A stretch of 32,186 bases of DNA, from the NCBI GenBank assembly GCA_018435125.1, contig JAHDNZ010000002.1, positions 1 to 32,186 on the forward strand, in the 5' to 3' direction. The stretch is from Bacillota bacterium (lineage in GTDB: Bacteria > Bacillota > DTU065). Below, one piece after another: positions 1-32,186 of the stretch (positions are counted from its first letter, which is position 1; every line of letters starts with the position of its first letter). The notes beneath the pieces are model-generated. The model searched no databases, was not told the DNA's origin, and worked only from the letters and a program-made list of their open reading frames with translations. The translations under genes were made by a program, and so were the position numbers.

Positions 1-87
1 ATGTAATAGTTTAAAAATACTGATAACCTCAGAGAGGATATTACCATCTGACCCTCCCGCAGATAAATAATGCCCAGGATTATCCAT
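1..87 (-). CDS. Phage hypothetical protein, N-terminal fragment
   Basis: A leftward reading frame starts at the ATG at 87 and runs 29 codons to the window edge without a stop. A good ribosome binding site (AAAGGAA) lies about 9 bases upstream. The visible start reads MDNPGHYLSAGGSDGN and then a hydrophobic helix-like stretch. I do not recognise the family. It continues the early operon, 33 bases after the DUF2292 gene. Confidence 0.55.
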   Translation of the reverse strand, partial: MDNPGHYLSAGGSDGNILSEVISIFKLLH

Positions 88-120
88 TACGATCAATTCC
101 TTTCTTATTCAGATTTATTC

Positions 121-273
121 TCACCCCACTCTCTCCCTCTCGTACTTGTCCACCCAGACTGGTTTACCGTCCTGCATCTTGATGATTATTTCCCCATATT
201 TAACCTCATCCAAAGCCTTCTTTACTGCTTCTAGGGTTTTGTCAGTTGTATTCTGTATTGTATTGTTTTCCAT
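121..273 (-). CDS. DUF2292 (YezD-like) small protein
   Basis: A 50-codon leftward gene starts at the ATG at 273 and stops at TGA 121-123. The protein has a short polar N-terminus, then a helix (KTLEAVKKALDEVKYGEI), a beta hairpin (IIIKMQDGKPVWVDKYER) and a charged end. This matches the DUF2292 small-protein pattern (helix, then a G-x-I-x-I-x-I-Q-D-G-K hairpin) common in clostridial genomes and phages. Its function is unknown; the fold suggests a small binding domain. It belongs to the early operon, between the DUF1064 nuclease gene and the truncated gene at the edge. The family call rests on pattern recognition. Confidence 0.7.
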   Translation of the reverse strand: MENNTIQNTTDKTLEAVKKALDEVKYGEIIIKMQDGKPVWVDKYERERVG

Positions 274-324
274 CTTCTCACCAGCCTTTTCTGTATTGCT
301 TGGTAAATTCCTTCATTTTACTTT

Positions 325-705
325 TTATTTTTCTACATATAACTCCAGCCCTGGGTACTTAAGTCTAAACTGCTTAAGCGTGCGTTGCCATTGCTGAGAC
401 TCAAACCCTTTAACATCAATAATCTTATAAGTTCCATCTGTATTAAAAACTATAAAATCAGCTTTATAGGTGATTGCTCTATCTTCTGTATTACCTTCAA
501 CCAGGACAAACTGTGGCTGTCTGCAAAAGCCCGCTATCTCTCCTGCACGCATCAAAAGCTTTAGGTTGTTGTAGTATTCTGCTTCTTTCTTTGAGTCGAA
601 GCAAACTCCGTCAACCCATGTTTTTTTACTGTTGTACTTAGTTTTCTTAGGCTTGCTTCCAGCCTTACCTACTAATTCCAAATACTCTTCTTTTGTTAGC
701 CTCAT
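325..705 (-). CDS. DUF1064 family phage nuclease-like protein
   Basis: The 126-residue protein has the layout of DUF1064, a PD-(D/E)XK-fold family in phage replication/recombination modules that is thought to act on DNA junctions or branches. Visible features are a basic N-terminal region (KAGSKPKKTKYNSKKT), the helix SKKEAEYYNNL carrying the first acidic residue, KADFIV (the PD-like position) and IIDVKGF (the D/E-x-K-like position). Its ATG overlaps the TGA of the HNH gene (ATGA at 702-705), so the two nucleases are probably translationally coupled. Nuclease activity is inferred from the family, not proven. Confidence 0.75.
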   Translation of the reverse strand: MRLTKEEYLELVGKAGSKPKKTKYNSKKTWVDGVCFDSKKEAEYYNNLKLLMRAGEIAGFCRQPQFVLVEGNTEDRAITYKADFIVFNTDGTYKIIDVKGFESQQWQRTLKQFRLKYPGLELYVEK

Positions 706-1361
706 ACTAGCACCCCGTAAACGTGGTATTTTGCTTTAAATGAATCTCTGCCTATGTTGTGAGCTTCATCGTGATGTTTTTGGCACAAACAGATCTTTCG
801 ATGGTTGCTATCATCATAATGGGTGCGGTCTCTACCCATACCGATTGCTTCCCAGTGGTGCTCTTCTACGCCTTCTATAGCTCCACAAACAGCACAGAAC
901 CTCTTTTCTAAGGACAACCTGATATATCGCTCTATATCATCAAAGGCTTCTTTTGGAGACTCTGACAAAGGCACTCCAAGCTCAAAGCATAACCTTATCA
1001 GATACTCTATATAGTCACTAGCCAACTCTGAGCTACAATTAGAAAGACTAAAATCATCATACTGTGTAACTTTGACAAAACTTGCTTTGGTCTGCTCTTT
1101 GATGCTCTCTTCGCTTTGACCAGTGAAACTTTCAATATCTTTGTAGATTGCATATATCTTTTTTCGTTGCTCTGGGCTGATCTGTTTGAGCTTTTCACGT
1201 TGTTCTTGTTCGTCAACTAACAGTTCAACCGTAATAGGCTTATCCATAAAATTAAACATATGCTTTAATACTTCTTTAGACTGCTTATCATCTAGAGAAA
1301 GAGTGATTTTCGAGCCTTTCTTTAAAGTTCGTATGTTGTCTATCTCACAAGCGAACTTCAC
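702..1361 (-). CDS. Putative HNH nuclease (HNHc_6 type)
   Basis: The 219-residue protein has a beta-rich N-terminal half of unclear role and a C-terminal HNH domain at about residues 150-205. The zinc and metal signatures are visible: FCAVCG, then VEEHHWEAIG, NHRKICLCQKHHDEAHN. It matches the putative HNHc nuclease family found in early modules of Firmicutes phages, near ssb and recombination genes. It lies next to DUF1064, so the pair may process replication or recombination intermediates. It is not a homing endonuclease by context, since it sits in the operon with a coupled downstream gene. Confidence 0.82.
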   Translation of the reverse strand: MKFACEIDNIRTLKKGSKITLSLDDKQSKEVLKHMFNFMDKPITVELLVDEQEQREKLKQISPEQRKKIYAIYKDIESFTGQSEESIKEQTKASFVKVTQYDDFSLSNCSSELASDYIEYLIRLCFELGVPLSESPKEAFDDIERYIRLSLEKRFCAVCGAIEGVEEHHWEAIGMGRDRTHYDDSNHRKICLCQKHHDEAHNIGRDSFKAKYHVYGVLV

Positions 1362-1376
1362 TGCAACACCTCCATG

Positions 1377-1883
1377 CTAATATTTGCTGCATCTTTTTTC
1401 TCTCGCCATTTTTGAAAAATACTTTGCAAAACATTCTTCTGTATCATTATTACAATTATTATAATTACAGCACCAGTCCCATCGATCATATGGGCAGGAG
1501 CCAGTAATATCAGCTAGTACTACACATGCTTCTTTTAGTGCTGTTTCTGCTTCATCCGCTCTATCTTCCATATCGTAGTAGGGAGAACAGTACATATTCA
1601 CTACTGTTGATAGAACATCAATCCTGTTTTCTAATTCTAGTATTTTTGCTTCCGCTTCTATAGATCTCTTTATCGCCTCTGGCCAACCATCTCTTGCAGC
1701 TGCGATAAACTCCGCATCCGCTCCGGGGTTAGCTTCTTGCCCTCTGGTGTATATCTTGCCACCACCGTAAAAAGAGGTAGTTGCTATAAGTCGGTTGGGT
1801 ACTCCGTCTATTCCCCCGGTGTACCAAGGACCTTTGGTAGCTTTGTTACAAAGTTCGAGGTCTTTCTTCAAATCTCTAGGCAT
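1377..1883 (-). CDS. Phage protein with NKATxGPW N-terminal motif
   Basis: The 168-residue protein begins with DLELCNKATKGPWYTGG and continues with ADAEFIAAARDGWPEAI. This layout (ATxGPW, then a D-x-x-F-I-A-x-A-R block) recurs in many phage early proteins of unknown function. After it comes a helical segment (about residues 70-115) and a Cys-rich tail (CPYDRWDWCCNYNNC) that may bind metal or form disulfides. The start codon overlaps the end of the ASCH gene by 8 bases. No enzymatic role can be assigned. Confidence 0.65.
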   Translation of the reverse strand: MPRDLKKDLELCNKATKGPWYTGGIDGVPNRLIATTSFYGGGKIYTRGQEANPGADAEFIAAARDGWPEAIKRSIEAEAKILELENRIDVLSTVVNMYCSPYYDMEDRADEAETALKEACVVLADITGSCPYDRWDWCCNYNNCNNDTEECFAKYFSKMAREKRCSKY

Positions 1884-2601
1884 TTAACGCCTCCTCCTTG
1901 CTAATCCTCTCAAAGTCGATCACCCACACCCAAGGGTTAATGTCCCAATCCCAACCTGATTTTTCGTTCAGGCTATTCCAATAACCAACGAACTCTTCCC
2001 TTGCCGTAGTGCTACCGTTAAAATTGTTTCCTTCGTGTGTTTTTATATGGCGTATTTTTACAGAAAACCCCTCTGCTCTAGCGCCCTCTTCCGTTATATC
2101 TTGTAATCTTTCGATTCTTACACCTGTAACTTTCAAAAAGATTCGTGCTAGTTCTTTAGACATATGGATTGGCGATCTCCATCTTGTAGGGGATTCCCCT
2201 GGTTTCCAATGATATTCTCCATTTTCATTAATACCGAGTCCCTTTTTTTCGGCATCTTCTGCCGATTGTTCGACATACCTTAAAAATATATCTTCGTCTT
2301 CAACGCAAATCCATTTTCGTTTGTTGCAGTTTCCTGCTTTGTAATCAACTGCTATTACTAGTTCATCTATATCCCAACCATCTATTCGCCACGTTTCTTT
2401 AACATAAAGCATATCTCCGATTTGGTACTTTGGAAAAATATTACCGATTCCCCATTCAACATCGTAGAGATGATAATTATTCGGTGTTTCACATACTTCA
2501 AAAAATCTTTGTGGTTGTGGCTTTACAATTCTCCTAGTGACTGATTTTTTCTCGTTTAATACCGCTTGCACCATCTCGGTACTAAATATAATCGGCTTCA
2601 T
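1876..2601 (-). CDS. ASCH/PUA-like domain phage protein
   Basis: The 241-residue protein opens with KPIIFSTEMVQAVLNEKKSVTRR, typical of phage ASCH-domain proteins with a PUA-like RNA/nucleotide-binding fold. Other matching blocks are GDMLYVKETWR, SPIHMSKELARIFLKVTGVRIERLQDI and EEGARAEGF. ASCH domains are predicted to bind RNA or modified nucleosides; the phage role is unknown. I chose the ATG at 2601 over the in-frame TTG at 2610 because AGAGG lies 9 bases before the ATG but touches the TTG. The gene overlaps its upstream neighbour by 20 bases, which suggests translational coupling. Confidence 0.8.
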   Translation of the reverse strand: MKPIIFSTEMVQAVLNEKKSVTRRIVKPQPQRFFEVCETPNNYHLYDVEWGIGNIFPKYQIGDMLYVKETWRIDGWDIDELVIAVDYKAGNCNKRKWICVEDEDIFLRYVEQSAEDAEKKGLGINENGEYHWKPGESPTRWRSPIHMSKELARIFLKVTGVRIERLQDITEEGARAEGFSVKIRHIKTHEGNNFNGSTTAREEFVGYWNSLNEKSGWDWDINPWVWVIDFERISKEEALNA

Positions 2602-2782
2602 CTTCGTCAACCTCTTTATAAGCTTCGGCCCATTCTTTCAGAACAGAAACAGGGATCATTAAAGTTATTTGCTCCCAGTCTTCTTCCTTCGCTCCCACCA
2701 TTGCACTTTTATCTGTGGTTGCTAGCTTTGTTCCCTTACTATCATTGTATAACCATGCTTGAATAAGCATTTTACTACCCAT
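2582..2782 (-). CDS. Phage hypothetical protein, 66 aa
   Basis: A small acidic protein (MGSKMLIQAWLYNDSKGTKL at the start, ending in EVDEDEADYI). GGAGG lies 8 bases before the ATG at 2782. It overlaps the ASCH gene. I do not recognise the family; the composition suggests a compact soluble alpha/beta protein with a negatively charged tail. Confidence 0.6.
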   Translation of the reverse strand: MGSKMLIQAWLYNDSKGTKLATTDKSAMVGAKEEDWEQITLMIPVSVLKEWAEAYKEVDEDEADYI

Positions 2783-2824
2783 CTACTTTACCTCCAAGGC
2801 TTTTTAGCCCCGCAATATTTTAGC

Positions 2825-3154
2825 TCAGGCCCTACTTTCATATTTCTCGCACCTGCAAGGGTGCGTCATTTCGCAACATTCGTCTGATTTGTGTGTGCAA
2901 TCGTAGCATTTAATGTCAAGCCACCACTCTTGCAGGTATTCGGCACAATAGCCTTCATCTGCATAATCAGATTTTATGAATTCTCGCTTTACTGGCTGAC
3001 AAGGCATACACTCTTTGCTCGCACATACATAGTTTTCATCATCCATATTGTCAGCATGGTCTATATATTTTTCTCCTTTTTTTATCGCGGCCCCGCATAA
3101 ACTACAAACGTGTTCTTTTCTTGCTGTTCTCTCGGTTTCTCTGCAAAAACTCAC
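2825..3154 (-). CDS. Cys-rich zinc-binding phage protein
   Basis: The 109-residue protein carries many CxxC-type knuckles: HVCSLCGAAIKKGEKY near the N-terminus, then VCASKECMPC, CYDCTHKSDECC and HPCRCEKY. The first unit (R-x-x-H-x-C-x-x-C-x-x-x-I-x-x-G-E-x-Y) is a zinc-ribbon pattern frequent in small phage proteins. I chose the GTG at 3154 because GAGGAGG lies about 7 bases upstream; the in-frame GTG at 3160 would almost touch that site. The role is unknown; DNA or protein binding is plausible next to ssb. Confidence 0.65.
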   Translation of the reverse strand: MSFCRETERTARKEHVCSLCGAAIKKGEKYIDHADNMDDENYVCASKECMPCQPVKREFIKSDYADEGYCAEYLQEWWLDIKCYDCTHKSDECCEMTHPCRCEKYESRA

Positions 3155-3184
3155 TTTCACCCCTCCTCTTAGCTATCGCTTGTA

Positions 3185-3598
3185 TTAGAATGGTACCTCA
3201 TCAAAGTTCTTTTCCTCTTCCTCTGCAAATGGGTCTTTCAAGCCATCATCCTGCTCTTCTTGCTCTTTAGCATCAGAGGATTTCTTTTCAAGGAATTGCA
3301 CTGTATCTGCTATTACCTCAGTAACATACCTGCGCCCACCTTCTTTAGCTTCATAGCTTCTGACCCGAAGCTTACCTTCAACAGCAATCAGACGACCTTT
3401 TACTAGATTGTGGGCGAGAGTCTCTGCCAGTTTATTCCATGCGACAATAGGAACGAAGTCTGCCTCCCGTTCACCTTGCTGATTGGTAAAGCCTCTATCT
3501 ACAGCAAGCGTAAACGTAGCGACAGCTTTACCATTCGGGGTGTATTTTAATTCTGGGTCGCGGGTTAAGCGTCCAATTAATATAACACGATTTAGCAT
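3185..3598 (-). CDS. ssb: Single-stranded DNA-binding protein
   Basis: This 137-residue SSB has an N-terminal OB-fold ([20 protein letters not shown], then [23 protein letters not shown] and [15 protein letters not shown]) over residues 1-105. An acidic linker follows, and the conserved tip DEVPF ends the protein. The tip is the docking site for replication and repair proteins. The protein coats single-stranded DNA during phage replication and annealing-type recombination. Its ATG at 3598 follows AAGGAGG. It lies downstream of the DnaB helicase gene and is shorter than host SSBs (about 150-170), as is usual for phage copies. Confidence 0.96.
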
Positions 3599-3617
3599 GT
3601 GTCATAATTCCTCCTTA

Positions 3618-3962
3618 TCAGTCTGTAAGGCCAATCTTGAAGTCTTCAGAATAGGGGTTTTCCTGCCCTCTTCTATGCGAACGTATTATTAAAGCTTGTG
3701 AGTACTTCAGTATGGTTAAAAGCCCCTCATATAAAACAACAAACTCCTTAATGTCATCACTAGTACTAAGTTTATTAGTAGTAGCTTCATATGAAGCTGT
3801 TATAAGAGTTGTGGTCAGTATTTCTTCTATTTCCTGAAGTGCATTACGGTATTGGCTAATCATCTTTGCCCCATCATTGTCGCTTTTTACTTTTCTCACT
3901 TTTAACATCTGTTGAAGGTACTCTTCGTCTGTCATTTTCGTATAATCAATAAAATTAATCAT
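3618..3962 (-). CDS. Phage hypothetical helical protein, 114 aa
   Basis: A mostly helical soluble protein (YTKMTDEEYLQQMLKVRKV at the start, long helices through residue 95). Its ATG at 3962 overlaps the end of the DnaB gene by 8 bases, with AGAAGG about 7 bases upstream, so it is likely coupled to dnaB. No family is recognised. A helicase accessory or loader role would fit the position but is not supported by sequence. Confidence 0.6.
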   Translation of the reverse strand: MINFIDYTKMTDEEYLQQMLKVRKVKSDNDGAKMISQYRNALQEIEEILTTTLITASYEATTNKLSTSDDIKEFVVLYEGLLTILKYSQALIIRSHRRGQENPYSEDFKIGLTD

Positions 3963-5424
3963 ATTGAGCCTTCTTTTGCCCTTTATATAGCTGAGTTACA
4001 TTTTTGGGCTTTGAAATTTCTCCAAAACTTTGATTGTAAACAGGTTTCCCATTATTTCCCTGAATAGCTTGTAAATAGTTTTGCAATTTGTCATTGTCAA
4101 TGTCCCTAAAATTACTGGTCTCTGGGCTGAAATGCAGATATGCTGTTCCTGTCTTGCCTGTCCTTTGTTTAGCTATAATAACTTCTGTAATTCCATCCAC
4201 TTCCGGTGCAGGATTACCATTGGTGTAATATGCATCTCTATACAATAACATCACCAAGTCTGCATGCTCTTCTATATTCCCTGAGTCACGCAAATCACTC
4301 ATCTGTGGCCTTTTGTTATCCCTGGACTCTACACCACGGTTTAACTGCGAAAGCAGGAATAAAGGACAATTCAGCTCACCAGCAAGATTTCTAAGCTCAA
4401 GCACTGCCTGTCCTACCTGCCTGACATAGCCATCTCTACTGTACCGATTATCTCCTCGGATTAACTGCAAATAATCAACCGTAATGCAAGCTAGTTTACC
4501 TATTTTCGCTTGCGTTGCCTTTGCTATAGAACATATCTCAGCAGTGGTTAGCCCCCTTTTATCACAAAAGAAGATTGGCAATCTTGATACTGTGTTAAGA
4601 CCTTCAGCGAATTCTGCCATCAGTTGGGCTTTATCATCCTCATCTTTTGGTCTGCGTCTAAACTCACTGGCATCTCTTTCGGCTTCTCTTGCCACCATCC
4701 GTTCCAGTACCTGTTTATCTTTCATTTCTAAAGCAAAAATAAGGCTTGGGTACAACTCGCCGTTCTTACCCATTTGGCGAGAAATATCCATCATTAATTG
4801 CCCAGCAAAAGCAGATTTTCCCATACTGGGACGTCCCGCAATAATGATTAAATCGCCGGGTTGAAATCCTTCCGTCCAGTAATTGATGCTTCCAAGAGAG
4901 CTGTATATACCACGCTTAGCAATACCTTCCATACGTTCTGTAAAATCAACTAAAAGATCAGTTGCTACTTCTTGGGCTGTACGCACATTTGCTGCTAGTT
5001 CTTGCTCCATAACTGCCATTAATTCTTGTAAGATATCAGACATTAATTCATCTACAGGCTTATCCTCTTGTAGCCGGCTATAAGCTTTTCTAAGCGCTTT
5101 TTCAATGTTTACTTTCTTAGCTTCAGCAAGCATTGCTTCCCGAATATCGTCCCATTTACTGTATGGTGAAAAGTAATCCATAAACACCATAAGCGCTTTT
5201 TTAAGATTGCTAGCATCTTGGTGACTAAATAACTGGGCGTTGAGACTGGTTATAGTAACCTTTCCTTTTTCTTTATAGAGTTCTTTTGCTGTTATATAGA
5301 GCTCACGTACTGCGGGGTCGTTAAATATCTCAGCCGGTATATATTTAAAAGCTTCCGCTTGTGCATTTTTATCTTTAAGTAATATCATAAGTGCCGATCG
5401 TTCAATCTCACTAGACAGTGCCAT
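3955..5424 (-). CDS. dnaB: Replicative DNA helicase (DnaB family)
   Basis: The 489-residue helicase has the standard two-part layout: a helical N-terminal domain (about residues 5-110, starting MALSSEIERSALMILL) and a RecA-like C-terminal motor. Visible motor motifs are Walker A (IAGRPSMGKSAF, about residues 190-200), Walker B (ITVDYLQLIRG), an arginine-rich stretch SQLNRGVESRDNKRPQMSDLRDSG and the DLVMLLYRD block. It unwinds the phage fork as a hexamer. I chose the ATG at 5424 because a strong GGGGG-rich site precedes it by about 9 bases and phage DnaB proteins begin this way. An 11-codon upstream extension (5457) is possible. It overlaps the DnaD-like gene by 14 bases. Confidence 0.95.
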   Translation of the reverse strand: MALSSEIERSALMILLKDKNAQAEAFKYIPAEIFNDPAVRELYITAKELYKEKGKVTITSLNAQLFSHQDASNLKKALMVFMDYFSPYSKWDDIREAMLAEAKKVNIEKALRKAYSRLQEDKPVDELMSDILQELMAVMEQELAANVRTAQEVATDLLVDFTERMEGIAKRGIYSSLGSINYWTEGFQPGDLIIIAGRPSMGKSAFAGQLMMDISRQMGKNGELYPSLIFALEMKDKQVLERMVAREAERDASEFRRRPKDEDDKAQLMAEFAEGLNTVSRLPIFFCDKRGLTTAEICSIAKATQAKIGKLACITVDYLQLIRGDNRYSRDGYVRQVGQAVLELRNLAGELNCPLFLLSQLNRGVESRDNKRPQMSDLRDSGNIEEHADLVMLLYRDAYYTNGNPAPEVDGITEVIIAKQRTGKTGTAYLHFSPETSNFRDIDNDKLQNYLQAIQGNNGKPVYNQSFGEISKPKNVTQLYKGQKKAQYD

Positions 5425-6331
5425 ATCGTTGCACCCCCTCCCTCTCCCAGTATGCATCGAAGGTGAGTATGCCTGCTGTCTGCCAAGACCTAATAATGCC
5501 TTTCATATACGCCCATCGTCGGGCAGTATTTTTCCCAGTATCATATGCTTCTAAAGCTATCTGTAAGGCCACAATAAGAAGCTGAGGATCTATACCTTGG
5601 TTTATAAAGCTCTCTGCCTCTGAATAAACAGTAGGTGATAATAAACCTATCTCTTTCTGATAAAGGTCAATAAACTGAGAGAAGTAATCATCTTCTTTAG
5701 GTTCATCTGCAATTTGTTTTTCTGGTTCGTTCAGTTTGTCGACAGGGTCGGCTTCGCTAGCTAGCTTACTCTCTGTAGTAGTCTCTGTAGAAGTCTCTGT
5801 ATTTGTATCAACATTTTTGCAAAGAGGTGTCGACAAATTTGTTGGGAGGGTGTCTACAAATTTGTCCATAGGTGTAGACAAAGTTAAATTATTATCAACC
5901 TTTTCTTCCTCAGTTTTAGAACAGGTTATTTCTTTAATTTTTTCAGCTACTGGCTCAACATACATTACATTATTTAATCTCAAGCCAGTTTTTGTCACAA
6001 TATCCCTAAGCTCTATGGTAATCAAGCCAGCTTCTTCTAACCGTTTGATTGCTCTGCGTACTTGATTCTTGCTAAAGCCAAATTGCTCTGCAAACTGGTC
6101 ATAACTACGTTGTAGTTTATCTTCTTTGAACTTAGTTCTGTACCCAACAACTTTGCCTGTAGCCTCATCACGTACTTCTACAGGTCTATACCAATAAATA
6201 ATGTCTGAAAGCAACATAACACCTATTGAATCTGGCAACCCAGCATCAGTTTTTATATGCTTAAACCAGTTCATTGGCACAATATTTCCTTGAAAATCAA
6301 TCTGCCCTATTTGCTGAACTGTATTACTCAT
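5411..6331 (-). CDS. Phage replication initiator, winged helix + DnaD-like domain
   Basis: The 306-residue protein resembles replisome-organiser proteins of Firmicutes phages. The N-terminal part (about residues 15-110) includes WFKHIKTDAGLPDSIGVMLLSDIIYWY and a winged-helix segment (FAEQFGFSKNQVRRAIKRLEEAGLI) suited to origin DNA binding. A low-complexity Thr/Asp/Ser linker follows, then a DnaD/DnaB_2-type helical domain (about 220-290) with YMKGIIRSW, near the usual YxxxIL.W motif. It probably marks the origin and helps load the downstream DnaB helicase. The start is uncertain: ATG 6331 and GTG 6337 are both served by the GGGGTGG site. Confidence 0.82.
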   Translation of the reverse strand: MSNTVQQIGQIDFQGNIVPMNWFKHIKTDAGLPDSIGVMLLSDIIYWYRPVEVRDEATGKVVGYRTKFKEDKLQRSYDQFAEQFGFSKNQVRRAIKRLEEAGLITIELRDIVTKTGLRLNNVMYVEPVAEKIKEITCSKTEEEKVDNNLTLSTPMDKFVDTLPTNLSTPLCKNVDTNTETSTETTTESKLASEADPVDKLNEPEKQIADEPKEDDYFSQFIDLYQKEIGLLSPTVYSEAESFINQGIDPQLLIVALQIALEAYDTGKNTARRWAYMKGIIRSWQTAGILTFDAYWEREGVQRYGTV

Positions 6332-6336
6332 TCTCA

Positions 6337-6555
6337 CTATAGCCACCCCTTTATAATATGGATAGCAAAATATATCAGAGAAAAAATCACTAAACAATTC
6401 ATAAAGGTTTCAAATGTCCCGGAAAAGAATATCTTATCTGTGGCCTTATCTAGCCAGCTGTAAAACTCTTTTTTAGCTAGACTAAGGTCGACCTCTATTT
6501 TAGGGAGAGCACGCCCGCCAGCGCGCTCTCTCGTTGTTTGTAAAGCTTTCACCAT
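6337..6555 (-). CDS. Small phage membrane protein, C-terminal TM
   Basis: A 72-residue protein with a basic N-terminal part, an amphipathic middle (SLAKKEFYSWLDKATDKI) and one C-terminal membrane helix (FMNCLVIFSLIYFAIHIIKG). That makes it a predicted tail-anchored protein with the soluble part in the cytoplasm. GGAGGGG precedes the ATG at 6555. The stop overlaps the possible GTG start of the initiator gene. The function is unknown. Confidence 0.68.
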   Translation of the reverse strand: MVKALQTTRERAGGRALPKIEVDLSLAKKEFYSWLDKATDKIFFSGTFETFMNCLVIFSLIYFAIHIIKGWL

Positions 6556-6568
6556 TACCCCTCCTACG

Positions 6569-6766
6569 CTACATTGTATTAAGTTGGTTTTTAGGCACTA
6601 CATATTCATACTTAGAAACTTTATCTTTAAATGTATAGCAATCTTCTCTCTCTTCAATAAGTTCAAGTCGTTGTTCTAATATTGGTAATCTAGCTACTCG
6701 CATACTTGTTATGGCAAGTACATATATAATCATAATGGTAAATATTACCATTAGGACTTTTGACAT
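6569..6766 (-). CDS. Small phage membrane protein, N-terminal TM
   Basis: A 65-residue protein with an N-terminal membrane helix (VLMVIFTIMIIYVLAITSM), then a charged helix (LEQRLELIEEREDC) and a short soluble tail. The topology suggests either a single-pass anchor or an uncleaved signal. GGAGGG lies 7 bases before the ATG at 6766, which is better than the adjacent TTG at 6769. It forms a pair with the next membrane-protein gene between the recombination and replication modules. No family is recognised. Confidence 0.65.
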   Translation of the reverse strand: MSKVLMVIFTIMIIYVLAITSMRVARLPILEQRLELIEEREDCYTFKDKVSKYEYVVPKNQLNTM

Positions 6767-6800
6767 CAAGTTACCCTCCCAAGAGGCAGGTTTCCCTGCC

Positions 6801-7358
6801 TCATTCAGTCTTTACATAGAAGTTGCCATCTTCTTCCTCTTTCTCAACTACAGTGACACCATCAAGGAGCTCACCAGTTTCAACATCAAAAGCTTGGTAT
6901 CCCTTTACCATAATTTTTTTCTTGAACTCTGCCCATTTTAGCTTCTCAACGGTTTCTGTCAGCCCATATTGCCTTGCTAGTGGTATTAACTTCTCATCGT
7001 CACGTTCAAGAATAGCTTGTTTCTTTCGAGTGCCTATCGTGCCACAAGGCAGTTTATAAGACTTCCTTTTACCGAGTCGACCCTTATCAGTAAGTTCTTT
7101 ATAGTATCCCTGTAAAGCAACTGTAAAGAAGTTTATAGAAGCTTTATCATCTTGATCAGCTTGCTCTGCCCAACGTTGAATACGCTCAATCTCTCTTTTA
7201 ACAAGTTCATCTCTGTTAGCTATATTTTGTTCAGCTTGTTTTATTTTTCGAAGTGCCCAATTTGCAGCATCATCGCTTTTTATTTCCCAACCATCTTGTT
7301 TAGCATCATCAAACTCTGTATCAAGAAATTGCATTAAATCTTTTTCAAGAACAGCCAT
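6801..7358 (-). CDS. gam: Host-nuclease inhibitor Gam-like protein
   Basis: The 185-residue protein matches the Mu Gam-like family, which binds DNA ends and shields them from host exonucleases such as RecBCD/AddAB. The long N-terminal coiled-coil helices (ANWALRKIKQAEQNIANRDEL and KREIERIQRWAEQ) and the conserved core KSYKLPCGTIGTRKKQ, followed by ERDDEKLIPLARQYG, are all visible. Its start overlaps the stop of the Sak4-like ATPase gene (TAATG), so end protection and recombination are probably coupled. The length is normal for the family. Confidence 0.9.
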   Translation of the reverse strand: MAVLEKDLMQFLDTEFDDAKQDGWEIKSDDAANWALRKIKQAEQNIANRDELVKREIERIQRWAEQADQDDKASINFFTVALQGYYKELTDKGRLGKRKSYKLPCGTIGTRKKQAILERDDEKLIPLARQYGLTETVEKLKWAEFKKKIMVKGYQAFDVETGELLDGVTVVEKEEEDGNFYVKTE

Positions 7359-8296
7359 TAGCTAACCAGCTCCTTCTGTTTATCCAATATCGCTTGCCAG
7401 CTATCACTGTCAAAGGCAAGGATCAGAATATCGTGCTGCTCTTCTGTTAACCTGTCCCAGTTGACATCACCATTAACAATGGCTTCTGGTGCAATATCAG
7501 CTACAACTGCAACCATGTCTGATTTCTCCGTACAACCTTTGGATTTTACCAAATCGTAGAACTTAATAAGCCTTTCTTTAGTCATTGACCAAGGCTGAGG
7601 TTCTGGTTCTACACCAGCTTCGAGCCATTGCTTAATTGCTTTAGCTAGCTCTTCGCCCGGCTTTTCCCATATCGTGTTTAACATACCTTTAGCTCTACTC
7701 TTGCTTATTTGCCCGGTATTATCTAGCGTCATATCGAGTACAAGGTCAAACTCGTATTCAGCACCGTCCCTAGTTATGGGAGCCATTCCGACCTTGCGTA
7801 TAGTCTTATTGCCTTTTGAATCCTCTGTCTGCACATAGTCCATCTTGCTTCTCATTGTTGCAATGATATGGCACTTGCTTGTAGTTATAGCATCCAGGAA
7901 TTTGTTGTGTAGCGGTGTAACATCTGCCCAGGCAGCATAGCTGTTTCCCTTCCACTTAGTGCGGGTGAACTTCTCTACCAGTTCCAAACAGCCACCCTTA
8001 CCTGACCATTCATGAGTCATGCTGTCTATTACAATGCAATCATAGCCTTCTTTTTCGAACAATTTTATTGCTTCAATATAGACGTCTGGTGAATAGTCAT
8101 CTGCTAATTCAATAACATCAAAATCAAACTCATCAGCATATTTACTTGCTGTTCCGTTTTCTGAATCAATTACGCCAACTTTATCAAACATCAGTGTTGC
8201 TAGTTTAAGGGATGTGTAGGTCTTCCCAGACCCGCTCGGTCCCATTATCGCCATTCTTAATTTCGACTGTTTTCTAGTCGCTTTCTTAATTTGCAT
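7358..8296 (-). CDS. Sak4-like RecA-fold ATPase (phage recombinase)
   Basis: A 312-residue P-loop ATPase. Walker A is GPSGSGKT at residues 19-26, DSENGTASKYAD follows, and Walker B is DCIVIDSMTHEW. The segment HIIATMRSKMDYVQ and the Lys/Arg-rich GMAPITRDGAEYEFDLVLDM region are typical of the AAA_24 / Sak4 group of phage recombination ATPases. These promote single-strand annealing with a phage SSB. The C-terminal 80 residues look like a separate helical domain. Placement with Gam and SSB supports a recombination or repair role. GGAGG lies about 8 bases before the ATG. Confidence 0.83.
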   Translation of the reverse strand: MQIKKATRKQSKLRMAIMGPSGSGKTYTSLKLATLMFDKVGVIDSENGTASKYADEFDFDVIELADDYSPDVYIEAIKLFEKEGYDCIVIDSMTHEWSGKGGCLELVEKFTRTKWKGNSYAAWADVTPLHNKFLDAITTSKCHIIATMRSKMDYVQTEDSKGNKTIRKVGMAPITRDGAEYEFDLVLDMTLDNTGQISKSRAKGMLNTIWEKPGEELAKAIKQWLEAGVEPEPQPWSMTKERLIKFYDLVKSKGCTEKSDMVAVVADIAPEAIVNGDVNWDRLTEEQHDILILAFDSDSWQAILDKQKELVS

Positions 8297-8360
8297 TTTT
8301 GTATTCCTCCCAATTACTCACGGTAAGTCTCCCCACCTTGAGTGTTATGATTTTAAAAGC

Positions 8361-8639
8361 TTAATTAGCTTGCTTTACTGAATCTGGGTAAGGTAAGAAA
8401 ATAACAGCTTTATTCCTCACTCCTAAAGCTTTACTACGAACATCAAACCACTGGTGAGAATCTCCAGAATATACTTCTGTTTGTACATCAGTTTCAATTT
8501 CACAAATCATTTCTTCAAGTTTTTGTGCCACATCATTGGCTTCTTCATTAGACCTTAAATCCGAACTAAATACGTTAATTTCAATTGTTACACTGCAGCC
8601 TAGCTCCTTCTCTAAGGCCGCCTTAAATTCTCTAAGCAT
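8361..8639 (-). CDS. Phage hypothetical protein, 92 aa
   Basis: A soluble alpha/beta protein (MLREFKAALEKELGCSVTIEI, later a beta-rich C-terminus ending FLPYPDSVKQAN). AAGGAGG lies 8 bases before the ATG at 8639. The Shine-Dalgarno site overlaps the last of four alternating complementary modules in the upstream gap, so its translation may be RNA-regulated. No family is recognised. Confidence 0.65.
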   Translation of the reverse strand: MLREFKAALEKELGCSVTIEINVFSSDLRSNEEANDVAQKLEEMICEIETDVQTEVYSGDSHQWFDVRSKALGVRNKAVIFLPYPDSVKQAN

Positions 8640-8735
8640 TGTATTGCCCTCCTTAAATGTGATATACTAAGGGCAGAAGTATTGGGGAATCTTCTACCCT
8701 TGCCCTTTTGAGTGCTCACAACACGTCAAAGGGCA
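8640..8735 (-). promoter_or_regulatory. Candidate RNA switch: four alternating hairpin modules
   Basis: Read leftward, this gap holds TGCCCT (in 8735-8730), AGGGCA (8706-8701), TGCCCT (8675-8670) and AGGGCA (8650-8645). Module 1 extends to a 10-base arm (8726-8735) that includes the upstream gene's stop codon and pairs with 8701-8711, with one bulge and an inner GTG/CAC stem. Module 3 lies in another 10-base stem, 8691-8700 with 8670-8679, with one T-G wobble. Module 4 overlaps the Shine-Dalgarno site of the next gene. Pairings 1:2, 2:3 and 3:4 are mutually exclusive in part. There is no U-tract, so translational control is more likely than termination. A protein-binding repeat array is the alternative. 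Confidence 0.5.
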
Positions 8736-8929
8736 TTTTCTTTTACTGTCGGTTCTGAAGCTATCAAGATTGGCTCACCGCCATAGAACACCTCAACAAC
8801 TGCACTGTGCTTTCTGGGTAGAGTTCGCAGGAGCTTGTCTGCTTTCTCTTCAGCTAACTCCATCTCCGGGAAGCTGCCTTTGAACCGCCTTACCCGGTTT
8901 GTTAAAGTAAGATAAACCTCGTATTGCAT
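8726..8929 (-). CDS. Phage hypothetical protein, 67 aa
   Basis: A short protein with an N-terminal beta segment (MQYEVYLTLTNRVRRFKG), a helix (EMELAEEKADKLLRTL) and two C-terminal strands (SAVVEVFYGGEPILIASE). AAGGAGG lies upstream of the ATG at 8929. Its stop codon forms part of module 1 of the downstream candidate RNA switch. The family is not recognised. Confidence 0.62.
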   Translation of the reverse strand: MQYEVYLTLTNRVRRFKGSFPEMELAEEKADKLLRTLPRKHSAVVEVFYGGEPILIASEPTVKENAL

Positions 8930-8941
8930 AACACCACCTCC

Positions 8942-9727
8942 TTAAGCTATCTCTCTCAGATGCCCTAAAATCTCATTAATATCGGTCTCGTATAGCTTCA
9001 AAGCAATCTTATAGAGATTATCTATATGTCCGAACTTCTCAGCGTATTTAACAACTGATAGCTTGTCCTTACTCCTTTTCTGCTTTAAGTTGTAACCTTC
9101 ACATCTAGCTCTTAAGTCTACCGAATGCACTTCTTTGTACCGGTCATATAGCTCATTCCAGCGCTCAGAGAAGTTAGCGTTTTTGTACCGAACTACTTTA
9201 TTTAACACGTTTCGCTTAGCATAGATATCAATATCATCAGTAACACCTTTGATAACTTCTGTTTTATGGTCTAAAGCTTTCTGCTTGTCCTCTAGTTGAT
9301 TGCGTCTATATCTATCTAAGTTGGCAGCGGCTATTCCTGCCTCTTCTACAGTACGTGCTTGAAAGATAGCCAGTTGAAGCTTTTGTTCTTCTGTAAGCAT
9401 GGTTATAGCTTGTTCCAAGCTCTCTTCTAGCTGGTGGAATCTGTTAATGTAGGTGGCGGTGAATATTGCTCCTTTAAGGCCGGTAAGTTTGTGGGCTATG
9501 AATTCGCAACCCTTCTTTGTGATTAAGTAACATTTATACTCCTTGCCTGTACCGGCTTGATAACTACTCTCTAAAAAGAATTCATCAGAACGCAAATCTG
9601 CGTTTTGACCTAAATAACCAAGATAAACTTCAATGTCCCTTAATAAATCTGCATGCCTTTTCTCAACCATATCCGCAACCTCTCGGCTGTCCAGTGTTAA
9701 AACTTTCTTTTCTTGCAAGTCGTTCAT
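8942..9727 (-). CDS. rha: Rha-family phage regulatory protein (antirepressor-like)
   Basis: The 261-residue protein starts with the Rha domain signature: VLTLDSREVADMVEKRHADLLRDIEVY, then FFLESSYQ, KEYKCYLITKKGCEFIAHKLTG and FTATYINRFHQLEE. The C-terminal 150 residues are helical and charged, like the ORF6C/KilA-C type tails of antirepressors. Rha and antirepressor proteins modulate lysogeny or interfere with host regulators. The ATG overlaps the previous gene's stop (ATGA), so it is coupled within the early operon. The N-terminal domain is clear; the C-terminal assignment is less sure. Confidence 0.88.
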   Translation of the reverse strand: MNDLQEKKVLTLDSREVADMVEKRHADLLRDIEVYLGYLGQNADLRSDEFFLESSYQAGTGKEYKCYLITKKGCEFIAHKLTGLKGAIFTATYINRFHQLEESLEQAITMLTEEQKLQLAIFQARTVEEAGIAAANLDRYRRNQLEDKQKALDHKTEVIKGVTDDIDIYAKRNVLNKVVRYKNANFSERWNELYDRYKEVHSVDLRARCEGYNLKQKRSKDKLSVVKYAEKFGHIDNLYKIALKLYETDINEILGHLREIA

Positions 9728-10014
9728 TTATAAGCCTCCTTGCTCAAGTTGTCTCGACTCAGCTTGCTTTCAAGATAACGAAGATACTCTCCAAACAACC
9801 TAGTAGCTGCTATTTTAGCTTCTTGTGGTGTAGCAAAGCCAAACTCAGCATGAGTTGCTTCTTGTTTATCAGCATCAATAATTGCAGCTGTCCAGGTATG
9901 GTCAAAGGGTGTTGCAGTTACTTCAAGTTGCACTCTAAAATCTCTAAGTAAAGTTTCAATAGTTATAGGCACTACATACTTATCTTCAGCGGTCATAGTC
10001 CACATGACACTCAT
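9724..10014 (-). CDS. Phage hypothetical protein, 96 aa
   Basis: A small acidic alpha/beta protein (VVPITIETLLRDFRVQLEVT, then WTAAIIDADKQEATHAEFGF and a C-terminal helix). AAGGAGG precedes the ATG at 10014. It overlaps both neighbours by ATGA junctions, so three genes in a row (56 aa, this one, Rha) are coupled. The family is not recognised. Confidence 0.62.
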   Translation of the reverse strand: MSVMWTMTAEDKYVVPITIETLLRDFRVQLEVTATPFDHTWTAAIIDADKQEATHAEFGFATPQEAKIAATRLFGEYLRYLESKLSRDNLSKEAYK

Positions 10015-10181
10015 GTTATCGCCTCCTTAGATTGTTCCGCTGCCTCTTCTGCAGCTCGCCAAGCTAACCGTGCTATGTTATCTAAAGTTCTTTGTATATC
10101 TTCAGGCGTTCTGTCCTTATAAGCGTCATCATGGATTGTTATTTTTGTATTTCCTATCATCCATTCAGCAACAATGGCCAT
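10011..10181 (-). CDS. Phage hypothetical protein, 56 aa
   Basis: A short gene with a strong AAAGGAGG site before the ATG at 10181, reading MAIVAEWMIGNTKITIHDDA, then a helical Ala/Glu-rich tail (RLAWRAAEEAAEQSKEAIT). It ends in an ATGA overlap with the 96-residue gene downstream, which supports it as real. The fold suggests a beta hairpin followed by a helix. The function is unknown. Confidence 0.65.
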   Translation of the reverse strand: MAIVAEWMIGNTKITIHDDAYKDRTPEDIQRTLDNIARLAWRAAEEAAEQSKEAIT

Positions 10182-10275
10182 TTGGCATAACCTCCTTTAC
10201 GCTATGATATGCAGGATAATTCTTTCTGCTCACCTAACTTCTGGTAAGATACATTCAGAAGGGAGGTGATTATAT

Positions 10276-10497
10276 ATGAAACGGATATACGCTAATCTTC
10301 TTGGTGTTTGGGTTGATATTACAAACACTGGAACTGTTGCCGATCTTCAAAAACCTGTTATATATTTTGAGGAAAACTTAACTTATGAAGATGGTTCTAA
10401 AGTTGCTAAATGCTTTGGATATGACTATATTCATGTTCAATACAACGGCAAGGATTATCGGATACACCCTAGCATGATTCAAATAGTTACAGAATAG
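10276..10497 (+). CDS. Small rightward gene inside the leftward early operon
   Basis: A 73-residue protein (MKRIYANLLGVWVDITNTGT at the start, ending IHPSMIQIVTE), beta-rich with several Tyr. A strong AGAAGGGAGGTGAT site precedes the ATG. It runs against all its neighbours. Its TAG is directly adjacent to the stop of the converging gene at 10498. A weak promoter-like pair, TTGGCA (10182-10187) and TATGAT (10203-10208), lies upstream with a short 15-base spacer. It may be a lysogenically expressed cargo gene (moron). The family is not recognised. Confidence 0.68.
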   Translation: MKRIYANLLGVWVDITNTGTVADLQKPVIYFEENLTYEDGSKVAKCFGYDYIHVQYNGKDYRIHPSMIQIVTE

Positions 10498-10692
10498 CTA
10501 CCAATCCAATTCACGTTTCAATGAACTTTTTATTTCCTCAGCGTCTGTAAGCTCCACCTTATTAGAGGCTGAGGAAAATTTTCTTTCTATAACGTGAGCC
10601 ACTTTTCGCCATTCGTAATACTTAAGACCTACAGCAAGTTCTGCTATCTTCATCAACTTGGTTTTACTCGTCTCTTCATGGTCTTTCCCCAT
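10498..10692 (-). CDS. Phage hypothetical protein, 64 aa
   Basis: A charged helical protein (MGKDHEETSKTKLMKIAELA, then YYEWRKVAHVIERKF and LTDAEEIKSSLKRELDW). AAGGAGGGG precedes the ATG at 10692. Its stop abuts that of the converging rightward gene. It belongs to the promoter-proximal part of the early operon. The function is unknown. Confidence 0.6.
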   Translation of the reverse strand: MGKDHEETSKTKLMKIAELAVGLKYYEWRKVAHVIERKFSSASNKVELTDAEEIKSSLKRELDW

Positions 10693-10743
10693 CCCTCACC
10701 CCTCCTTAACATTTTGGTCTTAGGTAATAGCCCTCAAGCTTTT

Positions 10744-11022
10744 TTACTGTAATGAGTCTTGGGGGTCTAACTCGTCTAGTGTTTGTATTTGGTTTAACAT
10801 GTGCTCTAATTTAACTAAAGTCGCACTAAAATCATCTGGTTGGTTTACTGCTCCCCAAGAAAGCCAGTCCATTATAGTTGCGATTAACATTCTCATCAGC
10901 TTTTCCTCCGCTGACGGTTTGTCTGGCTCAGGACCCACAAGCTCGCCAACCACCTCTTCTAAAGCTTTAAATAAAGCTTTATTGATTGATGTATTCAGCA
11001 TTGATTTGAGGTCTTTCTCCAT
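10744..11022 (-). CDS. Phage hypothetical helical protein, 92 aa
   Basis: An acidic, nearly all-helical protein (MEKDLKSMLNTSINKALFKA, a Pro-rich break GPEPDKPSAEE, then a hydrophobic helix LMRMLIATIMDWLSWGAV). I chose the ATG at 11022 because AAGGAGG lies 7 bases upstream; the in-frame GTG at 11028 is too close. It directly follows the Cro-like gene in the early operon. The family is not recognised. Confidence 0.62.
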   Translation of the reverse strand: MEKDLKSMLNTSINKALFKALEEVVGELVGPEPDKPSAEEKLMRMLIATIMDWLSWGAVNQPDDFSATLVKLEHMLNQIQTLDELDPQDSLQ

Positions 11023-11036
11023 CTTCACCCCTCCTT

Positions 11037-11273
11037 TCAGTTGGTGCTTGGTTGAACATCATGTCTACGTTCTGTAGTCTTAGTGTGCAAAAAAATTTGA
11101 TCTGGGGTTTTTTCTAAAACATTGGAAATCTTAACCGCCATCTCATATGTTAGTCTCCTTTCTCCTCGTTCAATTTGAGAGTAGTACTGTTTACTTATAT
11201 TTAATTCCTCAGCCATTACAGCTTGCGTTAATCCATTTTCTAACCTTAACGCCTTTAGCTTTTCTAAAGTCAT
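11037..11273 (-). CDS. Cro-like HTH regulator (Xre family)
   Basis: The 78-residue protein is essentially one helix-turn-helix domain: LKALRLENGLTQAVMAEELN, ISKQYYSQIERGERRLT and MAVKISNVLEKTPDQIF. This is the Xre/Cro layout, with the recognition helix around SKQYYSQIERG. It is the first gene of the early operon and probably acts at the operators just upstream, opposing the CI-like repressor at 11429. The leader from promoter to ATG is about 25 bases. A 16-base repeat of the promoter-proximal sequence lies in its last codons. Confidence 0.88.
   Translation of the reverse strand: MTLEKLKALRLENGLTQAVMAEELNISKQYYSQIERGERRLTYEMAVKISNVLEKTPDQIFLHTKTTERRHDVQPSTN
11062..11077. repeat. Copy 2 of TGTCTACGTTCTGTAG, in cro coding end
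   Basis: An exact 16-base direct repeat of 11286-11301. It contains the dyad CTAC-gttct-GTAG. It lies in the final codons of the Cro-like gene and may be a remote operator. Confidence 0.6.
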
Positions 11274-11285
11274 TTAATCACCTCT

Positions 11286-11301
11286 TGTCTACGTTCTGTA
11301 G
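11286..11301. repeat. Copy 1 of TGTCTACGTTCTGTAG, downstream of early promoter
   Basis: The 16-base sequence lies just after the -10 box of the early promoter, at about the transcription start, and contains the dyad CTAC-gttct-GTAG. The half-sites resemble those of the 11344-11365 operator (TCTAC/GTAGA) with different spacing. It could be bound by the Cro-like or CI-like protein. Confidence 0.55.
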
Positions 11302-11305
11302 CTTT

Positions 11306-11334
11306 ATTATAGTCTACTATTTGTGGATAGTCAA
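11306..11334 (-). promoter_or_regulatory. Early leftward phage promoter (sigma-A type)
   Basis: Read leftward, TTGACT (11334-11329), a 17-base spacer and TATAAT (11311-11306) form a near-perfect vegetative promoter. The expected start is about 11299, giving a 25-base leader before the Cro-like ATG. The spacer holds the palindrome ACTAT-N6-ATAGT (11316-11331), so a repressor bound there would block polymerase. Confidence 0.85.
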
Positions 11335-11405
11335 TACTTTTTTTCTACTATTTGTGGACTGTAGACTAAATACATTGCTTTGTCTGCTATTTGTGGACTA
11401 TACTT
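11314..11405. promoter_or_regulatory. Three operator boxes of the lysogeny switch
   Basis: Three copies of T-C-T-(A/G)-CTATTTGTGGA lie in the same orientation at about 11314-11327, 11344-11358 and 11384-11397. The first forms ACTAT-N6-ATAGT inside the early promoter, and the second extends to TCTAC-N12-GTAGA (11344-11365). The third overlaps the -10 region of the rightward promoter. Spacing between box starts is 30 and 40 bases. The layout fits cooperative repressor binding between divergent cro and cI genes. Confidence 0.75.
11375..11404 (+). promoter_or_regulatory. Possible repressor (rightward) promoter
   Basis: TTGCTT (11375-11380), an 18-base spacer and TATACT (11399-11404) precede the CI-like gene. 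The predicted start, near 11411, leaves only a very short leader before AAGGAGG (11413-11419). Operator box 3 overlaps the promoter, so autoregulation is expected. Confidence 0.5.
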
Positions 11406-11428
11406 AGTTCATAAGGAGGTGATTAAAT

Positions 11429-11794
11429 ATGTTCATTGGAAATAGGCTCAAAGAATTAAGAAATAAGAAAAGCATCACTCAAGAGGAGTTAGGCAAGACT
11501 ATTGGACTTTCCAAACAAACAATTTCTACTTATGAACTAGGTACACGAGAACCAGATAACGACACACTTTTAAAACTGGCTGATTTCTTCGCTGTCTCAT
11601 TAGACTATCTTTTAGGCCGTACCGACAACCCCGAAGGACTCACCGAGGAAGAGGAACAAAAACATATTGAGCTAGACGAAGTACTTAGCCACAAAAAAAT
11701 ACTCTTCTACGGTGAGCCTCTTTCACTCGAAGAGAAAGAAGCGGTGGTAAATGTACTAAAAATTATTAAGCAAAAAGATAAAGAAAAAAAGTGA
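11429..11794 (+). CDS. CI-like phage repressor (Xre family)
   Basis: The 121-residue regulator has an N-terminal helix-turn-helix (LKELRNKKSITQEELGKTIG, LSKQTISTYELGTREPDNDT, LLKLADFFAVSLDYLLGRTD) of the Xre type. A short acidic linker and a C-terminal helix probably used for dimerisation follow. There is no LexA/S24 peptidase domain. With ImmA/IrrE next door, induction probably follows the ICEBs1/phi105 ImmR-ImmA scheme, in which the peptidase cleaves the repressor. AAGGAGGT precedes the ATG. It is divergent from cro and shares the operator region. Confidence 0.9.
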   Translation: MFIGNRLKELRNKKSITQEELGKTIGLSKQTISTYELGTREPDNDTLLKLADFFAVSLDYLLGRTDNPEGLTEEEEQKHIELDEVLSHKKILFYGEPLSLEEKEAVVNVLKIIKQKDKEKK

Positions 11795-11811
11795 CAAACT
11801 AGTGTCACTTT
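11788..11811 (+). terminator. Weak hairpin after the repressor gene
   Basis: AAAGTGACA and TGTCACTTT form a perfect 9-base stem with a 6-base loop directly over the repressor stop codon. A second dyad, TCACTT-tg-AAGTGA (11805-11818), overlaps it. The tail has only a short T-run, so it may be partial termination or a regulator site controlling immA. Confidence 0.4.
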
Positions 11812-11844
11812 GAAGTGATATTATCTTCCTAAGAGGTGATCATC

Positions 11845-12291
11845 ATGAATATTGTACAACAAAAAGTAATAGATTTAGTACGGACATATAAAACGCGCGA
11901 CCCTCGTGACCTAGCAGAGATGTTACAGCTTCCCATACTGGAAATACCTTTGCCTAATAAATTTCGAGGGTTTTTACATAATAGCGAAGATAATGCTGCT
12001 ATAGTTGTTAATAAGTCTTTGACCGAAAGAGCACAGCGGACTGTAATTGCTCACGAAATTGGCCATTATTGCCTAGACCCTGAGTTTGAGTTATGTATGC
12101 ATTTGGCTGACAAAGTGCGTGCTACGAAGTCGGAGCAGAGAGCTGATTTATTTGCAGCTACTCTTTTGGTCGAATCGTGGAAAGGAGAATCTTGGGAGAT
12201 TGCTGAAAAGTATGATTTGGAAGAAGAGTTGGTTGTTTCTGTTATGAAGCAACTGGAATATAATGACAAAAAAGCAAGCGCTGCACTGTAA
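11845..12291 (+). CDS. immA: ImmA/IrrE-type metallopeptidase
   Basis: The 148-residue protein has the zinc motif HEIGH at residues 70-74 and, downstream, the third-ligand region EQRADLFAATLLV. The order matches ImmA/IrrE (DUF955). These peptidases cleave the partner repressor to induce the element. It lies 50 bases after the CI-like gene, with the usual immR-immA order. I chose the ATG at 11845 because AGAGG lies 8 bases before it; the GTG at 11836 overlaps that site. All catalytic residues appear intact, unlike the decayed copy that follows. Confidence 0.92.
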   Translation: MNIVQQKVIDLVRTYKTRDPRDLAEMLQLPILEIPLPNKFRGFLHNSEDNAAIVVNKSLTERAQRTVIAHEIGHYCLDPEFELCMHLADKVRATKSEQRADLFAATLLVESWKGESWEIAEKYDLEEELVVSVMKQLEYNDKKASAAL

Positions 12292-12365
12292 TGATCAGTT
12301 AAGTTCTCTTATGTAGAGTTTGGTTGGAAGCAAGGGGAGAGAGCGGAAGATAGTTGTTTGGTGTA

Positions 12366-12500
12366 AGTTGCTGACAAGGTACATGCTACAAAGTCTAAAA
12401 AAGAGCTGCTTTGTTTGCTACCACTCTTTTGATTGAATCTTGGGAAGGACAAGCTTGGGAGATTGCTGAAAGATATGATGTAGAAGAAGAGTTAATAACA
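12366..12500 (+). pseudogene. Remnant of a second immA gene, frameshifted
   Basis: This stretch is a diverged copy of the C-terminal third of the adjacent immA. It reads ADKVHATKSK, and then, after about a one-base frameshift, RAALFATTLLIESWEGQAWE followed by IAERYDVEEELIT. The functional gene has ADKVRATKSEQRADLFAATL, then LVESWKGESWEIAEKYDLEE. The HEIGH segment and everything upstream are absent, so it is a dead fragment left by duplication or recombination between related phages. The surrounding 12292-12365 and 12501-12534 hold nothing else I can support. Confidence 0.8.
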
Positions 12501-12534
12501 CGCTACTTCTGTACACCACTATAACACATAGTTG

Positions 12535-12651
12535 TTGACATAACACTTTTAGAGATCGGATCTAAAGAAATTTAACTTTTTACTACATAAAAAAGGAGGA
12601 AAGTGATATCATATATAGTACCATATAAATATATGATTACACTAAAGGTGT
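12535..12651 (+). promoter_or_regulatory. hicA upstream region: -35 box, dyads, orphan SD
   Basis: TTGACA (12535-12540) is a perfect -35 box, but the -10 position is poor (GGATCT at 17 bases). TTTAGA/TCTAAA forms a dyad (12548-12566). AAAGGAGG (12592-12599) is a full Shine-Dalgarno sequence with no good start codon; a GTG at 12603 is only 3 bases away. ATCATATAT and ATATATGAT (12608-12616, 12629-12637) form a 9-base inverted repeat with a 12-base spacer, a candidate HicB operator. HicA itself has only a weak AAAGG close to its ATG. Confidence 0.5.
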
Positions 12652-12909
12652 ATGACTAAAAAAGAGAAAATTTTGGAGGACATCAAAAATAACCCAAATG
12701 ATGTTTCACCTGAGTTACTTCATAGTTTATTAATTTATTATGGGTTTATTCACAGATGCGGGAAGGGTAGCCATCAAATATATAAGCACCCAAAATATAC
12801 TTATATGATGCTATCCGTCCCCAATCGTCGACCCATTAAAGCGATCTATGTAAAACGAGCTATTGAGTATATAGATGATATTATTGCTTTCCGGCAAATG
12901 GGAGATTAG
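12652..12909 (+). CDS. hicA: HicA-type toxin (mRNA interferase)
   Basis: The 85-residue protein resembles HicA, a small double-stranded-RNA-binding-fold toxin that cleaves mRNA. The catalytic histidine pattern G-K-G-S-H is at residues 37-41, followed by QIYKHPKY, a beta strand (MMLSVPNRRPIKAIYV) and a final helix (KRAIEYIDDII). It precedes hicB, in the usual toxin-first order. The weak ribosome binding site right at the ATG is expected for a toxin kept low. It is slightly longer than typical HicA (about 60-80). Confidence 0.85.
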   Translation: MTKKEKILEDIKNNPNDVSPELLHSLLIYYGFIHRCGKGSHQIYKHPKYTYMMLSVPNRRPIKAIYVKRAIEYIDDIIAFRQMGD

Positions 12910-12938
12910 AGGGTTTGAGGATTTAAGGAGGTAAAAGG

Positions 12939-13424
12939 ATGGACTATAGAATTACTTTAAGAGCATTGTCCGAAGAAGAAGGTGGCGGTTGGTTAGCTGA
13001 GATACCTGAGCTTCCTGGTTGTATGTCTGATGGTGAAACTACGCAGGAAGCGCTTGAGAATCTCCAAGACGCAAAAGAAACATGGTTAGAAATGGCTAAA
13101 GAAACCAACATGCGTATACCAGAACCTAGTAACATCGACAGCTACAGCGGGAAATTCCTTTTGAGAATACCAAAGAGTCTTCATCGGCACCTAACACTTG
13201 AAGCTGAGAGAGAAGGTACTAGCCTAAATCAATACATTGTTTATTTGCTTTCAAATAGACATGTGATGACTCTTTTTAACGAGTCAGCTTCTTCAGAAGG
13301 ACACGTAAAGCTACGTAATTACATTGAGCTATTAGTTCCTAAAGAATCATGGGAAGCAGCGCTGAAGACCGAAAAACCTGATATTTATAGTATTTTTACC
13401 GAAAGGATGAAAACTCGTGTCTAA
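12939..13424 (+). CDS. hicB: HicB-type antitoxin with DNA-binding domain
   Basis: The 161-residue antitoxin has the partial RNase-H-like HicB fold at residues 1-65 (YRITLRALSEEEGGGWLAEI, PELPGCMSDGETTQEALENL). A ribbon-helix-helix-like module lies at about 70-110 (KFLLRIPKSLHRHLTLEAER, EGTSLNQYIVYLL). A 50-residue C-terminal extension follows that most HicB proteins lack. It should bind HicA and repress its own promoter. A strong AAGGAGG precedes the ATG, so antitoxin should outweigh toxin. The third gene's GTG overlaps its stop by 8 bases. Confidence 0.9.
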   Translation: MDYRITLRALSEEEGGGWLAEIPELPGCMSDGETTQEALENLQDAKETWLEMAKETNMRIPEPSNIDSYSGKFLLRIPKSLHRHLTLEAEREGTSLNQYIVYLLSNRHVMTLFNESASSEGHVKLRNYIELLVPKESWEAALKTEKPDIYSIFTERMKTRV

Positions 13425-13803
13425 AGACATTCTTTCTCTAAATGACAGAGAGTTAATTAGCTTAATATTTAAGGATTTATCAGAAGATGATCCGTTAATG
13501 CCAAAGCAAGAAACGCATTCATATACACATACAATCGAAGGCGCTAAATGTATAGTGATTGCAAAAACCACAATCCAGATACCTTCACCATCAACAAAGG
13601 GATTGAACAAATACTTAGAAATAACGAACAAGATAATATTTGACATCCAAGAGAAAAACTACACAAACGATGATATTGCTAAAGCGTTAGAACAAAGCGA
13701 AGTAGTGATACTAAGCCCTAATTCATATATTGTAGCTTTCATAGCGGATCAAATTGGTTTATGGCCCCTGTTATTACCACCTGTATTGCCTCAAGAGAGT
13801 TAA
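13417..13803 (+). CDS. Unknown third gene of the hicAB operon
   Basis: A 128-residue protein starting at GTG 13417, overlapping hicB by 8 bases, with AAAGGATG upstream. It begins MSKDILSLNDRELISLIFKD and contains a central beta region (THTIEGAKCIVIAKTTIQIP), a helix (NDDIAKALEQSE) and a C-terminal strand/turn (VVILSPNSYIVAFIAD). No family is recognised. Coupling to hicB suggests a role tied to the toxin-antitoxin pair, such as a modulator. Its position just before the integrase also makes a recombination-directionality role conceivable, without sequence support. Confidence 0.7.
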   Translation: MSKDILSLNDRELISLIFKDLSEDDPLMPKQETHSYTHTIEGAKCIVIAKTTIQIPSPSTKGLNKYLEITNKIIFDIQEKNYTNDDIAKALEQSEVVILSPNSYIVAFIADQIGLWPLLLPPVLPQES

Positions 13804-13831
13804 TTTAAAAACCTAAGCCATCAACATTAAT

Positions 13832-13873
13832 GCGAGTGTACACACCTAACAATGTTTGTACTCGCTTCTTTTG
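13832..13873 (+). terminator. Hairpin between the hic operon and integrase
   Basis: GCGAGT and ACTCGC (ends at 13832 and 13865) pair, extended by ACA/TGT after a two-base bulge. The T-rich TTCTTTTG follows. It probably terminates the hicAB operon before the integrase gene. Confidence 0.5.
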
Positions 13874-13902
13874 TAGTCTTTACCTTGGGGAGGAGTGATA
13901 CT

Positions 13903-15456
13903 ATGCCTTATTGCATCTACCTAAGAAAATCAAGAGCTGATGAAGAAGCTGAGCTTAGAGGTGAAGAAGATACTCTTGCTAGGCACGAAAGGGCCCTATT
14001 AGACCTCGCTAAGCGACAAAAGCTTAATATAACAGCAATTTATAAAGAAGTAGTATCAGGGGAAACCATCTCTGCAAGACCTCAGATGCAACGCCTTCTT
14101 TCAGAGATTGAACAAGGATGCTGGGAAGGTGTATTGGTAATGGAAGTAGAACGTTTGGCTAGAGGTGACACTATAGACCAAGGGATAGTTGCCCAAGCCT
14201 TTAAATATAGTGGCACTAAGATTATTACCCCATCAAAGACATACGATCCAAATAACGAATTTGACGAAGAGTTTTTTGAGTTTGGCTTATTTATGTCACG
14301 TCGGGAATATAAAACCATTAATAGGCGTCTACAACGTGGTAGAATTGCATCTGTGAAAGAAGGAAAATGGGTTGGCAATCGTCCCCCCTATGGTTATGTA
14401 AGAAAAAAGCTGGAAAACCAGAAAGGGTTTACTCTTGAACCACATCCAGAACAAGCTGATGTTATAAAGCTTATCTTTTCTTTATATACGCAAGAAAGAA
14501 TGGGAGTATCTCTAATAGCCAACCGTTTAAATGAGCTAAATATACCAGCCTATAAAGGTGGTCAATGGGTTCCAGCTTCTTTACGAGATATTTTGTCTAA
14601 TCCTGTTTATGCAGGTAAGATCCGTTGGAATTGGCGACCTCAAACAAAAAAAGTCGTGGATGGCGAAGTAATAATTGAACGACCCAAATCCAAACCTGAA
14701 GACTGGATACTAGTAGATGGTTTACATGAAGCCCTAATAGATCAGAAAACATGGGAACAAGCTCAAGAACTATTAGCAGTTCAGAATCCCCTACCTATCC
14801 CACGTATAAAAACTTTGAAAAACCCTCTAGCAGGATTAATTGTTTGTAGTGTATGTGGCCGTAGAATGGTGCGTAAGCCATACAAGTCAGGTTACCCAGA
14901 TACTCTGATGTGTCCACTTACAGGTTGCCCTAATGTTAGTTCGCATTTATATCTTGTGGAAGAAAAGCTATTAGAAGCATTAGAAGAATGGCTTAAAGAA
15001 TATTTGTTAGACCTACGTATTAACGAAACTAATAAACCAGCAAACGTACAATTAGGACTTATCGAAAGCTCTATTAAAAAACTGGAAGATGAATTAAAAA
15101 CTTATGAAGAGCAAATGGGAAACTTACACGACCTACTTGAACGAGGTATATACTCAACAGAAACATTCCTTGAACGATCGAAAATATTAGCTGACAGGAT
15201 AAGCTCCAATGAGAAGCATCTTAGCTCTCTCACAGCGGAATTTGATAAAGAGACCTCAAGAGAAAAAAGCAAAAAAACAATCATACCAAAAATTGAAAGG
15301 GTATTAGAAGTCTATAATCAAACAAAAGACCCTGCATTAAAAAATGACCTCTTGAAGGAGGTCCTAGAAAAGGTAGTATATACCAAAACTGTGAATGGTA
15401 GACATGGCAAAATTGATGATTTTAATCTTTCTTTGTATCCTAAGATGCCCACCTAA
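13903..15456 (+). CDS. int: Large serine integrase
   Basis: The 517-residue recombinase has an N-terminal resolvase domain (MPYCIYLRKSRADEE with the catalytic Ser at residue 10, and VERLARGDTID in the active site). A recombinase domain follows (about 165-275, GNRPPYGYVRK and SLRDILSNPVYAGKIRWN), then a zinc ribbon (about 313-345, CSVCGRRM ... MCPLTGCPN). A C-terminal coiled coil (about 385-460) governs directionality. It inserts and excises the phage between attP and attB. I chose the ATG at 13903 because GGGGAGGAG lies 9 bases upstream; an in-frame ATG at 13852 has no such site. The gene ends 13 bases before the cotJC junction, placing attR directly after it. Confidence 0.96.
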   Translation: MPYCIYLRKSRADEEAELRGEEDTLARHERALLDLAKRQKLNITAIYKEVVSGETISARPQMQRLLSEIEQGCWEGVLVMEVERLARGDTIDQGIVAQAFKYSGTKIITPSKTYDPNNEFDEEFFEFGLFMSRREYKTINRRLQRGRIASVKEGKWVGNRPPYGYVRKKLENQKGFTLEPHPEQADVIKLIFSLYTQERMGVSLIANRLNELNIPAYKGGQWVPASLRDILSNPVYAGKIRWNWRPQTKKVVDGEVIIERPKSKPEDWILVDGLHEALIDQKTWEQAQELLAVQNPLPIPRIKTLKNPLAGLIVCSVCGRRMVRKPYKSGYPDTLMCPLTGCPNVSSHLYLVEEKLLEALEEWLKEYLLDLRINETNKPANVQLGLIESSIKKLEDELKTYEEQMGNLHDLLERGIYSTETFLERSKILADRISSNEKHLSSLTAEFDKETSREKSKKTIIPKIERVLEVYNQTKDPALKNDLLKEVLEKVVYTKTVNGRHGKIDDFNLSLYPKMPT

Positions 15457-15462
15457 CTGATA

Positions 15463-15480
15463 TCCTCCCGGAACGGAGGA
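15463..15480. other. Predicted attR: prophage-host junction in cotJC
   Basis: In-frame cotJC homology begins at the Gly codon 15470-15472; before it the sequence does not match CotJC. The junction is centred on the dyad TCCTCC-cggaac-GGAGGA, whose centre lies at 15471/15472. Serine integrases cut at a central dinucleotide of a dyad-like site, so crossover here is likely. Only one att site is in the window, so the shared core cannot be confirmed. Confidence 0.7.
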
Positions 15481-15856
15481 ACTGGCTCATATGGAAATAA
15501 TCGCCGCTCTGGTTTATAACCTTATAAAAGATGCTTCTATCGCTGAAATTAAAGCTGCTGGGCTAGACCCCTATTATGCCGACCATGATAAAGCGGTTTA
15601 TTTTATAAACGCATCCGGTAACCCATGGACTGCAGCGTATATTCAAAGCAAAGGTGATCCAGTTGCAGATTTAGTCGAAGACATGGCTGCTGAACAAAAA
15701 GCCAGAGCTACCTATGAATATCTCATTCATTTGTCAGATGACCCTTTAGTTACAGATACTTTAAGGTTTTTAAGAGAAAGAGAAGTTGTTCACTTCCAAC
15801 GTTTTGGTGAAGCCTTAGTCAAAGTGCAAGACTGTATGAATAAAAAAAACTATTAA
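15470..15856 (+). pseudogene. cotJC: cotJC 3' part, split by the prophage
   Basis: These 128 codons match the C-terminal two thirds of CotJC, the spore-coat manganese catalase: GTEELAHMEIIAALVYNLIK, AYIQSKGDPVADLVEDMAAE and FLREREVVHFQRFGEALVKV. CotJC is about 189 residues, so about 60 N-terminal residues are missing, including one expected Glu ligand of the di-manganese site. The ligand regions EELAH, AEQKARATYE and REREVVHFQRF remain. The fragment is open and undamaged, as expected if excision restores it. An internal ATG (15491), with GGAGG about 11 bases upstream, could give a short product that lacks the EELAH ligands. Confidence 0.92.
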
Positions 15857-15883
15857 TAAAGGGAGCTTAAAGCTCCCTTTATT
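15855..15883. terminator. Bidirectional terminator after cotJC
   Basis: AATAAAGGGAGCTT (15855-15868) and its complement (15870-15883) form a perfect 14-base inverted repeat around one base. T/A-rich flanks on both sides suit the two convergent genes. Confidence 0.85.
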
Positions 15884-16244
15884 GCCTACCCTGTTCAGAT
15901 TGCCCTAAGTTTTGGCCATACTGAGATTGAGAAGAATATGACCCTCCATACTGGGTAGGATTATAAGAAGGGTTAATGGTTGTACCATAACTCCCCTGTC
16001 CCCCTCCATAACCAGGTTGATAAGTTTGCATTTCGGGACGCTGACTGACCTGATTGATCTGACCCTCCAGCTGGCTTAGCAATTGGTCAAGCCTTCCTAG
16101 TTCCTGGGCTGCAAAACTTTCCGCTTGACTAAGCTGCTCAAGCAGTTGAACATTTCTTTGCTCGGCTTGTCTTAATCTACCAGTAAGCTGTCTAATAGTA
16201 TTAATTTGTTGAAACACAACTTGTTCACGAAAGTTTTGTTGCAT
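15879..16244 (-). CDS. Coiled-coil protein with Gly/Gln/Tyr-rich tail
   Basis: The 121-residue protein has a coiled-coil half (residues 5-70, heptad-like Leu/Gln, e.g. IRQLTGRLRQAEQRNVQLLE) and a low-complexity tail rich in Gly, Gln, Ser and Tyr (about 75-121, with repeated QYGG / SQYGQ). There is no signal peptide or membrane segment. Such tails occur in spore-coat and other assembly proteins, and the convergent neighbour is cotJC. A spore-coat role is therefore plausible but not shown. AAAGGAGAGG precedes the ATG. No family is recognised. Confidence 0.8.
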   Translation of the reverse strand: MQQNFREQVVFQQINTIRQLTGRLRQAEQRNVQLLEQLSQAESFAAQELGRLDQLLSQLEGQINQVSQRPEMQTYQPGYGGGQGSYGTTINPSYNPTQYGGSYSSQSQYGQNLGQSEQGRQ

Positions 16245-16291
16245 AGTTTCCTCTCCTTTTTAAAACTGACTATAGCTAGTTTAACCTTTAG

Positions 16292-16319
16292 AGTATAGAT
16301 TATGCTTATCATTTGTTAA
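16292..16319 (-). promoter_or_regulatory. Promoter candidate for the coiled-coil gene
   Basis: Read leftward, TTAACA (16319-16314), a 16-base spacer and TATACT (16297-16292) fit a vegetative promoter. The overlapping CATAATCTA also fits the -10 pattern of the mother-cell sigma factor SigK (CATAnnnTA), but I see no matching AC at its -35 position. Confidence 0.4.
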
Positions 16320-16421
16320 TTTTTTAACATTAGCAGGAAGATTTGCCTGGCAGTACGAAGTAGATAGAAACTTTATCCTCAAAATAAATAAGAAAGGGGA
16401 GACGCTTAATAGCGACAAATC

Positions 16422-17429
16422 ATGAAAAAAAACAATTTATTTCTTGACTATTTGACGAAAATTCTAAATGCCATGGCCCTTGGCTTATTTAGTTCACTTA
16501 TTGTTGGCCTTATCTTAGAACAAAGTGGTAAGCTTTTTGGCCTAAATCAACTGGTTATTTTTGGACGCTATGCCAAACTTCTCATGGGACCAGCTATTGG
16601 TGTAGCGATAGCTGGAGCAGTTAAAGCACCTCCGCTAGGTGTGTTTTCAGCAGCTGTAGCAGGAGCTATAGGTGCCGGAACTTTTGCCCTGGGTAATGTC
16701 CAAATTGGTGAGCCTGTTGGAGCTATGTTGGCAGCTCTGGCAGGAGCAGAGGTAGCTAAACTTGTCGGTGGGAAAACCAAAGTCGATATTATTATTATTC
16801 CTGTAACAACAATTGTAGTTGGCGGAGCAGTGGGTCTTTATCTTGCACCTGGTGTGGCGGCTTTTATGAAAGCAACCGGCAACCTAGTTAATGAAGCAAC
16901 TAAGTTGCATCCTCTACCCATGGGTATTACTGTTTCGGTTTTAATGGGTATGATCCTTACTGCACCTATCTCCAGTGCTGCGATAGCAATTAGCCTCGGC
17001 TTAAGTGGATTAGCCGGAGGAGCTGCAACTGTAGGTTGCTCGGCACAGATGATCGGTTTTGCGGTTATGAGCTATCGCGAAAATGGCCTAGGTGGCTTTA
17101 TGGCCCAAGGTATTGGTACCTCTATGTTACAAGTCCCAAATATCATTAAAAACCCCTTAATCTGGATACCTCCTACGCTTACTAGTGCCATATTAGGACC
17201 GCTATCTACTTTGGTTTTTAAAATGACCAATATACCCGAAGGTTCGGGTATGGGAACCTCTGGTTTTGTAGGACAGATCGGTACCCTTAAAGACATGGGT
17301 CAAAGTGCCTGGATGGGAATTATTCTGCTACATTTTATTTTACCAGCTTTGTTGACTTATCTTTTTGGAGAAATAATGCGCAAAAAGGGCTGGATTCGCT
17401 CCGGGGATTTGAAACTACATGAAAATTAG
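16422..17429 (+). CDS. PTS EIIC-like sugar transporter (PTS_EIIC_2)
   Basis: The 335-residue protein has about 8-10 membrane helices rich in Gly/Ala (ALGLFSSLIVGLILEQ near the start, GPAIGVAIAGAVKAPPLGVF, IITVSV-like MGITVSVLMGMILTAPISSA, and ALLTYLFGEIMRKKGW at the end). It matches the stand-alone PTS_EIIC_2 family, membrane proteins related to phosphotransferase EIIC. No EIIA or EIIB is nearby, so the energy source and substrate are unknown. The nearest SD-like GGGGAG is about 20 bases before the ATG, unusually far; an in-frame stop at 16410 rules out an upstream start. It precedes glgP by 95 bases. Confidence 0.82.
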   Translation: MKKNNLFLDYLTKILNAMALGLFSSLIVGLILEQSGKLFGLNQLVIFGRYAKLLMGPAIGVAIAGAVKAPPLGVFSAAVAGAIGAGTFALGNVQIGEPVGAMLAALAGAEVAKLVGGKTKVDIIIIPVTTIVVGGAVGLYLAPGVAAFMKATGNLVNEATKLHPLPMGITVSVLMGMILTAPISSAAIAISLGLSGLAGGAATVGCSAQMIGFAVMSYRENGLGGFMAQGIGTSMLQVPNIIKNPLIWIPPTLTSAILGPLSTLVFKMTNIPEGSGMGTSGFVGQIGTLKDMGQSAWMGIILLHFILPALLTYLFGEIMRKKGWIRSGDLKLHEN

Positions 17430-17524
17430 CCAACTCTAACCAGCTTAGCCAGAATACTTAGTCCCTTTCCTCTGCTAACCTATCGCTTTAGGTGAAAGAA
17501 TAATTTGCAGAGGGAGGGGACTTT

Positions 17525-19174
17525 GTGGATTTTAAAAAATTACCTAAAGTTGCTTATTTTTGTATGGAATACGGCCTCAGTGAGAAACTTCCCATCTATG
17601 CCGGTGGTTTAGGTATTTTAGCCGGCGATATCTTAAAAACTGCCTATGATCTTAAACTTCCCCTCGTAGGCGTAGGAATCTTATGGGAAAATGGTTACAC
17701 CAGCCAAATCATCTCACCTGAAAACTGGCCCGAAGACAGACCCCAAAAAATCGATCGCCAGTATTTGACCAACACCGAAAAAAAAATAAAAGTAAATATA
17801 TCCGGAAATGATATTACTTGTAATATCTGGCTTTGTGATGCTTTTTATAATGCGCCTTTATATCTATTAGAACCAGAAAACCTACCTCATGTATGCCATA
17901 GTTTATACTGTGGTTCTGAAGAAGATAGAGTTAAGCAGGAGATGATTCTTGGTATTGGTGGTGTTAGAGCGCTTAAAGCCTTAGGTATTAAACCTGACCT
18001 TTATCATTTTAACGAAGGGCATGCTGTTTTGGCAGGTCTTGAACTTATATATGATAAAATGGCTGCTGGTCTCTCTTTTGAAGCTGCCTTGGAAAAGACG
18101 AAAGACCAAATAGTTTTTACCACCCACACTCCTGTTATGGCTGGCAACGAGTCACATGCCAGAGAACTGCTTATCCATCTTGGAGCTAATAGAAATCTCT
18201 CTTTAGAACAGTTAAAAACCATTGGTGGCTCTCCTTTTAGTATGACAGTCGCCGGCTTAAAACTCTCACATGTGGCCAATGGTGTCTCTACTATGCATGC
18301 AACAACCTCAAGAGCTATGTGGCAAGATATCAAGGATTCCGCACCGATTCTTGGAATAACCAATGGCGTGCATAAAGGGACTTGGCAAAATCCCGTTATC
18401 TACTTGGCTTACCTTTCTCGTTCTGATATTTGGAATGCACACCAAATAACCAAAGCTAAACTACTTGAAGAAGTTAGACGCAAAACCGCATTAAGCTTTG
18501 AATTAGATGTTTTAACTATAGGTTTTGCCCGTCGTGCAACCCCTTACAAACGCAGTGATCTTATTTTTAAACGCCCAGAGATCATAGAGCCTTTATTAAA
18601 CAGTGGTAAACTCCAGATTATCTTTTCTGGTAAAGCTCATCCTCACGACTATGCTGGTAAAGAAATCGTCTCTCACCTGGTGCGCTATGCAAAAAGCCAT
18701 CCCGGTCGAGTTGTCTACCTAGAAGATTACGATATTAGAGTAGCTAAACTTATGGTCCAAGGAGTTGATGTTTGGCTAAATAATCCCCAAAGACCTCTTG
18801 AAGCTTCGGGGACCTCAGGTATGAAAGCTGCTATGAATGGTGTTATTAATTTTAGCATCCTCGATGGCTGGTGGCCAGAAGCTTGTCGCCATGCTATCAA
18901 TGGCTGGCAGATAGGTGGAGGTTATCAGGGCCCTGAACAGAATTACTATGACCTTGTCTCTTTATATGAAGTTTTGCTTGAAGAGGTCATACCTACCTAT
19001 TATGATCGCAGACATGAGTGGATACGCATGATGGAAGAATCGATTAGATTTTCAGCCGGTTTTTCTTCAGAGAGAATGCTCTCAGAATACTACAACCTCC
19101 TTTACTATCCTAGTGTAACTGCCATGCAAGTAAAATCTCAAGCTTTAGGTATTATGCAGGAGGTGTTAACATGA
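17525..19174 (+). CDS. glgP: Alpha-glucan (maltodextrin/glycogen) phosphorylase
   Basis: The 549-residue enzyme belongs to glycosyltransferase family 35, short form. It releases glucose-1-phosphate from alpha-1,4-glucans using pyridoxal phosphate. Visible features are VAYFCMEYGLSEKLPIYAGG at the N-terminus, LYHFNEGHAVLAGLELI, FTTHTPVMAGNE, ARRATPYKRSDLI and the cofactor-lysine motif EASGTSGMKAAMNG (Lys about 434), followed by FSILDGWWPEA. The short length (about 550 against about 800 in the classical type) is typical of the bacterial/archaeal subgroup lacking the N-terminal extension. It starts at GTG 17525 after AGAGGGAGGGG. Its stop overlaps the dodecin ATG. Confidence 0.95.
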   Translation: MDFKKLPKVAYFCMEYGLSEKLPIYAGGLGILAGDILKTAYDLKLPLVGVGILWENGYTSQIISPENWPEDRPQKIDRQYLTNTEKKIKVNISGNDITCNIWLCDAFYNAPLYLLEPENLPHVCHSLYCGSEEDRVKQEMILGIGGVRALKALGIKPDLYHFNEGHAVLAGLELIYDKMAAGLSFEAALEKTKDQIVFTTHTPVMAGNESHARELLIHLGANRNLSLEQLKTIGGSPFSMTVAGLKLSHVANGVSTMHATTSRAMWQDIKDSAPILGITNGVHKGTWQNPVIYLAYLSRSDIWNAHQITKAKLLEEVRRKTALSFELDVLTIGFARRATPYKRSDLIFKRPEIIEPLLNSGKLQIIFSGKAHPHDYAGKEIVSHLVRYAKSHPGRVVYLEDYDIRVAKLMVQGVDVWLNNPQRPLEASGTSGMKAAMNGVINFSILDGWWPEACRHAINGWQIGGGYQGPEQNYYDLVSLYEVLLEEVIPTYYDRRHEWIRMMEESIRFSAGFSSERMLSEYYNLLYYPSVTAMQVKSQALGIMQEVLT

Positions 19175-19374
19175 ACTTAACTAAAATTATCGAAGTAATT
19201 GGCGAATCTAACAAATCTTGGGAAGATGCTGCCAAAAATGCTATCATAACAGCTATGCCAACGGTAAAAGGTATAACCGGTCTACACATTAAAAACCTGA
19301 CGGCAACCATTAATGAAAAAGGCGAAATTACCGAGTATAAAGCCAATCTTAACCTGGCCTATACCGACAAATAG
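19171..19374 (+). CDS. Dodecin (flavin-binding protein)
   Basis: The 67-residue protein is a dodecin, a hollow dodecamer that stores or buffers flavin. It has the expected beta-alpha-beta-beta layout: KIIEVIGESNKSWEDAAKNA, then ITGLHIKNLTATINEKGEIT and EYKANLNLAYTD. The Trp in the helix region (SWEDA) and the central beta strand are characteristic. It overlaps the glgP stop by an ATGA junction, with AGGAGG before the ATG, so it is co-translated with the phosphorylase. A link between flavin storage and glucan breakdown is not obvious. Confidence 0.9.
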   Translation: MNLTKIIEVIGESNKSWEDAAKNAIITAMPTVKGITGLHIKNLTATINEKGEITEYKANLNLAYTDK

Positions 19375-19380
19375 CTAAAC

Positions 19381-19412
19381 AAAGTGACTTCCAAATCAAT
19401 GGAAGTCACTTT
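19381..19412. terminator. Bidirectional terminator, dodecin/heparinase
   Basis: AAAGTGACTTCCA and TGGAAGTCACTTT form a 13-base perfect stem with a 6-base loop and TTTTAATT after it. It separates convergent transcription units. Confidence 0.88.
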
Positions 19413-19415
19413 TAA

Positions 19416-21188
19416 TTACCTGTATCTTTCTTGTGAGATCTCTCTATCTCCTACTGCAAACACAAACTCCAGTTTTTTAGTCCTGGTTACTTTTAATTTA
19501 AAATATAATCTTTGGCTAGGATTAGCTCTGTTATACTGGTGCGAAACATAACCAGGTAGGACCTCAGGTGTAATAGGCTCAGATATTTGAAAAGTAATTA
19601 GCCGAAGTGAACCAATCTCTTGTAAGACAGCTTTCCCAGGTTCAACCTTTATAGGTGCCAGAAGTGCACTCAAGGCAAAAAACCACTCCACCTCAGCTTC
19701 TCCTAAAAAAGAATCGGTAATCACCAGCTTTTTCTCCTCAAGCTCTATAGTCCTTTTTATTTGCCAATTATCTCTGCCCATCTTGCCAACTACAGCCTTA
19801 CCCTCTAGTTTACCTACTGCGTTTAAGGCCTCGCCATAGGCAAAAGAGCTAAGATACTTAGCTTGCGCTTTACCATTTACTCTAACAGTTGTATGGAAGC
19901 TCTCATCTTTTAATAACCTGCGTTCATAATCATTTTCGTTGTAACGATAAGTGCCAGGATCAGTCAAAACCTCAGTATTATCTAAAAAAGCTACCAGGCC
20001 TAACTGGTCACAGTGGCTATGGGGATGGTTTGAAGCATTCGGTACATATAAACCAAATTCTCCCGCTCTAAAAAAGACATAGGAGTTTTGGTTGTTTCTT
20101 AGGATAAAATGTCCGGTGTTTTTAAATTCAGCCATTTCTGGTCTTAGCGGTAGAGCTTCAGGCTGAAAAGTGTTTTTTAAACCTACTAGCCAATAAATTG
20201 AAGCTGGTACATTTACTGCCTTTCTCACCTTAAGACCTAAAGCATTGGCCCAGGCAAAAAGATACTCCAGATCCCAAAACTCTTCCGGCCACTCGCGAAC
20301 TAAAAGAATCTCATCACTATTGTCTCCAAAAACCGGTGGTTTACCATTGGGCTGAGTTATGGCATCAAAATAACCTAAACTATTCTCTATTGTCTGACTA
20401 AGCCAATCAGAAACATTAACTCCAGCGTTTTTTAGACCCTGAACTACAAACAGGAGGCTTTCTACGCAAAGGCGGTGATAACTTATACTTTGTTCAGCAA
20501 AGCCGCCATCAGGGTAAATAAGGAGATCAACGCTGCCTTTTAATTCTTCAAGCCAAAAGTCAAGTTCGGTTTCTTGGTTATGATAAAGCCGATTTAGGAT
20601 TACAAAACTCAGTGAAAGAAGCTTATGGTTGTTAATGGGTGAATGGTATTCCTTTTCTAATAGTACCCACTGTTTATCAAGATATGATTCGATCTCTGTC
20701 TGTAATTTTGACGTAAAAAGTGGTGCTTGATGGACCAGTTCCATAAAAAGCAACCAGTTGATCATTCTTTGACAGATATGCGGATGCCCAGCCCAGCTTA
20801 CTCCTTTATCATCTGCTACACTAGTTAACCAGGTATTGATAAACTCTATAGCACTTTTAAGATAATCTTCATTACCTGTAAGAAGATAGGCTTTGCCAAG
20901 AGCCGGTAAAAAATTGTGTTTCATAAACTCCCATAGAAACTTAACATCACCGGGAGCATAACCAGGATTAAAATAAATACTCTTATAATGATCAGCGGGC
21001 CATTTCTGATTAGTCCAGGGATCAAATCCCGCAATGAGCTTATCTACTTCGCCTCTGAGTCCGAAAAATTCTACTATTCCTCGTCTAAGATTATCGCTAA
21101 TATTAATTATTTCCGCGTTATTAGCCTCAAAATCAGATTTAATTTTCGCTAATGTTTTTTTATCAAGACCGTTTAGTAATTTTAACAT
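19416..21188 (-). CDS. Heparinase II/III-like polysaccharide lyase
   Basis: The 590-residue protein has an N-terminal alpha-toroid (about 1-340; HPHICQRMINWLLFMELVHQ, NHKLLSLSFVILNRL, YPDGGFAEQSISYHRLCVES) and a C-terminal beta-sandwich domain (about 355-590). The sandwich opens with the family signature SNHPHSHCDQLGLVAFL ... EVLTDPGTYRYN at about residues 383-410. Such enzymes cleave uronic-acid polysaccharides by beta-elimination. No signal peptide is seen, so it probably acts inside the cell on imported oligosaccharides. It is third in an apparent operon with the DUF2284 and YbjQ genes. The substrate cannot be assigned. Confidence 0.88.
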   Translation of the reverse strand: MLKLLNGLDKKTLAKIKSDFEANNAEIINISDNLRRGIVEFFGLRGEVDKLIAGFDPWTNQKWPADHYKSIYFNPGYAPGDVKFLWEFMKHNFLPALGKAYLLTGNEDYLKSAIEFINTWLTSVADDKGVSWAGHPHICQRMINWLLFMELVHQAPLFTSKLQTEIESYLDKQWVLLEKEYHSPINNHKLLSLSFVILNRLYHNQETELDFWLEELKGSVDLLIYPDGGFAEQSISYHRLCVESLLFVVQGLKNAGVNVSDWLSQTIENSLGYFDAITQPNGKPPVFGDNSDEILLVREWPEEFWDLEYLFAWANALGLKVRKAVNVPASIYWLVGLKNTFQPEALPLRPEMAEFKNTGHFILRNNQNSYVFFRAGEFGLYVPNASNHPHSHCDQLGLVAFLDNTEVLTDPGTYRYNENDYERRLLKDESFHTTVRVNGKAQAKYLSSFAYGEALNAVGKLEGKAVVGKMGRDNWQIKRTIELEEKKLVITDSFLGEAEVEWFFALSALLAPIKVEPGKAVLQEIGSLRLITFQISEPITPEVLPGYVSHQYNRANPSQRLYFKLKVTRTKKLEFVFAVGDREISQERYR

Positions 21189-21211
21189 TAAACTTAAACC
21201 TCTCTACCTTC

Positions 21212-21532
21212 TTAGTCAATTACAACCGCAGTACCCGAAGCTGTTACCATAAGCATACCATTTGATGATCCTAATACTTCATAATCAATATCTACACCTA
21301 CAACAGCATTAGCACCTAATTTTCTCGCTCTGGCTTCAAGTTCTGTCACAGCTATTTCTCTAGCATGACCTAGTTCATCTTCATAGGCTTTAGAACGTCC
21401 ACCAAAAAAATCTGTTACGCCGGCCATAAAATCGCGCACGAAGTTTGCTCCTAAGATAGTTTCACCGTGAACAATACCACGGTACTCTAAAATCTTATGT
21501 CCTTCGATGTTAGGTGTTGTTGTGATAATCAT
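21212..21532 (-). CDS. YbjQ / UPF0145 family protein
   Basis: The 106-residue protein is a UPF0145 (YbjQ) member. The family is a small pentameric beta-barrel-like fold, sometimes annotated as heavy-metal-binding. Matching blocks are [58 protein letters not shown] and [10 protein letters not shown]. Length and layout are normal. GGGAG precedes the ATG at 21532, 15 bases after the stop of the frameshifted DUF2284 gene and 23 bases before heparinase. The function is not known. Confidence 0.93.
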
Positions 21533-21547
21533 TTTTTAACACTCCCT

Positions 21548-22059
21548 TCATTCAATAAAAACCGCTGCATACCAGTTTTGTTCTTCATTGTCATCTTTTA
21601 AGGTATAGATTGGCAAGCCAAATTTCCTTACCGTTTTAAAAACATCAATCCCTACACTATGAAATGCGGGTCTGGCTTTTTTAGGATTGCAACATTCCTG
21701 ATGCGTTTTCCCTTTGCACTCCTGACATAAAACACAGTCGCTTAAAGAAAAAGCAAAGTAAACCCTTTTTGAAAAGCTTGGCTTTCTAAGATAAATGATA
21801 TCTCCTGACTTAAGTGTGGATCATGAGTATGAATAATAATACCCCAACTATATCTTTTAAAGATCATTTCATATTCCCATGGTTTGAGAGAACCTGGTCT
21901 TGAAGGACAAGTTAGTCCTTTACCCCAAGTTGGACAGCCAAACATACACTTAATTAAAGTACGTGGATCAAAAGCAATATCTTCCACCGAAAATAAAACT
22001 GCATCAACAGCACCTAGTCCTTTAGCTAAAGCTAGCAGTTCGGATTTTATTTCGTTCAT
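21548..22059 (-). pseudogene. DUF2284 metal-binding protein, frameshifted
   Basis: The first part (ATG 22059 to TAA 21742) reads DPRTLIKCMFGCPTWGKGLT, CPSRPGSLKPWEYEM and ends SQAFQKGFTLLFL. The second part continues in another frame to the TGA at 21548: VYFAFSLSDCVLCQECKGKT, CCNPKKARPAFHSVGIDVFK, NWYAAVFIE. Together they make an intact 170-residue DUF2284 protein with its Cys clusters for an iron-sulfur or zinc centre. The break lies at 21763-21770, in an A5-G3-T3 run; one extra G would restore the frame. It may be a sequencing/assembly error, a recent mutation or, less likely, programmed frameshifting. GGAGG precedes the ATG. Confidence 0.85.
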
Positions 22060-22411
22060 TTAAATAGCCTCCAAGTTGACTAGTTACACCTCTTATTCTG
22101 CATAGATTCTAAAGTACCTTGTGTCTCTATACAGTTAGAACTAAACTTACCCGGATTATTGCATATAGTATTTTAGCTCTCTTTTAAAAATTAAGGATTA
22201 ATCTATGGCCTTATAAATAAAGGAACACCTTCTTTTACCTTACTTTAATTTAGGAATAAAATTGTACCAACCTCTTAAAAAACTTAGCTTTTTTAACTTG
22301 CTATTTATCAAAAAGAGTTATTTCTGGAGGAAAACGTTGCTATTTGCAGAAACTTACAATGGGGAAAAAAGGTCTTGCTAGCGTTCCCACATATATTTGG
22401 AGGTGTTGTTT
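22060..22411 (+). other. Intergenic region with TTGCTA boxes and RBS
   Basis: This 350-base AT-rich stretch separates divergent units and should hold the promoters of the DUF2284 operon and the sugar-binding protein. I see no convincing -35/-10 pair. TTGCTA boxes occur at 22337-22342 and 22375-22380; the same hexamer recurs upstream of the lacI-like gene (26250-26294). The SD for the binding protein is GGAGG at 22399-22403. Confidence 0.45.
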
Positions 22412-23692
22412 TTGCGACTTAAAATTTTAACTAGCTTATTGCTTGTTTTTATGTTGACAAGCTTAATCTATGCAACTGAACTGACTGTTTGGTATGTAGG
22501 TTGGACTAATGAATTTAAATCAGTAGCACAAGGTATTATTGATACCCAATTCTGTGCTAAAACTGGTATAAAGGTAAAAGTTGAACCCTTAAGTTGGGGC
22601 GATTACTACAACAAATACCTGCTCTCTTTAGCTAGCCGTGATACCCCCGACATTTTTGTATTAGGTACTGAAACTGTTGATTTCGGTCTTAGAGGCGGTT
22701 TGGTTGACCTAGCTAAATTTAAACCTGCTGAGTTTGCTCAGATGGAAAAGCAAGTTTTTGGTTCTTTAATGGGACCTTTCTCCTTCCGGAATACACGTTT
22801 TGGCATGCCAGTATCGATCGGGGCTATGATTTCTGCCTATCGCAAGGACATCTTAAACGAAATGGGTATGGATATTCCCAACGAATGGGATGATATCAAA
22901 AAATGGCAGCCAAAAGCTTTAGCTCAAAAACGTACCTTTGGATTCCACTATGGTTCTGTCCAATATGACAGTATTTGGGGCGCTTATACTCTGATTACCC
23001 AAAATGGTGGACAGCTCTTTAATCCTGATGGTTTCTCAAGTGCTTTGAATAAACCGGAATCAATTAAAGGTTTTCAGGAATATATCAGCTTATTTAAGGA
23101 TTATAAATTTCCACAGGCCGGTGTTGGCATAGCTCCTTTTGTCTCTGGCGAATGGCTTATGCTTACAGATGGTATCTGGTTATATCCAAATCTGCTGCAG
23201 CATGCGCCACAACTAAAGGGTAAATGGGTACTCGATTTAATACCTGGCACCAAACAAAAAGATGGTTCCATACATCATGGCTCCTTTGTCGGCTCTAGTG
23301 TTATGGGTATTTCAATTTATTCCAAACATAAAGAAGAAGCTTGGCAATTTATTAAGTGGTTTACGACTGCCAAAGCACAGACTGATATCTCCAATGGTAT
23401 CAGAGAACAAGTTCCCGGAAGCATGTGGTTACCTGCTAATAAAGAAGCTCTTTCGAAGATTAATATCGATGAAGATGCCAGAAAAACCTTTTATGGACAG
23501 TTAAGTCATTCCGAACCAGCTCCATATGCTATTAACGTAGCTGTGCTATATCGTTTTGTTAAATTTGCTGTCGATAGGTGTATCTTGGAGAATGCCGATC
23601 CCAAAGCCGCTATTTTGAAAGCTGCCGATGATATGAATAACGAAATGGCGCGTCGTAAAAAAGAATACGCCCGTTTACTTGCTTCTCTCTAA
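22412..23692 (+). CDS. Family 1 extracellular sugar-binding protein (ABC)
   Basis: The 426-residue protein has a signal peptide (RLKILTSLLLVFMLTSLIYA, cut before TELTV) with no lipobox cysteine, then the family 1 binding-protein fold: ELTVWYVGW, FCAKTGIKVKVEPLSWGDYY, DTPDIFVLGTETVDFG, SGEWLMLTDGIWLYPN and EEAWQFIKWFTTAKAQ. It should capture an oligosaccharide for an ABC importer. No permease or ATPase for it is in the window. I chose the TTG at 22412 because GGAGG lies 8 bases upstream; the TTG at 22397 overlaps that site. The missing lipid anchor suggests a periplasmic protein of a diderm cell. Confidence 0.9.
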   Translation: MRLKILTSLLLVFMLTSLIYATELTVWYVGWTNEFKSVAQGIIDTQFCAKTGIKVKVEPLSWGDYYNKYLLSLASRDTPDIFVLGTETVDFGLRGGLVDLAKFKPAEFAQMEKQVFGSLMGPFSFRNTRFGMPVSIGAMISAYRKDILNEMGMDIPNEWDDIKKWQPKALAQKRTFGFHYGSVQYDSIWGAYTLITQNGGQLFNPDGFSSALNKPESIKGFQEYISLFKDYKFPQAGVGIAPFVSGEWLMLTDGIWLYPNLLQHAPQLKGKWVLDLIPGTKQKDGSIHHGSFVGSSVMGISIYSKHKEEAWQFIKWFTTAKAQTDISNGIREQVPGSMWLPANKEALSKINIDEDARKTFYGQLSHSEPAPYAINVAVLYRFVKFAVDRCILENADPKAAILKAADDMNNEMARRKKEYARLLASL

Positions 23693-23706
23693 TTCAAATC
23701 TAGTAA

Positions 23707-23738
23707 TTTAAAAAGCTGGCTTAGGCCAGCTTTTTAAA
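23707..23738. terminator. Bidirectional terminator, SBP/M32 carboxypeptidase
   Basis: TTTAAAAAGCTGGC (23707-23720) pairs with its exact complement at 23725-23738, loop TTAG, with T/A runs on both sides. It serves two convergent genes. Confidence 0.9.
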
Positions 23739-25209
23739 TAAGATATTTTTCTTTCAAATAATCAAGGTAGGGTTTTACAGAAAGAGTTGACCCGCAAACC
23801 TCCTCTAGCAGCTGAAGAGGGAGTAATATTGAACCTCTTTGGTGAATCTTTTCTCTCAGCCACTCTCTAAGCAGTGATAAATTACCAACAGCTATGTTTT
23901 GAGATAAATCAGGAATCTCATGCCGAGCTTGCTGATAAAACTGAGCTGCTATGACATTTCCCAAAGTATAAGTAGGAAAATAACCAATTGAACCCATCGC
24001 CCAGTGCACATCTTGTAAAACTCCTTCAGCAGGATTAGGAACTTTTATACCAAGATAGCTCTCAACTTTTTCATCCCAAGCTTTGGGGAGATCGGAAACA
24101 CTGAGTTTACCGGCTAAAAGATCTCTTTCTAACTCAAACCGGATAAAGATATGCAAATCATAAGTAACCTCATCAGCATTTACTCTGATCAAAGATGGTT
24201 CGACCCAGTTTATCGCCTGATAGAAGCTATCAAAGTCAACAGTTTGTAATTCCAATGCAAACTGAGTTTTTATATGAGGCCACAGATGTGAAAGGTATTC
24301 TTTAGAACGTCCGACAATGTTTTCCCACATTCTAGATTGGCTTTCATGCACCGCAATAGAAGCAGCCTTGCCAATAGCTAAGTGGCGCCATTTTCCCGGA
24401 ATCCCTTGTTCATAAAGTGCATGCCCGCCTTCATGCATACTAGAATATAAAGAACTCGGAAAACTTTTAGTAGTTATATTAGTGGTAATGCGAACATCAC
24501 TCGGATCAAAGCTAATTGTAAAAGGATGTTCACTATAGTCTTGTCGTCCCCGATTAAAATCAAAACCCATTTCTTGCAAAGCTTTTAGACCCAAATCCCA
24601 TTGGGATTTTTTAGCATAATCCTGGTTGAATAAATCCGGCCTCTTACCTTGCCTTGCCGTTATATCCATAACTAACGGTATTAAAGCCTCTTTTAGTTGC
24701 TTAAAAATAACCTCAACATCTTTAGTCTTCATACCAGGTTCATATAGGTCTATTAAGGCATCATATGGTTCATTATCATAACCGATAACTTCAGCCTTTT
24801 GTCGTTGTAAGGTAACAACTTTTTCCAGGTGAGTTGCAAATATACTAAAGTCCCCTTTCTGCTTAGCTTCTTGCCAAAAAGCAATCGCTAGAGAGGTGGT
24901 TTTAGCATTCTCTGTAACTAATGCTATTGGTATTTTAACTGCCTTCTCATATTCCCTGCGTACTACATTATAAATAGGCCCTTTTTCAGGGTCATCTTTG
25001 AGATACTCTAAATTGTATATTAAATCTTTCGTTTTTGAAGAGATAAGTTTTTCATGAGCTAAAGTTTGTAAATAAGCTAGTGATTCTGCTCTTGCTTCAC
25101 TACCTCCTACCGGCATATATGTTTGCTGATCCCAAGATAATACAGCAATAGCATGATATAGTTTTGAAAACTCAGCTTGCATATCACAAAACTTTTGCCA
25201 AAGATCCAA
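23734..25209 (-). CDS. M32 family metallocarboxypeptidase
   Basis: The 491-residue enzyme has all M32 signatures: EHPFTISFDPSDVRITT (HPF and DxRxT), MHEGGHALYEQG (the zinc HExxH), HESQSRMWEN, IRVNADEVTYDLHI and GVLQDVHWAMGSIGYFPTYT. M32 enzymes release C-terminal amino acids in the cytoplasm and are often thermostable. The start is probably TTG 25209 (GAGAGG 6 bases upstream) rather than TTG 25215. The gene follows the LacI-type regulator with only a short gap, so the two are probably co-transcribed, an unusual pairing. Confidence 0.94.
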   Translation of the reverse strand: MDLWQKFCDMQAEFSKLYHAIAVLSWDQQTYMPVGGSEARAESLAYLQTLAHEKLISSKTKDLIYNLEYLKDDPEKGPIYNVVRREYEKAVKIPIALVTENAKTTSLAIAFWQEAKQKGDFSIFATHLEKVVTLQRQKAEVIGYDNEPYDALIDLYEPGMKTKDVEVIFKQLKEALIPLVMDITARQGKRPDLFNQDYAKKSQWDLGLKALQEMGFDFNRGRQDYSEHPFTISFDPSDVRITTNITTKSFPSSLYSSMHEGGHALYEQGIPGKWRHLAIGKAASIAVHESQSRMWENIVGRSKEYLSHLWPHIKTQFALELQTVDFDSFYQAINWVEPSLIRVNADEVTYDLHIFIRFELERDLLAGKLSVSDLPKAWDEKVESYLGIKVPNPAEGVLQDVHWAMGSIGYFPTYTLGNVIAAQFYQQARHEIPDLSQNIAVGNLSLLREWLREKIHQRGSILLPLQLLEEVCGSTLSVKPYLDYLKEKYLI

Positions 25210-25223
25210 TTTCAACCTCTCCC

Positions 25224-26237
25224 TTAACTGCTTTGTCTTTTAATTAACCTAGGTTCTAGAACAACTTCTTCATAGATTTCATTATCTAGGGCCTCAAGTA
25301 GCTTAGTGACAGCCAACTCACCAAATTGCCTTTGGGGTTGCTCAATAGTCGTTAAAGAAGGCACAACGAGATTCGCAATATCCAGATTATCAAAACCAAC
25401 TACTGCCAGTTCATCTGGGACACTTTTGCCATTCAGTTTCGCTTCTTGAATACATCCCCAGGCAACCATATCAGAGCAAGCAAAAACTGCAGTAGGTTGA
25501 TATTTAGCTACTTGCTGAAAAGCTTTCCTTCCACCTTTGGTAGTAAAACCCGAATCGACAATAAGATTATTATCGACTGGTAACTTAGCTTTTCTTAATG
25601 CTCTTAAATAACCCTGAAGTCTTTCTTTTCCGCTAGATGCAAAGTGACCATTAATAGCTGTAAAATGGGCAATTTTTTTATGTCCTAAATTAATAAGATG
25701 TTGTGTTGCTAAATAGCCACCTTTTTCATTGTCTAAGATAACCTTACTTGAATGTAGCTCAGGAACAGGCATAAAAAGCTGAATAACCGGTAGGTATTGT
25801 TCCACTTCAATAAATAAGTTAATGTTGTCAGTTGAATTGGGAACCCAGATTATACCGTCTACTTGCCATTCAACCAGTTGTCTGAGATATTTTTCTTCCT
25901 TTTGGGCTGACCAGTCTGTAACATATAACAATACTGCCATATTAGCATTTTCTGCTGCACTCCAGATACCTTCCATTGTTTGTGGCAAAAAAGATGTTCT
26001 AATCTCAGGAACTAAAACTCCTATTAGGTTAGTCCGTTTTTTTGCTAACCCACGAGCCATTATATTAGGCCTATAACCCATCGAATCAGCGATTTTAATA
26101 ATTCGCTGTCTTGTCTCTTCACTTACTTTATTAAGCATAACCCCATTTAATGCTCTTGAAGCTGTACACGAAGAAACACCTGCAGCTTCGGCCACATCTT
26201 TAAGCCTTACTGGTTCACTTTTTACATTTATCTTCAA
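25224..26237 (-). CDS. LacI family transcriptional regulator
   Basis: The 337-residue regulator has an N-terminal LacI helix-turn-helix (VRLKDVAEAAGVSSCTASRA, LNGVMLNKVSEETRQRII, hinge MGYRPNIMARGLAKKRTNLI) and a periplasmic-binding-protein-like effector domain (LIGVLVPEIRTSFL ... VDGIIWVPNS ... ACSDMVAWGCIQEA ... VVGFDNLDIANLVVPSLTTI). It should respond to a sugar. I chose TTG 26237 because AGGAG lies 8 bases upstream. It shares an apparent operon with the M32 peptidase; the likely targets are nearby carbohydrate genes. Confidence 0.92.
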   Translation of the reverse strand: MKINVKSEPVRLKDVAEAAGVSSCTASRALNGVMLNKVSEETRQRIIKIADSMGYRPNIMARGLAKKRTNLIGVLVPEIRTSFLPQTMEGIWSAAENANMAVLLYVTDWSAQKEEKYLRQLVEWQVDGIIWVPNSTDNINLFIEVEQYLPVIQLFMPVPELHSSKVILDNEKGGYLATQHLINLGHKKIAHFTAINGHFASSGKERLQGYLRALRKAKLPVDNNLIVDSGFTTKGGRKAFQQVAKYQPTAVFACSDMVAWGCIQEAKLNGKSVPDELAVVGFDNLDIANLVVPSLTTIEQPQRQFGELAVTKLLEALDNEIYEEVVLEPRLIKRQSS

Positions 26238-26248
26238 TGGATACACTC

Positions 26249-26294
26249 CTAGCAATATTATAATCTTGTCAGGTATCTTGCTAGTATTTTGCTA
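26249..26294. promoter_or_regulatory. Candidate operator region of the lacI-like gene
   Basis: CTAGCAA (26249-26255) and TTGCTAG (26278-26284) form a 7-base inverted repeat, and TTGCTA occurs again at 26289-26294. Between them a leftward TATAAT (26262-26257) may be the -10 box, though no good -35 is seen. The repeat could allow autoregulation. Confidence 0.45.
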
Positions 26295-26392
26295 TCATTG
26301 GGTTAGATTTACTAAAAACACCACATAAACCAATTATATAATATCTATATCTAAAGTAAAGCCTACCAGCACTCAAAGTGCTCTAATAAATA

Positions 26393-26435
26393 CCAAAAAA
26401 AAGTGGGCAACTTTTAAATAGTTAAAGCCCACTTT
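26393..26435 (-). terminator. Terminator of the amino acid ABC/EamA operon
   Basis: Read leftward, AAAGTGGGC (26435-26427) and GCCCACTTT (26408-26400) form a 9-base stem followed by a run of T. The first arm overlaps the last codons of the EamA gene. Confidence 0.85.
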
Positions 26436-27294
26436 CGTGTCTTGGAAGAATGTTCTTCAGCTGCCACTTGCAATTAAAATCAACAGCTAATGAAGCTATA
26501 AAGATCATCAGCATACCCAGAAAAGAACGCCAGGTTATTGTGTCATGAAGTAATAACGCTGAAAAGATAGTAGCAAAAACCGGCTCCAGACTAAAGATAA
26601 GACTGGCCTCACTTGGAGAGATCATTTTTTGAGCTTTGACTTGAATGGACAAGCCTAAAGCTGTAGCTAAAAGACCCAAATACAAAACCTCAAAAAGACT
26701 TGAACTTGGTAAAACAAGAGTTCCTTTTGCTCTTGCAATACTTGCAAAAAAAGCTGTCATAAAAATACATTGCACAGCCACAAAAGCAGCCGGATCAAGT
26801 TCTTTTTTACTGCCTATATAAACAAGATGAATAGAAAAAAATATTGCACAGGTTAACTGAAGTATAATACCTATAAGCTTAGCACTACCTTCTCCACCTA
26901 CAAGAAGGTAGGTTCCAAACAGGGCGCTAATACTGCCTAGCCATACTCTTAAATCCGGCATTTTCCTATAGGTTATCCCTTCAACTATAGGTGTGAAAAT
27001 AACTAATAAACCTGTTATAAAAGCAGCCACAGCTGGACTTGTATAAAGCATACCTTTAGTTTGAGAATAATAAGCTATGCTAAACATAATGCTGGCTATA
27101 AAGCCTTCTTTCCAAGGCAAACGAGCTTTTTTGATAAAGACAATAATAAGAAGTGCCACTGCTGCCACTAAAAATCGCCAAAAAAGTAAAGTTTCCGGAG
27201 CAAGTACCTTTACCCCATCACTTAAAACCAGAAAACTCATTCCCCAGATTAGAGTAAGGGCCACCAAACTCCAATGTGCAATTGTTTTGGTCAT
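26422..27294 (-). CDS. EamA/DMT family transporter
   Basis: The 290-residue membrane protein has ten predicted helices in two EamA halves: [60 protein letters not shown] and, in the second half, [20 protein letters not shown] and [16 protein letters not shown]. The sequence before the second half ([19 protein letters not shown]) is typical. These carriers export amino acids or metabolites. Its ATG overlaps the stop of the glnQ-like ATPase (ATGA), so it is coupled to an amino acid importer. The substrate is unknown. Confidence 0.93.
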
Positions 27295-28043
27295 AGAACT
27301 TTAGACAAAAAGGACTTTGTCCTTGGATTTTCGGGATTTTGAAATAGCAGTTCTGGTTTATTGTCTTCTACTACTAAGCCATCATCTATAAAAAGCACTC
27401 TGTCTGAAACCTCTTTGGCAAAACCCATCTCATGGGTCACTACAACCATTGTCATACCCTCATAGGCTAAACTCTTCATGACATCTAAAACCTCGCCTAT
27501 CATCTCTGGATCCAAAGCTGAGGTAGGTTCATCAAAAAGCATTACTTTGGGTTGCATAGCTAAAGCTCTAGCTATGGCGACTCGTTGTTTTTGACCTCCT
27601 GATAGCTCTTCCGGATAGCTGTTTGCCTTTTCTTTAAGACCAACCTTACTCAAAAGAATCATCGCTTGTTGATTAGCTTTTTGTAGTGGGGTTTTTTTGA
27701 TTTTTCTAGGACCTAGAGTTATATTTTCTATCACGCTCATATGAGGAAAAAGGTTAAAGTTCTGAAAGACCATACCCATATTAGTTCTAATTAAATCGAT
27801 ATTACAAGCTGGAGAGGTAATATCAATTCCTTCAATAAAGATTTGACCGGAGGTAGGCTTTTCTAAAAGGTTTAAACAACGTAAAAACGTGCTTTTGCCT
27901 GAACCTGAAGGCCCAATAATACAAACAACCTCTTGTTTTTGAATCTTTACCGAAATACCTTTTAAAACTTCGATGCCGTTAAACTCTTTTTTTAATCCAA
28001 TAGTTTCTATCACAGCATCACTTTTACCATTATTGCTTGTCAT
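27291..28043 (-). CDS. glnQ: Polar amino acid ABC transporter ATPase
   Basis: The 250-residue ATPase has Walker A GPSGSGKS at residues 44-51, Q-loop [18 protein letters not shown], signature [15 protein letters not shown] and Walker [15 protein letters not shown], then the switch His in [10 protein letters not shown]. It powers uptake of a polar amino acid with the permease upstream and the binding protein before that. It overlaps the permease gene by 14 bases. GlnQ-type is clear; the exact substrate is not. Confidence 0.95.
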
Positions 28044-28701
28044 TGACTCTAAGCCTCCTCTCGGAATAACGTACTAGTTGAGAGATACTTAAAGTCATTA
28101 TAAGATAAATAATCGAAACTGCAAAGAGGATATCAAAGGGTCGATAATCTCTTGTGTAAACAAGCTGTGCTTTGCGCATCAATTCTTCTAAGGCAATAAC
28201 TGAAACTAGTGATGAATCCTTCAACATAGCAATAAACTCATTTCCCAAAGGAGGAATAATTCTTCTAAAAGCTTGTGGCAAAATGATGTATCGCATTGTC
28301 TGGCTATGAGTCATACCTAGTGAACGAGAGGCTTCCATTTGACCTTTATCTATGGATTGGATTCCTGCTCTGACTATTTCGGCTACATAAGCACCGCTAT
28401 TAATAGACAAAGAAACAATAGCTGCAAGCATCGCTGGTATGGGTTTACCTATTATTTGCGGTAGTCCCATATAGACAAGCAGGATCTGCACCAAAAGCGG
28501 TGTGCCACGAATAAAGTCAATATAAATTGCTGCTATCGTTTTTACAAATTTGTTTTTAGATAGTCTACCGATCCCGGCAAAGGTACCAATTACAAACCCT
28601 AAGCTCACCGCAATAAAAGTAAGTTCTAAAGTAAGAAGAGTCCCTTCTGCAAGCAGCGGAAGCTTTTTGTAGACATATAATAGCCATTTGTAAATTCCCA
28701 T
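28030..28701 (-). CDS. Polar amino acid ABC transporter permease
   Basis: The 223-residue permease has about five membrane helices and the HisMQ/GlnP-type signature: [20 protein letters not shown] near the N-terminus and the EAA loop [20 protein letters not shown], then [20 protein letters not shown]. It forms the channel, probably as a homodimer since only one permease is encoded. GAGGGGG precedes the ATG. A hairpin separates it from the binding-protein gene. Confidence 0.95.
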
Positions 28702-28725
28702 ATCTATACCCCCTCAAACAACCTA

Positions 28726-28750
28726 AAACCGTCGCCAAAGGCGACGGTTT
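28726..28750 (-). terminator. Intra-operon attenuating hairpin
   Basis: AAACCGTCGCC and GGCGACGGTTT form a perfect 11-base GC-rich stem with a 3-base loop between the binding-protein and permease genes. Only TTTT follows. It likely stabilises or partly terminates the message so the binding protein is made in excess. Confidence 0.75.
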
Positions 28751-28764
28751 GAATATTTATCTTT

Positions 28765-29490
28765 TTATTTGGCAAACCAGTTGTTATAAATAGCGTCTAA
28801 AGTGCCATTTTCTTTAAGTTTCTTTAGAGCCACATTAACTCGATTTAGCATTTTGGTATTGCCTTTTTTTAATACAACACCGTAAAGCTCTTCAGTAAAC
28901 TCCGGTACAGCAACTTTTAGTACAGGTGCTTGTTTAATAAAGTCTCTGGCAACCGGTCCATCCATAACTGAGGCATCTGCATGGCCATTTAAAACAGCTT
29001 GGAATGCTTCAGGTGCGGTCTCATAACGCAACACCTTTTTAATCCCTTTCATATCAGTTGCTGCTAGATCCCCAGTTGCACCAATTTGCACCGCCACGTT
29101 TTTGCCTTTTAGATCTTCAAGCTTGTTTATATCATTCCGATTTGGTTTGGTTACTACCACCAAGCCAACTTTGATATAAGGATCTGAGAAATCTACTGCC
29201 AGTTTTCTCTCCTCTGTAATGGTCATAGCGGTAATTAAAGCATCGTAGTTGCCATTATTTAAGCCAGGAATAAGACCAGACCAAGCAGCATTGGTAAGTT
29301 TTAACTCTACGCCCATCTCTTTGGCCAGAGCTTTAGCAAGATCAATCTCGTATCCTTTGTAATTGCCCTTACCATCCTCATCCCAGGTAAAAGGAGGAAA
29401 CGTAAAATCCCCGGCAACTATCCAAGTTTCTGCAAAAGCACTTATAGACAACAAAAGAGCTAAACAAATTACCAAATAAGTTTTTTTCAA
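28765..29490 (-). CDS. Polar amino acid-binding protein (ABC, SBP_bac_3)
   Basis: The 241-residue protein has a signal peptide (MKKTYLVICLALLLSISAFA, cut before ETW) without a lipobox, then the family 3 binding fold: DFTFPPFTW, GNYKGYEIDLAKALAKEMGV, NGNYDALITAMTITEERKLA, VDFSDPYIKVGLVVV and ALKKLKENGTLDAIYNNWF. It captures a polar amino acid for the following permease and ATPase. It starts at TTG 29490; the in-frame context and GGGAG about 10 bases upstream support it. The first gene of the operon, it has a strong promoter upstream. Confidence 0.94.
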   Translation of the reverse strand: MKKTYLVICLALLLSISAFAETWIVAGDFTFPPFTWDEDGKGNYKGYEIDLAKALAKEMGVELKLTNAAWSGLIPGLNNGNYDALITAMTITEERKLAVDFSDPYIKVGLVVVTKPNRNDINKLEDLKGKNVAVQIGATGDLAATDMKGIKKVLRYETAPEAFQAVLNGHADASVMDGPVARDFIKQAPVLKVAVPEFTEELYGVVLKKGNTKMLNRVNVALKKLKENGTLDAIYNNWFAK

Positions 29491-29528
29491 CTGTATAATT
29501 CTCCCTTCATTTCCACATCTTTTGCATA

Positions 29529-29557
29529 ATTATACTTTCCCTTTGGCTAATAGTCAA
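29529..29557 (-). promoter_or_regulatory. Sigma-A promoter of the amino acid ABC operon
   Basis: Read leftward, TTGACT (29557-29552), a 17-base spacer and TATAAT (29534-29529) form a near-consensus promoter. The start is expected near 29522, about 30 bases before the binding-protein start codon. Confidence 0.85.
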
Positions 29558-29686
29558 CCCTTTTTAGTATTTTATTTCTTTCTATGCATATTAATTGCAT
29601 ATTATACCCGGCAAAGATTTAAAGCAGGCTCTTACAAACTCAATCTTACATCTATGTTTCATAAATGAAAAGAGGTTTTGTTTAGT

Positions 29687-30115
29687 TTAATAATTTTTAT
29701 TAACTCCACCCCAAAAAGCCAACCCCTGACCGGTCATACCAAGCGAGAGAGTGGTCCCAAGATCAAATGAAGTATTGTTTTTTAAGGGATGTATATAGGC
29801 CATTTTAATGTGATCGTCAAAGGCAGGCATGTTGTTAGCACCATACCTAGTTATGCCTCTGCCAATTCCTACCATTACATTTTTATATCTATAGGTATAA
29901 CCTAGTTCGCCTCGTAGAAGAAATTTATCTTTGCCGCCTGGTAATACACCGGCTGTAATTTGGAGTCCGTGCCCAGATTCATGTTCATATCCTATCGTCA
30001 AAGTAGGTAATATATTGCCACTTAAGACAACTTTAATACCTACATTAACCCTTGCTCCCACTCCCAAAGATAACAAAATAATCAGAGTTGCCATAAGAAA
30101 AATTTTTAAACGCAT
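29687..30115 (-). CDS. Secreted beta-rich, outer-membrane-like protein
   Basis: The 142-residue protein has a signal peptide (RLKIFLMATLIILLSLGVGA) followed by alternating strands typical of small beta-barrels: VNVGIKVVLSGNILPTLTIG, HGLQITAGVL, FLLRGELGYTYRYKNVMVGI, SFDLGTTLSLGMTGQGLAF, ending NKNY with an aromatic last residue. This suggests an outer-membrane or surface protein and so a diderm envelope; the family is not recognised. I chose the ATG at 30115 because GAGAGG lies 8 bases upstream; the GTG at 30124 overlaps that site. The 196 bases before the amino acid operon (29491-29686) hold its promoter and nothing else I can support. Confidence 0.72.
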   Translation of the reverse strand: MRLKIFLMATLIILLSLGVGARVNVGIKVVLSGNILPTLTIGYEHESGHGLQITAGVLPGGKDKFLLRGELGYTYRYKNVMVGIGRGITRYGANNMPAFDDHIKMAYIHPLKNNTSFDLGTTLSLGMTGQGLAFWGGVNKNY

Positions 30116-30335
30116 ATTATTCACCTCTCGTTTACTTTCTCTATTAAAAAGCTTTTTCCCACCTAAAAAATAAATCCTGCTATTTTTTTTTGCGATAATC
30201 TTCCAAATCAGCTAAAATAACTTAGAACTATCCATTTCCTATTAACTGTAAGGTTTACAATTATTTAGCTTTTGCTATTCTATATCTAGAATCTACCAAA
30301 GGTTGTCTAGCCAATTAATACGAGGAGGTATAGAA

Positions 30336-31997
30336 ATGAGTAAAGTTAAATTGCTTATTCCGCTTGTGATATTAGTTTTGTCCTTAATTGTTCAAGCTGC
30401 CCCCTTAAGTTTAAATCAGCTTAAAACAAGGGTTAATAAGCGTCAAAATAACCTTGATCTCTTGGACTATCCAAGTATTTTCCAAAATATTGATGAACTC
30501 TCTATGTTAGAAAAAGACCTTAGTAACAATTTAGATATTGATGCAGCAAAAAAGCAGCAAGAGTTCGATGAAAAACTTACTGCTACCTATTTAATGACTT
30601 TTGAATCTTTAAAAATAGAAACTCGTGCTATTTGGATCGATAATATCTATTTAGCTAACATCAATTCCAAAAATGATGTCACTAAGATGATGGAATGGCT
30701 TTCTTCATTAAACTTTAACTTGATTTTACCAGATGTATACAATCAAGGCCAAAGCATCTACCCGAGCAAGATTGTTCCCCAACACTATAAATATAAATCT
30801 CTTTATAAAGGGGATTTGCTTGCTGACATGGTCGAAGAAGCTCACCGATTAGGTATGGAAATTCACCCTTTGGTGGTCTTATTTGGTCTGGATTCTGAAA
30901 TGGAACTTTTTTTTGACGATTTAACAGTCTTTGATCGTGATATCGATGGCAACTATCTTAACATTTATGGGCAGGCTTTTCTTTCTCCGGCTTCACCGGT
31001 TATAAGAGAAAGACTTATTTCTGTACTTAAGGAGATAGCCACTTACGATGTTGATGGTATTCATCTGGACTATGTTCGTTTTAGCACAGGTTTTGGTTAT
31101 GGTGAAATTATTAGCAACATCTTTGAAAATTTTTATGGTGTTAGGCCAAAAGATATTTCTCCGACTTCTTCCTTAAATAAATGCTATCAGGAATTCAAAA
31201 CCCAGTTTGTCAGTAGCTTTGTCGATCGAGCTACTAGAGAAATAAGATCTATTAATCCTCGTCTCATTGTCTCAGCTGCTGTAGCTTCACCTTATGATTG
31301 GGGTAAATACGACCTTGCTCAAGATCATAAACACTGGCTGAATAACAGATTTATTCATTCGCTCATACTAATGAGCTATTCGCTTTATGCTGAGCTGTTT
31401 ACGGAAGTTATTAGTAAAGATTATAATTACATTCAAAACAAAGCCTTTACTCTTCCGGGTATGGGTCTTTATAACTGGGATGGTAAGGAGTATGTTAGAC
31501 AGATCGAAGCTTCACATGACTTGCCATTTACCGGACAAGCGAGCTTTTCTGCTGTTCATTTAAAAGGCAACAAAGAAACCTTCCTTAAAGAAGGGCCTTA
31601 TAGGGAACAAGCAACATTAACTATTAGATACCCTCAGAAAGCAGCTACTCTTATTCTTCAAGATTTAGCCTTGCGATTAAAATTAACTGCTGCTATTTCC
31701 GGTCTAAACCAGGAAACTATTAGCAATTGGGAAACTAAATTAAACCAGGCAGCTCTAGGTATAACTCATCTTTCTCTTAGGCCTTGGCCAGAAAGAGACT
31801 TAAAAGAAGGTAACGCTGCCGAAAAAACTGCTGTCTTAACAGTAATTAAAAATCTAGATAACCTTATAGAAGAAGCTTGTACTTTAGGAAGAGCTAGCCA
31901 AAGAGTTACACTAGAAATAAATAGAGCAAGAAGTCTGCTTGAAATGTATAAACATTTCTCCTCATCTTACTCATATACTCCTATCTCTTATAATTAA
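30336..31997 (+). CDS. Secreted GH10-like (DUF187) glycoside hydrolase
   Basis: The 553-residue protein has a signal peptide (KVKLLIPLVILVLSLIVQAA) and a GHL10/DUF187 catalytic-type domain at about residues 95-400: ETRAIWIDNIYLANINSKND, NFNLILPDVYNQGQSIYPSK, AHRLGMEIHPLVVLFGL and YDVDGIHLDYVRFS. The last block is the most conserved (the D-x-V-R acidic cluster). It is likely a glycan-cleaving enzyme outside the cytoplasm. The helical region at about 30-85 and the C-terminal 110 residues are extra. I chose the ATG at 30336 because GAGGAGG precedes it; an upstream in-frame start at 30303 lacks a site. The substrate is unknown. Confidence 0.9.
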   Translation: MSKVKLLIPLVILVLSLIVQAAPLSLNQLKTRVNKRQNNLDLLDYPSIFQNIDELSMLEKDLSNNLDIDAAKKQQEFDEKLTATYLMTFESLKIETRAIWIDNIYLANINSKNDVTKMMEWLSSLNFNLILPDVYNQGQSIYPSKIVPQHYKYKSLYKGDLLADMVEEAHRLGMEIHPLVVLFGLDSEMELFFDDLTVFDRDIDGNYLNIYGQAFLSPASPVIRERLISVLKEIATYDVDGIHLDYVRFSTGFGYGEIISNIFENFYGVRPKDISPTSSLNKCYQEFKTQFVSSFVDRATREIRSINPRLIVSAAVASPYDWGKYDLAQDHKHWLNNRFIHSLILMSYSLYAELFTEVISKDYNYIQNKAFTLPGMGLYNWDGKEYVRQIEASHDLPFTGQASFSAVHLKGNKETFLKEGPYREQATLTIRYPQKAATLILQDLALRLKLTAAISGLNQETISNWETKLNQAALGITHLSLRPWPERDLKEGNAAEKTAVLTVIKNLDNLIEEACTLGRASQRVTLEINRARSLLEMYKHFSSSYSYTPISYN

Positions 31998-32005
31998 AAA
32001 TAACA

Positions 32006-32034
32006 GGCTGCTAAAAGTAGCAGCCTTGTTTTAT
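32006..32034 (+). terminator. Terminator after the GH10-like gene
   Basis: GGCTGCTA and TAGCAGCC (32006-32013, 32018-32025) form a perfect 8-base stem with a 4-base loop, followed by TTGTTTTATTTT. Confidence 0.92.
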
Positions 32035-32087
32035 TTTAAACACAATGGTGGATTTTATAATTAAGTTAGCCACTTAAGATAAAAAAA

Positions 32088-32157
32088 CGCCATGTGAATT
32101 TCATGTTATATTGAAGTTACCTCAACTATCAATAGACAAGGATGAATTCACATGACG
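32088..32157 (+). repeat. Inverted repeat enclosing a transposase start
   Basis: CATGTGAATT (32091-32100) and its exact complement AATTCACATG (32145-32154) flank 44 bases and enclose AAGGA, the ribosome binding site. The right arm contains the ATG start codon. With flanking bases, 12 of 13 positions pair. The arms could be part of the insertion-sequence end, or a hairpin that hides the start codon from read-through transcripts. Confidence 0.65.
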
Positions 32158-32186
32158 CAAATTAAGGATAACACAAATTCACGCAA
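32152..32186 (+). CDS. Transposase N-terminus, cut by window edge
   Basis: Only 11 codons are present (MTQIKDNTNSR), after AAGGA 8 bases upstream. The start resembles N-termini of insertion-sequence transposases, and the preceding inverted repeat supports a mobile element. The IS30 family is a guess from this start alone; I cannot confirm it. Confidence 0.45.
   Translation, partial: MTQIKDNTNSR

Follow-up and report, generated by a model that had tools for sequence, protein, structure and literature searches.

Prophage boundary and the 3′ part of cotJC

The window, by which we mean the whole stretch of DNA that was analysed (32,186 nucleotides), corresponds to one entire contig, C16, out of the 91 that make up a draft genome of 2.55 Mb. 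It contains phage genes that lead up to a large serine integrase, followed by the 3′ part of the spore coat gene cotJC. The following features were identified:

325..9727, minus strand: phage replication and early region (ORFs, PHROGs)
3185-3598, minus strand: SSB-like gene within the replication region
3955-5457, minus strand: DnaB-like helicase (PHROGs DnaB-like replicative helicase, E 4e-91)
11037..11273, minus strand: Cro-like HTH regulator of the prophage (PHROGs phrog_3/phrog_8 transcriptional regulators)
11429..11794, plus strand: CI-like repressor (tblastn matches to HTH proteins near the lineage A integrases of L063, L124 and L008)
11836..12291, plus strand: putative ImmA/IrrE-type metallopeptidase-like protein (ORF with a HEIGH motif)
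12652..13424, plus strand: HicA-like/HicB-like toxin-antitoxin pair (12652-12909, 12939-13424; HicB from Pfam and PHROGs, HicA from position and size)
13417..13803, plus strand: 128-aa protein immediately upstream of the integrase (no Pfam or PHROGs match, and no counterpart near the other integrases)
13903..15456, plus strand: large serine integrase of lineage A, 517 aa, specific for codon 65 of cotJC (Pfam Resolvase, Recombinase, Zn_ribbon_recom)
15456..15505, plus strand: attR, with phage arm ACTGATATCCTCCCGGAACGGAG, crossover GA (15479-15480) and cotJC arm (from comparison with attL, L003 1861-1895)
15481..15856, plus strand: 3′ part of cotJC, residues 66-189 (remainder of codon 65 through the stop codon; Mn_catalase match)

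The integrase reading frame starts at 13903 and its stop codon (15454-15456) overlaps the start of attR. The frame from 15470 to 15856 contains zero stops and matches positions 63-198 of the Mn_catalase model (Pfam, E 5e-34), in agreement with a preliminary description of this DNA, in which an integrase was seen to end just before an uninterrupted 3′ fragment of cotJC. That description also let cotJC begin at 15470 and placed a shared core at 15470-15472. The frame is indeed open from there, but positions 15470-15478 are the phage attP arm, which reads GGA ACG GAG (G-T-E) and so resembles cotJC itself; host sequence starts at 15479-15480, where the crossover dinucleotide GA lies in codon 65. 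Downstream of cotJC, positions 16422-17429 encode a predicted membrane protein, PTS-type sugar transporter-like or similar, which appears to be an ordinary host gene.

The 5′ part of cotJC and the other end of the prophage

A genome-wide search for the Mn-catalase family gave matches in exactly two places, C16:15470-15838 (model positions 63-198) and C79:1678-1872 (model positions 1-66). The second contig (C79, also L003) encodes the beginning of the cotJ operon:

L003 1253-1417: cotJA, upstream of cotJB
L003 1389-1676: cotJB, upstream of the 5′ part of cotJC
L003 1678-1872: 5′ part of cotJC, 65 codons, adjoining cotJB

The 5′ part runs on into a short read-through that ends at a stop. The remainder of the contig is occupied by phage genes, all on the minus strand, for a holin-like protein, an amidase, a tail fibre, a baseplate, a tape measure and a tail sheath. 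A 5′ fragment at the far end of the prophage, with cotJA and cotJB ahead of it, had been predicted from the window, and all of this was recovered, with phage lysis and tail genes behind the fragment. The second complete cotJC gene that had been named as counting against the idea was not encountered, there being no further Mn catalase in the genome. Nor was an excised copy (attB) found in the window's genome.

With a tail sheath and a tape measure on L003 and with DnaB and a repressor in the window, the element has the gene content of a contractile-tailed temperate phage; head genes were not located. C16 and C79 thus hold the two ends of one prophage, with a gap between them where the head genes would lie; because the att halves are complementary, we infer that the contigs belong together. 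The host genome encodes SpoIVA, so the host probably sporulates.

Attachment sites and the rejoined protein

The left attachment site, attL, reads ...GATATCGGCACAGAGGAATCAGTCCCGGGAGGTTATCAG and attR reads ...CTGATATCCTCCCGGAACGGAGGAACTGGCTCATATGG. The two share GAGGAA (window 15476-15481), inside which lies the GA crossover at the start of codon 65. In G001, which has a split at the same codon, the two ends have only the dinucleotide GA in common, which pins the crossover there. The complementary join, a reconstruction of attP, is ACTGATATCCTCCCGGAACGGAGGAATCAGTCCCGGGAGGTTATCAGT and is symmetric around GA at 19 of 23 positions, a near-palindrome typical of the attP of a serine integrase. Joining attL to attR yields CotJC in frame, with 189 codons and a terminal stop. 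The structural part of the preliminary description, namely that a prophage splits cotJC into two intact halves and that precise excision would restore the frame, was thereby borne out.

Both halves of the rejoined protein match PF05067, and in the alignment it resembles the solved Mn catalases 1jku and 4r42. The metal ligand positions (Glu, Glu-His, Glu, His) are kept; by the ligand numbering of 1jku, the 5′ part would supply Glu35 and Glu65 and the 3′ part His68, Glu135 and His167. With the ligands divided between the halves, neither part could bind both metals.

Insertions at codon 65 in other genomes and in free phages

A search for the Mn-catalase family in 149 relatives gave several genomes with cotJC in at least two places, and inspection revealed true splits. 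Relatives of the window integrase (49-61% identity) were found at the same cotJC codon in at least 10 other genomes; in G049 and G001 the crossover falls at codon 65 as in the window. When the window integrase was compared with 398 genomes of the phylum, 16 genomes matched. Nine of these, counting the window, reached an identity of at least 50% in this comparison, and in every one of the nine cotJC is interrupted at codon 65; the more distant matches are not at cotJC. In the one-contig genome G339, the cotJC parts are 53.5 kb apart, with terminase, portal, head, sheath and endolysin genes between them.

The same integrase lineage is found outside host genomes. On three free-phage IMG/VR contigs (L007, L008, L009), a lineage A integrase lies next to a palindromic attP that is intact and contains the cotJC core. 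When viral contigs were scanned for this core, 31 were recovered, of which only four, all with a lineage A integrase and two with the same attP, have strongly symmetric arms (18-22/24), as compared to at most 15/24 in the rest; complementary attP sites were seen in the free-phage contigs L007, L177 and L008/L009. The isolated Paenibacillus larvae phage phiIBB_Pl23 has an integrase that is 56% identical to that of the window and a matching attP that is symmetric at 17/24 positions. Phages of the lineage A clade thus circulate and target cotJC.

Three further genomes deserve mention. In G006, from the same family, the end of L051 and the start of L052 overlap by 62 bases, and L052 begins exactly at the GA crossover. 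A partial cotJC match in G042 was set aside because it is a 33% identical relative and not clearly a cotJC split. In G104, several partial copies, some of them damaged, lie behind an intact cotJC within approximately 20 kb (L056 and L057, 791-812 kb); the damaged copies beside an intact one led us to leave it out of the count, and they are possibly remnants of repeated insertions.

Other crossover points and multiply interrupted genes

Beyond lineage A, five more serine-recombinase groups were found, which use four crossover points other than codon 65. Overall, at least 16 spore-forming genomes have cotJC cut, always at one of a small number of fixed positions, and the mobile elements responsible belong to several unrelated kinds. 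The crossover is at GG in codon 62 in G076 (7.9 kb element) and G074 (22 kb element). At codon ~30, G382, G340 and G145 share one recombinase lineage and G036 and G387 another, the assignment of G387 being based on the opening residues of its recombinase. Codon ~54 is used in G387, and codon ~135 in G199, G224, G161 and G001. Among the lineages compared, which did not include the codon-54 recombinase, identity is at most ~31%.

Several genes are interrupted more than once. Two cuts were found in G382, G161, G224, G001 and the IMG/VR contig L190, and three in G387 (L208:1808-9584, contig C13), where the four pieces rejoin into a full-length CotJC. Across 16 genomes, all 22 junctions tested give an in-frame, stop-free join, and they yield 15 complete CotJC proteins. 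Phage-free elements of 3.2-3.3 kb with an intact recombinase were identified in G224 (site II), G161 (site III) and G382 (site I).

The elements differ widely in their cargo. The codon-54 element of G387 carries a gerA, gerB, gerC germinant-receptor operon and its own serine recombinase. The minimal 3.3 kb element of G224 (L135:1079-4404) encodes a small HTH protein, a histidine-kinase-type ATPase protein and an integrase, and the 3.2 kb element at codon ~30 in G382 (L127:2164-5372) places an Fe/Mn superoxide dismutase gene within a catalase gene. The element of approximately 22 kb on C13 of G074 (L047/L048) carries genes for an NADH-dependent FeFe hydrogenase, a NuoF-like protein and HydE/F/G, along with formate-THF ligase, FolD and a methylene-THF reductase-like gene, which is unusual cargo for an excisable element. 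In G001, the C-terminal part of cotJC occurs twice in tandem behind the codon-135 element (L049:17135-19247), possibly as a spare 3′ end or through tandem insertion, and another serine recombinase (724-2322) ends immediately upstream of cotJC.

Maintenance of the split genes

The preliminary description took the intact, open half-gene as a sign of function. The frame is open as stated, but taken by itself this says little about function, since a gene interrupted only recently would be intact too, and in-frame rejoining on its own proves little because any recent conservative insertion gives it. More can be learned from comparisons between split genes. The cotJC genes of G199 and G224 differ with a dN/dS of 0.03 at a dS of ~1.1, and their site-III recombinases (codon ~135) are 91% identical with a dN/dS of 0.05 at a dS of 0.8; common descent of this insertion is uncertain, since G404 is near-identical to G199 and has an uncut cotJC. 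On the branch of the window's own gene, 8 unique amino acid changes were counted as compared to 2 in an intact relative, mostly in the last seven residues. This excess could be early relaxation. With dS close to saturation, the dN/dS of this branch gives no date for the insertion.

An alternative to a regulated rearrangement is that cotJC is a conserved landing site unneeded for growth, which is switched off in lysogens and restored only upon induction. With its CI/ImmA/int module, the window prophage does have the look of an ordinary temperate phage, free phages with a matching attP exist, and the three intact relatives in the same family are without the prophage, so that the insertion in the window may be young. 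Against a mere landing site speak the phage-free elements of 3.2-9.9 kb at cotJC sites that keep intact recombinases, as expected if the host needs the recombinase, the cotJC pieces that all stay open even in genes cut two or three times, and the low dN/dS across split genes. Moreover, in spore-formers the elements of this class that are already known are excised in the course of sporulation (PMC4191935, PMC5595907). We consider this alternative unlikely, if still the most serious one. Taken together, recurrent insertion, genes in three or four pieces and tiny elements with intact recombinases favour an excision that would restore cotJC.

Excision might also occur without developmental timing, stochastically or with growth phase, which would give a mixed population of intact and split genes as for yin, whose excision is heterogeneous (PMC10747680). 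The 62-base contig overlap at GA in G006 is the assembly branch expected between an occupied and an empty site, but it is circumstantial, since a search of G006 for a phage end carrying the branch sequence found none; we regard this possibility as improbable. That the split is produced by chimeric contigs or misassembly is hardly credible: the cotJC halves do lie on separate contigs of a draft genome, but the att halves are complementary and give a palindromic attP, and G076, G074, G001 and G382 each show the same arrangement within one contig, as does the one-contig genome G339 with its 53.5 kb phage.

Comparison with known elements

The arrangement resembles that of SPbeta in B. subtilis, an apparently complete temperate phage inside the mother-cell spore-envelope gene spsM, with a large serine integrase (SprA) beside one end and precise excision that rebuilds the gene (PMC4191935). 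It differs in its target and in its integrase, which is of another lineage (29.5% identity to the SPBc2 integrase). SPbeta also has a directionality factor, SprB, and nothing SprB-like was found here. As with skin in sigK of B. subtilis and C. difficile (PMC5025042, PMC6957869), a serine recombinase element interrupts a mother-cell sporulation gene, but skin is phage-defective and its target is a sigma factor. CotJC is a coat enzyme, so that failed excision would not block sporulation. B. subtilis without this protein is reported to have no clear defect (PMC12122855, 2025), a point against a regulated rearrangement.

Sporulation genes are likewise split by gin (gerE), vfbin (spoVFB), vrin (spoVR) and yin (yabG) (PMC5595907, PMC10747680). 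Gin is phage-free (PMC5595907), as are several of the cotJC elements, but unlike in these four cases several cotJC genes hold two or three elements at once. The heterocyst elements in nifD, fdxN and hupL of Anabaena are also excised developmentally in a terminal cell type, which restores the gene (PMC6957869), although in cyanobacteria and with different genes and development. In common with the skin/SPbeta/gin class, the window element lies inside the coding region of a sporulation gene, has its own serine recombinase by an att site, shares a core between its ends and would leave a restored frame upon excision. The C. difficile prophage phi027, located by cotG/CDR20291_1465 (CotJC-like), was considered as the same case and rejected: no gene is split there, and the neighbour, a 678-bp ORF with attR upstream of it, is reported to be a distinct gene downstream of the prophage (PMC11222575, PMC12122855). 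In the literature searched, to which most subscription papers did not belong, the split targets described are sigK, spsM, spoVFB, spoVR, gerE, yabG and kamA. Within that literature cotJC was not found as an element target, and an earlier mention is possible.

A model for the reassembly of cotJC

The split, the att sites, the in-frame restoration and the use of the same site in many genomes and by free phages can be read directly from the DNA, and the pattern across genomes suggests that the gene is reassembled while the spore is built. We put at roughly two in three the probability that recombination between attL and attR rebuilds the cotJC split by the codon-65 phage, most likely in the mother cell as for skin and SPbeta. 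Under this model, a contractile-tailed temperate phage has integrated by means of its large serine integrase into an attB formed by conserved cotJC codons (Asp-Ile-Gly-Thr-Glu-Glu-Leu-Ala-His). The crossover took place at GA in codon 65, which encodes a metal-ligand glutamate. The lysogen thus has cotJC in two parts, residues 1-65 and 66-189, neither of which could form the dimanganese site alone. Recombination of attL with attR, which would need a directionality factor, would then excise the phage and leave an intact, in-frame cotJC.

The B. subtilis cotJ operon is expressed in the mother cell under sigma-E. Excision would presumably occur in the mother cell when the cotJ operon is expressed and supply CotJC for the coat, and the forespore would retain the prophage. 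We infer the occurrence of excision, its timing to sporulation and its confinement to the mother cell, the last by analogy with skin, SPbeta and gin (PMC4191935, PMC6957869, PMC5025042, PMC5595907). A search for a directionality factor common to the integrase neighbourhoods found only generic HTH repressors to recur. A scan of the prophage and of the regions upstream of 22 recombinases for the sigma-E consensus gave no excess, but it also missed the cotJA promoters used as positive controls and so had no power.

Seen more broadly, cotJC could be a general docking gene for developmentally excised elements in Bacillota. Six separate recombinase groups would use about five crossovers in its most conserved codons, and stacked insertions would keep the gene in two to four pieces until several ordered excisions assemble it in each mother cell. 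The cargo inherited by way of the spore would range from phages and a germinant-receptor operon to genes for superoxide dismutase, a hydrogenase and one-carbon metabolism; we hold the chances for and against this to be evenly balanced.

Significance

The preliminary observation is correct, its interpretation is structurally right and functionally plausible, and the locus exemplifies a wider pattern. Few sporulation genes are known to be split by excisable elements, and a gene for a coat enzyme now joins them. What began as one odd locus has become a pattern that is testable in many genomes, among them those of isolates, and in an isolated P. larvae phage. The resolved att sites define a set of serine integrases with known targets. 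Should excision prove developmental, few sporulation genes would be interrupted as often as cotJC, which occurs in up to four pieces, and several elements could be removed in the mother cell at no inheritance cost.
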